A stretch of DNA of 64,000 bases from Shinella sp. SUS2 (GTDB lineage: Bacteria; Pseudomonadota; Alphaproteobacteria; Rhizobiales; Rhizobiaceae). The stretch is from NCBI RefSeq assembly GCF_001262505.1, contig NZ_KQ410734.1, positions 62,001-126,000 on the forward strand, in the 5' to 3' direction. Positions 1 through 64,000 of the stretch are shown here, piece by piece (the first letter of the stretch is position 1; each line of letters begins with the position of its first letter). Made by a program: the position numbers and the translations under genes. The notes under the pieces are model-generated. The model was not told the origin of the DNA. It searched no databases and was given only the letters and a program-made list of their open reading frames with translations.

Positions 1-632
1 ATCCCACCGACGATGCTTACGACCCATTCCGCCGTTCCTGGGATCTCAGCCCGCCGCCCGGCCGGACCTATCCGCCGTTCTTTCCCGATACGCCTGACGT
101 CAAGACCGGTGGCGGCGACGGCTTTCTCTCCGCGATCGAGGACGAGGTGAAGCCCTGGGTCGAGCGGCAGGTGCCGATCGACCGGTCTCGCCAGGCGCTT
201 TTCGGTCATTCCTTCGGGGGGCTGTTCGTGCTCCATGCGCTCTTTACCAGGCCGCATGCGTATCGGCGCTGGATCGCAGCAAGCCCGGCGATCTACTGGG
301 AGGATGCGGCCATTCTGGCGACGGAGCAGGCGTTTCTGGAGCGTTCCCACGTGCCCCCGGGCATCGAACTGCATCTTTCCGCCGGGCAATATGAAAGCGA
401 GACGCGCATCGCCCCCTTCCACAAGGGGCGGCCCGACGAGGCACAGAGACAGGCCCGTGCGCTCGAAACCAGAACGGTGGAATTGGCCCGGACGATGGCG
501 GAACGTTGGCAGGCGTCCCCGGGTCTCACCGGTGTTGCCCGTTTCGAGGAGTATGCCGGCGAGAACCATATGTCCGTTCTGCCTGTTGCCCTGAACCGTG
601 CCGTCCAGATCGCCTTCCGGCAGGAGACGTAG
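1..632 (+). CDS. Alpha/beta hydrolase, IroE/Fes-type putative esterase (5' end missing)
   Basis: The reading frame is open from the left edge, so the gene starts outside the window and about 209 C-terminal residues are present. A serine nucleophile elbow GHSFGGLFVLHAL is visible, followed by a C-terminal ENHMSV stretch that would supply the catalytic histidine. This layout is typical of the putative-esterase family that includes the siderophore esterases IroE and Fes. A role in ferric-siderophore hydrolysis is an inference from family and from the nearby transporter with a ferric-type binding protein. The gene converges on the ABC operon to its right and is separated from it by a strong hairpin. 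Other carboxylesterase functions cannot be excluded. Confidence 0.75.
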   Translation, partial: PTDDAYDPFRRSWDLSPPPGRTYPPFFPDTPDVKTGGGDGFLSAIEDEVKPWVERQVPIDRSRQALFGHSFGGLFVLHALFTRPHAYRRWIAASPAIYWEDAAILATEQAFLERSHVPPGIELHLSAGQYESETRIAPFHKGRPDEAQRQARALETRTVELARTMAERWQASPGLTGVARFEEYAGENHMSVLPVALNRAVQIAFRQET

Positions 633-690
633 CTCCGGCTTGGAGAGCGCTCGTTGGATGTGATGCGCGGTCGGCAGCCGGGCGGAAGAA

Positions 691-714
691 CCCCGCGCGC
701 CGAAGCGCGCGGGG
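691..714. terminator. Bidirectional hairpin terminator between convergent genes
   Basis: A perfect 10-bp inverted repeat (CCCCGCGCGC / GCGCGCGGGG) encloses the tetraloop CGAA. On the minus strand it is followed by TTCTTC. It lies between the convergent esterase and binding-protein genes and probably stops both transcripts. Confidence 0.75.
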
Positions 715-720
715 CAAAGA

Positions 721-1860
721 TCAACGGGAGTGCTGCAGCCAGAAGTCCTGCCAGTCCTGCAGCTTGGCAAAATCGTCCTGGCTCGTTTCGGAGTGGTTGA
801 CGTAAAGCTTGTCGACATGGCTCGCGATGCCGGAGACTTCGCTCTCGGGCATCTTGGCCTCCGTATTCGTCGAGATCTTGCCGTCGCCGAGCTGCGGGGC
901 CATGCCTTCCTCGGTCATCATGAAGCGGGCGAAGAGCTTTGCTGTGTTCGGGCTCTTCGTGCCGGCGGCGATGACGGCGACGCGCGGCGTCAGCTGGCCG
1001 ATCCACGGCTTCATCTCCTTGCAGATGCCCATGCCGTAGCCGTCCTTCTTGGCGTCGCGGAAGATCGCGACGGAGAGGAAGCCGATCGGTGGCTTTTCCT
1101 CCTTCGCGCCGACGATCGGGCCGACATCGGTGTCGCTGCGCGTGACCTTCGGCTGGTTCCTGGCGAGACGCTTGACCCATTCGGCCGTTGCGCTGGCCTC
1201 GTCGGTCGTCAGCTCCTCGCCGAACTGAGCCTTGTAGGCCTCGCGCATCGCGGCGTCTTCGTGTGTCGCGAGCTGGTTGAACCAGAACATCGTCTCGTTG
1301 CGCAGCAGCGGATCGGGAATGGCGACGCGGCCCTTCCACTCCTCCGTCGTCAGCGCCCAGAGATTGTCGACCGGGCAGGTCTCGCCGTTGACGTCGGTGT
1401 TGTAGGCGAAGACCCAGGGATTGTTGCTGGTGATCGCCGGGCTCTGGTATGCGGCCGGGATCTTGTCCTTGAGATCAGGCGCGAGCCAGGAGATGCCGAA
1501 GCCTTGCGGCAGGATCTGGCTGGTCACCGACGGCAGGTTGCTCATGTTGAAGACGTCGGTGCGTACGTTGCCGGCGGCCGCTTCCCGGGCGATGATCTGT
1601 TCCTGATCCTGGCCGCTCATCTTCACGCCCGTCGCCTTCAGGCCGTATTTCGCCGAGAAATTCTCGGCCATGCTGACGATCTTGCCGGTCGCGTCGATGA
1701 CCGTGATCGGCTCTTCCTTCTTGGCGGCCTCGATCAGCGCCTCCAGCGAATAGTTGCTGTCGGGAATGCCGATCTGCTTGGCCTCCTGGGCCATGGCGCC
1801 CGTTAGGCCCATGGCCAGGACGGATGCGCTCGTGAACAGGCTGATCAATGTCTTAGGCAT
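721..1860 (-). CDS. ABC transporter periplasmic binding protein, FbpA/PotD-like
   Basis: A 379-residue extracytoplasmic binding protein with an N-terminal signal peptide (MPKTLISLF... cleaved after AMA-QE). The mature part resembles the iron(III)/putrescine-type binding proteins (SBP_bac family) that pair with fused double permeases. The start was set at the second of two adjacent ATGs because the GGAGG on the minus strand lies 5 nt from it but only 2 nt from the first. It is the last gene of a four-gene leftward operon (PhnD-like protein, permease, ATPase, this protein), 34 bp after the ATPase. Ligand unknown: ferric iron, a phosphorylated compound or a polyamine are all compatible with the family. 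Confidence 0.85.
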   Translation of the reverse strand: MPKTLISLFTSASVLAMGLTGAMAQEAKQIGIPDSNYSLEALIEAAKKEEPITVIDATGKIVSMAENFSAKYGLKATGVKMSGQDQEQIIAREAAAGNVRTDVFNMSNLPSVTSQILPQGFGISWLAPDLKDKIPAAYQSPAITSNNPWVFAYNTDVNGETCPVDNLWALTTEEWKGRVAIPDPLLRNETMFWFNQLATHEDAAMREAYKAQFGEELTTDEASATAEWVKRLARNQPKVTRSDTDVGPIVGAKEEKPPIGFLSVAIFRDAKKDGYGMGICKEMKPWIGQLTPRVAVIAAGTKSPNTAKLFARFMMTEEGMAPQLGDGKISTNTEAKMPESEVSGIASHVDKLYVNHSETSQDDFAKLQDWQDFWLQHSR

Positions 1861-1894
1861 CATTTCCTCCGTTGCCTTGATGGCGCATGCCCTG

Positions 1895-2995
1895 TCAGAG
1901 GGCGATGCGATTCCTGTCCCGGTCGAAAAGGTGCAGATGCTGCCTTTCGACCCAGAAATGGGTGGTCTCGCCCGCGGCCTTGCGCGGGTTTTCGGTCGCG
2001 ATCGCGAAGAAGCGGCTGCCATCGACATCGAGCTCGACAATCCAGCTGCCGCCAGTGGGCACGATGTCGACGATGGTTCCCAGGCCGGCGGCGCAGCGCG
2101 CGGCCTCCGCCGCGTCGAGGTCGCCAAGGCGCACCGCCTCCGGCCGGATGCCGGCCGAGGCGACCTGGGTGCCATCGACTGAGAAATGTGCGAGAAGCCG
2201 ATCGACCCAGCCATGCAGCGGGCCGGATTGCGCCTCGCCGCGCTCGACGATGTTGATAGGCAGGCTGCCGACGAATTCCGCGACGAAGCGGTTTGCGGGG
2301 CGCTCGTAGATGTCGTCGGGCGTGCCGACCTGCTGCAATTCGCCCTCGCTCATCACGGCGATGGTCGTCGCCAACGTCATCGCTTCCCACTGGTCGTGGG
2401 TGACGAAGACGATGGTGGAGCCAGCCTCTGCGTGGATGCGTTTCAGTTCCGCGCGCATTTCCAGCCGCAGCTTGGCGTCGAGGTTGGAAAGCGGTTCGTC
2501 GAGCAGGATGACGGACGGGTTCAGCGCCAGCATGCGGGCAAGCGCGACGCGCTGCTGCTGGCCGCCGGAAAGCTCCGCCGGGTAGCGGGAGGCATAGCGG
2601 GCGATGCCAAGTTTGGTCATCACCCGGTCGACGGTGGCGTCGCGCTCGGCGGCAGGCGTCTTGCGCAGCTTCAGGCCGAAGGCGACGTTCTCGCGGATCG
2701 ACATGTGCGGCCAGAGGGCGTAGTTCTGGAAGACGAGGCCCATATTGCGCTTTTCCGGCACGGTGAAGACGCCGTCGGCAACGGAGACGATCGGTTCGCC
2801 GTCGACGAGGATGCGGCCGCCCGTCGGGTGTTCGAGGCCGGCGATCATGCGCAGCGTCGTCGTCTTGCCGCAGCCGGAAGGGCCGAGCAGGCAGAGGAAT
2901 TCCGACTTGCCGATTTCCATGCTGAGATCGCCGATGGCGGCGGGGCCGCCGCGGCCATAGGTCTTGCGGATATTTTCCAAGGTTATGCTGGACAT
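1895..2995 (-). CDS. ABC transporter ATP-binding protein, FbpC/PotA-like
   Basis: A 366-residue ATPase with Walker A GPSGCGKTTT, ABC signature LSGGQQQR, Walker B VILLDEPLSNLD and the switch histidine in FVTHDQWEAM. The C-terminal 120 residues form a TOBE-type regulatory domain, as in the CUT1/ferric/polyamine ATPase group. The start is the ATG overlapping the permease stop (TAATG arrangement), giving MSSITLENIRKTYG. It energises the fused permease encoded immediately upstream. The TOBE domain suggests control of transport by a bound ligand, which is family knowledge, not something seen here. Confidence 0.93.
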   Translation of the reverse strand: MSSITLENIRKTYGRGGPAAIGDLSMEIGKSEFLCLLGPSGCGKTTTLRMIAGLEHPTGGRILVDGEPIVSVADGVFTVPEKRNMGLVFQNYALWPHMSIRENVAFGLKLRKTPAAERDATVDRVMTKLGIARYASRYPAELSGGQQQRVALARMLALNPSVILLDEPLSNLDAKLRLEMRAELKRIHAEAGSTIVFVTHDQWEAMTLATTIAVMSEGELQQVGTPDDIYERPANRFVAEFVGSLPINIVERGEAQSGPLHGWVDRLLAHFSVDGTQVASAGIRPEAVRLGDLDAAEAARCAAGLGTIVDIVPTGGSWIVELDVDGSRFFAIATENPRKAAGETTHFWVERQHLHLFDRDRNRIAL

Positions 2996-4839
2996 TACTT
3001 GCTTCCCATGCCGTCTGAGAGGTTGGCCCGGCCGATCTTCTGGACGAGCATCGTGCCGGTGAAGGCGACGACGCAGAGCATCAGGACGACCGCATTGGCA
3101 GCCTGGCTGTAGCCGTAGTCGACGAGGCGGATTGCGTAGGTGGTGAGCAGGTCCGTGCCGGGAACGGCAAGGACGACGACGAGGCTGAGCCCCTTGATGC
3201 CGGAAATGAAGGGCAGGAGGATCGCCGAGACGAGGGCGCCGCGCTGGATCGGCAGCACGATGGAGCGCATGCGGCGCAGCCAGCCGGCGCCGACGATCTG
3301 GCCGGCCTCTTCCGGCTCGCGGCCGAGCTGCATCATCGAGGCGATGCCGGCGCGTGAGGCGAAGGGCATCTGGTCCGCGAGGATCGCCAGCACGAGGATG
3401 ATCGGCGTGCCGTAGAGCGCCGGCAGCGGCGGGCGGGCGACGGCGAACATCGAGAGATAGGCGGCGGCAAAGGCGATGCCCGGCACAAGATAGGGCAGGA
3501 AGGTGATTTGCCGCAGCGCGACGGAGACGAAGCGGACGGGCGAGCGCACGACGGTATAGCCGACGAGGAGGCCGAGCACGCCGGCGCCGAGAGCGGCAAG
3601 GCCCACCATCCACACCGTGTTCCACAGCGCCAGCCAGAATTCGCCCGTCAGGAGAATGCCCTGGCGCAGCGCGGTCGTACCGAGATCGGTGCCGATCCAG
3701 TAGTCGAGCGTGAAATTGTCGAGGCTGAAAGCGCCCGGCACCCGCATGACCGTCGTCAGCGCCAGCGCGAGAAGCGGAATGCCGGCGCTGAAGGCGAAGA
3801 CGGCAAGCGCCCAGAGGAAGGCCGGCGTCCGCCACTTGCCGAGCGGCGTGGCGCGCACCATCGCGCCCTTGGAGCCGATGGTGACAAAGCGCTTTGCTTC
3901 CTTCAACAGGCGCATATCGATGAGGATGGAGAAGACGCCGAGCAGCACGATGACGCCGGCAAGCACGGCGGAAGCACCGGCCTGGCTGGTCGAAATCGCC
4001 CGGAACAGGGAGGTCGCGAGCACGTCGAAGCCTACCGGCACGCCGAGCACATAGGCGACACCGAAATCGCCGAGGCACTTGGCGAAGATCAGCGTGGCGG
4101 CCGAAATGAGCGAGGGCAGCATCAGCGGCAGGATGATCTTGCGCGCCACGTCGAGCGGGCTGGCACCGAGACTGCGGGCGGAATCCTCCAGCTGCGTATC
4201 GAACTGCTTCAGCGCATTGCCGAAGAGGAGGATGACGAAGGGCGCATAGTGCAGGGCGAGGATGACTGCGATCGGCAGGGCGCCGTAAGCCAGCCAATCC
4301 GGCGGGGTGACGCCGAAGGTCTCCATCCAGCCGGGAAGCCCGCCCGTCGTGCGATTCTTGAAAAGGGTCAGCCAGGCGAGCGCGAAGGTCCAGGACGGCA
4401 GCATGTAGGGGACAAGCAGGGCCGTCGAGAGCCACTTCTTGCCGATGAGGTCGGTGCGGGCGAGCAGCCAGCCGATTGGCCCGCCGACGAGGAAAGCGAT
4501 GGCGATGGCACCGGCGGAGATGATCGCCGTATTGGCGAGCGGCCACCAGAAGAGATCCTGCGCGATGGGCGAGAGGAGGACGCGGTTGAGGTAGTAGAGC
4601 GTGAACGTCCCGAGCTGCTGCCCGGTGCGCGCGGTATCGGCGAAATGCACCGTTACGGCGTCCGCGAGTAGAAGCAGGACGGGCGCGAGGATGAGATAGG
4701 CGAAGACAGCGACCAGGGCGAGGCCGAGCAGCAGCGTCGGATCCGCGCTGTTGACGCGGATGAGGTAGGAGAAGCGTCTCCAGGGCGAGGCCGGCTCAGG
4801 ACGTAAACGGTCCTCCGGCAAAGGGATTTGCAGGGTCAT
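2995..4839 (-). CDS. ABC transporter fused double permease, FbpB-like
   Basis: A 614-residue inner-membrane protein carrying two complete binding-protein-dependent permease modules. The first spans roughly residues 80-300 and the second 340-600. Each ends with an EAA-type loop (LEDSARSLGAS in module one, EPEEAGQIVGAG in module two) that docks the ATPase. One fused polypeptide replaces the usual permease pair, as in FbpB and in AEP and ferric transporters. Its stop codon overlaps the ATPase start by one base, which implies translational coupling. A second fused permease of the same architecture occurs in the AEP island of this window. Confidence 0.9.
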   Translation of the reverse strand: MTLQIPLPEDRLRPEPASPWRRFSYLIRVNSADPTLLLGLALVAVFAYLILAPVLLLLADAVTVHFADTARTGQQLGTFTLYYLNRVLLSPIAQDLFWWPLANTAIISAGAIAIAFLVGGPIGWLLARTDLIGKKWLSTALLVPYMLPSWTFALAWLTLFKNRTTGGLPGWMETFGVTPPDWLAYGALPIAVILALHYAPFVILLFGNALKQFDTQLEDSARSLGASPLDVARKIILPLMLPSLISAATLIFAKCLGDFGVAYVLGVPVGFDVLATSLFRAISTSQAGASAVLAGVIVLLGVFSILIDMRLLKEAKRFVTIGSKGAMVRATPLGKWRTPAFLWALAVFAFSAGIPLLALALTTVMRVPGAFSLDNFTLDYWIGTDLGTTALRQGILLTGEFWLALWNTVWMVGLAALGAGVLGLLVGYTVVRSPVRFVSVALRQITFLPYLVPGIAFAAAYLSMFAVARPPLPALYGTPIILVLAILADQMPFASRAGIASMMQLGREPEEAGQIVGAGWLRRMRSIVLPIQRGALVSAILLPFISGIKGLSLVVVLAVPGTDLLTTYAIRLVDYGYSQAANAVVLMLCVVAFTGTMLVQKIGRANLSDGMGSK

Positions 4840-4881
4840 AGGCTCAACTTTGCGTTCGGAACGAAAAGGGTTGGGGGCGTG

Positions 4882-5844
4882 TCAGTCCGGGAGGGCGCCG
4901 ACCGCGGCGATGACATCGCGGACCGCCTGCCAGGCCGTGTCGTAGCGGAGCGGCAGGAACCGTTCGTCGCCGTTGAAGGCTGCCGTCATTTCCGGCGGGA
5001 AGCGGAAGGCGAAGAAACAGGCCGTCAGCTTCTTCGCCAGCGCTGGATCGAGGTCATGAGCGTGGGCGAAGGACGATGTCGGGAACAGCGGGCTCTGATA
5101 GAGGACCCGCAGGGCATGGCGATCCACCGCGCCGCGCTCCACCAGCCGTTCGAGCACGTCGGAGGCGACGGCCGCCATGTCGTAGTCGCCGGAAAGCACA
5201 CCCATCACCGACTTGTCGTGCGCGCCGGAGAGGATCGGCTTATAGTCGGTATCGGGTACCAGCCCTTCGACGGGAAAGAGCGCGCGGGGCGCGAGATTGC
5301 CGGAGTTCGACGCCGCGGAAACATGGGCGACGCGTTTGCCCTTGAGATCCGCGAGCGTCTGGTAGGGCGAATCCGCTCGCACGATGGCGACCAGATGATA
5401 GCCGCGCAACGCCCCGTTCTCGCCTTTGCCGGCGAAGGGAACCGCCCCCGCCTTGTTGACGGCTTCCACCGTCGGGCCGGTGGAGAAGCCCGCGAAATGC
5501 AGGCGACCGGCGCGCATCGCGCTGATTTCGGCCGCGCTCGACTGCACGGGGTAATAGACGATCTGGCGATCGAGACAGTGCGACAGGTGCTGTGTGAAAG
5601 GCCGGAACAGTTGCGCATAGACCGCCGGATCCTCAATGGGGGCGAAGGCCCAGACGAGCGTATCGGGATTGCGCCACTTGGCCGGATCCGCCGGCAGGTC
5701 TGCCACGAGATCGCCATCGGCATCGCAATAGGCCTCGTCCAGACCGGAGCTCTGCTGGCACGGTTCGGCGCGGGCCGCCATGCCGCCGCCCGACAACAGG
5801 CCGACCAGCATCATGCAGGCCGCTATGGCGCTGTAGCGTTTCAT
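4882..5844 (-). CDS. PhnD-like phosphate/phosphite/phosphonate binding protein
   Basis: A 320-residue secreted protein with a signal peptide (MKRYSAIAACMML..., cleavage near ARA-EP). It belongs to the PhnD/PtxB/HtxB-type periplasmic binding family: the stretches LVWAFAPIEDPAVYAQ, VYYPVQSSAAEISAMRAG and the LKGKRVAHVSAASNSGN loop are characteristic. It is the first gene of the leftward operon and lies 42 bp before the permease. Two Cys residues near the mature N terminus (EPCQQS, EAYCDADGD) may form a disulfide. Having a PhnD-like and an FbpA-like binding protein in one operon with a single permease is unusual. This one could deliver ligand or act as a sensor for the divergent two-component system. 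Confidence 0.8.
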   Translation of the reverse strand: MKRYSAIAACMMLVGLLSGGGMAARAEPCQQSSGLDEAYCDADGDLVADLPADPAKWRNPDTLVWAFAPIEDPAVYAQLFRPFTQHLSHCLDRQIVYYPVQSSAAEISAMRAGRLHFAGFSTGPTVEAVNKAGAVPFAGKGENGALRGYHLVAIVRADSPYQTLADLKGKRVAHVSAASNSGNLAPRALFPVEGLVPDTDYKPILSGAHDKSVMGVLSGDYDMAAVASDVLERLVERGAVDRHALRVLYQSPLFPTSSFAHAHDLDPALAKKLTACFFAFRFPPEMTAAFNGDERFLPLRYDTAWQAVRDVIAAVGALPD

Positions 5845-5919
5845 TTTATCCTCCCGAAGGTTTTTACCGTCTCGCGTTCGGCAAAGCCCTTGCTATAGGA
5901 TGAGGGAATAATCCAAAGT

Positions 5920-5939
5920 TCCTGTCAGAGTCCTGTCAG
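5920..5939. promoter_or_regulatory. Tandem direct repeat, probable OmpR-family response-regulator site
   Basis: Two identical 9-bp copies of TCCTGTCAG are separated by AG (11-bp period). They sit in the divergent region between the PhnD-like gene and the response-regulator gene, ending 4 bp before the latter's ATG. OmpR-family regulators bind direct repeats of about this period. A -10-like TATAGGAT lies upstream at 5894, so the repeats would be in the leader and could allow autoregulation. Confidence 0.6.
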
Positions 5940-5943
5940 CATC

Positions 5944-6624
5944 ATGCGCATCCTGGTCATCGAAGATTCCATCGACATCGCCGAGGCGATCGACGCGAAA
6001 CTGTCGCGGGCTGGCCACCATGTCACGCTGGCCGAAGACGGTATCTCCGGCGAGGAGCTTGCCATCCACGGCGAATTCGATGTGGTGGTGCTCGACATCA
6101 ACCTGCCGGGGCGCAGCGGTTTCGACGTGATGGCGCATATGCGCGGCCGCAATTCCCCGACGCCCGTGCTCGTCATCACCGCCCGCAACCAGCTGGACGA
6201 CAAGATCAGCCTGCTCGATCTCGGCGCTGACGACTATATCGTCAAACCGTTCGATCTCGGCGAGCTGGAGGCGCGGCTGCGCGCCGTCACGCGGCGGCAC
6301 CAGGGCCTTGCCAAGTCGCTTATCCGAATTGGTACGCTTGAAGTGGACATGTCCGCCCGGGCGGCGCGGGCCGCCGGGCGGCTGCTCGAACTGGGGCGCC
6401 GTGAGTTCGAGGTGCTGGAGGTGCTTGCGGCCCACGCCGGCAGTACGGTGAGCAAGGACCGGCTCTACATGAAACTCTTCGGCCATGACGACGTGGGCAC
6501 GCCCAATGCCGTGGAACTGTTGGTCTCGCGCGTTCGAAAGAAGCTGGAATCGAGCGACGTGGAGATCGTCACGCATCGCGGCGCCGGTTACGTGCTGCGC
6601 AGCAAGGCCGGCACGGTGACCTGA
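5944..6624 (+). CDS. OmpR-family response regulator (TctD-like)
   Basis: A 226-residue two-component regulator. The receiver domain (residues 1-115) has the acidic pocket ED at 7-8, phospho-acceptor Asp51 in VVVLDINLPG and Lys101 in DDYIVKPFD. The C-terminal winged helix (about 125-222) ends in the typical HRGAGYVLR. It is followed by a sensor kinase whose start overlaps its stop. The upstream direct repeats suggest autoregulation and control of the divergent transporter operon; that target is inferred from position. No strong ribosome binding site precedes the ATG because the repeat occupies that place. Confidence 0.93.
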   Translation: MRILVIEDSIDIAEAIDAKLSRAGHHVTLAEDGISGEELAIHGEFDVVVLDINLPGRSGFDVMAHMRGRNSPTPVLVITARNQLDDKISLLDLGADDYIVKPFDLGELEARLRAVTRRHQGLAKSLIRIGTLEVDMSARAARAAGRLLELGRREFEVLEVLAAHAGSTVSKDRLYMKLFGHDDVGTPNAVELLVSRVRKKLESSDVEIVTHRGAGYVLRSKAGTVT

Positions 6625-8012
6625 TGGCACGACTGTCGATCGAGCGCCGGCTGCTGATCACGACCGCCTGCCTCTTCCTGGTCATCGGCAGCGTCCTGGC
6701 GCTGACGGTGCGTGCCTATGCGCGGCGGGCCGCCGACGAGGCGTTCGACCGGGTGCTGACGGCCTCGGCCCTCTCGATTGCCGATACGGTCGCCATAGAG
6801 GAGGGTGCCGTCGCCGTCGACATTCCCTATTCGGCCTTCGCTATCCTCGGCACGTCCCGTCTCAACCGGGTCTTCTACCGGATCACCGCACCGGATGGCA
6901 GCCTGGTGACCGGCTCGCCGACGCTCGGCCTCGACATACCCGCGAACCCCAACGAGACGCTGCACCTGCACGACGCCGTCTATCGCGGTGAGCCGGTGCG
7001 CATCGCCGCCGTGCAGCGCTACCGCGCCGACACGGTTACCGGAACGGGCGGCTGGATCGGCATCCAGGTGGCCGAGACGCGGGAGGCCCGCCGGGAGCTG
7101 GCAGGGCAGCTGACGCTGAACGGCATGCTGCCGGCGGTGGCGATCGCGCTGCTTGCCTGCGGCCTCATCCTCGCCTCGGTGCGCTCGGCTTTCTCGCCGC
7201 TGCGCCTCATCGAAAGCAATCTCAGGGCCCGTCGTCCGTCCGATCTCAGCCGCATTGAGACCGAAGTTCCGGCTGAGGTCTCGGCGCTCGTTTCCGCACT
7301 CAACGACTTCATGGACCGGCTGGGTTCGGTGCTTGACGGTGTCAAGCGAGTGACGGCGGATGCGGCCCACCAGCTGAGGACCCCGCTTGCAGCCATCCAG
7401 GCGCAGGCCGAGGTGGCGCTGGAAGAGGCGGCCGGCGAGCGGGTGAAGCGACGCCTGACGCGCATCCACCACAATGCGCGCGAGGCGGGCCTCCTGGCCA
7501 ACCAGCTGCTCTCCGACGCGACGACGCTGCACCGCCTTGAAACGCAGGAGCGGGAGGCTGTCGATGTCGGGCAGTCGGTGCAGGACGCGCTGCAGATGCT
7601 TCGGGCGGAGAGTGCCTATGCCGGGCTGATGCAGTCGCTTGCCCTTCACATGGAGGGCAGTGCCCTGCGCGTCATGGCCGAACCCGTGGTGCTGCGGGAA
7701 ATGGTACGCAATATTGTCGAGAATGCCTTCATCCACGCGCCGGGCCCGACGCTCGTGCGGCTCTTCGAGCGGCAGGGGCAGGCCGTGCTGCAGGTGATGG
7801 ACCGGGGGCCGGGCATACCGGATAGTGCCAAGGGCCGGGTGTTCCAGCGCTTCGTGCGCGCCGATCACCGGTCCGCCGGCTCAGGCCTTGGCCTGGCGAT
7901 TGCGAAGGACGTGGCGGTTGCCTTCGGCGGCGCGATCGCGGTGGCCGACCGAGAGGGCGGCGGGCTTGTCGTCGAGGTCGTTCTGCCGGTCATTCGGGAA
8001 AGGACGGAATGA
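6624..8012 (+). CDS. Sensor histidine kinase (TctE-like)
   Basis: A 462-residue inner-membrane kinase. It has a transmembrane segment at about residues 9-30, a periplasmic sensor segment of the two-component-kinase N-terminal type (2CSK_N, as in TctE) at about 35-165, a second transmembrane segment at about 168-188 and a HAMP-like linker. The phospho-acceptor is His249 in DAAHQLRTPLAA, and the ATPase domain carries VRNIVENAF, DRGPGIPD and GSGLGLAIAKD. The ATG overlaps the regulator stop (TGATG). TctE-type kinases sense small solutes directly or through binding proteins; the downstream binding-protein-like gene may take part in this. Confidence 0.93.
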   Translation: MARLSIERRLLITTACLFLVIGSVLALTVRAYARRAADEAFDRVLTASALSIADTVAIEEGAVAVDIPYSAFAILGTSRLNRVFYRITAPDGSLVTGSPTLGLDIPANPNETLHLHDAVYRGEPVRIAAVQRYRADTVTGTGGWIGIQVAETREARRELAGQLTLNGMLPAVAIALLACGLILASVRSAFSPLRLIESNLRARRPSDLSRIETEVPAEVSALVSALNDFMDRLGSVLDGVKRVTADAAHQLRTPLAAIQAQAEVALEEAAGERVKRRLTRIHHNAREAGLLANQLLSDATTLHRLETQEREAVDVGQSVQDALQMLRAESAYAGLMQSLALHMEGSALRVMAEPVVLREMVRNIVENAFIHAPGPTLVRLFERQGQAVLQVMDRGPGIPDSAKGRVFQRFVRADHRSAGSGLGLAIAKDVAVAFGGAIAVADREGGGLVVEVVLPVIRERTE

Positions 8013-9013
8013 TGCGGCTTTTTCCTGAGGGCCTTCGGTTGCGGAACGTCGGCGCCCTTCTCCTTCTCATGGCCTTGGTGATGCCGGGTTTCGCGGCGGC
8101 GCAGGAGCGCACGCTGCGGCTGGCCGGTGTCGTTTCCGAGGTGCGCATGGCGCCGTTGATCGTCTCGCTCTCGGTGAACCTGCCCGGCACGCGGCTCGTC
8201 TACAGCCGGCTCTCCTCCGCGCAGATCGCTGCAGCCGCCCGCCGCCCGCGGGATGCGCCGTTCGACATCGCCTTCCTGTCCTCGCCCGATGTCGCCGTTT
8301 CCATCGCCAACGAGGGTTATGCCGTGCCCGACGAGGCGGCCGGCGCAATGGCCGGTGTGCAGTGGCGCAACGAGGTCTTTGGCTTCTGGTCCGATCCTGC
8401 CGTGATCGTCGTGCGCAAGGCGGCATTCGAGAACCGCGTGCCGCGCACCCGTATCGAACTGGTGCGCTCGCTCGAGCAGAACAGCGGTCGATTTGCCCGC
8501 CGCGTCGGCGTCGTCAATGTCGGCATTGACGATATCGGCTATCTGCTCGCCTCGCAGGATTCGATCCGGACCTCGCTCTATTGGCGGCTGATCCGGGCGC
8601 TCGGCGGGGCGAAGGCAAGGATCTATGACACGACGGACGATCTCCTGGAGGCGTTGCAGGCTGGTGATCTCGACGTTGCCTATAACGTGCCGCTCTCGGC
8701 CCTGCGATCCGGCGGCGACCTGCCCGAGGACATGGAGGTTCTCGTCCCGCAGGATTATGTGCTCGCCGTTCCGTGGACGGTGCTGATGCCAAAGGGGGCT
8801 GCGAACCTGCGCGAGGCCCGCATCCTGCTGCACATGCTGCTGGCACCGGAGGGTCAGACGGCACTTTCCTCCGCAGGCTTTTCGCTCCCGCAGCAGCCTG
8901 CGGGTTTCGAGGGGCTGCAGAAGATCGAGCTTGGGCCGGAGCTTCTGGTCTTCCGTGACATGATCAAGCGCAGCCGGTTTCTTGATGCCTGGTTCCAGAT
9001 GGTCGTCGGCTGA
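8009..9013 (+). CDS. Periplasmic binding-protein-like gene linked to the two-component system
   Basis: A 334-residue secreted protein (hydrophobic signal MMRLFPEGLRLRNVGALLL..., cleavage near AAA-QE) with the fold pattern of class II solute-binding proteins. It is a distant relative of the FbpA-like protein at 721-1860. Its start overlaps the kinase stop, so it is co-translated with the signalling pair, not with the permease. By analogy with PgtC of the phosphoglycerate regulatory system it may present ligand to the kinase. That role is an inference. ATG codons at 8009 and 8012 are both possible starts. Confidence 0.75.
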   Translation: MMRLFPEGLRLRNVGALLLLMALVMPGFAAAQERTLRLAGVVSEVRMAPLIVSLSVNLPGTRLVYSRLSSAQIAAAARRPRDAPFDIAFLSSPDVAVSIANEGYAVPDEAAGAMAGVQWRNEVFGFWSDPAVIVVRKAAFENRVPRTRIELVRSLEQNSGRFARRVGVVNVGIDDIGYLLASQDSIRTSLYWRLIRALGGAKARIYDTTDDLLEALQAGDLDVAYNVPLSALRSGGDLPEDMEVLVPQDYVLAVPWTVLMPKGAANLREARILLHMLLAPEGQTALSSAGFSLPQQPAGFEGLQKIELGPELLVFRDMIKRSRFLDAWFQMVVG

Positions 9014-9073
9014 GGGCGCGCCTTTGACATGGTGGGCAACTCGTCATAGGTTTCGCCCCCATTTTCCGATGCT

Positions 9074-9598
9074 TTGGCGGCAAGAACCCTGAAAACGACC
9101 AAGAAGACCAAGGCGCAGAAGAGCCGCAGGCCCAAGACTCTTCTGCAGAAGCTGGCGGCTACCCCCGAAAAGCTGTTTTCGGGGGCGTTTCGCCAGCAAT
9201 ATGCTGCCTTGTGTTTCCGCAATGCGCCTGAAGGCCCCGGGATCGAAATCCTCGTGGTGACCTCGCGCGATACCGGCCGCTGGATCATTCCCAAGGGCTG
9301 GCCGATGAAGGACAGGAAACCCTATGAGGCGGCCGCGATCGAAGCCTTCCAGGAGGCGGGCATTCGGGGAAAAGTCCACAAGAAACCGGTCGGCAGTTAT
9401 ACCTATCTGAAACTGCTCGACGACGGCGACGTGGCGCCCTGCATCGTCGATGTGTTCCAGATCGAAGCCACCGAGCTTGCCACGAAATTCAAGGAAAAGG
9501 GCGAGCGGCGGCTTGCCTGGGTCAGCCCGGACGAGGCGGCGCGTCGCGTGCGCGAAATCGAACTCAAGTCGCTGCTGGTGGAGTTCAAGCCCCGCTGA
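9074..9598 (+). CDS. NUDIX hydrolase
   Basis: A 174-residue NUDIX protein. The box reads GWPMKDRKPYEAAAIEAF then QEAGI (about residues 76-98), matching the Gx5Ex7xExxExxG pattern except that the usual Arg before the catalytic Glu is Ile. A lysine-rich N-terminal tail precedes it (KTTKKTKAQKSRRPK). Similar rhizobial proteins are annotated as diadenosine/diphosphoinositol polyphosphate hydrolases. The start is a TTG at 9074, because no in-frame ATG precedes the conserved region; this start is uncertain. It converges on the LysR gene with a 24-bp gap. Confidence 0.85.
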   Translation: MAARTLKTTKKTKAQKSRRPKTLLQKLAATPEKLFSGAFRQQYAALCFRNAPEGPGIEILVVTSRDTGRWIIPKGWPMKDRKPYEAAAIEAFQEAGIRGKVHKKPVGSYTYLKLLDDGDVAPCIVDVFQIEATELATKFKEKGERRLAWVSPDEAARRVREIELKSLLVEFKPR

Positions 9599-9622
9599 GG
9601 CCAACCTTTCGCGGGACTGGCG

Positions 9623-10498
9623 TCATGCCGATGCCGGCGCAAGCCTTCTTGCAATGTCGAAGAAGGCGTTGACCAGTTTGCCGTTGGCACGCTCGCGCAG
9701 ACAGATAAGGGCCTCGTCCATCAGCATTTCCGGCGCGTCGATGGGTATCGGGACGAGGCGGTTATCCTGCCCGAACTCGGCGGAGGAGACGAAGCCGACC
9801 CCGCCGCCCGCCGCCACGATCTCACGGACCGCCTCCCGGCCTTCCGCCTCGATGAGCGGCGTCAGCGACACGCCGCAGACGGCGGCCATCGCCTCCAGCT
9901 TCTGGCGGGTCTTGGAGCCGCGCTCGCGCATGACGAGAGGATGCGTCGCCAGTTCCGGGAATGTCACGGTCCTCTGGCCGGCGAGGGGATAGTCGCGGCT
10001 GGCAAAGGCGATGATCGGCGTCGAATTGAGCTTCAGGATCTCGAAGTCGCTGGATTGCGGCACCTCGCCGAGCACGCCGATATCCGCCTCATAGGCGTGC
10101 AGGCTGGTGATGACCGTCTCGGTGTTGCCGGCGTCGATCGAGACCTGCACGGTCGGATAGGCTCGGCGGAAGGCCGCGAGGATGTGCAGGAGATGGTGGG
10201 CGGCATCGGCGACGATGCGCAGCTTGCCCGCCCGGAGCGCGCGGGATTCCGACAGCAGGTCGAGCGCCTGCTGTTCCACGTCGAACATGCGCCGCGTGAC
10301 TTCCAGAAGCTGCTGGCCGGCCTGGGTCAGCGTTACCTGCTTCTTGTTCCGGTTGAAGAGCAGGACGTCGTATTCCTCCTCCAGCTTGCGCACCTGATCG
10401 GAAACGGCCGGCTGGGTCAGGAACAGTGCTTCCGCTGCACGCGAAAAGCCGCCGTGGATGGCAACGTTATGAAAGGCACGAAGCTGGACATAGCGCAT
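9623..10498 (-). CDS. LysR-family regulator of the AEP island
   Basis: A 291-residue LysR-type regulator with an N-terminal winged helix (FHNVAIHGGFSRAAEALFLT, QPAVSDQVRKLEEEYDVLLF) and a C-terminal co-inducer domain from about residue 90. It is transcribed divergently from the Na/Pi carrier and phnWAY genes, the normal position for a LysR activator of an adjacent operon. A perfect 15-bp palindrome of the T-N11-A type lies in the shared promoter region. AEP or a pathway intermediate is the likely co-inducer (inference). Such regulators often permit phosphonate use even when phosphate is plentiful. Confidence 0.92.
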   Translation of the reverse strand: MRYVQLRAFHNVAIHGGFSRAAEALFLTQPAVSDQVRKLEEEYDVLLFNRNKKQVTLTQAGQQLLEVTRRMFDVEQQALDLLSESRALRAGKLRIVADAAHHLLHILAAFRRAYPTVQVSIDAGNTETVITSLHAYEADIGVLGEVPQSSDFEILKLNSTPIIAFASRDYPLAGQRTVTFPELATHPLVMRERGSKTRQKLEAMAAVCGVSLTPLIEAEGREAVREIVAAGGGVGFVSSAEFGQDNRLVPIPIDAPEMLMDEALICLRERANGKLVNAFFDIARRLAPASA

Positions 10499-10514
10499 GC
10501 GGCGACCCCCATTT

Positions 10515-10529
10515 ATAGATTGAATCTAT
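10515..10529. promoter_or_regulatory. LysR-type operator (perfect 15-bp palindrome)
   Basis: ATAGATT-G-AATCTAT is a perfect inverted repeat in the region between the divergent lysR and Na/Pi carrier genes, and it contains the T-N11-A core of LysR binding sites. The nearby GAACGATTT at 10544-10552 recurs at 12300-12308 before phnW. Confidence 0.75.
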
Positions 10530-10612
10530 GCTTTCATTAATACGAACGATTTGATTTATGTAAAGCCGCGACGGATAGTTTTCGGATTTCCATTCTCTTG
10601 CGGAGCACGCCC

Positions 10613-12265
10613 ATGAGTCTGCCGGCCGTCGCCCTCGAACTTGCCGCCGCCACTGTTCTTCTGCTCTACGCCGTCAGCCTGGTGAAGACCGGCGTCGAGG
10701 CGGCCTCGGGTGATCTCGTGGCACGCAGTGTCGGTGGAGGCGGCAGCCGGCTGCGGGCGGCGCTTTATGGATGTCTCGTCGCCATCGGCCTGCAGAGCTC
10801 CACGGCGGTCGCCATGCTCGCGGCCGGCTTTGCCATCAGCGGTGCGCTGGCGCTCGATGTCGGGCTCGCGGTGCTGCTCGGGGCGGATCTCGGCTCGGCG
10901 CTGGTGGTCAAGATCCTGTCCTTCGACCTTCATTGGCTTGCGCCGCTGCTCATTGCCGCCGGCGGGCTGCTGCATCTGAAGGCGCGTAAGCGCAAGACTG
11001 TCGAAGCCGGTCGCGCCGTGCTGGGTATCGGCCTCCTGCTCCTGTCGCTGCAGATGATCGGCCACGCGACGGCACCACTGGCGCAAAGCCCGCTGCTGCC
11101 CTCCGCCATCGCCTTCATCGGTAAGGACGGACTGACAGTGATGATCCTTGCCGCGCTCTTCACCTGGGTGCTGCATTCCAGCGTCGCTGCCATTCTTCTC
11201 ATTCTCACCTTCGCGGCCAGGGGTATCGTGCCAATCGATGTCGGCATACCGCTTGTCCTCGGTGTCAATCTCGGCGGCGGGCTGATTGCGCTCTGGCTGA
11301 CGCGCGGCCTGCCGGTCGAGGGACGGCGCCTGCCGCTCGGCAATCTGTTCTTCCGCGCGCTGTTCAGCGTGGCGATCTTCACGCTGTTTTCGCTGGATGT
11401 ACCCTTTGCATGGCTGCCGGGCGACACCGCTGCCGGCAAGCTGGTCAACCTGCATGTGCTGTTCAATGCTGCGCTGGTTGCCGTCGGGCTCGTCACCTGT
11501 GGCTCGATGGCGCGCCTGGTTCGACTGCTGACGCCAGAGGTGGCGCGGGAGGGCGACTTTACCGCCCATGCCAGCGCGCTGGACCGTGCGCTGATCGACA
11601 AGCCGGCGCAGGCTCTGGCGGCTGCGGCGCGCGAGGTGTTGTACATGGGCAACCTCATTACCCGTATGCTGGAACCGGTGATGACGGTGATCGAGGCACC
11701 GACGCCCGAAGCCGTAAAGGCGCTCCGCCGCATCGATGGCGATATCCACCGGGCTCACAGCGAGATCAAGCTCTATATCGCTACGGTCAACCGCGGTGTG
11801 CTGACGGAAGAACAGTCTGCTCGCGGCATCGAGCTTACCGAAGCGGCAATCCATCTTGAATATGCCGGTGATGTGGTGGCGAAGAGCCTGTTGCAGATGG
11901 CGGAGGAACGGCTTGCCGGAGCGGGTGCCTTCTCGCAGGAGGGCTGGCGCGAGCTGACGCTGCTGCATGCTGCGGTGTTTTCGAATGTCCGGCTTGCGGC
12001 CAATCTGCTTGTCTCGCCGGACCCGGTCATTGCTCGTGAGATGGTGCGGCAGAAGGAGCACGTGCGCCGTCTCGTCGAGGAGAGCAGCAAGAGCCATCTG
12101 GAGCGGCTGCGCCAGGGCATAGGCGCGAGCATCCAGTCCAGCGACATGCATCTGGAGATCGTGCGTGCGCTGAAGGAGGTCAATTCTCTGGTCACGACCA
12201 TGGCCTATCCGCGCCTGCGCGAGACGGGAGACCTCCTGGAAAGCCGTCTGATCCCTGCTGCCTGA
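10613..12265 (+). CDS. Na/Pi cotransporter-family protein with PhoU-like C-terminal domain
   Basis: A 550-residue membrane protein. The N-terminal part (about 1-310) contains the two inverted Na/Pi-cotransporter repeats: repeat one has the conserved GLQSSTAVAMLAAG, repeat two has VLHSSVAAILL where the usual Gln is His. The C-terminal part (about 330-545) is helical and PhoU-like. The ATG at 10613 was preferred over an upstream TTG because a GGAG sits 7 nt before it. E. coli YjbB, with the same domain plan, exports phosphate. Located between the LysR gene and phnW, this protein could export phosphate released by PhnA, or import it. The direction is not decided by sequence. Confidence 0.85.
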   Translation: MSLPAVALELAAATVLLLYAVSLVKTGVEAASGDLVARSVGGGGSRLRAALYGCLVAIGLQSSTAVAMLAAGFAISGALALDVGLAVLLGADLGSALVVKILSFDLHWLAPLLIAAGGLLHLKARKRKTVEAGRAVLGIGLLLLSLQMIGHATAPLAQSPLLPSAIAFIGKDGLTVMILAALFTWVLHSSVAAILLILTFAARGIVPIDVGIPLVLGVNLGGGLIALWLTRGLPVEGRRLPLGNLFFRALFSVAIFTLFSLDVPFAWLPGDTAAGKLVNLHVLFNAALVAVGLVTCGSMARLVRLLTPEVAREGDFTAHASALDRALIDKPAQALAAAAREVLYMGNLITRMLEPVMTVIEAPTPEAVKALRRIDGDIHRAHSEIKLYIATVNRGVLTEEQSARGIELTEAAIHLEYAGDVVAKSLLQMAEERLAGAGAFSQEGWRELTLLHAAVFSNVRLAANLLVSPDPVIAREMVRQKEHVRRLVEESSKSHLERLRQGIGASIQSSDMHLEIVRALKEVNSLVTTMAYPRLRETGDLLESRLIPAA

Positions 12266-12278
12266 AAGGCATAAATTT

Positions 12279-12308
12279 AATCGATGGATTGATACAAAAG
12301 AACGATTT
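12279..12308. promoter_or_regulatory. Candidate regulator site and promoter region of phnW
   Basis: An AATC-N4-GATT inverted repeat (12279-12290) is followed at 12300-12308 by GAACGATTT, a 9-mer identical to one at 10544-10552 beside the LysR palindrome. Shared half-sites (GGATTGAT and AGATTGAAT) suggest the same LysR protein binds both places. Inference only. Confidence 0.4.
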
Positions 12309-12368
12309 TACAGATATGTGTTTCCACCGCATTGTCACATCCGGAAAAGCCAAATGCGAGGACGGACC

Positions 12369-13571
12369 ATGCCCAACACCGCTTCTGACAGAACCATCGC
12401 ACCGCTGGAGACGCCACGGCTCGGCGAGCCCTATCTCCTGACACCCGGCCCGCTGACGACGGCTTACGAAGTCAAGGAAGCCATGCTGCGGGACTGGGGC
12501 TCCTGGGATGGCGACTTCCGCGCCATGACGGCGGACCTGCGCCGCCAGCTGCTCGAGATCGCCGGCGATACGGCCGGTGAATTCGACTGTGTGCCGATGC
12601 AGGGCAGCGGCTCGTTCTCGGTGGAGGCGATGCTCGCCAGCTTCGTGCCGAAGGACGGCAAGGTGCTGGTGCTGAGCAACGGTGCCTATGGCAAGCGCAT
12701 CGCCCAGACGCTCTCCTATCTCGGCCGCGACCATGCCGTCATCGACAAGGGCGACTACATGCCGCCGCGCGGTGTCGAAGTCGCCGCGGCGCTGGATGCC
12801 GACCCCGCCATCAGCCATGTCGTCGTCGTTCATTGCGAAACCAGTTCGGGCATCCTCAATCCGCTGAAGGAAATCTCCGACACCGTCTACGCCCGTGGTC
12901 GCAAGCTTCTCGTGGATTCCATGAGCGCCTTCGGTGCGGTGCCGGCCAGCCTTTCCGATTTCCGCTACGAGGCGATCGTCTCCTCGGCCAACAAATGTAT
13001 CGAGGGCGTACCGGGCTTCGGCTTCGTCATTGCTCGCAAGAGCGAACTTGAGGCCGCCAAGGGCCGCAGCCATTCGCTGAGCCTCGATATGCATGCCCAG
13101 TGGGATTACATGAACAAGACCGGCCAGTGGCGCTTCACGCCGCCGACCCATGTCGTCGCCGCGTTCCTGGAGGCGTTGCGCATCCACCGCGAAGAAGGCG
13201 GGGTTGCCGCCCGCGGCGCGCGCTATGCCCGCAACCGTGACGTCATGGTGGCAGGCATGCGCGAGGCCGGCTTCGAGACGCTGCTCGCCGACCAGTGGCT
13301 CTCGCCCATTATCGTCACCTTCTTCAGCCCGGCCCACACGGCCTTCGCTTTTGACCGCTTCTATGAACTGATGAAGGAGAAGGGTTTCATCATCTATCCC
13401 GGCAAGCTGACGGTGGTCGACAGTTTCCGTGTCGGCTGCATCGGCCGCATGGACGAGCATGTCATGCGCCGTGTGGTGGACGCCGCCCGCACGTCCCTTG
13501 CCGAAATGGGCGTCGACAGCGCCGCCCCTCCGGCCATCGCCCTTGAAGAACGCAGCCGCCTGGCGGCCTAA
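12369..13571 (+). CDS. phnW: 2-aminoethylphosphonate--pyruvate aminotransferase
   Basis: A 400-residue class V PLP aminotransferase that transfers the AEP amino group to pyruvate, giving phosphonoacetaldehyde and alanine in the cytoplasm. Diagnostic segments are LLTPGPLTT near the N terminus, the PLP aspartate in VDSMSAFGA (Asp183) and the Schiff-base lysine in SSANKCIEGVPGFGF (Lys209). The ATG at 12369 has a GAGGA 6 nt upstream. It is the first enzyme of the pathway and is followed 17 bp later by phnA, with phnY next, the order of the Sinorhizobium phnWAY pathway. It is about 30 residues longer than typical PhnW, mostly at the C terminus. Confidence 0.95.
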   Translation: MPNTASDRTIAPLETPRLGEPYLLTPGPLTTAYEVKEAMLRDWGSWDGDFRAMTADLRRQLLEIAGDTAGEFDCVPMQGSGSFSVEAMLASFVPKDGKVLVLSNGAYGKRIAQTLSYLGRDHAVIDKGDYMPPRGVEVAAALDADPAISHVVVVHCETSSGILNPLKEISDTVYARGRKLLVDSMSAFGAVPASLSDFRYEAIVSSANKCIEGVPGFGFVIARKSELEAAKGRSHSLSLDMHAQWDYMNKTGQWRFTPPTHVVAAFLEALRIHREEGGVAARGARYARNRDVMVAGMREAGFETLLADQWLSPIIVTFFSPAHTAFAFDRFYELMKEKGFIIYPGKLTVVDSFRVGCIGRMDEHVMRRVVDAARTSLAEMGVDSAAPPAIALEERSRLAA

Positions 13572-13588
13572 CGAGAATGGAATCCCCG

Positions 13589-14851
13589 ATGAACCAGATG
13601 TCCAAGATCACCGTCACCGCCAACCGCCGCACCTATCCCTGGCCGAATGTCCCGGCCATCGCCATCTGCCTCGACGGCTGCGAGCCGGCCTATCTCGACG
13701 AGGCCATCAAGGCCGGGCTGATGCCGACGCTCAAGCGTATCCGCAAGGCAGGTACGGAGCGCACCGCGCTCAGCGTCATCCCGAGCTTCACCAACCCGAA
13801 CAATCTCTCCATCGCCACCGGCCGCCCGCCGGCGATCCACGGTATTTGCGGCAACTATCTCTATGAGCCCGCGACCGGCAAAGAGGTGATGATGAACGAC
13901 CCGCGGTTCCTGCGCGCGCCGACCGTCTTCAAGGCTTTTTATGATGCCGGTGCCAAGGTCGCCGTGGTGACGGCGAAGGACAAGCTGCGGGCGCTGCTCG
14001 GCCATGGCCTGAAGTTCGACGAGGGCCGCGCCGTCTGCTTCTCCTCGGAAAAGTCCGACACGTCTACCAAGGCGGAACACGGCATCGACAACGCCTCGGC
14101 ATGGCTTGGTCTGCCGGTGCCGGAGGTCTATTCCGCCGACCTCTCGGAATTCGTCTTCGCCGCGGGCGTGAAGCTCCTCAAGGAGTTCCGCCCCGACGTC
14201 ATGTACCTGACCACGACCGACTACGTGCAGCACAAATATGCGCCGGGCGTGCCGGAGGCCAATTCCTTCTACGAGATGTTCGACAAGTACCTGACCGAAC
14301 TCGACGCGCTCGGCGCGGCGATCGTCGTCACGGCCGACCATGGCATGAAGCCGAAGCACAAGACGGACGGCACACCCGACGTCGTCTATGTGCAGGACCT
14401 GCTCGACGAATGGCTCGGCAAGGACGCCGCCCGCGTCATCCTGCCGATCACCGACCCCTATGTCGTGCACCACGGCGCGCTCGGCTCCTTCGCCACCGCC
14501 TATCTGCCTGAAATGGCCGACAAGGAGGAGATCATCGAGCGGCTGAAGGCGATCGAGGGCATCGACGTCGTTCTGTCGCGGCCGGAAGCCTGCGTTCGCT
14601 TCGAGCTGCCGGATGATCGCATCGGCGACATCGTGCTCGTTTCCTCGGAGAACAAGACGCTCGGCACCAGCGAGCACCGGCATGACCTCGCGGCGCTCAA
14701 CGAGCCGCTGCGCTCGCATGGCGGCCTCACGGAACAGGAAGTACCCTTCATCGCCAACCGCACGCTGCCGGAACTCTCTTCCGCCGGCACGCTGCGCAAT
14801 TTCGACGCCTTCTACTACGCGCTCGTCGCCGCCGCGCAGCCGGCGCATTGA
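13589..14851 (+). CDS. phnA: Phosphonoacetate hydrolase
   Basis: A 420-residue enzyme of the alkaline phosphatase superfamily that cleaves the C-P bond of phosphonoacetate to acetate and phosphate using two zinc ions. Visible metal and nucleophile residues are the Asp in AICLDGCEP (Asp29 from this start), the Thr nucleophile in SFTNPNNLS (Thr68), Asp and His in [12 protein letters not shown], the DH pair in [11 protein letters not shown] and the late His in SHGGLTEQE. The ATG at 13589 was chosen over 13577 because a GGAA lies 6 nt upstream of it and because the active-site numbering then agrees with what I recall for the Sinorhizobium enzyme. phnY begins 10 bp after the stop. Confidence 0.95.
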
Positions 14852-14861
14852 GGAGGGGGCG

Positions 14862-16316
14862 ATGACCAAAGTGGAAACGACATTCGCGATCCGTCATGAG
14901 CCCATGCGGATCGCCGGCAAGAAGGTCGATACCGAAGGGCGGGTCGAGGTGCATTACCCCTGGAACGATGCCGTCATCGGCACCGTTCCGGCCGGCAATG
15001 CCGAGCATGCCAGAAAGGCCTTCGAGATCGCGGCCGCCTACCAGCCGAAGCTGACGCGCTACGAACGCCAGCGCATTCTCCTGAAGGCGGCCGAGCTGCT
15101 CGTCGCCCGCAAGGAGGAGATTTCCGATCTCATCACGCTGGAACTCGGCATTTCCAAGCAGGATTCGCTCTACGAAGTGGGCCGCGCCTTCGATGTGCTG
15201 ACGCTGTCCGGCCAGATGTGTATCCATGACGATGGCGAGATTTTTTCCTGCGATCTCACCCCGCACGGCAAGGCGCGAAAGATTTTCACAACGCGCGAGC
15301 CGCTGACCGCCATCTCGGCGATCACACCCTTCAACCATCCGCTGAACATGGTGGCGCACAAGGTTGCCCCGGCCGTCGCGACCAACAACTGCGTCGTGCT
15401 GAAGCCGACGGAGCTGACGCCGATGACGGCGCTCATCTTCGCCGACATTCTCTATGAGGCCGGTTTGCCGCCGGAAATGCTGTCCGTCGTCACCGGCTGG
15501 CCCGGCGATATCGGTATGGAGATGATCACCAATCCGAATTTCGACCTGATCACCTTCACCGGCAGTGTGCCCGTCGGCAAGCTGATCGCCGCGCACGCCC
15601 ATTACAAGCGCCAGATCCTCGAACTCGGCGGCAACGACCCGCTGATCATCCTCAACGATCTCTCCGACGACGATCTCGCCAGGGCGGCCGACCTCGCCGT
15701 TGCCGGCGCGACAAAAAATTCCGGCCAGCGCTGCACGGCCGTCAAGCGCATCCTCTGCCAGGAGCGTGTCGCCGAACGTTTTGTTCCGCTGGTGCTGGAG
15801 CGGGCGAAGAAGCTGAAGTTCGGCGATCCCATGGACCGTGCGACGGAACTCGGCACCGTGGTGCACGCCAGGGCCGCCGAAGTCTTCGAGCGCCGGGTGC
15901 ATCAGGCGGCGGAAGAGGGAGCGGAAATCCTCTACAATCCCGGCCGCAAAGGCGCGCTGCTGCCGCCGATCGTCGTCGACCGCGTCTCCCATGCGAGCGA
16001 GCTCGTCATGGAGGAGACCTTTGCGCCGATCATCCCGATTGTCCGTGCACCCGACGATGACGACGCGCTGATCGCGCTCTCCAACTCCACTGCCTTCGGC
16101 CTTTCCTCCGGCGTCTGCACCAACGATTTCCGCCGCATGCAGAAATACATCGCGGGGCTGAAGGTCGGTACGGTCAACATCTGGGAAGTGCCGGGTTACC
16201 GCATCGAGATGAGCCCGTTCGGCGGTATCAAGGACAGCGGCAACGGCTACAAGGAAGGCGTCATCGAGGCGATGAAGAGCTTTACCAACGTCAAGACCTT
16301 CTCCTTGCCGTGGTGA
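14862..16316 (+). CDS. phnY: Phosphonoacetaldehyde dehydrogenase
   Basis: A 484-residue NAD-dependent aldehyde dehydrogenase that oxidises phosphonoacetaldehyde to phosphonoacetate, linking PhnW to PhnA. The catalytic cysteine is Cys291 in [10 protein letters not shown], the general base is Glu254 in LELGGNDPL, and the Asn in TPFNHPLN (Asn159) forms the oxyanion hole. The start at 14862 follows a perfect AGGAGG at 14851-14856. The position of the catalytic Cys matches the characterised Sinorhizobium PhnY as I recall it. A strong terminator follows, so phnWAY forms one transcript, with the ABC importer probably on a separate one. Confidence 0.95.
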
Positions 16317-16349
16317 TCTGAAGCAATCCCCTGCGGGATCACCCCTTCT

Positions 16350-16378
16350 GGGAGCCGTTTCGTGCGGCTCCCTTTTTT
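16350..16378 (+). terminator. Rho-independent terminator after phnY
   Basis: An 8-bp perfect stem GGGAGCCG / CGGCTCCC with a 7-nt loop is followed by six T residues, 34 bp after the phnY stop. Confidence 0.9.
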
Positions 16379-16464
16379 GTTGCCTGCTTTTCTTGCGGAG
16401 CGTGCCGATTCCGGCAGCAAGGGGCTTTGAGACGCCTGTTCAAGTGGCAGGTTTGTTATAGTTT

Positions 16465-16482
16465 TTATCTTCCAAACGATAA
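16465..16482. promoter_or_regulatory. Dyad in the AT-rich promoter region of the AEP importer
   Basis: TTATC-N8-GATAA is an inverted repeat inside an unusually AT-rich stretch (about 16455-16510) of the 296-bp region between phnY and the binding-protein gene. It may be an operator or overlap the -10 region of the importer promoter. Nothing else is recognisable in this intergenic stretch apart from the terminator. Confidence 0.4.
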
Positions 16483-16612
16483 GAATAATAAATTTTACTT
16501 ACCAAAAACCCCTGCCAGAATGCCTCCTGAAGCCGACCACATGAAGGGTGACATCTAGATCGCCCGCCGCGCTTCCCGGATTTTTCCAGGCCTTCAGAGG
16601 AGATTTTCAATC

Positions 16613-17635
16613 ATGAACAAACGCACGCTTTTTATGCTTGCCGGTGCCGTTTCCGCCGTGCTTCCGACCCTTGCCGCCGCTGAAACCCAGCTGACGGTCT
16701 ACACCGCCGTCGAGGCCGTCGACCTTGACCGCTACAAGGCGACCTTCGAAAAGGCCCATCCCGATATCAAGATCAACTGGGTGCGCGATTCCACCGGCGT
16801 GATGACCGCCAAGCTTTTGGCCGAAAAGGACAATCCGCAGGCCGACGTCGTCTGGGGGCTTGCCGCGACCTCGCTGCTCCTCCTCAAGACCGAGGGCATG
16901 CTGGAAGGCTATGCGCCGAAGGGCGTCGAAGGGCTCGACAAGAAGTTCGTCGACAAGGACAACCCGCCGAGCTGGGTCGGCATGGACGCTTATGTCGCCG
17001 CGCTCTGCTACAACACGGTGGAGGGCGAAAAGCTCGGCCTGAAGGCACCGACGAGCTGGGAGGACCTGACAAAGCCCGAATACAAGGGCCATGTCGTGAT
17101 GCCGAACCCGGCGTCATCGGGCACTGGCTTCCTCGACGTCTCCGGCTGGATGCAGATGTGGGGTGAGGAGAAGGCCTGGTCCTTCATGGACAAGCTGCAC
17201 GAAAATATCTCGGCCTATACCCATTCCGGCTCGAAGCCCTGCAAGATGGCGGGTGCGGGCGAAGCCGTCATCGGCGTCTCCTTCGAGTTCCCGGGCGCCA
17301 AGGCCAAGAGCGCCGGTGCGCCGATCGACATCATCTTCCCCTCGGAGGGCTCCGGCTGGGAGGCCGAGGCGACGGCGATCATCGCGGGTACCGCCAATAT
17401 CGAGGCGGCCAAGACGCTGGTCGACTGGTCGGTGACCAAGGAGGCCAACGAAATGTACAATGTCGGCTATGCCGTCGTTGCCTATCCCGGGGTCGCAAAG
17501 AAGGTCGAGCACCTGCCTGACGACATCGCCTCCAGAATGATCGACAACGACTTCGAATGGGCCGCCAACAACCGGGCCACCGTCCTGAAGGAATGGCAGA
17601 AGCGCTACGACGCCAAGTCGGAGCCGAAGAGCTGA
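16613..17635 (+). CDS. 2-aminoethylphosphonate ABC transporter binding protein (PhnS/AepX-type)
   Basis: A 340-residue periplasmic protein with a signal peptide (MNKRTLFMLAGAVSAVLPTL, cleavage near AAA-ET) followed by TQLTVYTAVEAVDLDRYKA, typical of the SBP_bac_6/ferric-type fold in which the AEP-binding proteins lie. An AGAGGAGA ribosome binding site lies about 10 nt upstream. The AEP assignment rests on its position directly after phnWAY and on the matching ATPase and fused permease behind it; the sequence alone would also fit iron(III) uptake. A stem-loop after the gene probably raises its expression above the transporter genes. Confidence 0.88.
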   Translation: MNKRTLFMLAGAVSAVLPTLAAAETQLTVYTAVEAVDLDRYKATFEKAHPDIKINWVRDSTGVMTAKLLAEKDNPQADVVWGLAATSLLLLKTEGMLEGYAPKGVEGLDKKFVDKDNPPSWVGMDAYVAALCYNTVEGEKLGLKAPTSWEDLTKPEYKGHVVMPNPASSGTGFLDVSGWMQMWGEEKAWSFMDKLHENISAYTHSGSKPCKMAGAGEAVIGVSFEFPGAKAKSAGAPIDIIFPSEGSGWEAEATAIIAGTANIEAAKTLVDWSVTKEANEMYNVGYAVVAYPGVAKKVEHLPDDIASRMIDNDFEWAANNRATVLKEWQKRYDAKSEPKS

Positions 17636-17646
17636 GCCGATCGGCC

Positions 17647-17672
17647 GGGCGGAGCGCTTCTGCGCTCCGCCC
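17647..17672 (+). terminator. Intra-operon stem-loop after the binding-protein gene
   Basis: A perfect 10-bp stem GGGCGGAGCG / CGCTCCGCCC with a 6-nt loop lies between the binding-protein and ATPase genes and is not followed by a T tract. Such structures usually stabilise the upstream message or attenuate readthrough. Confidence 0.65.
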
Positions 17673-17714
17673 TTCGCATTGTCCCGAAATTCCTGAAGCC
17701 AGCGGAGCTTGCAG

Positions 17715-18878
17715 ATGAGACATGCCCTGTCGATCGAACCGACGCCCACCAACCTTCCCCGCTCCGCAGATGCCGCGGCCCCCTATCTGGAAGTCGCCGA
17801 TCTCTGGAAGGCGTATGGTGATTTCGTCGCGTTGCGCGACATTTCGCTCAGCATTGCCAGGGGCGAGTTCATCTGCTTCCTCGGCCCTTCCGGCTGCGGA
17901 AAGACGACCCTTCTGAGAGCGATCGCCGGCCTCGACCTGCAATCGCGCGGCACCATCCTGCAGGGCGGCCGCGATATCTCCACCTTGCCGGCTTCCAGCC
18001 GCGACTACGGCATCGTCTTCCAGTCCTACGCGCTCTTCCCGAACCTCACCATCGAGCAGAACATTGCCTTCGGCCTGGAAAACACCGGCCGCTCCAAGGC
18101 AGCGGTGGCTTCGCGCGTGTCCGAACTCCTGGAAACGGTCGGTCTGTCGGCGCATGGCAAGAAGTATCCAGCCCAGCTTTCGGGTGGCCAGCAGCAGCGC
18201 ATCGCGCTCGCCCGCGCCATCGCCATTTCGCCCGGCCTGCTGCTGCTCGACGAGCCGCTCTCTGCGCTCGATGCCAAGGTTCGCGTCCATTTGCGTCACG
18301 AGATCAAGGCCTTGCAGCGCAAACTCGGTGTCACCACGATCATGGTCACACATGACCAGGAGGAGGCGCTCGCCATGGCCGACCGCATCGTCGTGATGAA
18401 CCACGGCGTCATCGAGCAGGTCGGCTCGCCCACCGAGATCTACCGCCATCCGAGCACATTGTTCGTCGCCGATTTCATCGGCGAAACCAACCAGTTCTCG
18501 GCGCGGGTGCTGAAGGACGGCGAAGTGGAGATCCGCCATTCGGCCTTCTGCTGTTCGACCGAGGGTTTTTCGGCGGGCCACACCGCCACCGCCGTTGTAC
18601 GTCCCGTCGACATCATCCCGCACGGTGCGCATGCGCATGCCGTCAATGCGGTCGATCGCCCGGCGACGCCGCAGAACCTCATCGACGCCGAAGTGCAGGA
18701 GATGGAGTTTCTCGGCATGTTCTGGCGTACGCGGCTGACCGCACCCCGGCTCGGCGATCGTACGCTGGTCGCCGATTTCTCCGTCAATGCCGTGCGCCGC
18801 CTCGGCATCGAAACGGGAGGCGCCATCCAGGTGGAGATCCCGCGCGAGCGTCTGCTGCTCTATCCGAGGAGTGTTTGA
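17715..18878 (+). CDS. AEP ABC transporter ATP-binding protein (PhnT-type)
   Basis: A 387-residue ATPase with Walker A GPSGCGKTTLLR, signature [14 protein letters not shown], Walker B LLLLDEPLSALD and MVTHDQEEALAMAD, followed by a TOBE-type C-terminal domain (about residues 280-385). The ATG at 17715 has GGAG 7 nt upstream and was preferred to the TTG at 17709. About 27 N-terminal residues precede the ABC domain. It is followed 2 bp later by the fused permease, indicating coupled translation. Confidence 0.92.
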   Translation: MRHALSIEPTPTNLPRSADAAAPYLEVADLWKAYGDFVALRDISLSIARGEFICFLGPSGCGKTTLLRAIAGLDLQSRGTILQGGRDISTLPASSRDYGIVFQSYALFPNLTIEQNIAFGLENTGRSKAAVASRVSELLETVGLSAHGKKYPAQLSGGQQQRIALARAIAISPGLLLLDEPLSALDAKVRVHLRHEIKALQRKLGVTTIMVTHDQEEALAMADRIVVMNHGVIEQVGSPTEIYRHPSTLFVADFIGETNQFSARVLKDGEVEIRHSAFCCSTEGFSAGHTATAVVRPVDIIPHGAHAHAVNAVDRPATPQNLIDAEVQEMEFLGMFWRTRLTAPRLGDRTLVADFSVNAVRRLGIETGGAIQVEIPRERLLLYPRSV

Positions 18879-18880
18879 GG

Positions 18881-20896
18881 ATGACGATCGCCCTCGAAGC
18901 GACCCACCTGCCGCTTGCCGGCAAAAGCCTGCGCCAGCAGACCTCCCGCGACGACCGGATCAAGCTCGGCTTCATGGCCGTCATCGGCCTGTACCTCGTC
19001 ATCGCGCTTGGTGCACCACTCTTCGTCATGCTGTCGAAGTCGCTGTCGACCTATAATTTCGACCTTGCCGCCTTCGAATTCCAGGTGAGCGACGAGAGCG
19101 GCGTGAACTGGGGGCCGGTCGTTACCGCAGCGGACATCAACCGGCAGCTTGGCGCGGTGTCGGAGGCCGAGCTTTCCACCAGCTCGGACGGCCGGCTTGC
19201 GGCGACGAAATTCTTCCCGGAGTTCAAGTTCCGCAGCCCCGTGCATTATCGCATCCGCGGCATCACGGATGATGCGGCCTTCCTGGCTGGCTCCACGCTT
19301 GAAAAAGGCACGGCGTGGCGTGAATATGATTCTGGCACCTTCCGGCGCGTCGTGCTGCGCCCTGCGCGCAGCCTCGGCCTGGAGAATTTCGCGACCTACT
19401 TCTCGACGCCGGCGCTTGCCCAGTCGGTCACCAATTCCGTGCTGATGGCCGCCATCAGCACGGTCGTCACCATTTCCATCGCGTTTGCGCTCGCCTACGG
19501 GTTGACGCGAAGCTGCATGCCGCTGAAGGGCCTTTTCCGCGGCATCCTCACCATCCCGATCCTCGTTCCATCGCTTTTGCCCGGCATCGCGCTCGTCTAT
19601 CTCTTCGGCAATCAGGGTGTCTTCAAGGACTGGCTGTTCGGTTACTCGATCTATGGCCCGATCGGTATCGTCATCGGCTCCGTCTTCTTCACGCTGCCGC
19701 ACGCTTTCCTCATCATCCTCACGGCGCTTTCGGTCGCCGATGCGCGACATTACGAGGCGGCCGCCTCGTTGAAGGCGAGCAAATGGCGCACCTTCAAGAC
19801 CGTCACGGTGCCGGGCGCGCGCTACGGCATCGTCTCGGCCGCCTTCGTCGTCTTCACGCTTGTCATCACGGACTTCGGACTGCCCAAGGTGATCGGCGGG
19901 CAATATGGCATGCTCGCCGTCGATATCTACAAGCAGGTCATCGGCCAGCAGAATTTCGAAATGGGGGCGGTTGTCTCCGTCATCCTGCTCGTGCCGGCCG
20001 TGCTCGCCTTCGCCGTTGACCGGCGCATGCAGAGGCGGCAGGTGGCGCTGCTATCCGCCCGCGCTGTGCCCTATGCGCCAAAACCGAATGCCCGGATGGA
20101 TGCGCTGTGTTTCTCCTTCGCGTGTCTCGTCAGCCTCTTCATCATTGGCATGATCGCCATGTGCCAGATCGCCGCCGTGGTGAAGTTCTGGCCCTATGAC
20201 CTGACGCTGACGACGAAGAACTTCGCCTTCGATCTGATGGATGGCGGTGGCTGGGCGGCGTATGGCAACTCGATCCGGCTCGCCCTGCTGACGGCGCTTT
20301 TCGGCTCGCTCGTCGTCTTCGCCGGCGCCTATATGGTGGAGAAGGCGGACGGCTTCCGGTTCGGCCGCGGTGTCTTCCACTTCCTGGCGATGATGCCGAT
20401 GGCGGTTCCGGGCATGGTTCTCGGCCTTGCCTACATCTTCTTCTTCAACAATCCCGCCAATCCGCTCAACCCGATCTACGGCACGATGGCGATCCTTGTC
20501 GTCTCGACGGTGACGCATTTCTACACGGTGGCGCACCTGACCGCGCTCACCGCGCTGAAGCAGATGGACCCGGAATTCGAATCCGTTGCCGCGTCGCTGA
20601 AGCAGCCCTTCCACCGGCTGTTCTTCCGCGTCACGGTGCCCGTCTGCCTGCCGGCGATCCTCAACATCGCGATTTATCTTTTCGTCAACGCGATGACGAC
20701 GGTCTCGGCAGTGGTCTTCCTCTATTCCACCGACACCAAGCTCGCTTCGGTTGCCGTGCTCAATATGGATGATGCCGGGGATATCGCTCCGGCGGCGGCG
20801 ATGGGCATGATGATCTTCTACACCAATGTCGCGGCCAAGCTGATTCACGCGCTGATCGCCCGTGGTCTCCTCGCCCGCACGCAGGCCTGGCGATAG
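18881..20896 (+). CDS. AEP ABC transporter fused permease (PhnU/PhnV fusion type)
   Basis: A 671-residue inner-membrane protein with two permease modules, about residues 165-385 and 455-660. Each has an EAA loop (HYEAAASLKASKWR in the first, EFESVAASLKQPFH in the second). Between the first transmembrane helix and module one there is an insertion of roughly 110 residues (about 45-155) predicted outside the membrane helices, with no family I recognise. The ATG at 18881 was preferred to the TTG at 18875; a GAGGAG lies 9 nt upstream. It completes the AEP importer and the rightward transcript, which ends at the hairpin at 20908. Confidence 0.92.
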   Translation: MTIALEATHLPLAGKSLRQQTSRDDRIKLGFMAVIGLYLVIALGAPLFVMLSKSLSTYNFDLAAFEFQVSDESGVNWGPVVTAADINRQLGAVSEAELSTSSDGRLAATKFFPEFKFRSPVHYRIRGITDDAAFLAGSTLEKGTAWREYDSGTFRRVVLRPARSLGLENFATYFSTPALAQSVTNSVLMAAISTVVTISIAFALAYGLTRSCMPLKGLFRGILTIPILVPSLLPGIALVYLFGNQGVFKDWLFGYSIYGPIGIVIGSVFFTLPHAFLIILTALSVADARHYEAAASLKASKWRTFKTVTVPGARYGIVSAAFVVFTLVITDFGLPKVIGGQYGMLAVDIYKQVIGQQNFEMGAVVSVILLVPAVLAFAVDRRMQRRQVALLSARAVPYAPKPNARMDALCFSFACLVSLFIIGMIAMCQIAAVVKFWPYDLTLTTKNFAFDLMDGGGWAAYGNSIRLALLTALFGSLVVFAGAYMVEKADGFRFGRGVFHFLAMMPMAVPGMVLGLAYIFFFNNPANPLNPIYGTMAILVVSTVTHFYTVAHLTALTALKQMDPEFESVAASLKQPFHRLFFRVTVPVCLPAILNIAIYLFVNAMTTVSAVVFLYSTDTKLASVAVLNMDDAGDIAPAAAMGMMIFYTNVAAKLIHALIARGLLARTQAWR

Positions 20897-20907
20897 CGCA
20901 AACGAAA

Positions 20908-20939
20908 CGCGCCCTTCCTCCAGGCGGAGTAAGGGCGCG
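20908..20939. terminator. Bidirectional terminator hairpin
   Basis: CGCGCCCTT / AAGGGCGCG forms a 9-bp stem, and the enclosed 14 nt contain a second CTCC/GGAG stem. It lies between the convergent permease and AraC-type genes. Confidence 0.7.
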
Positions 20940-20968
20940 CGCCGGCTGGAAACCAGCAAGTGATCCCG

Positions 20969-22006
20969 TCAGGCGACGCGGTACTCCTCCATTGCCTTCT
21001 GATCACGACCCGGCTGACGTTGACGCTCCTGTTCCGCCATGCGCGAGCGCTGCGGCGTGCAGCCGTAGCGCTCGCGGTAGGTGCGTGAAAAATGCGAGGC
21101 GGTGGAGAAGCCACAGGCCATGGCGATCTCGATGACGGGCAATGAGGAGGTGAGCAGCAGGAGATGGGCGCGCTCCAGCCGCAGGTCGAGATAGTACCGC
21201 GCCGGCGTACGCCCCATCTCCCGCTGGAACAGGCGCTCCATCTGGCGCCGGGAGAGGCCGCTTGCCGGCGACAGGTCGGTCAGCCGCAAGGGCTCGGCAA
21301 GGTTGGCCTCCATCTGTGAAATGACCTTGATCAGGAAGGCATTGTCGATCCCGAGCCGGGCCTGCAATGGCAGGCGCTGGCGCTCACCGGTCTGGCGTAA
21401 CCGCTCGCACAGGGCGATCTCGCAGATGCGGTTGGCGGCATCCGCGCCGAGGTCTGCCATGACGGCGCACAGGAGCATGTCGAAGGGGGCGTTGCCACCG
21501 GCGCAGGTATAGAGCCCGCCGTCGATCTCGAAGGCGGTCTGGCAGGCCTTGGCACCGAAAAACCGTTCCGAGAAGTCCGGAAAGTGTTCCCAGTGCACGG
21601 CGCAGCGCCGTCCTTCGGCAAGGCCGGCGCGTGCCAGTGGGTAGAGCCCGCCGGCAAAACCTCCGACGACTATCCGGTTGCGGCCACACAGGCGAAGCCA
21701 GGCCTCCAGCGCCCGGTCGGGCAATGGCACCCGTCGCCCACCGCAAACGACGACACATCGTGTCTGCCCCGCCCGCAGCATCCCCTCCCGTTCGTCGGCG
21801 AGCGATCCGTCCGCCGCAACGCGCATGCCGCAGGATGACAGTGCCGGCCGACCATCCGCTGTGACCGTGCGCCAGCCATAGACCGGCCTGCCTTCCACGT
21901 CATTGGCAAGGCGCAGCACCGTGGCCGCCGCGGAAAACGCCTGCAGCGAGAAACCGTCGAGCAGGTAGAAGGTGAAGGAACGGCCGCATGTGCCTGCCTG
22001 TTGCAT
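20969..22006 (-). CDS. AraC-family regulator with GATase1-like N-terminal domain (GbdR/GlxA type)
   Basis: A 345-residue regulator. Residues about 10-190 form a DJ-1/PfpI-like amidotransferase domain without the catalytic triad needed for activity. Residues about 220-325 carry two AraC helix-turn-helix motifs (LSPASGLSRRQMERLFQ and IAMACGFSTASHFSRTYRER). The start has a perfect CAGGAGGAG before it. Proteins of this plan (GbdR, CdhR, SouR) control catabolism of glycine betaine, carnitine and sarcosine. This fits the dimethylglycine-dehydrogenase-like flavoprotein encoded nearby on the other strand, although a DeoR gene lies between them. Confidence 0.9.
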   Translation of the reverse strand: MQQAGTCGRSFTFYLLDGFSLQAFSAAATVLRLANDVEGRPVYGWRTVTADGRPALSSCGMRVAADGSLADEREGMLRAGQTRCVVVCGGRRVPLPDRALEAWLRLCGRNRIVVGGFAGGLYPLARAGLAEGRRCAVHWEHFPDFSERFFGAKACQTAFEIDGGLYTCAGGNAPFDMLLCAVMADLGADAANRICEIALCERLRQTGERQRLPLQARLGIDNAFLIKVISQMEANLAEPLRLTDLSPASGLSRRQMERLFQREMGRTPARYYLDLRLERAHLLLLTSSLPVIEIAMACGFSTASHFSRTYRERYGCTPQRSRMAEQERQRQPGRDQKAMEEYRVA

Positions 22007-22070
22007 GGTCTCCTCCTGAGCGGGCTTGGGCTGAGAAAATGCAGAATGAAAGAAAACATTACATTATGCA

Positions 22071-22087
22071 ACATATTCGGACATATT
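22071..22087. promoter_or_regulatory. Direct repeat in the araC/deoR divergent promoter region
   Basis: ACATATT occurs twice with a 10-bp period (22071-22077 and 22081-22087). Direct repeats in helical phase are typical AraC-family sites. The 190-bp region is otherwise AT-rich and carries no gene. Confidence 0.4.
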
Positions 22088-22196
22088 ATATGCAGATTTT
22101 TCCCGACCGCGATGGCGACGGTGGCGGAACGGACGGATTTAGCCGCATTTTTTCGTCCAGCTTGTCAAAGCGACAAAAATGATCGCAGATAACATC

Positions 22197-22979
22197 ATGT
22201 CCGACAGTCAAAGCGCCCGTGCCCTAGCCCCCCGCCGCCACACTGAGATCCTGCGCCGCCTCGCGGCAGATGGAACGGTCGGTATCACCGAACTCGCCGA
22301 ATTCTTCGATGTGTCGCGGCAGACGATCCGGCGGGACCTGAAGCTGCTTGCCGATCGCGGGCAGCTCGACCTCGTCCATGGCGGTGCGACCCTGTTCGAG
22401 CCGACCGAGGCGGCCTTTACGGAGCGTCGGGAGGAAAATGCCGATGCCAAGGCGGCAATCGGCCGGGCGGCGGCCGGTCTCGTGCGGGACGGAATGGTGG
22501 TCTTCCTCGATTCCGGTACCACGACCCTGGCGGTGGCGCAGGCGCTGGCGGAGCGGAAAAACCTAACAGTTTGTACCACATCGCTGTCGATTGCACTTTT
22601 GATGTGCCGCCAGCCGCTGGTGCGTGTGCACATGCTGGGCGGCGAGATCGATCCGGACGAGGAGGCTGCCGTCGGCGTCGATGCGCTGGAAGCGATCCGC
22701 CATTTTCGCGTCGATGTCGCCTTTCTCGGCGGTGGCGGCCTGTCGCCCGATGGCGAGGTGACCGACTTCACCCGCAATGGCGCCGAGCAGCGTTCGCGCA
22801 TGGTGGCGACGGCGGGCAAGGCCTATTTCGTGCTCGACAGCTCCAAGTTCGGCCGGCTGACGCCCTTGCGCATTCCACGTTTCGAACTTGCCGCCGGTAT
22901 CATTACCGATCGCCTGCCGCCGGAAGCGATCTGCGAGGCGCTGGAGCGAAAGGGGCCGGTCCTGATCGTTCCGACGTGA
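22197..22979 (+). CDS. DeoR/GlpR-family transcriptional repressor
   Basis: A 260-residue DeoR regulator. The N-terminal helix-turn-helix reads GITELAEFFDVSRQTIRRDL and is followed by the family hallmark LVHGGATL. The C-terminal sugar-phosphate-isomerase-like effector domain contains VFLDSGTTTLAVAQAL and VDVAFLGGGGLSPDG. Start codons at 22179 and 22197 are both possible, and neither has a clear ribosome binding site. It lies 88 bp before the flavoprotein gene on the same strand and may repress it. DeoR proteins usually respond to sugar phosphates, so its effector here is unclear. Confidence 0.9.
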   Translation: MSDSQSARALAPRRHTEILRRLAADGTVGITELAEFFDVSRQTIRRDLKLLADRGQLDLVHGGATLFEPTEAAFTERREENADAKAAIGRAAAGLVRDGMVVFLDSGTTTLAVAQALAERKNLTVCTTSLSIALLMCRQPLVRVHMLGGEIDPDEEAAVGVDALEAIRHFRVDVAFLGGGGLSPDGEVTDFTRNGAEQRSRMVATAGKAYFVLDSSKFGRLTPLRIPRFELAAGIITDRLPPEAICEALERKGPVLIVPT

Positions 22980-23067
22980 TGAAATGTAATATTTTGTAAC
23001 TTTTTGTCTTGCTCTTTGGCGGTGTTTTGTTACCGTGCGGCCTTCCATGGCATCGGGAGGTCGTTTC

Positions 23068-25518
23068 ATGGCACAGGAATTTCCAACGCAGGCACAGGTC
23101 GTCATCATCGGCGGCGGGATCATCGGCTGCTCGGTCGCATATCATCTGACGAAACTCGGCTGGCGGGATGTCGTGCTCCTGGAGCAGGGGCAGCTGAGCG
23201 GCGGCACCACCTGGCACGCGGCAGGCCTCGTCGGCCAGTTGCGCAGCCATGCCAACATGACGAGCCTCATCAAATACTCGACGCAGCTCTATACCGAGCT
23301 GGAGGCCGAGACCGGGCTTGCCACGGGCTGGAAGAACTGCGGCTCGCTTTCGGTCGCGCGCACCGTCGATCGCATGACCGTGCTGAAGCGCACGGCCGCC
23401 TCCGCCCGGGCGCAGGGCGTCGCCATCGAGGTGATCTCGCCGAAGGAGGCGCAGGACCTCTGGCCTGTCATGGCGATCGACGACCTCGTCGGCGCCGTCT
23501 GGTTGCCGGGCGACGGCAAAGCCAATCCGACGGATCTCACGCAGTCGCTTGCCAAGGGCGCGCGCAGCCGCGGTGCGCGTATTTTCGAGCGTGTCCGGGT
23601 CACCGGCGTCTCCGTGGCGAATGGTGCCGTCACGGGCGTGGAGACGGATCGAGGGGCGATCTCGGCCGAGATCGTCGTCAACTGTGCCGGCCAATGGGCG
23701 CGCAAGGTCGGGAAAATGTGCGGTGTCTCCGTGCCGCTCCATTCGGCCGAGCATATGTATATCGTCACGGGTCGTATCGAGGGCGTGCATCCGGACCTGC
23801 CGGTCATGCGGGATCCTGACGGCTACATCTACTTCAAGGAGGAGGTCGGAGGCCTCGTCATGGGCGGCTTCGAGCCGGAGGCGAAGCCCTGGGGCATGGC
23901 CGGCATTCCCGACGATTTCGAGTTCGCCCTGCTGCCGGACGACTGGGACCAGTTCGAGATTCTCATGCAGAGCGCACTGCAACGCGTGCCGCAGCTCGCC
24001 ACGTCCGAGGTCAAGAAATTCTACAACGGCCCTGAGAGCTTCACGCCGGACAACAATTTCATCCTCGGGGAGGCGCCGGAGCTGAAGAATTTCTATGTCG
24101 GCGCCGGTTTCAATTCGATGGGCATCGCGAGTGCCGGCGGCGCCGGACGGGCGCTGGCGGAATGGATCGTCAACCGCGCACCGACCATGGACCTCTGGCC
24201 CGTCGACATCCGCCGCTTCGCCACTTTCAACAACAATCCCCGCTGGCTGCACGACCGCGTCAAGGAAACGCTCGGCCTGCACTATGCCATGCCCTGGCCG
24301 AACCGGGAGCTGGACACAGCCAGGCCCTTCCGCCGTTCGCCGCTCTATGACCGGCTTGCCGCCAAGGGCGCCTGCTTCGGTTCGAAAATGGGCTGGGAGC
24401 GCCCCAACTGGTTTGCCGCCCCGGGCGAGGCGGCTGTAACCGCCTATGCCTTCGGCCGGCAGAACTGGCACGAGGCGGTGAAACGGGAGATGAAGGCGGT
24501 GCGCGAGGCGGCCGGCCTTTTCGACCAGACGTCCTTTGCCAAGCTTCTCGTCCAGGGACGGGATGCGGTGTCGGTGCTCAACCGGATCTGCGCGGCCGAG
24601 ATTGATGTGGAGATTGGCCGGTCCGTCTATACCGGGCTTCTCAACGAGCGGGGTGGCTATGAGAGCGACCTGACGGTCCTGCGCCTTGCGGCCGACCGTT
24701 TCCTTCTCATCACCGGCTCGGCGCAGGCCGTTCATGATGCGGACTGGATCGGCAGGAACATACCGGCCGGTGCCCATGCGACGCTCACCGATGTGACCTC
24801 GGCCTATGCGGTCCTGGCGCTGATGGGGCCGAAGTCGCGGGACATCCTGGTTCGCCTCACCAGCGCGGACATTTCCAACGAAGGCTTCCCCTTCGCCACG
24901 AACCGGGAGATCGACATCGGCTATGCTACCGCCTATGCGAACCGTATGACCTATGTCGGCGAGCTCGGCTGGGAGCTGATCGTACCGACGGAATTCGCCG
25001 TCGGCGTCTATGAGGCGCTGCAGGAGGCGGGACGCGATGCCGGGTTGGTGGATTGCGGCTATTATGCACTGGAGGCGCTGCGGCTTGAAAAAGGCTATCG
25101 TGCGTGGAGCCGCGAGCTGACACCGGACGTCACCCCCTATGAGGCGGGTCTTTCCTTCGCGGTATCTCTTGACAAGGCGGGTGGTTTCATCGGCCGGGAA
25201 GCGCTGGTTGCGGCAAAGGCGAGCGGCACGCCGTCGAAGCGTATCGTGCAGTTCACGGTCGATGATCCCCTGCCGATGCTCTGGGGCGGCGAGCTCATTC
25301 TTCGCGACGGCAAGCCGGTGGGCGAGGCCCGCTCGGCGGCCTATGGCCACACGCTCGGCCGTGCCGTCGCCTTGGGGCTCGTCGAGAATGCCGCCGGCGT
25401 GGACAAGGCCTTCCTGGAGAACGGGCGCTTTGAAGTCGACCTTGCGGGTGAACGGTTCGCGCTGACGGTGCATCTTGCGCCGGCCTATGATCCGAAGGCT
25501 GCGCGCGTCAAGGCCTAG
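23068..25518 (+). CDS. FAD-dependent dimethylglycine/sarcosine dehydrogenase-like protein with GcvT domain
   Basis: An 816-residue flavoprotein. It has an N-terminal FAD-binding DAO domain (VVIIGGGIIGCSVAYHL, residues about 10-370), a central FAO_M linker (about 370-425) and a C-terminal aminomethyltransferase (GcvT/T-protein) folate domain (about 430-810). The SGGTTWHAAGLVGQLR segment carries the histidine that covalently binds FAD in dimethylglycine and sarcosine dehydrogenases. The reaction would be oxidative N-demethylation with transfer of the one-carbon unit to tetrahydrofolate. GGGAGG lies 7 nt before the chosen ATG, which is preferred over 23035. The exact substrate is not fixed by the sequence. 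Confidence 0.88.
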   Translation: MAQEFPTQAQVVIIGGGIIGCSVAYHLTKLGWRDVVLLEQGQLSGGTTWHAAGLVGQLRSHANMTSLIKYSTQLYTELEAETGLATGWKNCGSLSVARTVDRMTVLKRTAASARAQGVAIEVISPKEAQDLWPVMAIDDLVGAVWLPGDGKANPTDLTQSLAKGARSRGARIFERVRVTGVSVANGAVTGVETDRGAISAEIVVNCAGQWARKVGKMCGVSVPLHSAEHMYIVTGRIEGVHPDLPVMRDPDGYIYFKEEVGGLVMGGFEPEAKPWGMAGIPDDFEFALLPDDWDQFEILMQSALQRVPQLATSEVKKFYNGPESFTPDNNFILGEAPELKNFYVGAGFNSMGIASAGGAGRALAEWIVNRAPTMDLWPVDIRRFATFNNNPRWLHDRVKETLGLHYAMPWPNRELDTARPFRRSPLYDRLAAKGACFGSKMGWERPNWFAAPGEAAVTAYAFGRQNWHEAVKREMKAVREAAGLFDQTSFAKLLVQGRDAVSVLNRICAAEIDVEIGRSVYTGLLNERGGYESDLTVLRLAADRFLLITGSAQAVHDADWIGRNIPAGAHATLTDVTSAYAVLALMGPKSRDILVRLTSADISNEGFPFATNREIDIGYATAYANRMTYVGELGWELIVPTEFAVGVYEALQEAGRDAGLVDCGYYALEALRLEKGYRAWSRELTPDVTPYEAGLSFAVSLDKAGGFIGREALVAAKASGTPSKRIVQFTVDDPLPMLWGGELILRDGKPVGEARSAAYGHTLGRAVALGLVENAAGVDKAFLENGRFEVDLAGERFALTVHLAPAYDPKAARVKA

Positions 25519-25538
25519 GACTGCCCTCGTGAATGCAC

Positions 25539-25570
25539 AAGGCCACCGCCGATGTCGCGGCGGTGGCCTT
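25539..25570. terminator. Bidirectional terminator between flavoprotein and VOC genes
   Basis: A perfect 12-bp inverted repeat (AAGGCCACCGCC / GGCGGTGGCCTT) with an 8-nt loop; the right arm runs into TTT. It lies between convergent genes. Confidence 0.85.
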
Positions 25571-25618
25571 TCATGTGCGTCCACCGACAGGGCTGCCGAG
25601 GTCACGGGGTGTTCGCGG

Positions 25619-26065
25619 TCAGCCCTGTGTCGGCTTCCAGTCCGCCGACGGAATGCTGTTGATCATCCACGGGATGCCGAACTTGTCGACGAGGGAGCCG
25701 AAGCCGGGCGACCAGAACGTTTCGCTGAACGGCATGCCGATCTTGCCGCCTTCCGCGAGCTGGTCGAACCAGCGCTTGGCCTCGGCCTTGTCCGTGGTGT
25801 GCAGCGTCACGTCGAACCCGTTCTTGGGCTTGTCGATATTGGGCGCCCAGCCGGCATCCATGTCGGCGCCCATCAGCGCCTGGTCGCCCACTTCCAGCCA
25901 GCAATGCATCAACCAGTCCTTGTATTTCGGATCGGTGATCGGCATGTCCGGCGGGGCCTCGCCATAGGGAAAGGCAGCGGTGATCTTGCCGCCCAGCACC
26001 TTGGCGTAGAATTCGAATGCCGCCCGACATTCTCCCTGAAAACTCAGGCTCGTCACGATCTTCAT
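25619..26065 (-). CDS. VOC-family (PhnB-like, glyoxalase-fold) protein
   Basis: A 148-residue cytoplasmic protein of the PhnB/3-demethylubiquinone-methyltransferase-like branch of the vicinal oxygen chelate superfamily. Typical stretches are LSFQGECRAAFEFYAKVLGG at the N terminus and DKFGIPWMIN near the end. GAGGAG lies 6 nt before the ATG. E. coli PhnB sits in a C-P lyase operon but has no known role in phosphonate breakdown, so the family name should not be taken as a link to the AEP island. Function unknown. The gene stands alone, with a 12-bp palindrome 148 bp upstream. Confidence 0.85.
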   Translation of the reverse strand: MKIVTSLSFQGECRAAFEFYAKVLGGKITAAFPYGEAPPDMPITDPKYKDWLMHCWLEVGDQALMGADMDAGWAPNIDKPKNGFDVTLHTTDKAEAKRWFDQLAEGGKIGMPFSETFWSPGFGSLVDKFGIPWMINSIPSADWKPTQG

Positions 26066-26212
26066 GCTTCACTCCTCCTCGTTGTTGGGATCTTCCCGCC
26101 GGAGCGGCGGCCGCAGATGTTGAAACCGATATGACAGGCAGGGCGAGAACCGACTGGCACGCTCACCTTGCGTCGTTCGCGGAACAATGGTGTCGATCCC
26201 GTTGTCATTGAT

Positions 26213-26224
26213 GTTGATATCAAC
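26213..26224. promoter_or_regulatory. 12-bp perfect palindrome upstream of the VOC gene
   Basis: GTTGATATCAAC lies in the 243-bp region between dctD and the VOC gene. It resembles ArsR/MarR-type operators. No gene or terminator is apparent in the rest of this region. Confidence 0.35.
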
Positions 26225-26307
26225 GTAAATGCTGCGACAAGTCAACCCGTGGCAGGTTTGATCGCTCGGCCTTCTTTTCCAACGGGAAAAATGCGGCGTG
26301 GCGATCA

Positions 26308-27687
26308 TCAGGGGCCCGGCTTCGAAGAGCTCGGTTTTTCGCCCGCGGCGGAAAACTCCCGCCTGACGATGCCGTGGCGCTGGAGCTTGTCATAAAAGGT
26401 CTTGCGCGGAATGCCGAGGGCGGCGATCGTTTCCTGCACATTGCCGTCATGGGCGCTGAGCGTGTCGCGGATGATCTCGGCCTCGAGCCGCTCCAGCCGT
26501 TCCGGCAGGGAGCCGCCGCCGCCGGTTTCAGCGGCTGGGCTTTGCGGCGCGAGCGCCGTCGCCGTCATGCCCAGCACCGTCCGCTCGGCGAAGTGGGAGA
26601 GCTCACGTACATTGCCGGGCCAGTCGTGTTCGCGCAGGTGGCGCAGGATTTCGGCCGAAAGGCTGGGCGTCGTCCGCTGGAAACGCCGCGCCGCACGCTC
26701 GGCGAAATAGCTGAACAGCAGCGGAATGTCCTCACGGCGCTCGCGCAGGGGCGGAATGGTCAGGGAGACGACGTTCAGGCGATAATAGAGGTCCTCGCGA
26801 AAGGCCCTGCGCTGGGCGGGGTCGGCAAGATCGACCTTGGCGGCCGCGACGATGCGGATATCCACCGGGCGCACCTCGTTCGTGCCGAGCGGTGTCACCT
26901 CGCGCAGTTCGAGCACGCGCAGCATCTGGATCTGTGTGGACAGCGGCATGCTTTCCAGTTCGTCGAGGAAGAGCGTGCCCCCGCTCGAATGTTCGATGCG
27001 GCCAATGCGCTTCTTTTGGGCGCCGGTGAAGGCGCCGGGCTCATGGCCGAAGAGCTCGCTTTCGATCACCTGCTCGGGCAAGGCGCCGCAGTTGAGCGCC
27101 ACGAAATTGCCCTTTGCCCGACGGCTCCAGCCATGCAGCAGGCGTGCCACGACCTCCTTGCCGCTGCCTGTCTCGCCCGTGACGAGCACGTCGACATCCG
27201 TATCGGCGATCTGTCGCAGCGTCTGGCGCAGGCGGTCCATCGCGGGTGTCTGGCCGATCAGGGGGAAATCATCCTCTGCCTGGCGGGCGTTTTCCCGAAG
27301 CCGGCGGTTTTCCAGGACCAGGCTGCGTTTTTCCGCCGCGCGCTGGACGCATTGGATCAGTCGCTCGGCGGGAAAGGGTTTGGCGATGAAGTCGTAGACG
27401 CCCTCCTGGATGGCCTTGACCGCTGTTGCGATATCGCCGTGGCCGGTGACGAGAATGACTGGAATCTCGGCATCCAGTGCGCGAATGCGCGCGAAAAGCT
27501 GGATTCCATCCATGCCGGGCATGCGGATGTCCGACACGACGATACCGGCAAAATCCTTGTCGAGTCTCTCCAGCGCCTCGGCGGCCGAGCCGAGTGGCGA
27601 TACGGTAAATCCCGCGAGGTCCAGTGTCTGGGCGGTGGCGCGCAGGAGTTGCCTGTCGTCGTCGATGAGGAGAACCGGCACGCTCAT
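26308..27687 (-). CDS. dctD: C4-dicarboxylate sigma-54-dependent response regulator
   Basis: A 459-residue NtrC-family activator. The receiver domain (1-120) has the acidic pair at 9-10 and phospho-acceptor Asp53 in VVSDIRMPG. The AAA+ domain (about 145-375) has Walker [10 protein letters not shown], the sigma-54-contacting loop [19 protein letters not shown] and an arginine-finger region. The C-terminal Fis-type helix-turn-helix includes [19 protein letters not shown]. Its ATG overlaps the dctB stop. It activates dctA, whose -24/-12 promoter and upstream GTGCG-N6-CGCAC site are present at 29527-29632. Confidence 0.95.
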
Positions 27688-29483
27688 TCTTCAGCCTTTC
27701 GCAGATGGACGCGGAACGCAGCGCCTTGTGGGCCTGTCTCGACCTCCAGCCGGCCGCCATAATCGGAAACGATGTCCTTGGCGATAACGAGGCCAAGGCC
27801 GAGACCCTTTTCCTTCGACGTGTTGAACGGTTCGAAGAGTGACGCGAGGATGTCGGCCGGCAGGCCGGGGCCGTTGTCGGTGACGGAAATGACGACACCA
27901 CCGTTCTCCGTGGTGGTCGTGATGTCGACGCGCCCGTCCATGCGCTCCTCCACGGCTTCGAGTGCGTTCTGGAAAAGGTTGATGAAGACCTGCTCCAGCC
28001 GTAGCCGGTTGCCGGCGACGCGCAGCCCCTCCGGCAGGGGGGCGACGGCGAGACGGTCGAGCCGCCCGGTAAAACGGCTGCGCAGCAAAAGGATCGCACC
28101 ATCGATCACCTCGCGGAGAACGACTGGCTCCTCGGCAGTGCGCCCCTTGCGGGCGAGTGCCTTCAGGTCTTCCGTAATGCCGGCGATCCGGTCGGTTAGG
28201 CCGGCGATGAGACCCAGATTTTCCTGAACCGGCTCCGGCTGGCTGCGTGCCAGGAAGACCCTGGCATTGTCGGCATAGGCGCGAATGGTGGCGAGCGGTT
28301 GGTTGATTTCATGTGCCACACCGGCGGCGACCTGGCCGAGGATGGCGAGCCGGTTGGCCTGTACCAGATCCTGCTGCACGGCCTGCAGGTGGTCGCGGGC
28401 AAGGTTGAGGTCGCGCGTGCGCTCGTCCACGCGGCGTTCGAGTTCTTCCCGCGCCGCCTGATCGCGGACGGCATTGGCGAGCGCCACCTGACGCCGGCGC
28501 AGCCAGAGAGCTGCGACAAGCGTGACCGCACCGACGGCAAGGAGGGCCAGTACGCGGGTTTCGCGCATGCTGGCGGCGACGACGCTGCCGGTCGGCATGA
28601 GATATTCGAAATGCCATGGCGTCGTGGCGACAGGTGTCCTTATGCGCAGATAGGTCTCCGCGCTGCCGCCTGGCTGGACGGCGCGCAACAACGGGCCATC
28701 CCCGATGGGTTTGAAGGGAAGCGGGGCAAGCGGAGCTTCTCCGAACTGCAGGCTTTCGCGAATGGCCGCGAGGCTTTCGGCCGGCAGCGGCTCCGTCGTC
28801 ATGAAGCGCCAGGAAGGAATGCTGGTGATCAGCACCACGTGGTTGGCATCGACCACATAGGAGGGGCGCTGCGTTTCGTGCCAGTCGCGCTCCAGCTGGT
28901 CGAATTCCATCTTGACGACGACGACGCCGAGGGGTGCGGCGGCCGGTCCGATACGGTGGGAGATGTAGAGGCCGGGTCTTTTGCTGACCGAGCCGAGCGC
29001 GAAATGCTCCGCCGTACCCTCCGCCATCGCACGGGAAAAATAGGCGCGGAACGAATAGTCGTTTCCGACGAAGCTCGTCGGCTCGCGCCAGTTGCTGGCC
29101 GCGATCGCCACGCCCGTTGCGTCGATGAGATAGATGACCGCCGCATTGGTGCCGGCAACCAGATCCTCCAGCTTGCGGTCGAGCCGGGATCGCCTGGCAG
29201 CGTCGACACCGGCCAAGGCTTCGGTGACGTCACGATCGCGGGAGAGCAGGAAGGGAAGGGCCCGCGGGCGCTCCAGAACGGCCTGAAGCAGTGCGACCTT
29301 GAGGTTCGCCTCGGTCCGGCCCTGCTCCTCCAGCGCCGAAAGGGCCGTGGCTCGGCCATAGAGGCCGGCGGTATAAAGTGCGGCGAAGGCAAGAGCGAAG
29401 ACTGCGGCGGTAAACACCGCCCACTGCCGCCGCGTCGCGCGGTGGAGGGCGATCTGGTTGCGCGTCAGCGGGGCCGAGGTCAT
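27684..29483 (-). CDS. dctB: C4-dicarboxylate sensor histidine kinase
   Basis: A 599-residue membrane kinase. It has a transmembrane helix at about 19-40, a periplasmic double-PAS-like (dCache) sensor domain at about 45-300 that binds succinate, malate or fumarate, a second transmembrane helix at about 305-330 and a coiled-coil linker. The phospho-acceptor is His391 in [18 protein letters not shown], followed by [19 protein letters not shown] and [12 protein letters not shown]. The start at 29483 removes a 30-residue upstream extension that would run over the dctA regulatory region. It is translationally coupled to dctD. The pairing with dctA across the divergent promoter supports the assignment. 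Confidence 0.95.
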
Positions 29484-29503
29484 CGGTGATTTTGAGCATA
29501 AAA

Positions 29504-29542
29504 CCGCACGATACTCAATGCCTCTTGTGCGGAATGTCGCAC
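29504..29542. promoter_or_regulatory. DctD upstream activator sites
   Basis: GTGCG-GAATGT-CGCAC (29527-29542) is a perfect dyad that matches the known rhizobial DctD sites, in which GTGCGG faces CCGCAC. A further CCGCAC half-site lies at 29504-29509, consistent with tandem sites. They are 76-114 bp upstream of the -24 element. Confidence 0.8.
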
Positions 29543-29617
29543 TTTGGCTGGCTGGCGCGGGTGGCGCCACCACATGAAATCTTTTTAAAACAATGGGTTA
29601 TCTTTGGATTCACGAAC

Positions 29618-29632
29618 TGGCACGCCCTTTGC
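29618..29632 (+). promoter_or_regulatory. Sigma-54 (-24/-12) promoter of dctA
   Basis: TGGCAC-N5-TTGC is a perfect match to the RpoN consensus, 76 bp upstream of the dctA start codon and downstream of DctD sites. Confidence 0.93.
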
Positions 29633-29707
29633 GAAGCCTTCTGCGATTGCAGCAAAGCCACCCCGGGAAGAGCCAGCGTGCTGGTTGGGGTGCCAAAGGA
29701 GGAAGCC

Positions 29708-31039
29708 ATGCACATTTCGTCTGCCGCCACGCCGGACCGTGGCCCGTTGCCGTTCTACCGTCATCTCTATGTCCAGGTGATCGTGGCCATCGTTGCCGGC
29801 ATGCTCGTCGGTCACTACTATCCCGATTTCGGTGCCGGCCTGAAACCGCTCGGCGATGCCTTCATCCGGCTCGTCAAGATGATCATCGCCCCGGTCATCT
29901 TTCTGACGGTCGCGACCGGCATTGCAGGCATGTCCGATCTGAAGAAGGTGGGGCGCGTCGCCGGCAAGGCGATGATCTACTTCCTCACCTTCTCGACGCT
30001 CGCGCTTGCGGTGGGCATGGTCGTCGCCAATGTCGTGCAGCCGGGCGCGGGCATGCATATCGATCCGGCCTCGCTCGACGCCAATGCCGTGGCGACCTAT
30101 GCCAGCAAGGCGCATGAATCGACCATCACCGGCTTCCTGATGAACATCATCCCGCAGACCATCGTCGGCGCATTCGCCGAGGGTGATATCCTGCAGGTTC
30201 TGTTCTTCTCGGTACTGTTCGGCATCGCGCTCGGCATGGTCGGCGAGCAGGGCAAACCGGTCGTCGATTTCCTGCAGGCCCTGACGACCCCGATCTTCCG
30301 GCTGGTCGCCATCCTCATGAAGGCCGCGCCGATCGGCGCCTTCGGTGCCATGGCCTTCACCATCGGCAAATACGGCATCGGCTCGGTCGCCAACCTTGCC
30401 TTCCTGATCGCCACCTTCTACCTGACCGCCTTTCTCTTCGTCTTCGTCGTTTTGGGTGCCGTCGCAAAGTACAACGGCTTCTCGATCATCGCGCTGATCC
30501 GCTACATCAAGGAAGAGTTGCTGCTTGTTCTCGGCACGTCTTCGTCCGAGGCGGCGCTGCCGGGCCTGATGCAGAAGATGGAACAGGCAGGTTGCAAGCG
30601 ATCGGTCGTCGGCCTCGTCATCCCGACGGGCTATTCGTTCAATCTCGACGGCACGAACATCTACATGACACTTGCCGCCCTCTTCATCGCGCAGGCAGTC
30701 GACATCCCGCTGTCGATGGGTGATCAGATCCTGCTGCTGCTCGTAGCGATGCTGAGCTCCAAGGGGGCAGCCGGCATCACCGGTGCAGGTTTTATCACGC
30801 TCGCCGCGACGCTTTCCGTCGTGCCCTCCGTGCCGGTCGCCGGCATGGCGCTTATCCTCGGTATCGACCGTTTCATGTCGGAATGCCGGGCGCTGACCAA
30901 CTTCATCGGCAACGCCGTTGCGACGATCGTCGTCGCTCGCTGGGAAAACGAGCTGGACGTCGCCAAGCTGAACGCCGCGCTGAGCGGCGATCTCGAGGAG
31001 ATGCCGGTCCCGGCGCCGGCGCTGCAGCCGGCGGAGTGA
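29708..31039 (+). CDS. dctA: C4-dicarboxylate transporter (DAACS family)
   Basis: A 443-residue cation symporter for succinate, fumarate and malate in the inner membrane, with about eight transmembrane helices. Family signatures include the first re-entrant loop [15 protein letters not shown], the [14 protein letters not shown] motif in TM7 and the second re-entrant region [14 protein letters not shown]. The length matches typical rhizobial DctA (441-444). The ATG at 29708 follows AGGAGG at close spacing; longer frames upstream run through the sigma-54 promoter and were rejected. In nodule bacteria DctA feeds nitrogen-fixing cells, but no symbiosis gene is seen here. Confidence 0.97.
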
Positions 31040-31078
31040 CCGCGGCTCTCCCCTGAGCTCCGAACTTGCAGCCTCCTC

Positions 31079-31107
31079 AAGGCGCGGCGCTAGGATCGCC
31101 GCGCCTT
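31079..31107. terminator. Bidirectional terminator overlapping the lrp stop codon
   Basis: A perfect 11-bp inverted repeat (AAGGCGCGGCG / CGCCGCGCCTT) with a 7-nt loop. The loop contains the lrp stop codon and the right arm encodes its last residues. Confidence 0.85.
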
Positions 31108-31548
31108 GATCGTGTTCATCACGAAGCTGGTTTCGATCGTGTCGACGCATTTCAGCTTGGCGATCTTGTCCTTGATGAAGCGCTCATAGTGGTCGAGGCC
31201 GGCGCTCATGACGGTCAGCACATAGTCCCTCGCGCCCGTCACCAGCTGGCATTCGATGACCTCGTCCCAGCCCTTGACGGCCTCTTCGAACATGCGGATT
31301 TCGTCGTCGTGCTGGCGGCTGAGGCGGATCGATGCGATGGCGGTCATCGTCCAGCCCTCCACGATCGGGTCGATGATCGCGGCATAGCCGCGGATAATTC
31401 CCGTTTCCTCCAGGCGCCGCAGCCGGCGCAGGCATGCGGATGCGGACAGGCCGATCCGTTCGGCCAGTTCGTTGTTGGTGATACGGGCATCCGCGGCGAG
31501 TTCACGCAGGATACGCCGGTCGATCTCATCTGCAATTTTTTGCGACAA
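31090..31548 (-). CDS. Lrp/AsnC-family transcriptional regulator
   Basis: A 152-residue regulator with an N-terminal helix-turn-helix (ARITNNELAERIGLSASACL) and a C-terminal RAM ligand-binding domain that includes the typical VTGARDYVLTVMSAGLDHYERF. The only start compatible with the conserved N terminus is a TTG at 31548; an AGGA lies 10 nt before it. It is divergent from the cystathionine gamma-synthase-family gene, which it probably controls in response to an amino acid. A dyad overlaps its ribosome binding region, suggesting autorepression. Its 3' end is shared with a terminator hairpin. Confidence 0.9.
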   Translation of the reverse strand: MSQKIADEIDRRILRELAADARITNNELAERIGLSASACLRRLRRLEETGIIRGYAAIIDPIVEGWTMTAIASIRLSRQHDDEIRMFEEAVKGWDEVIECQLVTGARDYVLTVMSAGLDHYERFIKDKIAKLKCVDTIETSFVMNTIKARRS

Positions 31549-31584
31549 TTTTCAGATATCCTCGCAAGAAGTTTCTTCTGAAAA
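31549..31584. promoter_or_regulatory. Probable Lrp-type operator in the divergent promoter
   Basis: TTTTCAGA and TCTGAAAA form a perfect 8-bp inverted repeat 20 nt apart, enclosing a second dyad AGAAG-TTT-CTTCT (31567-31579). The outer left arm touches the lrp start codon and covers its ribosome binding region. Confidence 0.6.
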
Positions 31585-31673
31585 CAATAAATCGCATCAA
31601 ATAGCAAGGAAACGCCACAGGGTTTGATATAATTTGCGTCTGGAGCTGGCTACACGAACGAGGGAGACGTTTC

Positions 31674-32957
31674 ATGACCGCGCCGCATCCGTCGAGAACC
31701 CATATCGGCAACCATGCCCTGCATCCCGAAACGCAGATGCTGAACTATGGCTATGATCCCGAACTCTCCGAAGGCGCCGTCAAGCCGCCGGTCTTCCTGA
31801 CATCGACCTTCGTCTTCAAGTCCGCCGAAGATGGGCGGGACTTCTTCGACTATGTGTCCGGACGCAAGGAACCGCCGGAGGGCCGGGGGGCCGGTCTCGT
31901 CTATTCGCGCTTCAACCATCCCAACAGCGAGATCGTCGAGGATCGCCTCGCCGTCTATGAGCGGACGGAAAGCTGCGCGCTGTTTTCGTCCGGCATGTCG
32001 GCGATTGCCACCACGCTGCTCGCCCTCGTGCGGCCAGGCGATGCCGTGCTGCATTCGCAGCCCCTCTATGGCGGTACTGAGACCCTGCTCGCAAAGACCT
32101 TCCTCAATCTCGGCGTCTCGGCCGTGGGTTTTGCCGACGGCGTCAGCGAGGCATCGGTGCAGGCAGCGGCGGAGGCGGCAATGCAGAAGGGCCGGGTTTC
32201 CGTCATCCTCGTCGAAACGCCTGCAAACCCCACCAACAGCCTTGTCGATATCGCGATGATCCGCCGCGTCGCCGACGCGATCGGTGCGCGGCAGGGCCAC
32301 ATACCGATCGTCGCCTGCGACAACACGCTGCTCGGCCCCGTCTTCCAGCGGCCGATCGAGCACGGAGCGGATCTCTCGCTCTATTCGCTGACCAAGTATG
32401 TCGGCGGTCACTCGGACCTGATCGCGGGGGCGGCGCTCGGTCGGAAGGCCGTGATGAAGCAGGTCAAGGCGCTGCGCGGCGCGATCGGCACGCAGCTCGA
32501 CCCGCATTCCTGCTGGATGCTCGGGCGCTCGCTGGAGACACTGCAGATCCGCATGGAACGGGCCAACAGCAATGCCGCGGCGGTCGCCGCATTCCTGCGG
32601 GAGCACCCCAAGGTGGAGGCGATCCACTATCTGCCCTTCTACGACCCCGCTTCGCCGGCCGGCCGGACCTTCGCCACCCAGTGCAGCGGCGCCGGCTCGA
32701 CCTTTTCCTTCGATATCAAGGGCGGGCAGCCGGCCTCGTTCCGGTTCCTGAACGCGCTGAAGATCTTCAAGCTCGCCGTCAGTCTCGGCGGTACGGAATC
32801 GCTCGCTTCGCACCCCGCGACGATGACCCATTCGGGTATCCCCGTGGAGGTGCGCCAGCGCATCGGCGTGCTTGAATCGACCATCCGCCTCTCTATCGGC
32901 ATCGAACATCCCGATGATCTGGTGGCCGATCTGGTGCAGGCGCTCGACGCAAGCTAG
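31674..32957 (+). CDS. Cystathionine gamma-synthase/methionine gamma-lyase family PLP enzyme
   Basis: A 427-residue Cys/Met-metabolism PLP enzyme. The substrate/PLP loop [17 protein letters not shown], the SSGMSAI cofactor-phosphate segment, Asp in [13 protein letters not shown] and the Schiff-base Lys241 in [14 protein letters not shown] are visible. Related proteins are cystathionine gamma-synthase, methionine gamma-lyase and O-acetylhomoserine sulfhydrylase; motifs alone do not separate these. The adjacent Lrp-type regulator favours a catabolic gamma-lyase role (for example methionine to methanethiol, 2-oxobutyrate and ammonia), but this is an inference. Confidence 0.85.
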
Positions 32958-32962
32958 GAAGC

Positions 32963-33235
32963 TTAGCCGTTCTCCATCGGCCCCTTGCCCTGACCGTCGA
33001 GCAGCCAGGCGATGCTCACCTGCAGGATACGGGCGAGCATGTCGAGGCGATTGGCGCGGGGCTCTGCGCGGTCGTTCTCCCAGTTGCTCCAGGTCTCGAC
33101 CGTCACGCCGGCAATGGCCGAGATTTCTTCGACGGTGAGGCCGACGGCATCGCGCGCGAGCGAAATGCGCCCGCCGATCGTGTCGTAGGCCGTATCGACG
33201 GCGGTTCGCGGGGCGAGTGTAGCGTCGGTGTGCAT
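32963..33235 (-). CDS. Small XRE-family helix-turn-helix regulator
   Basis: A 90-residue protein consisting almost entirely of one Cro/C1-type DNA-binding domain (LTVEEISAIAGVTVETWSNW, then LDMLARILQVSIAWLLDG). The ATG at 33235 has GAGG 8 nt upstream. A longer reading frame reaching 33610 passes through the binding-protein gene in another frame and is not real. It is the last gene of the betaine importer operon, 74 bp after the binding-protein gene, and may regulate that operon. No sensor domain is present. Confidence 0.85.
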   Translation of the reverse strand: MHTDATLAPRTAVDTAYDTIGGRISLARDAVGLTVEEISAIAGVTVETWSNWENDRAEPRANRLDMLARILQVSIAWLLDGQGKGPMENG

Positions 33236-33309
33236 GTCGGTGTCCTCAGTTCGTGAAAGAGATGCCCCGCGCGGTCCGCGCGAGGCAGGCCATCGATGGT
33301 GGGCCGGCG

Positions 33310-34185
33310 TCAGCCGTCTTCCTTGGCGAGCCAGGCCTTGATCTGATCGGGATGGTCGGCGATGTACTTGTCGACGGCCTTCTCGTAGGAGGTCTCCTGC
33401 GCGTTGAACATCGCGGCCTCGAGATCGGCGATCGGCAGCTTCATGCGCGACAGGAAGGCCGCGACATCGGGGTTGTCCTTGTCGAAATCCTTGCGGGCGA
33501 TCACGTCGACATGCTCGGCCTTGCCGAGCGCGCCCTTCGGGTCGTCGATGTAGCGCAGCTTGTATTTGCCGAACATCCAGTGCGGGCTCCAGGAGGTGGC
33601 GACGAACCATTCCTCCTTGCGGATCGCCCGGTCGACCGTCGTCAGCATGCCGGCTTCGCTGGAGATCTGCAGCTTGTAGCCGTCAAGGCCATAGTTCTTG
33701 ACCGCCTGTTCCGACAGACGGGTGAGGCCCGCGCCCGGATCGATGCCCTCGACGCGGCCCTTCAGCTTCTCCTTCACATCGTCCTTCTTCAGGTCCTCGA
33801 TGGAGGCGATGGCGTCTTCCGGCACATAGGCAGGCACCACCCAGCCGAGCCTTGCCCCGTCATAGACGGTGCCGAGCGTCGTTACCTTGTCCTTCACCTT
33901 AGCGAAATAGTCGGCGTGGGTCTCAGGCAGCCAGGCCATCATCATCAGGTCGAGGTCGCCGCGGCCGACGCCCTGGTAGAGCGGAGCGACATCGGTCTGA
34001 ACCAGCTCGACCTCACGGCCGAGTTCGTTCTTGATGAGCTTGGCGGCAAGTTTCGTCACGAATTCGGCGTCGGACCAGGCCGACCAGCCGATCTTCACCG
34101 GTGCCTTGCCTTCGGCCAGCGTCGCGCCGGCCGCGCCGACCAGCATTCCAGCCGCAAGGCCGAGTGTAGCGAGTGTCTTGAACAT
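33310..34185 (-). CDS. Glycine betaine/proline betaine-type ABC binding protein (ProX/OpuAC)
   Basis: A 291-residue secreted protein with a signal peptide (MFKTLATLGLAAGMLVGAAG, cleavage near LAE-GK). It belongs to the OpuAC family: IGWSAWSDAEFV, the MMMAWLPETHADYF loop and WFVATSWSPHWMFGKYKL supply the aromatic residues that form the quaternary-ammonium cage in this family. It follows the permease gene with a 56-bp gap. Substrates could be glycine betaine, proline betaine, choline or carnitine. The nearby dimethylglycine-dehydrogenase-like protein makes betaine catabolism plausible in the same organism. Confidence 0.9.
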   Translation of the reverse strand: MFKTLATLGLAAGMLVGAAGATLAEGKAPVKIGWSAWSDAEFVTKLAAKLIKNELGREVELVQTDVAPLYQGVGRGDLDLMMMAWLPETHADYFAKVKDKVTTLGTVYDGARLGWVVPAYVPEDAIASIEDLKKDDVKEKLKGRVEGIDPGAGLTRLSEQAVKNYGLDGYKLQISSEAGMLTTVDRAIRKEEWFVATSWSPHWMFGKYKLRYIDDPKGALGKAEHVDVIARKDFDKDNPDVAAFLSRMKLPIADLEAAMFNAQETSYEKAVDKYIADHPDQIKAWLAKEDG

Positions 34186-34241
34186 CTTTGCTCCTTTGGG
34201 AGGGGTCGCATTCGGCGGCGTGTGCCGCCGGCTTTCGGGTA

Positions 34242-35126
34242 TCAGGCCGTGGCGGTGGAAGCCGCCGGCGCCTGTACCCGGGGTCGGAAGACGGTGCGCC
34301 AGAGGCTGGCGCGCGCCTTTCCGAGGCTCTGGGTGATCCGGTCGAGGATCACCGCGAGAATGACGACGGCGATACCGCCCTCGAATCCGGTGCCGACGTC
34401 GAGACGCTGGATCCCGGTCAGCACGGTGTTGCCGATGCCGCCCGCGCCGATCATCGAGGCAATCACCACCATCGAGAGCGACAGCATGATCGTCTGGTTG
34501 ATACCGGCCATGATGGAGGGCATGGCGTTGGGAAGCTGCACCTTGAAGAGCAGCTGCGGAGCCGTGCAGCCGAAGGCATTGCCAGCCTCGATATATTCGA
34601 CATGCACCTGACGAATGCCGAGATTGGTGAGGCGCACGACCGGCGGCATCGAGAAGATGACGGTCGCGATGGTGCCGGGTACGGCGCCGAGGCCGAAGAA
34701 CATCGCTGCCGGGATCAGGTAGACGAAGGCGGGCATGGTCTGCATGAGATCCAGTATGGGGCGCACGACCGCCGCGACCCGGTTGCTGCGCGCCATGGCG
34801 ATGCCGAGCGGCAGGCCGATCAGCATGGCGACCAGCGTCGAGGCAAGAACCAGCGACAGTGTCTCCATCATCGCGGACCACAGGCCCATATGCTCGACGA
34901 GCCACAGCGAGGCGGCAGTGAAGGCGGCAAAGCCGAAGCCGACGCGCCAGAGCGAGAGCAGGACAAAAACGGCAAGGCCGAGGGGCATGGGTACCGCCAG
35001 CAGTACGGCCTGGATACCGTTCGTCACCGTGCCGATCGCGGCGGCGATGAAATCGAGCAGCGGGGCGAAGTTGTCGAGGATGTAATTGACGGCACTGTCG
35101 ACGCCGTCACCGATATCGAATGTCAT
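34242..35126 (-). CDS. Betaine ABC transporter permease (ProW/OpuAB)
   Basis: A 294-residue inner-membrane permease with one transport module (about residues 85-275) and an EAA-type loop EYIEAGNAFGCTAPQLLFK that contacts the ATPase. The extended amphipathic N terminus (about 35 residues before the first membrane helix) is usual in ProW proteins. It lies between the ATPase and binding-protein genes, in the canonical proVWX order on the minus strand. A homodimer would form the pore, because no second permease is encoded. Confidence 0.93.
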   Translation of the reverse strand: MTFDIGDGVDSAVNYILDNFAPLLDFIAAAIGTVTNGIQAVLLAVPMPLGLAVFVLLSLWRVGFGFAAFTAASLWLVEHMGLWSAMMETLSLVLASTLVAMLIGLPLGIAMARSNRVAAVVRPILDLMQTMPAFVYLIPAAMFFGLGAVPGTIATVIFSMPPVVRLTNLGIRQVHVEYIEAGNAFGCTAPQLLFKVQLPNAMPSIMAGINQTIMLSLSMVVIASMIGAGGIGNTVLTGIQRLDVGTGFEGGIAVVILAVILDRITQSLGKARASLWRTVFRPRVQAPAASTATA

Positions 35127-35149
35127 GGATTTTCTCCGGGTCGGCGGGA

Positions 35150-36382
35150 TCAGGCGGTGCGGTCAAGCGCCTCGAGAAGCGCGGATTTGCTGATGGAGCC
35201 GAGGTAGCGGTTGGCCTCGTCGACGACCGGAACCGGAAAGGCACTGGCGGCGACCTTGCCGAGGACATTGGCGAGGTTTTCCGATGCGGGGATTGGCTCT
35301 ACCCCCGGCAGGAAGGCGCGACGGTAGGGATCGCTCGCGCCGTCCAGGGTGGTCGATACCAGCGAGGTGCGGCTGACCATGCCGTGGAAGGTCTTGTCGC
35401 GGCCGAGGATGATGGCGACGTCCCTGTCGAAATGCTCCATGCGCTCCAACGCAGCGGCGGCGGAGACGCCCTGGCGCTCGATGATCGTCACCTGCGTCTT
35501 GCGGGCGACATCCCCGGCGCGGAAGACCTGCGAGACGTCGACATTGCGGAAGAAGGAGCGGACGTAATCGTTGGCGGGCTTCAGCACGATCTCGTCGGGT
35601 GTGCCGACCTGCACGACCGCGCCGTTCTGCATGATGCAGATGCGGTCGCCGATGCGCATGGCCTCGTCGAGGTCGTGGCTGACGAAGACGATGGTCCGGC
35701 TGTGCTCGGCCTGAAGGCGCACCAGCTCGTCCTGCATTTCCGTGCGGATAAGGGGGTCAAGCGCGGAAAAGGCTTCGTCCATCAGGAGAACGCTTGGCTC
35801 GCCGGCAAGCGCCCGGGCGAGGCCGACACGCTGCTTCATGCCGCCGGAGAGCTGATCTGTACGGCTGTCGTCATAGCCTTCCAGCCCGACAGCCCGCAGC
35901 GCCGCGCCGGCGCGCTGCCTGCGCTCGGTCTCGCCAATGCCCGCAACTTCCAGACCGAAGGCAGCATTGTCGATGACGTTGCGGTTCGGCAGCAGCGCGA
36001 AGGATTGGAAGACCATGCTGATGTCGCGGCGGCGGAGTGCGATCAGCTCGCTGCGCGGCATGCGCGCCACGTCGCGGCCCTCGATCTCGATCGCCCCCGA
36101 TGTCGGCTCGATCAGCCGGTTGATGAGGCGCAGCATGGTGGATTTTCCGGAGCCCGAAAGTCCCATGATGACGAAGATTTCGCCGGTGCGGATATCGAAG
36201 CTGGCGTTGTTGACGCCGATGGTGCAGCCTGTGGCCGCGTGGATATCCGCCTTCGTCTTGCCGGCCTTCAGAAGGGCAAGAGCCTTGTCTGGCCGCTCGC
36301 CGAAAACCTTGAAGACATTCTTGATACTGATCTTGATCTCCGGGTCGTTTGCCGAAGAACCGCTCTCAGTTGCAAAAGCCAT
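35150..36382 (-). CDS. Betaine ABC transporter ATP-binding protein with CBS domains (ProV/OpuAA)
   Basis: A 410-residue ATPase with Walker A MGLSGSGKSTMLR, signature LSGGMKQRVGLARAL and Walker B VLLMDEAFSALD. A ProV-type N-terminal segment (VFKVFGERPDKALALLKAG) and two C-terminal CBS domains (about 285-410) mark the osmoregulated betaine family; CBS domains in OpuA-type transporters sense ionic strength or nucleotides. The start at 36382 has AGGA upstream and removes an unconserved 35-residue extension. First gene of the importer operon; a large nested dyad lies about 130 bp upstream. Confidence 0.93.
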   Translation of the reverse strand: MAFATESGSSANDPEIKISIKNVFKVFGERPDKALALLKAGKTKADIHAATGCTIGVNNASFDIRTGEIFVIMGLSGSGKSTMLRLINRLIEPTSGAIEIEGRDVARMPRSELIALRRRDISMVFQSFALLPNRNVIDNAAFGLEVAGIGETERRQRAGAALRAVGLEGYDDSRTDQLSGGMKQRVGLARALAGEPSVLLMDEAFSALDPLIRTEMQDELVRLQAEHSRTIVFVSHDLDEAMRIGDRICIMQNGAVVQVGTPDEIVLKPANDYVRSFFRNVDVSQVFRAGDVARKTQVTIIERQGVSAAAALERMEHFDRDVAIILGRDKTFHGMVSRTSLVSTTLDGASDPYRRAFLPGVEPIPASENLANVLGKVAASAFPVPVVDEANRYLGSISKSALLEALDRTA

Positions 36383-36923
36383 ATTGTCCTGGGCCCGGCT
36401 CCGGAAGCGGGGCACTCTCCTTTGTTGATTGTCAGCTGATGACGCACTCAGCGGTATGGAATACGCGCAGGCCAAGAGGCTTCGCAAAAACGATAGCGCG
36501 TCGCAATATGGACATTGTTTGGCACATTGATGCCGTAATGTCCACAGTGTAAGAAAAAAATACTATTCTATGGTCGATTCTAGCGCGATATCGAAAAGGA
36601 TTTGTCGCGAACTTCTACGGGATCAGGCGTTTGGGCTGTCCGTGACGTATGCCTCTTGCGCCGTCGTTGGCAGGCCACAAAAAGCGGTGTGGCATGAGCA
36701 GTCGCGTGCATGCCGAACATCGGCCGGCTCCAGGGGGTACGCGGGCTCATACGGAAAACATGCCTTGTCGGGACAGCACAGGGGTTCTTTTTACGGCGAA
36801 GGTCTTGCCGAAGAGGCGAGGGTGTAAGAAAAAGACTGGCGTATCAGGCGGTTGGTTGCGTTGCGGATTTCTTTCCCTTCGCGCGGTAACAAAGTCGTGT
36901 TCCCGAACGTAGAGAAGGAAACG
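36383..36923. other. Long non-coding divergent region between betaine operon and ECF sigma gene
   Basis: These 541 bp separate the divergent betaine ATPase and ECF sigma genes. I see no convincing gene: the short frame at 36570-36827 (85 codons) has no recognisable protein character. The region is AT-richer than its neighbours around 36500-36570. It holds a nested dyad at 36509-36544 and a 12-bp direct repeat GTGTAAGAAAAA at 36547-36558 and 36822-36833. A GGTAAC at 36885-36890 near the sigma gene may be part of an ECF-type -35 element, but I cannot place a matching -10. Confidence 0.6.
36509..36544. promoter_or_regulatory. Nested dyad upstream of the betaine importer operon
   Basis: Outer arms TGGACATT / AATGTCCA (perfect, 8 bp) enclose inner arms GGCA / TGCC. 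The whole element spans 36 bp and begins 127 bp upstream of the ATPase start. It is a candidate repressor operator, possibly for the XRE protein at the end of the operon. Confidence 0.5.
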
Positions 36924-37478
36924 GTGAAACAAGCGGCGCGTGAAGAGGAATGGGCAGCATGGTTGCGGCTCGCCATCGAGGGCGATGCGCCGGCCTACAA
37001 CCGTTTTCTCACGGCTGTAACGCCGCATCTGCGTGCCATGGCACGGCGGCGTTGCGATCAATATGGCGCGCCGCCGAGCGAGGCGGAGGATGTGGTGCAG
37101 GAAGTGCTGCTCGCCATTCACCTGAAGCGCGGCACCTGGGATCCCGCCCGGCCGCTCGGCCCCTGGCTGACGACGATCGTGCGCAACAAGCTGGTTGACA
37201 GTCTGCGCCGTCGCGGCAGGCATGGCAGCGTGCCGATCGACGACGTTTCCGATTTCCTGGAGGCGGCGGACGAGACGCACGAGGCCGCCGACCGCCTCGA
37301 CACGGAGGCGGTGCTGGCGCGGCTGAAGGATCCACAGCGCGATATCGTCCGCTCGATCTCGATCGAAGGGGAGGGTATCCGCGAGACGGCGGCGCGGTTG
37401 AAGATGACGGAGGGCGCGGTGCGCGTCGCCCTCCACCGGGCGCTGAAATCGCTGGCCGCCTTCTATCGGAGCGACTGA
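36924..37478 (+). CDS. ECF RNA polymerase sigma factor
   Basis: A 184-residue sigma-70-family ECF factor. Region 2 includes YNRFLTAVTPHLRAMA and the SEAEDVVQEVLLAIH core-binding motif; region 4 near the C terminus includes RETAARLKMTEGAVRVALHR. The start was set at GTG 36924, which has AAGGA 4 nt upstream; longer frames begin at weak codons. The next gene, one base after the stop, encodes an NrsF-type anti-sigma factor, so the sigma factor is probably held at the membrane until a signal arrives. In Caulobacter a comparable pair (SigF-NrsF) answers heavy-metal and oxidative stress. Confidence 0.92.
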   Translation: MKQAAREEEWAAWLRLAIEGDAPAYNRFLTAVTPHLRAMARRRCDQYGAPPSEAEDVVQEVLLAIHLKRGTWDPARPLGPWLTTIVRNKLVDSLRRRGRHGSVPIDDVSDFLEAADETHEAADRLDTEAVLARLKDPQRDIVRSISIEGEGIRETAARLKMTEGAVRVALHRALKSLAAFYRSD

Positions 37479-37479
37479 C

Positions 37480-38115
37480 ATGAAGACCGATGAGCTGATC
37501 ACCCTGATGACGCAAGACGCGCCCGTTCGCCTGCGCTATGGCCGGGCGATCGGCACCGCGCTTGCGGTGGGTGTCGTGTTCTCCGCCGTGCTGCTCATTG
37601 CCACCGTCGGCCTGCGACACAACATGGCGACGGTCTTCGAGACGGCGCGGGTCTGTTTCAAGATCGGGGTGACGCTGGTGCTTGCCGTGCTTGCGGCGCG
37701 GCTGGCCATGCGCATCGGGCGACCGGGTGTGGCGATCCGCCTGCCGGCCCTGCTGCTTGCCTTGCCGGTGATGATGGTCGTAGCCGCCGTCGTGATGGAG
37801 CTTTCCGTATTGCCTCAAGGTACATGGGCGGCCAGCATGGTCGGCGAGAATGCGCTTTTCTGCCTGCTTTTCGTGCCCATTCTGTCGCTTGCCCCACTGG
37901 CCGGCCTGTTTTGGGCGCTTCGGCGGGGAGCGCCGGAGAACCCGGCAATGGCGGGCGCGGCGGCCGGATTTGCTGCCGGCGCCATTGCCGCGGCAATCTA
38001 TGCCTGGCACTGCCCGGACGACAGCCCACTTTTCCTTGCCACCTGGTACACGATCGGTATCGCTATCGTTACTGGTGCCGGGGCACTGCTCGGCCGCCGC
38101 TGGCTGCGGTGGTAG
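37480..38115 (+). CDS. NrsF-like membrane anti-sigma factor (DUF1109)
   Basis: A 211-residue inner-membrane protein with about six transmembrane helices. The short N terminus (MKTDELITLMTQDAP) is the conserved start of the DUF1109/NrsF family, whose members bind the cognate ECF sigma factor. It starts one base after the sigma stop, so expression is coupled. Cysteines in NENALFCLLF-like and YAWHCPDDSPLF segments are candidates for the redox or metal sensing that in Caulobacter NrsF relies on paired cysteines. The assignment is by N-terminal pattern, topology and context. Confidence 0.85.
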   Translation: MKTDELITLMTQDAPVRLRYGRAIGTALAVGVVFSAVLLIATVGLRHNMATVFETARVCFKIGVTLVLAVLAARLAMRIGRPGVAIRLPALLLALPVMMVVAAVVMELSVLPQGTWAASMVGENALFCLLFVPILSLAPLAGLFWALRRGAPENPAMAGAAAGFAAGAIAAAIYAWHCPDDSPLFLATWYTIGIAIVTGAGALLGRRWLRW

Positions 38116-38214
38116 GGATCGTTTGCCGAAGGCGCCGCGGCGCAGAGGGGGCTTGCGCCTCCGGAGCTGCCCCGGACGCGCGGGCTTTTGAACAGATGTT
38201 CCGCTCTTTCTGTT

Positions 38215-39003
38215 TCATGCGTTGCCAAGCCCATAGCGGGCTGCGGCGCGGGCAAGCGAGAGGTTCGGCCGCAGGGCGTCACGGGCGGCAAGGTAGGCGT
38301 CCAGATCGGCCGTGTCCGGAAGGGAGGGAACGGTCAGCGCCTCGCCGAGATCAAGGCCGGCCAGTGCGGCATCGACCATCTCCTCGACGTCCATGACCAT
38401 GGCTGCTGGCAGGGTTTCAAGCTTTTCTTCCTCCCAGATCGCGGTGCGTGTGATGCCCGGCAAAACGCCCTGCACCCGGACGCCGGCCGGGGAAAGCTGC
38501 GCTTGCAGCGCCTCGGTGAAAGCGAGGACGTAGGCCTTCGTGGCCGGATAGACGGCGGTGAAGGCGGCCGGCATGAGTGCGGTGACCGAGGTTATGTTGA
38601 TGATCGTACCCCTGCCTGTGGCGGCAAGCCGCGGAGCGATCGCTGCGGCAAGGCGGGTGACGGCGAGGATGTTGAGGTTGATCATGCCGGTGACGTTCAC
38701 GGGGTCCAGTTCGGTGATCATGCCTTCCCCGGCGATGCCGGCATTGTTGACGAGGCCGGTGATGGCGGCATCCTCGCGCAGGCGGGCTTCGACCGCGGTC
38801 AACCCTTCGGGCCGTGCAAGGTCGGCAGCGAGAGTTTCGACGGTAACGCCGTGCGCCGCCCGCAGCCGCGCGGCAAGCGCCGCCAGTCTTTCGGCACGGC
38901 GTGCGACGAGCAGCAGGTTGTGGCCGCGGCGGGCAAGCCGGTCCGCATAGACCGCGCCGATGCCGTCGGATGCGCCGGTGACGAGGAAAGTGTCTTTGCT
39001 CAT
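38215..39003 (-). CDS. Short-chain dehydrogenase/reductase
   Basis: A 262-residue classical SDR. The cofactor motif TGASDGIGAVYA, NNAG at about residue 87 and the Ser, Tyr-x-x-x-Lys active-site set (ITSVTALMPAAF, then VYPATKAYV) are all present. NADP preference is suggested by the basic residues after the second strand (LLVARRAERL). The closest branch contains uncharacterised SDRs of the YqjQ/DltE type. It lies 81 bp downstream of the haloperoxidase-like gene on the same strand and may share its transcript under the divergent AraC regulator. Substrate unknown. Confidence 0.9.
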   Translation of the reverse strand: MSKDTFLVTGASDGIGAVYADRLARRGHNLLLVARRAERLAALAARLRAAHGVTVETLAADLARPEGLTAVEARLREDAAITGLVNNAGIAGEGMITELDPVNVTGMINLNILAVTRLAAAIAPRLAATGRGTIINITSVTALMPAAFTAVYPATKAYVLAFTEALQAQLSPAGVRVQGVLPGITRTAIWEEEKLETLPAAMVMDVEEMVDAALAGLDLGEALTVPSLPDTADLDAYLAARDALRPNLSLARAAARYGLGNA

Positions 39004-39084
39004 GGTCTGTCTCCTTGATAGCGCGTTGGATGAAACGGCGCCGGGCCGGCGCGCTCTGGCGCCGAGGCCCGTGCCGGAAGGCGG

Positions 39085-39912
39085 TCAGGCATTGATGAAG
39101 GCGAGAAGGTCGGCGTTGAACCGGTCCTGGTGGGTCTGCGTTAGGCCGTGATCGGCGCCCTCGTAGACCTTCAGCACGGCATGTTCGACGATCCGGACGG
39201 TCGACAGGGCGGAGGCGCCGATCGGCACGATCTGGTCGTCGTCGCCGTGCAGCACCAGCGTCGGCTTGTCGAAGGCCTTGAGATCCTGGTGGAAATCGCT
39301 TTCGGAGAAAGCGCGGATGCTGTCGAGCTGGCCCTTGAGGCCGCCCATCATGCCCTGCCGCCAGAACTCCTCGCGAATACCTTCGGAAAGGACGGCACCA
39401 TCTCTGTTGTAGCCGTAGAAAGGAATGGTCACGTCCTTGAAGAACTGGCTGCGATTGTCATAGGTGCCCTTGCGGATGCCGTCGAAGACATCGATAGGCA
39501 GGCCACCGGGATTGGCTTCCGTCTTCAGCATCAGCGGCGGAACGGCGCCGATCAGTGCGACCTTGGCGACGCGGTCCGTGCCGTGGCGGCCGATATAGCG
39601 GGTGACTTCGCCGCCGCCCGTGGAATGGCCGACAAGGATGACGGCGCGGAGGTCCAGCTGCTCGATCAGTTCTGCCAGGTCATCGGCATATTGGTCCATG
39701 GTGTTGTTGTGCCAGACCTGGTCGGACCGGCCGTGGCTGCGGCGGTCGTGGGCGATGGTGCGAAAACCCTGACTGGCGAAGAACACCATCTGTGCATCCC
39801 AGGTATCGGCGCTGAGCGGCCAGCCGTGAGAGAACAGGATGGGCTGGCCGTCGCGCGGACCCCAGTCCTTGTAGAAGATATGCGTGCCGTCCCGGGTTGT
39901 GATCGTGCTCAT
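39085..39912 (-). CDS. Alpha/beta hydrolase, cofactor-free haloperoxidase-like
   Basis: A 275-residue hydrolase of the chloroperoxidase/arylesterase branch. The triad is visible: Ser97 in [10 protein letters not shown], Asp in [12 protein letters not shown] and His in [11 protein letters not shown]. The length matches the family (about 275). Such enzymes act as esterases or perhydrolases; true halide peroxidation is a side reaction in vitro. The gene is divergent from the GlxA-type AraC regulator (130 bp apart) and precedes the SDR gene, which suggests a small regulated oxidoreductase/hydrolase unit. Confidence 0.9.
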
Positions 39913-40042
39913 TGGTCTGTCTCCTTTTGTCGAGGGCTTGATTGCCTCCCGTGTGAATAGAGATACTCTGGCGTGTGTCCGGGCTGGATGGGCGCTTCTG
40001 ACAGAAGGCGAGCCGAAACTGACAAAAGGCGGGAGATGCGCA

Positions 40043-40996
40043 ATGGAAGTCGGATTGATGCTCTACCGGGATTGCCAGGCTGCGATGGTGCACGGCATCA
40101 CGGACCTCTTCGCCATCGCGTCGATCTTCTCGCGTGATCGCGGCGGACCCGCCGTGCGGGTCAGCCATTGGCGCATGGATGCGGAAGGACGCTTTTCCCG
40201 CAGCCATGACACCGATCCCGGTGCTCCCGGAACGCCGGATATCCTCGTCGTGCCGGGTCGGCTGACAGGGCCGGCCGAAGCGGAGGAGGCGGCGCCTTAC
40301 GCCCGCTGGCTGCTGGACCGCCACGGCCAGGGGGCAACGCTTGCCTCCACCTGCGGCGGGACGTTCATCCTGGCGGCGACGGGCCTGCTTGCCGGCCGCC
40401 CCGCCACCACGCACTGGCTGTTTGCCGAGCGGTTTCGCGAACGATTTCCCGATGTGCGACTGGAGGCGGACAAGATCGTCATCGAGGATGGCGACATCAT
40501 CACCGCCGGCGGGCTGATGGCCTGGACCGATCTCGGCTTGCGCATCGTCGATCGCCTGCTCGGCCCCTCCGTGACAATCGAGACGGGCAAGTTCCTGTTG
40601 GTCGATCCGTCCGGACGCGAACAGCGGCATTACAGCAATTTCGCGCCCCGCCTCACCCATGGCGATGAGGCGGTGCTGAAAGTGCAACACTGGCTGCAAG
40701 AACGAGGCGGCCGGCCCACCAGCATCGCCGATATGGCCGGCCATGCGCGGCTGGAGGAACGCACCTTCCTGCGCCGCTTTAAGACGGCGACCGGCATGAA
40801 GCCGATCGAATATGTGCAGCACCTGCGGATCGGCAAGGCGCGGGAGCTGCTGGAGTTCACGCGACGCACCGTCGATCAGATCGCCTTTGCGGTGGGCTAC
40901 GAGGACGCGGCCGCGTTCCGCCGTGTGTTCCACCGCATCCTCGGTCTCTCTCCAGGCGAATATCGCAGCCGGTTCTCGGTGGCTGTGGCGGCGTGA
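40043..40996 (+). CDS. AraC-family regulator with DJ-1/PfpI domain (GlxA/FtrA type)
   Basis: A 317-residue regulator. Residues 1-180 form a DJ-1/PfpI domain starting [17 protein letters not shown] and including the elbow-like [14 protein letters not shown]. Residues 215-310 carry two AraC helix-turn-helix motifs ([19 protein letters not shown] and [19 protein letters not shown]). GGGAG lies 8 nt before the ATG at 40043; the longer frame to 39884 overlaps the divergent hydrolase gene. A likely activator of the divergent hydrolase-SDR pair. Confidence 0.92.
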
Positions 40997-41013
40997 GCCC
41001 GGAGGCGCCTCTT

Positions 41014-41031
41014 CTTTGCCCCGGCGCAAAG
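41014..41031. promoter_or_regulatory. NnrR/FNR-type box upstream of scdA
   Basis: CTTTGC-N6-GCAAAG, containing TTG-N8-CAA at 41016-41029, matches the Crp/Fnr-family box used by NnrR in rhizobial denitrification promoters. Its centre is 76 bp upstream of the scdA start codon. Confidence 0.65.
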
Positions 41032-41049
41032 ACCGGCTGCTCTTCTCCT

Positions 41050-41086
41050 GCAAGGGTTGGCGAAAACTGGAAACGCCAACCCTTGC
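41050..41086. promoter_or_regulatory. Perfect 13-bp inverted repeat adjoining the scdA ribosome binding site
   Basis: GCAAGGGTTGGCG and CGCCAACCCTTGC are exact inverse complements separated by 11 nt. The right arm ends one base before the AAGGAG ribosome binding site. No T tract follows, so it is either an operator or a 5' leader hairpin that influences translation. Confidence 0.7.
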
Positions 41087-41098
41087 AAAGGAGCCAGG

Positions 41099-41764
41099 AT
41101 GCAAACGCTTTCTCTTGACCGGACCGTGACGTCGATTGCCGCGGAACTGCCGGGCGCTGCCGATCTGTTCCGTCGATCGGCCATCAACTTCTGCTGTGCG
41201 GGCGATATCCCGCTTCGTGCCGCGGCCGAGCGAGCGGGGCTTTCGCCGGAAGACCTGCTAGCCACGCTGGAAGCACTCGAACGGTCGGCCGGCCGGGATG
41301 CGCCGGAGGAGACGGAGCCGCTCATCGAGCATCTCCTCAGCCGCTATCACGAGACCCATCGGCAGGAACTGGCTTTCCTTATCCCGCTTGCCGAGAAGGT
41401 CGAGCGGGTCCACGGGGACCATCCGGCTGCGCCCTCGGGGCTTGCCGCGGCGCTGACCGCGCTGCGCGACGAGCTGGAAGGTCACATGATGAACGAGGAA
41501 CAGGTGGTTTTCCCGATGATGCGTCGGGGCGGGGCCGCCCGGATCAACCAACCGGTCACACAGATGCGCCGCGAACACGACGATGCCGTGCGGCTTCTCC
41601 ATGATATCGAGCATGCCGCCCACGGTATGGCCCTGCCATCGGGCGCCTGCGGTTCGTGGACGGCGCTTTATACCGGGCTGAGAAAGCTTACCGACGATCT
41701 CGTGATGCACATGCATCTGGAAAACACGGTGCTCTTTCCGCGCTTCGAGGCGCCTGCCGCCTGA
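41099..41764 (+). CDS. scdA: Iron-sulfur cluster repair di-iron protein (ScdA/YtfE/RIC)
   Basis: A 221-residue cytoplasmic protein that restores Fe-S clusters damaged by nitric oxide or peroxide. The N-terminal ScdA domain has the conserved NFCCAGDIPLRAAAE. The hemerythrin-like part supplies di-iron ligands in YHETHRQELAF, LEGHMMNEEQVVFPMM, MRREHDDAVRLL and VMHMHLENTVLFPRF. AAGGAG lies 5 nt before the ATG. Its position beside the nos operon and behind an NnrR-type box fits nitrosative-stress protection during denitrification. Confidence 0.95.
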   Translation: MQTLSLDRTVTSIAAELPGAADLFRRSAINFCCAGDIPLRAAAERAGLSPEDLLATLEALERSAGRDAPEETEPLIEHLLSRYHETHRQELAFLIPLAEKVERVHGDHPAAPSGLAAALTALRDELEGHMMNEEQVVFPMMRRGGAARINQPVTQMRREHDDAVRLLHDIEHAAHGMALPSGACGSWTALYTGLRKLTDDLVMHMHLENTVLFPRFEAPAA

Positions 41765-41883
41765 GGGCGAAAGCCCGGCGCTGCTGCTGCTCGGTGAGTG
41801 GTGGCAGCGACGGTTGTCCGGGCCGAGGTTGGCGAACCATCGACCTCTGCCCGCCGGCTGCGTCCTTCGGCCTGTCAGCTCTT

Positions 41884-42738
41884 TCAGCGGCCCGTTCGAA
41901 GGGCAGATATGCAATCGAGGATCCGGGCGGCATAGGTTTGCGCCCGGGCGCGGCCCGCTTCGTCCGGAAGGCGTTCGGCAAGATCGAGGTAGGCGTCGAG
42001 CAAGGCTTCGCCCAAAGCCCGCGGGGCTTCCAGCACGGCCGGGTCCAGTGAAACGAGTGCCGGCGACAGCGGGTGGTGGGTAAGGGCTTTTGCGCGGGCG
42101 CTGGCCTGAGCCGACAGGTCCGCGAGCGTGGCCCCGGCTGATCTCGGCACGTCTTCGACGGCCCTCGCGGCAAGCAGCGTCGATAGGCGCTCCTCAAGGG
42201 CGACGAGCGTCCACTGCTGCGCCTTTCCGGATATTGCTTCGCGCTGGAGATGGAAGGCACGCCGCCGTTCCTGCCGCAAGGTCGCGATATGCGACAGTTC
42301 CTCGCGCGCCATCTGTTCGGCCGCCTCGCGCAGCGGCGCGGAGGCGCTGCGGGAGGCGAGATAGGTCCAGAAGGTGAAAGCACGTTCCTCGTTGCGCACG
42401 GCGATCGAGAAGACGCGGTAGGCGTTGATGAGTTCCGGTGCGACAAGGGAAGCGCCTTCGTCGTCGAAGGTCGGGTCGAGGCTCCAGCGCACCGCGGACG
42501 GGTCCGGTTCCTTGCCGGTCGTGCGCTGCGACCAGTAGCCGACATTGCCGAGGTGGCCGCTCTCCTCCTCCACCAGCTTTTCAAAGACCGCGGCAAGGTC
42601 GGGCCGGCCTTCTCTCCTCATGCGATCGGCGAGTGAGGCATAGCCCGCGATGGCCTCCTGCTCCATCGCCGCGGCGATCGCAAAAAGCTCTTCCATGGTT
42701 TCCACGGTGCCCGAAGGCTCGTTCCCGAGTAGCGGCAT
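41884..42738 (-). CDS. Rubrerythrin-like ferritin-fold protein next to nos
   Basis: A protein of about 284 residues with a ferritin-like four-helix di-iron core: AAAMEQEAIAGYASLADRM, FEKLVEEESGHLGNV, AVRNEERAFTFWTYLA and EQMAREELSHIATL provide the E, ExxH, E, ExxH ligand pattern over residues 20-155. The C-terminal 120 residues match no domain I recognise. The start at 42738 was chosen because an AGGGAG lies 9 nt upstream; GTG 42765 and ATG 42747 are alternatives. It is divergent from nosR, sharing the FNR/NnrR-type box, and converges on scdA. A role in peroxide or NO defence under low oxygen is inferred. Confidence 0.78.
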   Translation of the reverse strand: MPLLGNEPSGTVETMEELFAIAAAMEQEAIAGYASLADRMRREGRPDLAAVFEKLVEEESGHLGNVGYWSQRTTGKEPDPSAVRWSLDPTFDDEGASLVAPELINAYRVFSIAVRNEERAFTFWTYLASRSASAPLREAAEQMAREELSHIATLRQERRRAFHLQREAISGKAQQWTLVALEERLSTLLAARAVEDVPRSAGATLADLSAQASARAKALTHHPLSPALVSLDPAVLEAPRALGEALLDAYLDLAERLPDEAGRARAQTYAARILDCISALRTGR

Positions 42739-42791
42739 CGGCAGCATCTCCCTTGCATGCGCCACTCTCCCATCGTGGATCGCTGCGGTGT

Positions 42792-42832
42792 TTGTGCTGC
42801 AACAAATTGCGCGCAGGTATCTTGCCTAGAAT
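42792..42832 (+). promoter_or_regulatory. FNR/NnrR-type box and -10 element of the nos operon
   Basis: TTG-TGCTGCAA-CAA (42792-42805) has the TTG-N8-CAA spacing of Crp/Fnr-family boxes. TAGAAT at 42827-42832 lies where a -10 element belongs if the box is centred near -41.5, giving a predicted start of transcription near 42840. The box may also serve the divergent rubrerythrin-like gene. Confidence 0.65.
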
Positions 42833-42850
42833 GCCGGCATCGATACTCGC

Positions 42851-45160
42851 TTGCCGGAATACGACACCTTGACGGACTGCCCGCAGACCCTATCCCGCAA
42901 AACGACACGTCCCGTCGTCTGGTTGAGACGGGTCCTGCTGGTGCTGTTCACCCTGCTGGCGGCGATGCCGGCCGTGTCGATGGCAGAGGCCGCCTCCCGG
43001 CTAGCGGAGTACCTGCCGAAAGCACAACCATCGGATCTCTTTCCCGGTGCTGACCGCTTCGGCGAGCCGGCAGGCGAACCACCGATCGCTCCGGTCTGGC
43101 GAGGCGAAGTTCTCGCCGGCTACGCTTACCTCAATTCCGATTTCACCAGCGCGACCGGCTATTCGGGCAAGCCGATCCACATCCTCGCCGGCATCGACCC
43201 GCAGGGTGTGCTGCGCGGCTTCAAGCTGGTCCATCACCAGGAACCGATCGTCCTCATCGGCATTCCCGAGGAGAAGGTGGTTGCCGCGCTCGACACACTG
43301 ATCGGCCGCGATATCGGCCGTGTCGCCGCAGGCGCGGAACGCCCGCCCCAGGTCGACATCGTCAGCGGTGCGACGGTGACGGTGCTCGTCATGGGCGACA
43401 GCGTCGTGCGCTCGGCCGTGCGGCTCATCCGCAGCGGGCGATTGGGGGGCGATGTTGCGGTAGGTGCAGCGCCGCCGGCCGAAATCCGCAAGCTCAAGAC
43501 GGAAGCCGGCGCGGCCCGTTCCTGGGAGGAACTCGTCGGCGACGGCTCCATCCGCGGCCTCGGCCTGTCCGTCGGCGAGGTGAGCGAGGCTTTCGCACGC
43601 GCCGGTGAGGACAAGGCCGCGCAGCATCCCGAAACGCGCAGCCCCGAAGACCGCTTCATCTCGCTCTACATCGCGCCCGCCAGCGTGCCGGAAATCGGCC
43701 TCAGCCTGCTCGGCGAGGAAGGCTATGAGCGGCTTCGCGCAAAGCTGCGGCCGGGCCAGCAGGCCATTCTCGTTGCCGGTGACGGGGCCTATTCGTTCAA
43801 GGGCTCGGGCTATGTGCGCGGCGGCATCTTCGATCGCATCGAGCTGATGCAGGACGGGCAGGGCGTTCGGTTCCGCGACCGCGGGCACACGCGACTTGCC
43901 GATATCGCCGCCGAAGGCGCGCCGCCCTTCCGGGAAATCGCGCTCTTCACCGTGCCGGAGGATTTTGTCTTCGACGTAACGGCGCCCTGGGAGCTGCAAT
44001 TGCTGGTGCAGCGCTCCTGGAGCGTGCGCGACAAGGCCGTCCTGCCCTTCGACCTCGGCTACAGCCTGCCGGATCGCTACGTCACTGTCGAAAAGGCGAA
44101 GCCGGTGCCGGTCGCCACGACCGAAGCCGAACCGCAGGCTGCCGCACCGTTCGCAGACGAGAGTGAGCCGCTCTGGATGCAGATGTGGCGCATGAACACG
44201 GTTGAGATCGGTATCACGGCCTTCGCGCTGCTGCTGCTCACCGTCATCTTCTTCTTCCAGGACTGGCTCGTTCGCCGTCCCGTGCTGCATGTCTGGGTGC
44301 GGCGCTCCTATCTCGCCTTCGTTCTGGTCTGGCTCGGCTGGTATGCCAATGCGCAGCTTTCCGTCGTCAATGTCCTGACCTTCACCAATGCGCTGATCAC
44401 CGGCTTCAACTGGGAGTTCTTCCTCTCCGCGCCACTGATCTTCATCCTCTGGGCGACAGTTGCGGCGGGGCTCCTCTTCTGGGGGCGGGGGCCGTTCTGC
44501 GGCTGGCTCTGCCCGTTCGGCGCCCTGCAGGAACTCACCAACAATTTCGCACAATGGCTGAAGGTGCCGCAGATCAAGGTGCCGTTCTGGCTGCACGAGC
44601 GGCTGTGGCCGGTGAAGTACATCCTCTTCCTCGGCCTGTTCGGCCTGTCGTTCTACTCGGTCGCGCTCGCTGAGGTCTTTGCCGAGGTCGAGCCGTTCAA
44701 GACGGCGATCATCCTGAAGTTTGCCCGTGACTGGCCCTTCGTGATCTTTGCGCTGACGCTGCTCTCGCTCGGCCTCTTTATCGAGCGCTTCTATTGCCGC
44801 TACCTCTGCCCGCTCGGCGCCGCGCTCGCCATTCCCGGCCGCATCCGCATGTTCGAATGGTTGAAGCGGTGGCCCGAATGCGGCTCTCCCTGCCAGCGCT
44901 GCGCCAAGGAATGCCCCGTGCAGGCCATCCATCCCGAGGGGCAGATCAACGTCAACGAATGCATCTACTGCATGCACTGCCAGGAACTCTACCACGACGA
45001 CCATCGCTGTCCGCACATGATCCAGGTGCGGCTGAAGCGGGAGAAGTTCGAGCGGCTGTCCTCGCCCGCAACACGCGGGCCGGGGCCGGCTCCGCCGGTC
45101 ATCACCCACAGGGGCGTCGCCATCGAGAAACCCGATCCGGCTGCCGGATCGCCGAACTGA
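42851..45160 (+). CDS. nosR: NosR, membrane flavoprotein/iron-sulfur electron donor for N2O reductase
   Basis: A protein of about 769 residues. An N-terminal hydrophobic segment ([18 protein letters not shown]) leads to a periplasmic FMN-binding domain whose [11 protein letters not shown] carries the threonine for covalent FMN. Then follow about five to six transmembrane helices (residues about 450-660) with cytoplasmic [13 protein letters not shown] and [10 protein letters not shown] cysteine motifs, and two 4Fe-4S clusters ([13 protein letters not shown] and [20 protein letters not shown]). NosR passes quinol electrons to NosZ and is needed for nos expression. The start is uncertain: no in-frame ATG precedes the signal segment, so TTG 42851 or TTG 42869 must serve. 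Confidence 0.93.
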
Positions 45161-45182
45161 CACCAGAACAAGGAGAGGTGCC

Positions 45183-47096
45183 ATGTCACAGGATGAAACG
45201 AAAGCAGGTCTGAGCCGCCGCCAATTGCTCGGTTCCACGGCTGTCGCGGCGGGGGCGGTGGGAACCGGTGCGCTCGCCCTCGGCAGCATCACCGCGGCGC
45301 CCGCGCTTGCACAGGCCGCTGCCAGCGGCAATTACGAGGTCAAGCCGGGCGAACTCGACGAGTATTACGTCTTCTTCTCCTCCGGCCAGACGGGCGAGGT
45401 GCGCATCCTCGGCCTTCCCTCGATGCGTGAGCTGATGCGCATTCCGGTCTTCAACCGGTGCAGCGCCACCGGCTGGGGGCAGACCAACGAGAGCCTGAAG
45501 ATCCTGACAGAGGGCATGCTGCCGGAATATCGCGAACTGATGAACAAGCGCGGCGCCGCCGCCTATCTCAACGGTGACCTGCACCATCCGCACCCCTCCT
45601 TCACCGAGGGGACCTATGACGGCCGCTATCTCTTTGCCAACGACAAGGCGAACACCCGCGTCTGCCGCATTCGCCTCGACGTGATGAAGTGCGACAAGAT
45701 CGTGCAGCTGCCCAACCAGCACACGGTCCATGGCCTGCGTGTCCAGAAATATCCGAAGACCGGCTATGTCTTCTGCAACGGCGAGGATCGCGTGCCGATC
45801 CCGAACGACGGCAAGGTGCTCGACGACAAGTCGCATTACCGCTCGATCTTCTCGGCCGTGGACGGCGAGACGATGAAGGTCGCCTGGCAGATCATGGTGG
45901 ATGGCAACCTCGACAATGTCGATGCCGACTACCAGGGCAAATATGCCTTCTCCACCTGCTACAATTCGGAGGAGGGCGTGAACCTTGCCGAGATGATGGA
46001 GGCCGAGCAGGACTGGGTCGTCGTGTTCAACCTGAAGCGCATCGAGGAGGCGGTTGCCCGCGGCGACTTCACCGAGATGGGCGGGGTGCCGGTTCTCGAC
46101 GGGCGCAAGGGCTCGCCGTTCACCCGCTACATCCCGATCTCCAACGGCCCGCACGGCATGAACACCGCGCCTGACGGCATCCATATCGTCGCCAACGGCA
46201 AGCTCTCGCCGACCGTGACCGTCATGGATGTGCGCACCTTCGACGATCTGTTCGAAGACAAGATCCAGCCGAAGGAGACGATCGTCGCCGCGCCGGAGCT
46301 CGGTCTCGGCCCGTTGCACACGGCCTATGACGGCAGGGGCAATGCCTATACGACGCTCTTCATCGACAGCCAGATCTGCAAGTGGAACATCGAGGATGCC
46401 AAGCGCGCCTATAAGGGTGAAAAGGTCGATCCGATCCGCCAGAAGCTCGACGTGCACTACCAGCCCGGCCATAACCACACCTCCATGGGCCAGACCAAGG
46501 ATGCGGACGGCAAGTGGCTGATCTCGCTCAACAAGTTCTCCAAGGACCGGTATCTCAACGTCGGCCCGCTGAAGCCGGAGAATGACCAGCTCATCGATAT
46601 CTCCGGCGACGAGATGGTGTTGGTGCACGACAATCCGACCTTCGCCGAACCGCATGACGCCACCATCGTCCACCGCTCGAAGATCGATCCGGTGCATGTG
46701 TGGAAGCGCGACGACCCGTTCTTCGCCGATGCGGTGAAGCAGGCCGCGGCCGACGGCATCGATCTGATGGCCGACAGCGAAGTGATCCGCGACGGCAACA
46801 AGGTGCGCGTCTACATGACCTCCGCCGCGCCGGCCTTCGGGCTGGAGACCTTCTCCGTCAAGCAGGGCGACGAGGTGACGGTCTACGTCACCAATATCGA
46901 CGAAGTCGAAGACCTCAGCCACGGCTTCTCCATCATCAACTACGGTCTCAACATGGAGGTGGCTCCGCAGGCGACGGCTTCGGTGACCTTTATCGCCGAC
47001 AAGCCCGGCGTCTACTGGTACTACTGCTCGTGGTTCTGCCATGCCATGCACATGGAGATGAAGGGTCGCATGTTCGTCGAGCCGCAGGCGGCCTGA
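45183..47096 (+). CDS. nosZ: Nitrous oxide reductase, clade I (Tat-exported)
   Basis: A 637-residue periplasmic copper enzyme that reduces N2O to N2. The twin-arginine signal [14 protein letters not shown] marks clade I. The seven-bladed propeller carries the CuZ histidines in [39 protein letters not shown] and PHDATIVH. The C-terminal cupredoxin domain binds CuA through His580, Cys615, Trp617, Cys619, His623 and Met626 ([18 protein letters not shown]). All ligands appear intact, so the enzyme should be functional. AAGGAGAGG lies just upstream of the ATG, 22 bp after nosR. Confidence 0.98.
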
Positions 47097-47097
47097 C

Positions 47098-48462
47098 GTG
47101 ACAGCCTGTTCCGTCATGACGAGGATTGTGGTGGCGGCCCTTGCGGCCGCCCTCGCACCCGTTTTCGCGCGGGCGGAGACCGTCTCCGTCCCCTCCGGCG
47201 CGGAGAGCCTGCAGGCGGTTCTGGATGCCGCCCGGCCGGGGGATGTGATCCGGCTGGAGGCGGGTGCGCATCGCGGTCCTCTGCTGATCGCCACGGCATT
47301 GACGCTGGAAGGCGAGGGTGGTGCGGTGCTCTCGGGTACGGGCATGGGCAGCGTCGTCACTGTCACCGCGCCCGGCGCAGTAGTGCGCGGGCTTGAAATC
47401 CAGGGTTCCGGCACGGATATCGGCGCGCTCGATTCCGGCGTCTTCCTTGACAAGACCGCGACCGGAGCGATTGTCGAGAACAATCGGATCATCGGCAATC
47501 TCTACGGCGTCTATATACGGGGCGCCAAGGACGCGATGGTGCGCGACAACCGGATCGAGGGCATGCGCGAGGGGCGCTCGGCGGAGGCCGGTAACGGCGT
47601 GCACCTGTGGAATGCGCCGGGGGCGAAGGTGATCGGCAACGACATCCGCTTCGGCCGTGACGGCATCTTCACCAATGCCAGCCGTCGCAACGTCTTTTCC
47701 GGCAACCGCATGCGCGACCTGCGTTTTGCCATCCACTACATGTATACGAATGAAAGCGAGATCAGCGACAACGTCTCGACCGGCAATTCCGTCGGTTACG
47801 CCATCATGTATTCCGACCGCCTGACCATCACCGGCAATGTCTCCGATGGCGATCGCGATCACGGGCTGCTGCTCAACACCGCGAAGGGCTCGACGGTCTC
47901 CGGCAACCGGGTGAAGGGACGGATGCAGCCGGTTTCCCGCTGGATCAATGCCGGCCGCCAGAGCGACACACACGGTGTGACCATGGAGAGCGATGCCGGT
48001 CACGACGTTGCGGACCAGCGCCTCGGCCCGGAAAAATGCGTCTTCATCTACAATGCCAACCGCAACCGCTTTTCCGGCAACCGCTTCGAGAATTGCGCGA
48101 TCGGCATCCATTTCACGGCGGGTTCCGAGGGCAACCGCATGAGCGGCAATGCCTTCATCCGCAACCGCAATCAGGTCAAGTATGTCGGCACGCGTTACCT
48201 CGACTGGTCGGCGGAAGGGCGCGGCAACTACTGGAGCGACAACCCCGCCTTCGATCTCGACGGCGACGGTATCGCCGATACGCCTTACCGGCCGAACGAT
48301 CTCGTCGACCGGGTTCTGTGGACCGCGCCGCAGGCGAAAATCCTCACCAACAGTCCGGCCGTGCAGGTTATCCGCTGGGCGCAGAACCAGTTTCCGGCGC
48401 TCCTGCCCGGCGGCGTGGTCGACAGCCGCCCGCTGATGGCCCCGCCGGACGAAGGAATGTGA
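47098..48462 (+). CDS. nosD: NosD, periplasmic copper-insertion protein
   Basis: A 454-residue secreted right-handed beta-helix protein of the NosD/CASH family that works with NosFY to assemble the CuZ centre. A signal peptide (VVAALAAALAPVFARA) is followed by repeated beta-helix rungs with the recurring GN-R/I pattern (VSGNRVKGRM, FSGNRFENC, MSGNAFIRN). The likely start is GTG 47098, one base after the nosZ stop; ATG 47116 would give a shorter signal peptide. Neither has a strong ribosome binding site, suggesting coupling to nosZ translation. Confidence 0.93.
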   Translation: MTACSVMTRIVVAALAAALAPVFARAETVSVPSGAESLQAVLDAARPGDVIRLEAGAHRGPLLIATALTLEGEGGAVLSGTGMGSVVTVTAPGAVVRGLEIQGSGTDIGALDSGVFLDKTATGAIVENNRIIGNLYGVYIRGAKDAMVRDNRIEGMREGRSAEAGNGVHLWNAPGAKVIGNDIRFGRDGIFTNASRRNVFSGNRMRDLRFAIHYMYTNESEISDNVSTGNSVGYAIMYSDRLTITGNVSDGDRDHGLLLNTAKGSTVSGNRVKGRMQPVSRWINAGRQSDTHGVTMESDAGHDVADQRLGPEKCVFIYNANRNRFSGNRFENCAIGIHFTAGSEGNRMSGNAFIRNRNQVKYVGTRYLDWSAEGRGNYWSDNPAFDLDGDGIADTPYRPNDLVDRVLWTAPQAKILTNSPAVQVIRWAQNQFPALLPGGVVDSRPLMAPPDEGM

Positions 48463-48467
48463 ATGCC

Positions 48468-49370
48468 ATGACCCACCGCATCGACATCCAGGCTGTTTCC
48501 AAGGCCTTCGGCGCCTTCAAGGCCGTACGCGACGTTTCCTTCTCGCTCGCCGAAGGCGAGATCGTAGCGCTGGTCGGCCACAACGGCGCGGGCAAGACGA
48601 CGCTGATCAAGCTGATGCTCGGCCTTCTCCGCCCGACCGCCGGCACCGTTCGTGTGCTCGGGGGCGATCCGGCGGCTGATCCTGCCGTGCGGGCGCATCT
48701 CGGCTACCTGCCGGAAAGCGTGTCCTTCAATCCGGCCCTGACCGGCCGCGAGACGCTGGCCTTCTATGCTGCGCTGAAGCGCGCGCCGCACCGCCAGATC
48801 ATCGAGTTGCTCGAACGGGTCGGTCTGGCACAGGCCGCCGACCGGCGCGTGCGCACCTATTCCAAGGGCATGCGGCAGCGGCTCGGGCTGGCGCAGGCGC
48901 TGCTCGGCGCGCCGCAGGTCCTCCTGCTCGACGAGCCGACGACCGGCCTCGACCCTGCGCTCCGCCGCGATTTCTATGGTTTCCTCGACGAACTGCGCGC
49001 AGGCGGCGCGACGATCCTGCTTTCCTCCCATGCGCTCAGCGAGCTGGAGGGACGGGCCGACCACATCGTTATCATGGGGCAGGGCGTCAAGATCGCGGAT
49101 GGCTCGCTGGATGCGCTGCGCGGCATCGCGCGGCTGCCGACGCGCATCCGCGTGCGCCTTGCCGAGGGCGAGGAAAGACGGCTTGAAGGGGACGCGAATT
49201 GGCGCTCGGTCAACGGCCACATGCTGGAGATAGAGGCTGCGCCGGAGGACAAGGTGGCGCTGCTGCGCGCCGCCGTCGGTGCCCGCATCGCCGATCTCGA
49301 CGTGACGCCGCCGACGCTCGACGAACTCTACGCCCATTTCCAGGACAGGCAGCGGGAGGCCGGCCAATGA
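48468..49370 (+). CDS. nosF: NosF, ABC ATPase for nitrous oxide reductase maturation
   Basis: A 300-residue ATPase with Walker A GHNGAGKTTLIK, signature YSKGMRQRLGLAQAL and Walker B VLLLDEPTTGLD. It pairs with NosY to drive sulfur or copper supply for the CuZ cluster through NosD. ATG 48468 begins 5 bp after the nosD stop; GTG 48459, in the same frame and overlapping nosD, is possible because AAGGA is closer to it. Its stop overlaps the nosY start. Confidence 0.95.
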   Translation: MTHRIDIQAVSKAFGAFKAVRDVSFSLAEGEIVALVGHNGAGKTTLIKLMLGLLRPTAGTVRVLGGDPAADPAVRAHLGYLPESVSFNPALTGRETLAFYAALKRAPHRQIIELLERVGLAQAADRRVRTYSKGMRQRLGLAQALLGAPQVLLLDEPTTGLDPALRRDFYGFLDELRAGGATILLSSHALSELEGRADHIVIMGQGVKIADGSLDALRGIARLPTRIRVRLAEGEERRLEGDANWRSVNGHMLEIEAAPEDKVALLRAAVGARIADLDVTPPTLDELYAHFQDRQREAGQ

Positions 49371-50182
49371 GGACCATCCTCGTCATCGCGCGCAAGGAAA
49401 TCCAGGAGGGCCTGCGCAATCGTTGGGTCCTCGCGACCACGCTGCTTCTGGCCACACTTGCGCTCACCCTCACCTTTCTCGGCAGCGCGCCCACCGGCAA
49501 TGTCGGGGCAAGCGCGCTCGATGTGATCGTCGTCAGCCTGTCGAGCCTGTCGGTGTTTCTCGTGCCGCTTATCGCGCTCCTCATCTCGCACGACGCCATC
49601 GTCGGGGAGGCGGAACGGGGCACGCTCCTCCTGCTGCTCAGCTATCCGCTGGCGCGTTTCCAGGTGATCGCCGGCAAGTTCATCGGGCATCTGGCAATCC
49701 TCGCTTTCGCAACGTTCATCGGCTACGGCGCGGCGGCGCTGGCGCTCGGCCTTGGCGGTAGCGCCGGGCTCGTCGCCGGCTGGCCGGCCTTCGTGCTCCT
49801 GATCGGTTCCTCGGTGCTGCTCGGCGCGGTCTTCATCGCCATCGGCTATCTCGTCAGCACGCTCGCCGGCGAGCGCGGTACTGCGGGCGGCATTGCCGTC
49901 GGTGTCTGGCTCGTCTTCGTGCTGGTCTACGACATGGCGCTGCTCGGCCTTCTGGTCGCCGACCAGGGGCGCGCGGTCACAGGCGGGCTGCTCAATGCCC
50001 TCCTTCTGCTCAACCCGACCGATGCCTACCGCCTGCTCAATCTCGGCGGTGAGGCGGGGGCGATCTCCGGCATGGCCGGCGCGGCCTCGCTCAGTGCGCC
50101 AGCGCTTGCCGCTGCGCTCGTGCTGTGGGTAGCGCTGCCGCTTGCTGCCGCCATGCTGGTCTTTTCAAGGAGAGAGGCATGA
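49367..50182 (+). CDS. nosY: NosY, membrane permease for nitrous oxide reductase maturation
   Basis: A 271-residue inner-membrane protein with six transmembrane helices of the ABC-2 type. It begins MRTILVIARKEIQEGLRN, typical of NosY and related ABC-2 permeases. ATGA overlaps with both the preceding nosF and the following nosL indicate tight translational coupling. GGGAGG lies 8 nt upstream of the start. Confidence 0.95.
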   Translation: MRTILVIARKEIQEGLRNRWVLATTLLLATLALTLTFLGSAPTGNVGASALDVIVVSLSSLSVFLVPLIALLISHDAIVGEAERGTLLLLLSYPLARFQVIAGKFIGHLAILAFATFIGYGAAALALGLGGSAGLVAGWPAFVLLIGSSVLLGAVFIAIGYLVSTLAGERGTAGGIAVGVWLVFVLVYDMALLGLLVADQGRAVTGGLLNALLLLNPTDAYRLLNLGGEAGAISGMAGAASLSAPALAAALVLWVALPLAAAMLVFSRREA

Positions 50183-50712
50183 AGCGCATCCTCGCCACCC
50201 TCGTTCTCGTCCTCGTCGCGGGCTGCTCGGAACAGCAGGCCGAGACGCCGCAGCCTTTCGCCCTGACGCAGGAGGCGATCGGTCGCTATTGCGGCATGAA
50301 CGTGCTCGAGCACGAAGGCCCCAAGGGCCAGATCATCCTGTCGCAGATCCCCGAGCCGATCTGGTTCTCCTCGGCGCGCGATGCGGTCGCCTTCACGCTC
50401 CTGCCGGACGAGCCGAAAGCCATCGCCGCCATCTATGTGTCCGATATGGGCGCTGCAGCGAGCTGGGCGCAGCCCGGTGCGGAAAACTGGATCGACGCCC
50501 GCACCGCCTTTTATGTGATCGGCAGCACGCAGCGTGGTGGCATGGGTGTCGCCGAGACCATTCCCTTTTCCAGGGAAAGGGACGCGCGCGACTTTGCCGG
50601 AAAACATGGCGGCGAGGTGGTCGTCTTCCCGGATATTCCATCTGGCTATGTGCTGGGTGACGGTCAGGCGAACGACGGCGCCGACCAGCAGCGTGAGGAG
50701 GCGGAACAATGA
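50179..50712 (+). CDS. nosL: NosL, copper chaperone lipoprotein
   Basis: A 177-residue outer-membrane lipoprotein. The signal peptide ends in the lipobox LVAGC (Cys17 in the counted sequence). The CGMNVLEHEGPKGQI segment contains the Cys-x-Met copper-binding motif of NosL, and a later Met/Trp-rich part follows. It delivers copper(I) to apo-NosZ or NosD. The highly acidic C terminus (DGQANDGADQQREEAEQ) is an extension. It is coupled to nosY and nosX by ATGA overlaps. Confidence 0.94.
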   Translation: MKRILATLVLVLVAGCSEQQAETPQPFALTQEAIGRYCGMNVLEHEGPKGQIILSQIPEPIWFSSARDAVAFTLLPDEPKAIAAIYVSDMGAAASWAQPGAENWIDARTAFYVIGSTQRGGMGVAETIPFSRERDARDFAGKHGGEVVVFPDIPSGYVLGDGQANDGADQQREEAEQ

Positions 50713-51686
50713 TCAAGGGTGCAAGGCCGACCCGTCGCCGTTTCATAAGCCTTTCAGCCGCGGCCGCCGGCACGGCGCACTGCCCGCTCGGCGCTCGCGC
50801 CGGGTCTGCGGCTGTCCGCTGGCGCGGCCGTGCCCTTGGCGCCCCGGCGGAAATGATCCTGCATCATCCCGACCGGGCACAAGCCGAACGGCTGATCCGG
50901 CGTGTCGTCGTCGAGATCGATCGCCTCGAGCACATTTTCAGCCTGTACCGGCCGGATTCCGCGCTTGCGACGCTGAATGCCCGGGGTGCGCTCGCCGATC
51001 CGCCGGTAGAACTGATAGAGCTGCTGGAACAGAGCCATGCCGTCTGGGCGCTGAGCGGCGGCATGTTCGATCCCACCGTCCAGCCCTTGTGGCTGCTGCA
51101 TGCCCGGCACTTCTCGACTCCCGACGCCGACCCAGCCGGCCCCCCGCGCGACAGCATCGAGGCGGTATTGGCGCGCATAGGCTTCGAGCATGTCGCCTTC
51201 GACCGCAACCGTATCGCCTTTCGCAGGCCGGGCATGGGGCTGACGCTGAACGGTGTCGCGCAGGGCTATATCACCGATCGGGCGGTGGACATCCTGCGCG
51301 CCGGCGGTGTGTTACATACGCTCGCCGATCTCGGTGAGGTACGCGCCCTCGGGCCGCGTGAGAACGGCACACCCTGGCACGCTGGTATCGCCGGGACAGA
51401 TATACGCGTCGATCTCGTAAACCGCGCGATCGCGACCTCCGGAACGAACGGTTTCCGCTTTGCCGGGCCGGGCTCTCCGAGCCATCTGCTCGATCCCAGA
51501 ACCGGTGTTTCGGCTGGCCGTCATGACAGCGTCAGCGTCGTCGCGCCGACCGCTGCAGCCGCCGACGCTCTTTCCACGGCCTTCAGCTTCATGGATGGCG
51601 ACGGGATCGTGACAGCGCTGCGGGCACTTCCGGCAACGCAGGTGCATTTGCATGAGCCGGACGGCAGCTATCGGCATATCGTCTGA
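50709..51686 (+). CDS. nosX: NosX, periplasmic FAD:protein FMN transferase (ApbE family)
   Basis: A 325-residue Tat-exported protein (RRRFISLSAAAAG) of the ApbE family. Typical motifs are LEHIFSLYRPDSALATLN, GMGLTLNGVAQGYITDRA, LADLGEVRALG and DSVSVVAPTAAAADALST with the metal-binding Asp/Thr residues. It attaches FMN to the threonine in the SGATVT motif of NosR, which is encoded in the same operon. Last gene of nosRZDFYLX, converging on the diguanylate cyclase gene 45 bp later. Confidence 0.94.
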   Translation: MIKGARPTRRRFISLSAAAAGTAHCPLGARAGSAAVRWRGRALGAPAEMILHHPDRAQAERLIRRVVVEIDRLEHIFSLYRPDSALATLNARGALADPPVELIELLEQSHAVWALSGGMFDPTVQPLWLLHARHFSTPDADPAGPPRDSIEAVLARIGFEHVAFDRNRIAFRRPGMGLTLNGVAQGYITDRAVDILRAGGVLHTLADLGEVRALGPRENGTPWHAGIAGTDIRVDLVNRAIATSGTNGFRFAGPGSPSHLLDPRTGVSAGRHDSVSVVAPTAAAADALSTAFSFMDGDGIVTALRALPATQVHLHEPDGSYRHIV

Positions 51687-51731
51687 TGATCCCGGACAGT
51701 TGCGGACGGCCGGCAGCGCCGTAGCCGCCCA

Positions 51732-53030
51732 TCAGGCGCCGAGCATCACGACACGGTTGCGGCCCGTCCGTTTGGCTTCATAGAGTGCATTGTCTGCCCT
51801 GAGGATCGCCGAGCCGAAGGGTTCGTCCGATGGGTCCGCAAGCGTGGCGCCGATGCTGACGCTGACTGGGATCACGGCGCCTTCGATATCGAAGGGCGAA
51901 GCATGGATCGCCATGCGGATGCGCTCAGCCAGTGTCACGGCCGCTACCGGCTCCTCGGCTGCCAGCAAGACCGCGAATTCCTCGCCGCCAAGCCGTGCAA
52001 AACGGTCGCCCGATCGCACGACCTCCTGGCAGCGACGGGCGAACTCCATGAGAACAAGGTCGCCTGCGCGGTGGCCATGCGTGTCGTTGATCGATTTGAA
52101 ATGATCGATATCCAGCATGAGCACGCCCATGGACGCCGCGCCGCTCGATCTGGAGAATATCTCTTCCGCTTCCTCGAAGAAGCGTCGGCGGTTGAGGATC
52201 CCGGTCAGCGGGTCGGCATTGGCAAGCACCTTGAGCTGCTCGGCATAGGCGCGCTCCTTCGTCACGTCGATGTAGAGATTGACGTTGAAGTTGCCGACCG
52301 TCCTTTGCCGGAACTGGATGCGCTTCGTCGCGCCGCTGGCCGTCCTGACGTCGAGATCGAAGGGCGTCATCTCGCGGTTCTCGCGCCGGGCGTCTGCGAT
52401 CGAGGAATGCCATTGTGTGCGGGCATATTCGCGGTATTGCGGATCGGGATAGACGAGGCGCCACCAGTCCTCGATGCTTTCGATCTCGTCCTGAGTATAG
52501 CCGAAAAGCGCCTTGAACGTCGAATTGGCGAACTGGATCTGGTCGTCGCTGCTGGCGATTTCGAAGCCGAAGGGCAGCCAGTCCAGAAGCGAGATCATCT
52601 GTTCCTGCCAGCCGGCAAGGGAGACGGAACCCTGCGGCGGCGCATCCGTGAAGGTGAACAGGCGCACGAGTTCGCCCTCGATCGCGATCTTGGTGACCTG
52701 CACCATCAGCACGCGTTCCTGCGCCTGCACCATGGCCCGGATCAGGAAAGGCTCGCCCGGCACGCCGATCGGCGCGACGCTCCATATCTGCGAGAGGAGA
52801 ATGCTCGCCTCGCGACCGACGAGATCTTCGATGGGCAGGTTCTCGAAGGCTTCCAACCCCAGTCCGAACAGGACCGCGGCATTGGAATTGGCCCGGCGCA
52901 CATGCAGCGTGCCCTTCTCGACAAGGACCATCGGTGCACCAACACAGCCCATCCAGAAATCGACGTCCTCACGGGACCTGCCGTAGGGAACATCGTCTGT
53001 CTTGGTTCGCTGCGACGCTGTACTGCTCAT
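51732..53030 (-). CDS. PAS-containing diguanylate cyclase (GGDEF)
   Basis: A 432-residue soluble signalling protein. Two PAS-like sensor domains (about residues 15-130 and 150-265) precede a GGDEF domain (about 270-430) whose active site reads FARLGGEEFAVLL, the active GGEEF variant, with a nearby DIDHFKSINDTHGH. It should make cyclic di-GMP from two GTP. No RxxD inhibitory site is evident five residues before GGEEF. The start at 53030 is the first plausible ATG but lacks a strong ribosome binding site; a longer frame to 53171 is possible. No membrane segment. Confidence 0.88.
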   Translation of the reverse strand: MSSTASQRTKTDDVPYGRSREDVDFWMGCVGAPMVLVEKGTLHVRRANSNAAVLFGLGLEAFENLPIEDLVGREASILLSQIWSVAPIGVPGEPFLIRAMVQAQERVLMVQVTKIAIEGELVRLFTFTDAPPQGSVSLAGWQEQMISLLDWLPFGFEIASSDDQIQFANSTFKALFGYTQDEIESIEDWWRLVYPDPQYREYARTQWHSSIADARRENREMTPFDLDVRTASGATKRIQFRQRTVGNFNVNLYIDVTKERAYAEQLKVLANADPLTGILNRRRFFEEAEEIFSRSSGAASMGVLMLDIDHFKSINDTHGHRAGDLVLMEFARRCQEVVRSGDRFARLGGEEFAVLLAAEEPVAAVTLAERIRMAIHASPFDIEGAVIPVSVSIGATLADPSDEPFGSAILRADNALYEAKRTGRNRVVMLGA

Positions 53031-53235
53031 GCGATCCGATACCCATCGTCCTCTGTGCAAGGCCACAGAGACCTTCCGTGCCCGAAGATAGTCACCTAAC
53101 GTAAGAAAAGGCTTAAGCGCCCGCAGATTCCATCTGGCCAAGCCTTCTGCGTTTTCCGACGCTTGCAGCAACGCAGTGCCCTCTCATGCGCAAAACGGTG
53201 GCGTCTAGGTCATGCCGGCATTTTTAGGGGTGGGG

Positions 53236-53251
53236 CGCATTGCGAAATGCG
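53236..53251. promoter_or_regulatory. Dyad in the leader of the YheO-type regulator
   Basis: CGCATT-GCGA-AATGCG is a perfect 6-bp inverted repeat about 77 bp upstream of the chosen regulator start. It lies in the 297-bp stretch shared with the diguanylate cyclase promoter, where I see no gene. Possible autoregulatory operator. Confidence 0.35.
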
Positions 53252-53327
53252 ATAGTCCGTGAGCAAAAGGATTTCGGGAAGATCCCGGTCCCCCCCGACG
53301 GACGGCCGCAGCCAAGCGAGAACTCAA

Positions 53328-53972
53328 ATGCCGCAACGAGACAAAGACGCAGACGTCGCCATGCCCTCCGATGCGCTGAGGACATATCATCCGGTCTGCG
53401 ATGCGATTGCGCTCATCCTGCAGCCCTATGCGGAGGTGGTTCTCCACGATCTCTCCAGCGAGACGGTGAGCTACATCGCCAACAACTTCTCCAAGCGGGA
53501 TCTCGGGGAACCGTCGCTGCTGCACGAAATCGACTTCAAGCCGAACGACCGGACGATCGGGCCTTATGAAAAGGTGAATTTCGACGGAAGGCGGCTGAAA
53601 TCGGTGAGCGCGGTGTTGCGCGCGCTCGATGACCGGGCGATCGCCATCCTGTGTATCAACATCGACGTTTCGCACATCCAGTCTGCGATCCAGGTGCTGA
53701 GCGCCATGTCCACTGTCTCCATCGACCAAGGCAAGCCCGCTGCCCTGTTCAAGGAAGACTGGCATGAGCGGGTCAACGAATATGTGCACGGCTGGACGAC
53801 GAAGCGGGGCCTTATGATCGCTGACCTCACCCGGGCGCAGAAACAGCAGCTTGTGCGCGAGCTGGCCGAAGACGGCGCCTTCAGCGGAAAGCATGCGGCT
53901 GCCTATATCTCGAAGATCCTGCAGATGGGCCGGGCGACGGTTTACAACTACCTTCGCGACACGAAAGCCTGA
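53328..53972 (+). CDS. YheO/DauR-type PAS-helix-turn-helix regulator
   Basis: A 214-residue regulator with an N-terminal YheO-like PAS domain (YHPVCDAIALILQPYAEVVL, residues about 15-125) and a C-terminal helix-turn-helix (SGKHAAAYISKILQMGRATVYNYLRD). DauR, the best-known member, controls D-arginine catabolism in Pseudomonas, where one partner enzyme is an ornithine-cyclodeaminase homologue; such an enzyme also occurs in the cluster here. ATG 53328 was chosen for a GCGAG 7 nt upstream; GTG 53259 and ATG 53361 are alternatives. It converges on the catabolic operon it probably controls. Confidence 0.85.
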   Translation: MPQRDKDADVAMPSDALRTYHPVCDAIALILQPYAEVVLHDLSSETVSYIANNFSKRDLGEPSLLHEIDFKPNDRTIGPYEKVNFDGRRLKSVSAVLRALDDRAIAILCINIDVSHIQSAIQVLSAMSTVSIDQGKPAALFKEDWHERVNEYVHGWTTKRGLMIADLTRAQKQQLVRELAEDGAFSGKHAAAYISKILQMGRATVYNYLRDTKA

Positions 53973-53989
53973 GCCCCGAACGGCAGAAG

Positions 53990-54008
53990 GGGCGCCCGCG
54001 GGGCGCCC
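53990..54008. terminator. GC-rich hairpin between convergent genes
   Basis: GGGCGCCC-GCG-GGGCGCCC is a perfect 8-bp stem between the YheO-type regulator and the dehydratase-like gene. No T tract follows, so termination efficiency is uncertain. Confidence 0.5.
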
Positions 54009-54033
54009 TCTGTGGTGGCGGTCGAGCGGGCGA

Positions 54034-54999
54034 TCAGCGGCCGTAGATCGCCTGTGTGATGACATCGCGGTCAAAATTCGCGCCGCAAAGCAGGATCACG
54101 CTCGTCTGGCCGGAAAGGCTGGCTGCAACCTTTTCGAAGCCGGCAAGCGCAAGGGCGGCCGAACCCTCGACGATCATGTTCTCCTCGAGAGCGAGTGTTT
54201 TCAGCGCGGCGCGGATGTCGTCCTCGCCGCATTCGACGACCTCGTCCACGGCCGCCATCGAAAGAGGCAGCGTGATCGTATCGAGATCGATGCCGCCGGC
54301 GACGGCATCGGCGAGCGTCTCGTGATGCTCGGTCTCGACCACGCGGCCGGCCGCTATCGATGCCGCAAGCGCCTTCGAATGGCTCGCGGCGACGCCGTAG
54401 AGCTTCGTGCGCGGGCTGAAGGCCTTGAGCACCGCACCGATGCCGCTGATCAGGCCGCCGCCGCCCATCGCGACGAAGACATTGTCGACGCCGGCACACT
54501 GTTCGAGGATTTCGAGCGCGATCGTGCCCTGGCCGGCGACGATATCGGGATCGTTGTACGGCGAGACATAGGCGTGCCCTTCGGAGGCAGCGCGTTCCTG
54601 GGCGTGCTGTTCGGCAAGGCCGGTCTCCTCGCCGTGCAGGATGACCTCGACGCCGTAGGAGCGGATCTTCTCAAGCTTGGCGGGCACGACGGTCTGCGGC
54701 AGCACGACGGTGAGGCTGCGGGAAAGCGCCTTGGAGGCATGCGCCGCACCGATGCCGTGGTTGCCGGACGAGGCGGTGATCAGCCGCCCGCCCGCGGGCT
54801 GGGCGGACATTTTCGACATTGCGCCCCTGATCTTGAAGGATCCGGTGAGCTGGAAGTTCTCTGCCTTGAAGAGCACCGTCGCGCCTTCGGCCTTTCCGGC
54901 CTTGCGGGCGGGCAGGAGCGGTGTCTGGTAGATATGGTCACGAATGCGGGCCCTTGCCCGGACGGCGGCGGCCGCGGTTTCGAAGACGATGGTCTGCAT
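54034..54999 (-). CDS. Threonine-dehydratase-like PLP enzyme (EutB/hydroxyaspartate dehydratase type)
   Basis: A 321-residue fold-type II PLP enzyme. The Schiff-base Lys56 lies in TGSFKIRGAM, the substrate loop is TASSGNHGIGAA, and the phosphate-binding glycine loop is MGGGGLISGIG. No C-terminal ACT domain is present, so it is a catabolic form. Related proteins are threonine/serine dehydratases, threo-3-hydroxyaspartate dehydratase and the EutB proteins of ectoine utilisation. It is the last gene of the leftward transport/catabolism cluster, 14 bp after the ATPase, with GAGGAAA before its ATG. The substrate cannot be assigned. Confidence 0.82.
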   Translation of the reverse strand: MQTIVFETAAAAVRARARIRDHIYQTPLLPARKAGKAEGATVLFKAENFQLTGSFKIRGAMSKMSAQPAGGRLITASSGNHGIGAAHASKALSRSLTVVLPQTVVPAKLEKIRSYGVEVILHGEETGLAEQHAQERAASEGHAYVSPYNDPDIVAGQGTIALEILEQCAGVDNVFVAMGGGGLISGIGAVLKAFSPRTKLYGVAASHSKALAASIAAGRVVETEHHETLADAVAGGIDLDTITLPLSMAAVDEVVECGEDDIRAALKTLALEENMIVEGSAALALAGFEKVAASLSGQTSVILLCGANFDRDVITQAIYGR

Positions 55000-55013
55000 G
55001 GTTTCCTCGCTGG

Positions 55014-55745
55014 TCAGTGTTGCGGCCCGATTTGTCGAAGGAATTCCTTCGTACGGGCATGGGATGGATGACGGAAGAACGTTTCGGGATCCGCCTCTTC
55101 GAGGATCGTTCCGCGGTCCATGAAGACGATGCGGTCCGCCACGCTTCGCGCGAAGCCCATTTCGTGGGTCACGACGATCATCGTGAGGCCCTGGCGGGAA
55201 AGGTCCGTCATGACGTCGAGTACCTCCTTGACCATTTCCGGGTCGAGGGCGGAGGTGGGCTCGTCGAACAGCAGGACCTTCGGCTTCATGCACAGGGCGC
55301 GCGCGATCGCCACACGCTGCTGTTGTCCACCGCTGAGCTGACGCGGATAGTTGTCCGCCTTTTCCGTCAGCTGCATGCGCGCCAGCATCGCCAGCGCCTC
55401 TTCTTCAGCTACCAGGCGTGGTGTCCGGCGTACCCGCCGCATGGCGAGCGTCAGGTTGTCCAGAACCGTCAGATGTGGAAAGAGGTTGAACTGCTGGAAG
55501 ACCATACCGACGTCGCCGGCAAGCGCCAGCACGTTGGCGCAGTCGGCTGAAAGGCTGTGGCCGGCGATTTCCACGGTGCCACCCTGCCGTTCCTCCAGCC
55601 CGTTCAGGCAGCGTACCAAGGTCGATTTGCCAGAACCGGAAGGCCCGCATAGGACGATGCGCTCGCCGGCCGTAACCTTCAAGCTGACCCCGTGCAGGAC
55701 TTGCGCCGCGCCATAGGATTTGACCAGGTTTTCCGCGATGATCAT
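55014..55745 (-). CDS. Polar amino acid ABC transporter ATP-binding protein (GlnQ/HisP type)
   Basis: A 243-residue ATPase with Walker [13 protein letters not shown], signature [15 protein letters not shown], Walker [15 protein letters not shown] and [15 protein letters not shown], the last being distinctive of the polar amino acid family. Its ATG overlaps the stop of the second permease. Part of a complete importer: binding protein, two permeases and ATPase in order on the minus strand. Confidence 0.95.
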
Positions 55746-56488
55746 GACGAGGCTCCAAGGGTGGGTGAGCGCGGGTGCACCGTACGGCCGCTCCTGCCGA
55801 TAGCGGCGGCTCCCGGAATGCGGCGCTCGAGAAAGCGGAAGGCGACGCCGAACAGGAAACCGATCGCGAGATAGAGGATGCCGGCGACGATGAAGACCTC
55901 GAAGGGTGCGTAGGTTTTCGCCGTGAAGGCGCGTGCCGCTCCCGACATTTCCATGACCGTGACGGCGCTCGCCAGCGAGCTGGCCTTCAGCACAAGGATC
56001 AGTTCGTTGCCGATCGAAGGCAGGATCGCCCGGTAGACCTGCGGCAGGAGCACATCGCGCATGCGGCTGAAGCCTGAGAGACCGAGCGAGATGGAGGCCT
56101 CCGCCTGGCCGGGTGGAAGCCGCCTCAGTCCGCCGGCGACGATCACGGCGACATAGGCTGCGGAATTGAGGCCGATGGCGATGATGGCGCAGTTCACGGG
56201 CTCGCGGATGATCGGCCAGATCACGCTGGCGCGCACCGCATCGAACTGGGCGAGGCCGTAGTAGAGGATGAAGAGCTGAACGAGGAGGGGGCTGCCGCGC
56301 ACGAGGAACGTATAGATCGTTACCGGCCAGCGCAGCAACGGGGATTTCGCTGTTAGCCCCAGCCCGAGCGGCAGGGCGAGGATCTGGCCGAGTAGGAAGC
56401 TGGCCAGGGTGACGACCAGGGTCAGCTTCAGGCCGGCATAGACGATGGGGATGGACTGCAGGAGGATCTCGGAGGACATGGTGCTCAC
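55742..56488 (-). CDS. Polar amino acid ABC transporter permease 2
   Basis: A 248-residue HisMQ-type inner-membrane permease. Family hallmarks are [19 protein letters not shown] and the EAA loop [20 protein letters not shown]. The GTG at 56488 overlaps the upstream permease stop (GTGA); the ATG nine bases downstream (56479) is an alternative start. It forms a heterodimer with the neighbouring permease. Confidence 0.93.
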
Positions 56489-57150
56489 CGTCCGACCGTC
56501 AGGCGTCGATTGCCATAGGCAAAGATCGCCATGGAGACGCTGGTGATGGCCACATAGAGGCCGGCGACGATGAGGTAGAAGGTCATGGGCGATTGCGTCG
56601 CGCCTGCCGCCACGACGCCCTTGCGCATCAGCTCCTCAAGCCCGACGATCGAAACCAGCGCGCTTTCCTTGAGAATGATGAGCCATTGGTTGCCGAGACC
56701 GGGCAGGGCATAGGCGAACATCTGCGGCAGGATGACATGCCGAAAGGTTGCGCCGGCGCCAAGGCCGAGGCTCTTGGCCGCTTCCGCCTGGCCGGGCGGG
56801 ATCGTGTGGAGCGCGCCGCGCAGAATCTCTGTGAGATAGGCGCCGGAAACGAAGGAGAGTGCACAGATACCGGCGGTCAGCGCATCCACCTCGACATAGG
56901 CGCCGAATATCCTGCTGAGGAGAACCGTGCCGCCGTAGAAGACGAGGAAGATGACGAGCAGTTCCGGAAGGCCGCGGATGACGGTGACATAAGTGGAGAC
57001 GCACCAGCGCACCGGCGCATTGCCGAACTCGGCACCGAACACCGCCGCAACGGCAATCACGAGGCCGATGGCAAAACTTCCGAAAGCCACTTCGAGCGTG
57101 ACGAGCAACCCTTCCAGCAAATGTGGAAGATAAGCGAGGATAAGAGACAT
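56485..57150 (-). CDS. Polar amino acid ABC transporter permease 1
   Basis: A 221-residue HisMQ-type permease with [20 protein letters not shown] and the EAA loop [19 protein letters not shown]. About five transmembrane helices. It follows the binding-protein gene by 57 bp and is coupled to the second permease through overlapping start and stop codons. Confidence 0.93.
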
Positions 57151-57207
57151 GGGTCGACCCTGGGGGCCATGCGCCGCATCTGGCGCGAGGCATGGCCCTG
57201 TCCGCTG

Positions 57208-57990
57208 TTAGCCCTTGAAGGAAAGATCGTAGCCGAAGAATTTGGTCGAGATCTTCCCGATCGTTCCATCGGAGATCATGTCGACGATGGCCTTGTCGAC
57301 GCGGGCTTTCAGCTCCTCCCGGCCCTGCTTCAGGGCGATGCCCTGCCCGTTGCCGAATTCGGAATAGTCGGCGCTGGTCAGCATCGGGCCGGCAAGCTCA
57401 AGCTTGCCCTCGCGAGCCTTCATCAGTTCCTCCCAAACCGACTGCTCGAGAAGGCCGGCATCGATGCGGCCAGCGGCCAGGTCGTCGGCGATCTGCTCGT
57501 TGCGCTCATAGAGACGAACGTCGGCATTCTTGAAGTATTTGTTGGCCACGGCCTCGTGGGTCGAACCGGTCTGCACGCCGATCGCCTTGCCTTCCAGCGC
57601 GGCCTCGAGTTCCGCCTTCGTCTTGGCGACAGCGAGCGCGCCGCCCTTGACGGTTGCGATGTGATAGGGCGCATCGGCATAGGCTTTTGAGAAATCCACT
57701 TGTTTTGCCCGCTCGGCGGTGATCGAGAGGCCGGAAATCACGAGGTCGAACTTGCCGACCTGAAGGCTTGCCAAGAGTCCATCGAAGGACTGGTTCGTCC
57801 AGGCGCAGTCTGCGCCGATGCGCTTGCAGATCTCGTCACCGACCTCGCGGTCGAAGCCGACGATATCGCCTGCCGTATTCGTATAGCCCCATGGCGGGAA
57901 GTCGGCGCTGGTGCCGATGCGCAGCGGCTCTGCACCGGCGCTCCCGGCGACGATGGCGGCAAAGACGGATGCAATTGCTAGGATTTTCAT
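57208..57990 (-). CDS. Polar amino acid ABC transporter binding protein
   Basis: A 260-residue periplasmic protein (signal MKILAIASVFAAIVAGSAG, cleavage near AGA-EP) of SBP_bac_3, the lysine/arginine/ornithine/opine-binding family. The start of the mature protein, LRIGTSADFPPWGYTN, the GFDREVGDEICKRIG helix and LVISGLSITAERAKQVDFS are diagnostic. Acidic residues in the cleft positions suggest a cationic or polar ligand. GGGGAA precedes the ATG. It follows the OCD-like gene by 48 bp. Octopine/nopaline-type, lysine/arginine-type and ectoine-type binders all look similar at this level. Confidence 0.92.
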   Translation of the reverse strand: MKILAIASVFAAIVAGSAGAEPLRIGTSADFPPWGYTNTAGDIVGFDREVGDEICKRIGADCAWTNQSFDGLLASLQVGKFDLVISGLSITAERAKQVDFSKAYADAPYHIATVKGGALAVAKTKAELEAALEGKAIGVQTGSTHEAVANKYFKNADVRLYERNEQIADDLAAGRIDAGLLEQSVWEELMKAREGKLELAGPMLTSADYSEFGNGQGIALKQGREELKARVDKAIVDMISDGTIGKISTKFFGYDLSFKG

Positions 57991-58038
57991 GTCATTCCCC
58001 TTTTCAGTGATGGTTTCTCTAGGTCGGCCCGGCGAAGA

Positions 58039-59013
58039 TCAGGTCGCGGCCCGGATGTCCAATCCGGCGACCCGCTCCAGCGCGGTTCTGGCCATGGCGA
58101 TATCCTGGGTGGCGACCCCGGTGAGATCGGCGATCGTGATCTGCGAAACGGCCTTGCGTCCGCGTGCACGCCCGGAAAGGATGAGGCCGAGCTCGATGCA
58201 GTCCTCTGCCTTGATCAGCCCTGCGGCGAAGGCACCGGCGAACTCGCCATGTTCCAGACATTGACGGGCGAGATCGACCGCCAGCACATTGGCGCGGGCG
58301 ACGAGCTCGACCGCCAACTCCTGTTTGCCCGGCGCGTCGGCACCCATGGCGGTGATATGCGTGCCTTGCCGGATCCAGTCGGCTTCGATGAGTGGATGGG
58401 CCGAGGGCGTCGTGGTGACGATGACATCGGAGGTGCGGCACATGGCTTCGAGATCGTCCGCCAGCTGGACCGGCAACCCGATCGCCGCGAGGTCCGCCTG
58501 GAGGGCTTCGGCCTTGGCACGCGAGCGACCCCAGACATTGATCGTGATCGGCCGGCCGGCGAGGGCGGCCATGGCCCTCGCCTGAAAGCGGGCCTGCGTG
58601 CCGGTGCCGACGACGGAGAAGGTTTCGGCATCGTCGCGGCAGAGGGCGAAGGTAGCAACGGCGCCGCCGATGCCGGTTCTCAGATCGGTCAGCCAGCCCT
58701 CGTCGTTCAGTGTGGCGATCACCCGGCCGGTCTCGGCCGAGACGGCGACGATAATGCCGTTGCTCGATGGCAATCCCTTGGACGGGTTGTCGTAGAAGCC
58801 TGCGGCGATCTTCACGACGAAGACCGGATCGCCTGCGATGTAGCCGTACTTGATGTGGCAGTCGCCGTTTTTGCCGGGAAAGCCGAGATAGCCGACCGGC
58901 GGCACGTCCGCGCGCCCGTCCGATATCGCGATGTAGGCGTCCCGTATCGCCGCGATCGTTCCGGGGTCGATGCTGATGAGGTTCTGGATGTCGGAACGTG
59001 AGAGCTGGATCAT
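58039..59013 (-). CDS. Ornithine cyclodeaminase/mu-crystallin family protein
   Basis: A 324-residue NAD(P)-binding enzyme. The Rossmann motif VVGTGTQARFQARAMA at about residue 130 and the GMGADAPGKQELAVEL-type segment (ITAMGADAPGKQEL) are typical of the family. Relatives perform ornithine cyclodeamination, reduction of cyclic or linear imines (EutC-like proteins, iminosuccinate reductase BhcD, DauB) or alanine dehydrogenation. Paired with a dehydratase-like enzyme and an amino acid importer it most likely turns over an imine or amino acid intermediate. A 22-bp palindrome lies 48 bp upstream of the start. Confidence 0.85.
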   Translation of the reverse strand: MIQLSRSDIQNLISIDPGTIAAIRDAYIAISDGRADVPPVGYLGFPGKNGDCHIKYGYIAGDPVFVVKIAAGFYDNPSKGLPSSNGIIVAVSAETGRVIATLNDEGWLTDLRTGIGGAVATFALCRDDAETFSVVGTGTQARFQARAMAALAGRPITINVWGRSRAKAEALQADLAAIGLPVQLADDLEAMCRTSDVIVTTTPSAHPLIEADWIRQGTHITAMGADAPGKQELAVELVARANVLAVDLARQCLEHGEFAGAFAAGLIKAEDCIELGLILSGRARGRKAVSQITIADLTGVATQDIAMARTALERVAGLDIRAAT

Positions 59014-59060
59014 GGGCTTCCCGCCTTTTCAGGCAATCAAGGTTTGCAGCCCGCTCCGTT

Positions 59061-59082
59061 CGGGCACGACATGTCGTGCCCG
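59061..59082. promoter_or_regulatory. 22-bp perfect palindrome upstream of the OCD-like gene
   Basis: The half-site CGGGCACGACA is followed directly by its exact reverse complement. It ends 48 bp upstream of the OCD-like start codon, in the 235-bp region between this gene and the M20 gene. It may be a repressor operator. A second small dyad, TCTA-GTA-TAGA, lies at 59229-59239. No gene is present in the rest of this region. Confidence 0.7.
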
Positions 59083-59248
59083 GCGGAAACCTGGCTGGCC
59101 GCAGGTGGCGTGGATTTGTTTACGGGCGGCCGGAAGGTCTGGCCGCGGCTGCCGGAGGTGGGGCACCGCAGCGTTTCCGCGACTGGCCTTCATTCCTGCC
59201 GGGTACTATAGGAGATAAAACCAAATTGTCTAGTATAGATTTTTTTGT

Positions 59249-60418
59249 CTAATTGCTGATGTCGGCAAGCGCGGCGATCGCCGTTCCAGCAAGAAGGGTT
59301 GCTCCCGGGGCGATGATCGCGTCGTTGAAGTCGTAGGCCGGCTGATGCAGCCGGCCGTCGAAGACCGCCGGACCGTTGCCGATCCAGGCATAGGCGCCGG
59401 GGCGGTGAAGCAGGAAGAAACCGAAATCGTCGCCGGCCATCGTGGGGCGCGGGTCTCCCCGATAGGCGGCAAGGCCTGCCTCATGCACGACCGCGCGCAT
59501 GAGATCCCGTTCCGCCGGCGTGTTTGCCACCGGCGGGCACATAGGATCGTCGAAGATAAGATCGACGGCACAGGATGCAGTGGCTGCCGCGGAGGCGGCG
59601 ATGGCGCGCGTACGCTCCCGAAGCAGGGTGAGGGTCTCCATCCGGAAAGCCCGCAAGGTGCCCTTCAGGTCCGCGGACTGTGGAATGATGTTCTGGGCAT
59701 GCCCGCCGTGGAACGAACCGACGGTCGCCACGGCCGCCTCGTAGGGATCGACCGCCCGGGCGACGGCCTGCTGGAGGCCGGTGAGAAAATGCCCGCCGGC
59801 GAGCAGCGGATCGCCGGAAAGATGGGGCATCGCGGCATGCGCACCCTCGGCGCGGAAGGTGATGTCGAATTCCGATGTGCCGGCCATGACCGGCCCGTCA
59901 TGCAGCAGGACTTCGCCGGCCGGCATGTCGGGCCAGTTGTGGAGGCCGAAGATCCGTTCGAAAGGAAAGCGCTCGAGCAGCCCGTCCTCGATCATCAGCC
60001 GCGCGCCGCCGAAGCGTTCCTCCGCCGGCTGGAAGACGAGGTAGACGGTACCGGCAAAGTCCCGCGCCCGGGCGAGGAGGGTCGCTGCACCGATCAGGAT
60101 CGCGACATGTCCGTCATGGCCGCAGGCATGCATTTTGCCGGGGTTCTTCGAGGTGTAGGAGAGGCCCGTCGTCTCGCTGATCGCAAGGGCGTCCATGTCC
60201 GCGCGCAGTGCCACTGCCGGGCCGGGCGCGGCCCCTTCGATGACGCCGACGAGCCCGTTGCCGCCGATCTTCTCGTGAACCGCGATGCCGAGTGCTTCCA
60301 GCCGGTCCCGGATGAACCCTGCGGTCCAGACTTCCTCAAGCGAAAGCTCCGGATGGGCGTGCAGGGTGTGGCGGTAGGAAATCAGCGTGTTGATGTCGGC
60401 TTTGGAGAGAGTGTTCAT
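59249..60418 (-). CDS. M20-family amidohydrolase (amidohydrolase/N-acyl-amino acid deacylase)
   Basis: A 389-residue metallopeptidase-fold hydrolase of the hippurate hydrolase/IAA-amino acid hydrolase type. Metal ligands are visible in MHACGHDGHVAIL and the catalytic Glu region FQPAEERFGGARLMI, with further ligands in IFGLHNWPDMPAGEV and the terminal AGDDFGFFL. Likely reaction: release of an amino acid from an N-acyl or amide conjugate. No signal peptide, so it acts in the cytoplasm after uptake. It precedes the OCD-importer-dehydratase operon on the same strand and could perform the first catabolic step. Confidence 0.88.
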   Translation of the reverse strand: MNTLSKADINTLISYRHTLHAHPELSLEEVWTAGFIRDRLEALGIAVHEKIGGNGLVGVIEGAAPGPAVALRADMDALAISETTGLSYTSKNPGKMHACGHDGHVAILIGAATLLARARDFAGTVYLVFQPAEERFGGARLMIEDGLLERFPFERIFGLHNWPDMPAGEVLLHDGPVMAGTSEFDITFRAEGAHAAMPHLSGDPLLAGGHFLTGLQQAVARAVDPYEAAVATVGSFHGGHAQNIIPQSADLKGTLRAFRMETLTLLRERTRAIAASAAATASCAVDLIFDDPMCPPVANTPAERDLMRAVVHEAGLAAYRGDPRPTMAGDDFGFFLLHRPGAYAWIGNGPAVFDGRLHQPAYDFNDAIIAPGATLLAGTAIAALADISN

Positions 60419-60430
60419 CGGTGCCCGCGA

Positions 60431-60467
60431 ATATACGTTTCTGTCTCATCTGAACATCCTCGTATAT
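60431..60467. promoter_or_regulatory. Inverted repeat upstream of the M20 gene
   Basis: ATATACG (60431-60437) and CGTATAT (60461-60467) are exact inverse complements 23 nt apart, beginning 13 bp upstream of the M20 start codon. Candidate operator or promoter-spanning dyad. Confidence 0.4.
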
Positions 60468-60536
60468 CTCTGCGCTGATCGACTTTGCAACCGGCCTCCG
60501 TCTTTCCAGCGGGCTGCCGCCACGCTGAAAAGCGCG

Positions 60537-61421
60537 TCACCGCAGGATCAGGCGCTCCATGAGGGCCTTGAGGTCTCTCGCCACGGCGAAGCTGTCGTCC
60601 TGGTGCTGGCGCCTGCAGAAGAGTTCGCAGCTCCACCAGCCGGTATAGCCGGTCGCCTTGACGGCATCGACCCAGCTTTGGAGGTCGAGCACGCCCTTTC
60701 CGGTCGGCACGTCGCGGAGGATGGGCTCGTTCGGTATGCCACCGGCATAGTGCAGGGAATCGCAGAGGTGCACACCATAGATCTGCGCCTTGTCGAGCCG
60801 GGCGATCCGTTCCGGCGTGTCACCGCTGGTATAGGCGTGCCAGAAGTCAATGACGAGACGCACATTGTCCCGGTCGCAGCGTTCGAGCACCTGCATCTGG
60901 GCATCCATCGTGTTGAGCGGGGTCCAGGATAGCGCTTCGAGATAGACGAGTAGACCATGCGATGCGGCGATATCTGCGACGGCCCGGAGATTGGCGGCGG
61001 TGAGATCCAGCTGGGAATCTGTCGGTAGGTCGATGAGGCCACGGTAGAGGGCGGGATAGCGCTCTGCAGCGCCCGCCTCGAAAACCCGGATGTCCAGCGG
61101 GCCGGTAATGGCCTCTATCCCTTTCGCCCCGGCTGCCGATGCAAGGGCACAGAGATCTTCGGCCTCTCGCAACATCTGACGCCGGGCGTCACCCTGCCGC
61201 TCGAGGTCGATCAGGAAGCCGATGCCGGGGAGGGTGAGGCCGCCGAGTCGCGCCGTCAGTTCGGATGTGGAGAAACCGGCATCGAGGAAGGCGGCGATCT
61301 TCGGGCCGGAGGTTTCGAGGCCGTCGAAGCCCAGCTCGCGCGCGATTGCGATGTCGATCGCCAGCGTGTTCGGCCGGGAGGCCATGGAATGATAGATGAG
61401 CTGGTTTTCTGTCCGGATCAT
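60537..61421 (-). CDS. Sugar phosphate isomerase/epimerase-like TIM-barrel protein
   Basis: A 294-residue AP_endonuc_2/xylose-isomerase-like TIM barrel, the family of IolE, hydroxypyruvate isomerase and sugar epimerases. Candidate metal and catalytic residues are Glu in LVYLEALSWTPLN, Asp/His in VIDFWHAYTSGD, His in VHLCDSLHYAG and Glu in WWSCELFCRRQHQDD. It is coupled to the Gfo/Idh-like gene by an ATGA overlap, a common pairing in rhizobial sugar or inositol-derivative pathways. The substrate is unknown. Confidence 0.85.
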   Translation of the reverse strand: MIRTENQLIYHSMASRPNTLAIDIAIARELGFDGLETSGPKIAAFLDAGFSTSELTARLGGLTLPGIGFLIDLERQGDARRQMLREAEDLCALASAAGAKGIEAITGPLDIRVFEAGAAERYPALYRGLIDLPTDSQLDLTAANLRAVADIAASHGLLVYLEALSWTPLNTMDAQMQVLERCDRDNVRLVIDFWHAYTSGDTPERIARLDKAQIYGVHLCDSLHYAGGIPNEPILRDVPTGKGVLDLQSWVDAVKATGYTGWWSCELFCRRQHQDDSFAVARDLKALMERLILR

Positions 61422-62452
61422 GGATGCGAGCCTCCTGTGCTCGTCTTTGTGTCTGCGGATCCGACGGAAACGGGCCGCTTGTTTCGGGCTGCGCGGATGG
61501 CTTCCGCGGCGCGCAGTGCGATGACGTTGTCCTCGCCGAGCGCCATCCATGTTGCCGGCGTGTGCGGCAGGGCCAGGAAGGTTTCGATCGTCGTGACATG
61601 CGGGTCGCGCTCGCGTACCGGGATGAGTTCGTTCCGCCCGTTCAGCCGCCGGATCAGGGTGCCCGCTCCTTTTCCGCTCAGCGTGCCATGGGCGATCAGC
61701 GTGCCGCGATCGCCGGCAAGCATGACGATGCTTTCGAATTCCGCGGTGGTGAAACTCTCGTAGGATTGAAGCACGGCCCCGCCGGACAGGCCGGCCGCAT
61801 AGGACTGCTGGTCGGTATCGCCCTGCGCCGGCGAGGCTGAAAGGGCCGAGACGGCGACAGGCTCCTGGCCGGTGAGGAAACGCGCAAGGTCGATGCTGTC
61901 GATCGACGCCCCGAAAAGCGCATTGGCACGGTCCACCGTCTCGTCCACATGGCGGTTGGGTGGCGGTTGAAAGGGGGCGCCGCGCGCGATGAGGAGCGAC
62001 TGTAGCGTTCCGATCTCTCCTTCCAGCAGCAGCCGGCGCATGGTCTGGTGGGGCGAAAGGGTGCGGAAGGGCTGGTGGATGGCCAGCGTTATGCCCGCCG
62101 TCCGGCATGTCTCGACAAGGCTTGCGGCAAGGCGGCTGCTACCGGCGATCGGACCGTCGCACAGAACGTGTTTGCGCTGCGCCGCCGCAGCCAGGATGTA
62201 GTGCCTGCGCCGGTCGCGAACGGCGCTGACATAGGCGAAGCCGACTCGCGGATCCCGCAGTGCCCGCCGCGCCTCAAGGGAGATGCCGGGGATCTGCATG
62301 TCCTGCGAGAAATGTGCCGCATATTCCCGGTTCCGGCTGACGACCCACAGTGGCTCCTGCCCGGCCGACCGGATCGCCGCAACCATGTGCTCCGTTGTTA
62401 TGGTTCCGGTCCCCATGACGGACCACCCGACCGCTCCGCTGGACTGCACCAC
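61418..62452 (-). CDS. Gfo/Idh/MocA-family protein with atypical active site
   Basis: A 344-residue protein with the family's N-terminal Rossmann fold (GWSVMGTGTITTEHMVAAIR) and C-terminal alpha/beta domain. The usual EKP motif after the fourth strand is DGP here (KHVLCDGPIAGSS), so the conserved Lys is missing. The usual DxGxHxxD motif reads GASIDSID, with Asp in place of the catalytic His. It may use a different mechanism or serve a non-redox role beside the TIM-barrel partner. Start: GTG 62452 or the next GTG, with GAGGA just upstream. Divergent from the XRE regulator, 131 bp away. Confidence 0.82.
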   Translation of the reverse strand: MVQSSGAVGWSVMGTGTITTEHMVAAIRSAGQEPLWVVSRNREYAAHFSQDMQIPGISLEARRALRDPRVGFAYVSAVRDRRRHYILAAAAQRKHVLCDGPIAGSSRLAASLVETCRTAGITLAIHQPFRTLSPHQTMRRLLLEGEIGTLQSLLIARGAPFQPPPNRHVDETVDRANALFGASIDSIDLARFLTGQEPVAVSALSASPAQGDTDQQSYAAGLSGGAVLQSYESFTTAEFESIVMLAGDRGTLIAHGTLSGKGAGTLIRRLNGRNELIPVRERDPHVTTIETFLALPHTPATWMALGEDNVIALRAAEAIRAARNKRPVSVGSADTKTSTGGSHP

Positions 62453-62583
62453 GGATCCTCCCCTTTATGCTCCATAGATTGACCGTCCGGCTCTGGCGCG
62501 GCAATTGCGCAGGCGATTGATGTCTTTAGCGATATGAAGTAGAACTAGCGTCACAATGCGTCGGATAAGGCGCTGGGGTGACA

Positions 62584-63408
62584 ATGGATCAGCTGGGAAG
62601 AGACGGGGCCGCATTGGCGGCGAACCTCAGGACGCTGTGCGAGCAGCACGGCTCGGTTGCGGCTGTTTGCCGCAAGATCAATGTCAACCGGCAACAGTTC
62701 AACAAGTACCTGTCGGGCGCCCATGTGCCGTCGCCCGCCAATCTCAGGATCATCGCGAACTATTTCGGCCTCAGCGTTCCCATGCTCTTTGCCGACCCGG
62801 AGGAATTCCGCACGCTGGTGGAGGGGAATTTCTTCCATGCGATGGCGACGGCCCGCCAGCTGCCGGAATTCTCGCGCTTCGTGTCGGGTATGATCGTCGA
62901 GAACAATGCCGATCACAACGACATCGTCGGGATCTACGACCGCTACCAGTTTTCCTCGATCTACAAGGGTTTCGTGCTGCGGTCGGCTTTCTGCATCTAC
63001 CGCAACAGGGAATTCCTCCAGCACTACTATGTCGAGCGCTTCCCGAGCTTCGATGACCCCAAGAAGACGGAATATGTCTTCAAATATTACGGTTTCTGCT
63101 TCCCCGTCGCCGACCGCCTCTTCACGGCGGATTTCGAGGGTATCCAGTCGAATGAGATGACCTTTGGCGTCTATGCGCAGGTCAAGCGCAACGCCAAGCG
63201 CTTCATGTTCGGCATTTCCAGCGGCATCGCAGCGACCGTCTTCCGCCAGCCCTATTCCACGAAGGTCGCGCTGCATTACCGAGGGCCAGGCCTCCTGCGC
63301 CGCGAGCATCTCAAGGAGCTGACGGTGCTGGACCGCAACGACCCGAGCATTCCGCGCGAGGCGTTGCAGTATCTTGGCGATGGCTCCGACATGATCCAGA
63401 TGAGCTGA
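62584..63408 (+). CDS. XRE-family regulator with unrecognised C-terminal sensor domain
   Basis: A 274-residue protein. Residues about 8-70 form a Cro/C1-type helix-turn-helix (GSVAAVCRKINVNRQQFNKY followed by PSPANLRIIANYFG). Residues 80-270 form a separate domain rich in aromatic residues (YDRYQFSSIYKGFVL, YVFKYYGFCFPVADRLF) that I cannot assign; it may bind a ligand. ATG 62584 and GTG 62578 are both possible starts, and the ribosome binding site is weak. Divergent from the Gfo/Idh operon, which is its probable target, and convergent with the partial gene that follows. Confidence 0.82.
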   Translation: MDQLGRDGAALAANLRTLCEQHGSVAAVCRKINVNRQQFNKYLSGAHVPSPANLRIIANYFGLSVPMLFADPEEFRTLVEGNFFHAMATARQLPEFSRFVSGMIVENNADHNDIVGIYDRYQFSSIYKGFVLRSAFCIYRNREFLQHYYVERFPSFDDPKKTEYVFKYYGFCFPVADRLFTADFEGIQSNEMTFGVYAQVKRNAKRFMFGISSGIAATVFRQPYSTKVALHYRGPGLLRREHLKELTVLDRNDPSIPREALQYLGDGSDMIQMS

Positions 63409-63418
63409 GGCGGCCCCG

Positions 63419-64000
63419 TTAGGGGTGCAGTTCGACGGCGAGCCAGACGCTGTCGCTGTCCGCATAGTAGCGGTGCCAGGGATAGGTCCACTGCTTTTCG
63501 CCGGTCACACGGCAGAAGGGATCGTGCGAATAGCCGATCGGCATCACCACGTCCTCGTAGAGCGTTGCCGCGTCGCGCGCCTTGAATTTCTGCATGCGGC
63601 CCGATCCATGGATCTGCGTGTGTGTTTCGAGGAACGGGTGTTCGTTGTGGATGAAGCAGTCCGTATCGCCCGGCGACCACCAGAGATTGAGCTTCAGTGT
63701 GAAGGTCTGCGACGCTTCGGCTGCAGCGCGTTCATTGGTGAAGACGCGCGGGTCGAGCGTGACGGTGCCGATCTCGTCCTGTGCCGAAATATAGAGCGGC
63801 GTGTCGCGCGGAAAGCTGCGGATGCGGTTGCCCAGCCAGTCCCAGCCGCGGAACATGCAGCCGCCGAGATTGGTCGGGTTGACGACCTTGATGATCGCCG
63901 CCCGCTCCGCCTTGCGGATGCGACCGCCCTTCAGCCAGGTCGATTTCCACGCCGGCACGATGGCGGGGTGCTCGTCGCCCGTCACCATCGGGGAGGGGCT
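63419..64000 (-). CDS. Hypothetical protein, possibly cupin-like (5' end outside window)
   Basis: At least 193 C-terminal residues are present and the frame is open through the right edge. The Met at 63988 has no ribosome binding site before it, so the real start probably lies beyond the window. I do not recognise the family. The sequence is rich in Trp and His; a stretch with HNEHPFLETHTQIHGSG followed by TYPWHRYYADSDSVWL recalls the H-E-H metal pattern and late aromatic strand of cupins, but this is only a resemblance. It ends 11 bp from the convergent XRE gene. Confidence 0.6.
   Translation of the reverse strand, partial: SPSPMVTGDEHPAIVPAWKSTWLKGGRIRKAERAAIIKVVNPTNLGGCMFRGWDWLGNRIRSFPRDTPLYISAQDEIGTVTLDPRVFTNERAAAEASQTFTLKLNLWWSPGDTDCFIHNEHPFLETHTQIHGSGRMQKFKARDAATLYEDVVMPIGYSHDPFCRVTGEKQWTYPWHRYYADSDSVWLAVELHP

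Follow-up and report, generated by a model that had tools for sequence, protein, structure and literature searches.

A gene cluster of Shinella sp. SUS2 possibly involved in import and catabolism of an N-acylated or peptide-bound amino acid

Described relatives and the gene set of Shinella

The beta-hydroxyaspartate cycle combines a dehydratase (BhcB) and an imine reductase (BhcD) in a dehydroxylation module. In 5-hydroxyectoine catabolism enzymes of the same two families (EutB, EutC) are encoded as neighbours in one cluster, together with a deacylase (EutE) and a polar amino acid ABC importer. D-arginine catabolism by DauBAR involves a YheO-type regulator, an OCD-family oxidoreductase and a DauA-like D-amino acid dehydrogenase. 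For the ectoine system, two papers give the proposal that EutABC take the hydroxyl off hydroxyectoine or its products (PMC13188858, PMC5924519), and the second of them points out that these steps had not been assessed biochemically. In addition, PMC9788692 describes PRK07324 enzymes that share operons with COG2423 under Gd4v, an orphan riboswitch candidate of the guanidine type.

We analyzed a window of 64,000 nucleotides (the whole stretch of DNA) from Shinella sp. SUS2 and confirmed all eight genes of the cluster in it by open reading frames and profile matches (Table 1). The minus-strand genes, from the M20 amidohydrolase (M20) through the threonine-dehydratase-like enzyme (TD), are separated by 235, 48, 57, 5, -4, and 14 bp. 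Because of these short gaps, the genes from the OCD-family oxidoreductase (OCD) to TD look like a single transcription unit as judged from their spacing, with M20 set apart by 235 bp. TD and the regulator are convergent and 61 bp lie between them. In Shinella sp. HZN7, a PAS-domain protein of the same length as our regulator is annotated.

Table 1. Genes and candidate operator sites of the cluster (positions within the window)
Feature	Position	Strand	Basis or detail
M20 amidohydrolase, probable N-acyl amino acid deacylase, first gene	59249..60418	-	TIGR01891, PF01546
OCD/mu-crystallin family oxidoreductase, probable imine reductase, clade adjoining EutC (OCD)	58039..59013	-	PF02423, PRK06823 best NCBIfam model, quick tree
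Periplasmic binding protein of polar amino acid ABC importer (SBP)	57208..57990	-	PF00497
ABC permease, ArtQ/HisQ-like	56485..57150	-	NCBIfam profile match
ABC permease, ArtM/HisM-like	about 55742..56479	-	Start by analogy with HZN7; reading frame open from 56488
ABC ATPase, GlnQ/EhuA-like	55014..55745	-	NCBIfam profile match
Fold-type II PLP enzyme, threonine-dehydratase-like (TD)	54034..54999	-	PF00291, PRK06815 best NCBIfam model, quick tree
YheO-type regulator (PAS_6 + HTH_22), convergent with operon	53328..53972	+	PF08348 + PF13309
Candidate operator between M20 and OCD, two adjacent degenerate TRGAC-N6-GTCYA copies	59217..59251		59236-59251, 1 mismatch; 59217-59232, 2 mismatches
Candidate operator directly upstream of M20, two degenerate TRGAC-N6-GTCYA copies	60432..60466		60432-60447 and 60451-60466, 2 mismatches each

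When this gene set was compared with the described systems, differences to each of them became apparent. EutD, EutA, and the MocR regulator of the ectoine cluster are lacking and a YheO regulator is present in their stead. BhcA and BhcC are absent, whereas importer and deacylase are extra to the beta-hydroxyaspartate cycle. With DauBAR the cluster shares the YheO-type regulator (PF08348, PF13309) and an OCD-family enzyme, but none of the eight genes encodes a DauA-like D-amino acid dehydrogenase and TD is additional; thus, the sequence-only reading had correctly separated the set from the D-arginine pathway by a key gene. In contrast to the PRK07324/COG2423 operons, our locus carries TD and not a PRK07324-like enzyme, and no riboswitch was found at positions 53000-61500, where the search gave a single match far below the threshold of its family.

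Placement of the enzymes among known families

M20 scored 341 bits with TIGR01891, above the cut-off of 153.75, and 307.5 bits with the DoeB2 model, which is under its cut-off (550). For OCD (186 bits with PF02423) the best NCBIfam model was PRK06823 with 326.2 bits (curated cut-off 438), and the EutC (TIGR02992) and BhcD (NF045643) models yielded 261.2 and 170.4 bits; these values are under the cut-offs of 471.65 and 500, respectively. Alanine dehydrogenase is its best solved relative. Similarly, TD (251 bits with PF00291) matched best to PRK06815 (308.8 bits, curated cut-off 371), and it remained under the cut-offs of two EutB models (TIGR02991, 214.8 versus 413.35 bits; NF005680, 245.7 versus 413 bits) and of the BhcB model (NF045641, 193.4 versus 550 bits). 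Among its solved relatives, threonine dehydratases score above serine and aspartate racemases.

Both proteins were also placed in trees, after removal of rows that shared more than 88% identity or fell outside length limits. The tree searches were of the quick kind, and long branches were flagged in them. OCD fell into a supported set separate from EutC, and BhcD is represented in this tree by one row only because of the identity and length filtering. TD was found in a supported set separate from EutB and from BhcB, the four rows of which form a supported group of their own. A conserved K-[IV]-[AS]-x-G-F-[YF]-x-N stretch is common to EutC, OCD and most displayed rows of the OCD clade and is missing in the BhcD row.

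The genome contains a separate ectoine cluster elsewhere, in which 7 of 7 scored genes exceeded their cut-offs. Here, EutC reached 579 bits, EutB 534.8 (TIGR02991) and 525.5 (NF005680), and EutD 824.7. BhcD gave no match in the genome at 1e-100. One might still regard the locus as a divergent ectoine or beta-hydroxyaspartate cluster and nothing more, and the common enzyme families and module logic argue for this. However, the scores are far under the cut-offs, the clades are separate, the ectoine genes are encoded elsewhere and BhcD was not matched at this threshold, so that we rejected membership in either pathway and consider mere divergence very improbable. The earlier proposal that the set differs from both pathways is in line with these data, and profile placement put OCD and TD outside the EutC/EutB and BhcD/BhcB clades and not inside a single characterized one. 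Taken together, OCD and TD seem to form a third lineage of this type of pair, next to EutB/EutC and BhcB/BhcD.

Related loci and a candidate operator

All eight genes occur in identical order in Shinella sp. HZN7, Agrobacterium tumefaciens Q15/94, and Shinella granuli. In a Mesorhizobium MAG (L045), Aquamicrobium defluvii (L048), and two Labrys genomes (L046, L047) all eight were matched with the regulator relocated. In Mesorhizobium caraganae (L044) neither SBP nor permease was matched between OCD and ATPase. Since other genomes thus contain the whole set as a unit, as the conservation check suggested earlier was meant to reveal, the gene set is more than chance. Rhizobia hold many of the matches.

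For quantification, we used 87 related loci (the best 80 of 369 relatives plus 7 plasmid loci), an uneven best-hit sample that includes many near relatives and short contigs; genes in unannotated loci were called by a rough script, which missed some of them. TD was present in 44 of these 87 loci, 32 of them at no less than 50% identity. This count rests on a tblastn threshold of 1e-20 with no lower limit on identity and, therefore, some of the 44 loci are distant. A companion PLP enzyme, which is kin to GntC and VioD, was found in 47/87 loci when a whole-locus blastp cluster was joined with a tblastn threshold near OCD. PRK07324 was the best model for all four companions tested, one of which scored above its cut-off. 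In having such a PRK07324-like enzyme encoded at their locus, the relatives of OCD resemble the operons described in PMC9788692. Either TD or the companion was present in 81 loci of the sample (neither in 6), and both occurred together in 10. The YheO regulator was detected in 51 loci and unmatched in 36; M20 of the type seen here was detected in 16 and unmatched in 71. In further loci other deacylases (ArgE-type, dipeptidase-type M20, AstE/AspA-type, once DUF2817) are located beside the core. Because M20 is separately spaced and matched in only 16/87 loci, we define the core as OCD together with a PLP enzyme (TD or another one), to which the regulator is often added. The initial suggestion that all genes form one unit is supported by recurrence in other genomes, M20 being less firmly tied to it.

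Six M20 loci of the sample additionally carry an AlaX-like tRNA-editing protein, which the window locus lacks. An AlaX-like gene was not matched in the SUS2 genome at 1e-5, and a class-wide search of 289 genomes at 1e-20 was empty, which shows nothing when taken alone. Sequence search against solved structures yielded only weak matches for this protein (best E 0.026). The AlaX-like partner in these six loci hints at a toxic amino acid as substrate. It may be likened to CtdA, which clears canavanine from mischarged tRNA and, according to PMC10018355, protects canavanine users.

Inspection of the upstream regions revealed a TRGAC-N6-GTCYA palindrome, copies of which lie upstream of OCD or M20 in the relatives. 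There were 20 exact matches in 1.37 Mb of the 87 loci and 17 of them were located upstream of a core gene at a distance of at most 300 bp; this figure is descriptive only because the pattern was fixed after the upstream stretches of 33/87 loci (6 of the 33 inside coding sequence) had been viewed. Sixteen loci carry a site, two of which (L054, L081) are outside the stretches viewed beforehand. The exact palindrome had no match in the window; in the whole genome it occurred at five places, none at this cluster (reversed control pattern, 52). Allowing up to 2 mismatches, we counted 66 matches in the window versus 43.4 expected, and the degenerate copies between M20 and OCD are weak on their own. 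The copy at 60432-60447 aligns with the counterpart element of HZN7, S. granuli, Agrobacterium, and M. caraganae.

Proposed pathway and alternative substrates

Our tentative reading, to which we give a little less than an even chance, is an importer plus catabolic set for an N-acylated or peptide-bound amino acid with a beta leaving group, likeliest a hydroxyl. Judged by family, the ABC importer would take up the substrate and M20 would strip its acyl group. TD, as suggested by its fold-type II kinship, may then eliminate the beta hydroxyl via PLP to an enamine and hence an alpha-imino acid. Before the latter hydrolyzes, OCD, kin to EutC, BhcD and alanine dehydrogenase, would reduce it with NAD(P)H, and an ordinary L-amino acid would result. 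The dehydroxylation module that has been proposed for EutB/EutC and is used by BhcB/BhcD would thereby gain a third lineage in this pair; the group leaving in beta-elimination is probably water. The regulator may act through the TRGAC-N6-GTCYA-like palindromes, whose position and recurrence in relatives were observed. We favor a hydroxy-diamino acid as putative substrate since EutB/EutC are the nearest characterized relatives in the trees. An N-acylated hydroxy- or diamino acid, as guessed before, is still the best guess, but nothing observed favors the D- over the L-configuration that had also been considered. The model gives no account of the GntC/VioD-like companion or of how it relates to TD, and the AlaX-type editor, which points to an alanine- or serine-sized amino acid, is a loose fit with a hydroxy-diamino acid.

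Fold-type II PLP enzymes also catalyze racemization and C-N bond cleavage. M20 might free a beta-amino-substituted alanine (2,3-diaminopropionate, BMAA, oxalyl-diaminopropionate, plant ureido- or guanidino-alanine), from which TD would expel the beta nitrogen to form 2-aminoacrylate for reduction to alanine by OCD. Mischarging by an alanine-like toxin would fit the AlaX-like editor of the six M20 loci, alanine dehydrogenase is the best solved relative of OCD, and many matches come from rhizobia. However, the diaminopropionate ammonia-lyase model is absent among the 25 listed of the 36 NCBIfam matches of TD and catabolism does not require aminoacrylate reduction, so that we regard this route as unlikely. 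A joint action of TD as serine/aspartate-type racemase and OCD as amino acid dehydrogenase on a D-amino acid would agree with the racemases among the solved relatives of TD and with DauR of D-arginine catabolism being a YheO regulator. This appears improbable to us, as threonine dehydratases outscore these racemases, the eight genes lack a D-amino acid dehydrogenase and AlaX-type editors work on L-aminoacyl-tRNA.

A weak lead points to guanidino compounds. Here, TD or the GntC/VioD-like enzyme would eliminate the hydroxyl of an arginine analogue such as 3-hydroxyarginine and OCD would reduce iminoarginine to arginine. For the four companions tested, the models next in rank after PRK07324 are those of GntC and VioD, but all four enzymes score under both cut-offs; the one companion aligned (P0006) conserves the E9 position of GntC but has Y, A, and I at N52, T84, and H250 (alignment, hand count). 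The guanidine-type riboswitch candidate above PRK07324/COG2423 operons also argues for this route, whereas the window locus lacks the companion, the best kin of which in the genome is 38% identical and on a different contig. Ureohydrolase neighbours occur in HZN7, S. granuli, and a gammaproteobacterial MAG (3/87 loci of the best-hit sample), and L117 has a deiminase-like gene (PF04371) under both agmatine deiminase cut-offs. However, a 91% ortholog of the agmatinase-like HZN7 neighbour sits on another contig of our genome (C27) in different gene surroundings, which weakens this enzyme as a pathway step. SBP has its best solved relatives in the LAO and nopaline binding proteins, but a serine occupies the place of the LAO Asp, which we take to be Asp11. 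On balance, the guanidino route is doubtful. The canavanine gamma-lyase pathway, considered because of the companion and CtdA, was set aside; to our knowledge its operon contains neither TD nor OCD.

More broadly, the loci may represent a widespread undescribed pathway for catabolism and detoxification of a toxic non-protein amino acid, which would comprise an importer, a deacylase of varying type, a beta-eliminating PLP enzyme, an imine reductase and a regulator with an operator of its own, and to which some lineages would add a dedicated AlaX-like editor that clears the amino acid from mischarged tRNA; we consider this possible, at somewhat less than even chance. The set is apparently an undescribed variant of a known enzyme-pair type. 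This agrees with the initial suspicion of an undescribed pathway, since no description of the gene set was found in the open-access papers searched.

If the proposed pathway is true, bacteria would seem to use the combination of dehydratase and imine reductase as a general device for handling beta-substituted amino acids, of which three or more lineages would exist. It also offers a route to the substrate, since binding protein, operator, and the tRNA editor of the relatives should all respond to one molecule. Finally, the PRK07324/COG2423 link might help to name the ligand of the Gd4v riboswitch candidate.

Gene arrangement and pathway membership

The window spans positions 62001-126000 of contig C12 in the host genome (7.0 Mb, 109 contigs), which carries the cluster within a 10.8 kb stretch that is 90% identical to plasmid pShin-04 of Shinella sp. 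HZN7. The genes of the minus strand are tightly packed from the ornithine-cyclodeaminase-family oxidoreductase (OCD) through the threonine-dehydratase-like PLP enzyme (TD), and 235 bp separate the M20 amidohydrolase, which is of the TIGR01891 type, from OCD. The YheO-type regulator gene is convergent with TD. Elsewhere in the window an apparent ABC importer (by eye) follows PhnW and PhnA, and the nitrous oxide reductase cluster includes a NosR-like gene scoring 806.5 bits (cut-off 1000) besides other nos genes seen by eye.

Coordinates of the cluster genes and of further features in the window and in related loci
Feature	Location	Position	Strand
YheO-type regulator	window	53328-53972	+
TD	window	54034-54999	-
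ATPase	window		-
Two permeases	window		-
Binding protein	window		-
OCD	window	58039-59013	-
M20 amidohydrolase	window	59249-60418	-
Phosphonate catabolism genes (PhnW, 566.7 bits; phosphonoacetate hydrolase PhnA, 534 bits)	window	12318-14851, 16613-20896	
Nitrous oxide reductase cluster (TAT-type NosZ, 1131 bits)	window	42851-51686	
AlaX-like editor in NRPS/PKS cluster	L134, Azospirillum argentinense plasmid p5	6113-7015	
Companion-kind PLP enzyme (33% identity) overlapping YheO-type regulator gene	L172, own genome, contig C3	7276-9065	
Phosphotransferase and class III aminotransferase fusion (PRK06148, 1371 bits) adjoining companion enzyme	L069	2816-5965	

When scored against NCBIfam profiles, OCD reached 261 bits for EutC (cut-off 472), 170 for BhcD (500) and 326 for PRK06823 (438). 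Similarly, TD reached 246 and 215 bits for two EutB models (413 each), 193 for BhcB (550) and 309 for PRK06815 (371). The genome has a separate ectoine cluster on contig C10, in which all seven scored genes (EhuR, EhuA, EhuB, EutB, EutC, EutD, EutE) exceed their cut-offs; EhuC, EhuD and EutA lay outside the scored set. No BhcD was found in this genome at 1e-100. In quick trees the window OCD fell into a set of 17 rows (support 98) and TD into sets of 3, 13 and 23 rows (support 98, 96 and 100), all free of EutC, EutB and BhcB rows; the OCD tree held one BhcD row, and a branch with support 93 placed the wider OCD clade beside the EutC side. By these scores, the separate ectoine cluster, the BhcD search and the tree sets, the two enzymes do not fall inside a single characterised pathway clade, and the proposal of the sequence-only reading that the cluster may be an undescribed pathway is not refuted on this count.

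Related loci and a candidate operator

We compared 87 loci (the best 80 of 369 relatives from a scan of genome contigs plus seven plasmid loci) and counted genes within about 6.5 kb of OCD; the blastp cluster of the companion, a PRK07324-like PLP enzyme, was counted over the whole locus. TD occurs in 44 loci (at least 50% identity in 32) and the companion in 47; 81 loci carry at least one of the two, 10 of these carry both, and six loci (L083, L085, L087, L101, L113, L121) carry neither. The YheO regulator is present in 51 loci and the window-type M20 in 16, all of which contain TD. M20, OCD, ABC genes, TD and regulator occur together in Shinella, Agrobacterium, a Mesorhizobium MAG, Aquamicrobium and Labrys, and M. 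caraganae has a similar layout with the importer partly unmatched. Other layouts are M20-OCD-TD (several Rhodobacteraceae), regulator-OCD-TD with an apparent adjoining TTT transporter (Ensifer; by eye, one locus read), companion-regulator-OCD (Rhizobium, Pararhizobium, Bosea) and companion plus OCD with or without TD (roseobacters). Across 289 genomes sampled evenly from the class, a search at 1e-75 gave TD kin in three, one of them the genome of the window; of the other two, one has OCD adjacent and the other does not. The TD-OCD-regulator trio also occurs at L141, in a genome of the same phylum.

The gene overlap at L172 indicates that the pairing of companion-kind enzyme and YheO regulator is broader than the present cluster. 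An apparent argininosuccinate lyase gene (by eye) lies near the companion-regulator-OCD set in L069, L070 and L072 (Bosea, a Rhizobiales isolate).

Upstream regions of related loci share an inverted repeat, to which the regulator may bind. TRGAC-N6-GTCYA occurs 20 times across the 87 loci (1,370,261 bp in total), and 17 copies, in 16 loci of about seven lineages by our count, are at most 300 bp upstream of a core gene, a space making up 5.4% of the sequence; since the motif was derived from part of the same loci, the 17/20 count is descriptive. The window has degenerate copies only, at both expected promoters, and all five exact copies in its genome lie away from the M20-OCD-TD cluster.

AlaX-like editors and substrate candidates

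A family of AlaX-like tRNA editors (about 296 residues) is found in six of the 87 loci (L044, L055, L056, L057, L058, L060; the L055 copy ends at a contig edge), all belonging to the 16 with M20. On plasmid pRPC1 of Rhizobium BG4 (L135) it accompanies TD, OCD, M20 and a second TD- and OCD-like gene. No copy was found in the window or its genome. The L044 editor passed Pfam tRNA_SAD (27.6 bits, cut-off 24), L134 stayed under the cut-off, and L056, L058, L060 and L135 gave no match. H141, H145, C262 and H266 (L044 numbering) are invariant across ten aligned rows and are spaced as in the metal site of AlaX. A structure prediction for the protein (pLDDT 84.4) had 13 structural matches at E<=0.001; every one was an AlaRS or AlaX-like chain, and the query TM-scores ranged from 0.47 to 0.54. 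Eight plasmid records match the editor overall, several of them without core-type neighbours. In the Azospirillum biosynthetic cluster, its neighbours are a diiron oxygenase, a beta-hydroxylase-domain protein and a class III aminotransferase, and there it possibly protects the producer from a toxic NRPS/PKS product.

Analogy with the canavanyl-tRNA deacylase described in PMC10018355 suggests that the amino acid handled is a toxic mimic charged to tRNA. Two kinds of substrate can be considered, and the evidence is decisive for neither. A small beta-amino-alanine would agree with the editor in related loci and with the alanine dehydrogenase kinship of OCD. An arginine-like compound is suggested by the kinship of the companion with GntC and VioD, by the linkage of PRK07324 with COG2423 via the Gd4v riboswitch candidate (PMC9788692) and by ureohydrolase or deiminase-like genes close by in L036, L043, L107 and L117. 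However, the companion is absent from the window cluster, and the ureohydrolase of this genome sits elsewhere. The binding protein is nearest to LAO and nopaline proteins, but, against an arginine-like ligand, eight of eight aligned orthologs carry serine at the position of Asp11 in LAO.

Deacylases and proposed reactions

Several other deacylases lie near the core: an ArgE-type enzyme in five of the 87 loci (one scored, over cut-off), a dipeptidase-type M20 in three (one scored, under subfamily cut-offs), an AstE/AspA-type enzyme in two (one scored) and, outside the 87, DUF2817 once in Rhizobium BG4. This variety is consistent with a substrate arriving acylated or in a peptide, much as ectoine breakdown yields N-acetyl-diaminobutyrate (PMC13188858), but these genes may also lie near the core for other reasons. 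BhcB and BhcD act on hydroxyaspartate by dehydration and reduction. In the same way, EutA, EutB and EutC were proposed to remove the hydroxyl from hydroxyectoine or its hydroxy-diaminobutyrate products (PMC13188858, PMC5924519), and PMC5924519 stresses that this dehydroxylation proposal came without biochemical evaluation. TD and OCD look like a third lineage of such pairs, which makes the following model the best supported: M20 would free a beta-hydroxy amino acid, and the TD/OCD pair would dehydrate it and then reduce the resulting imine.
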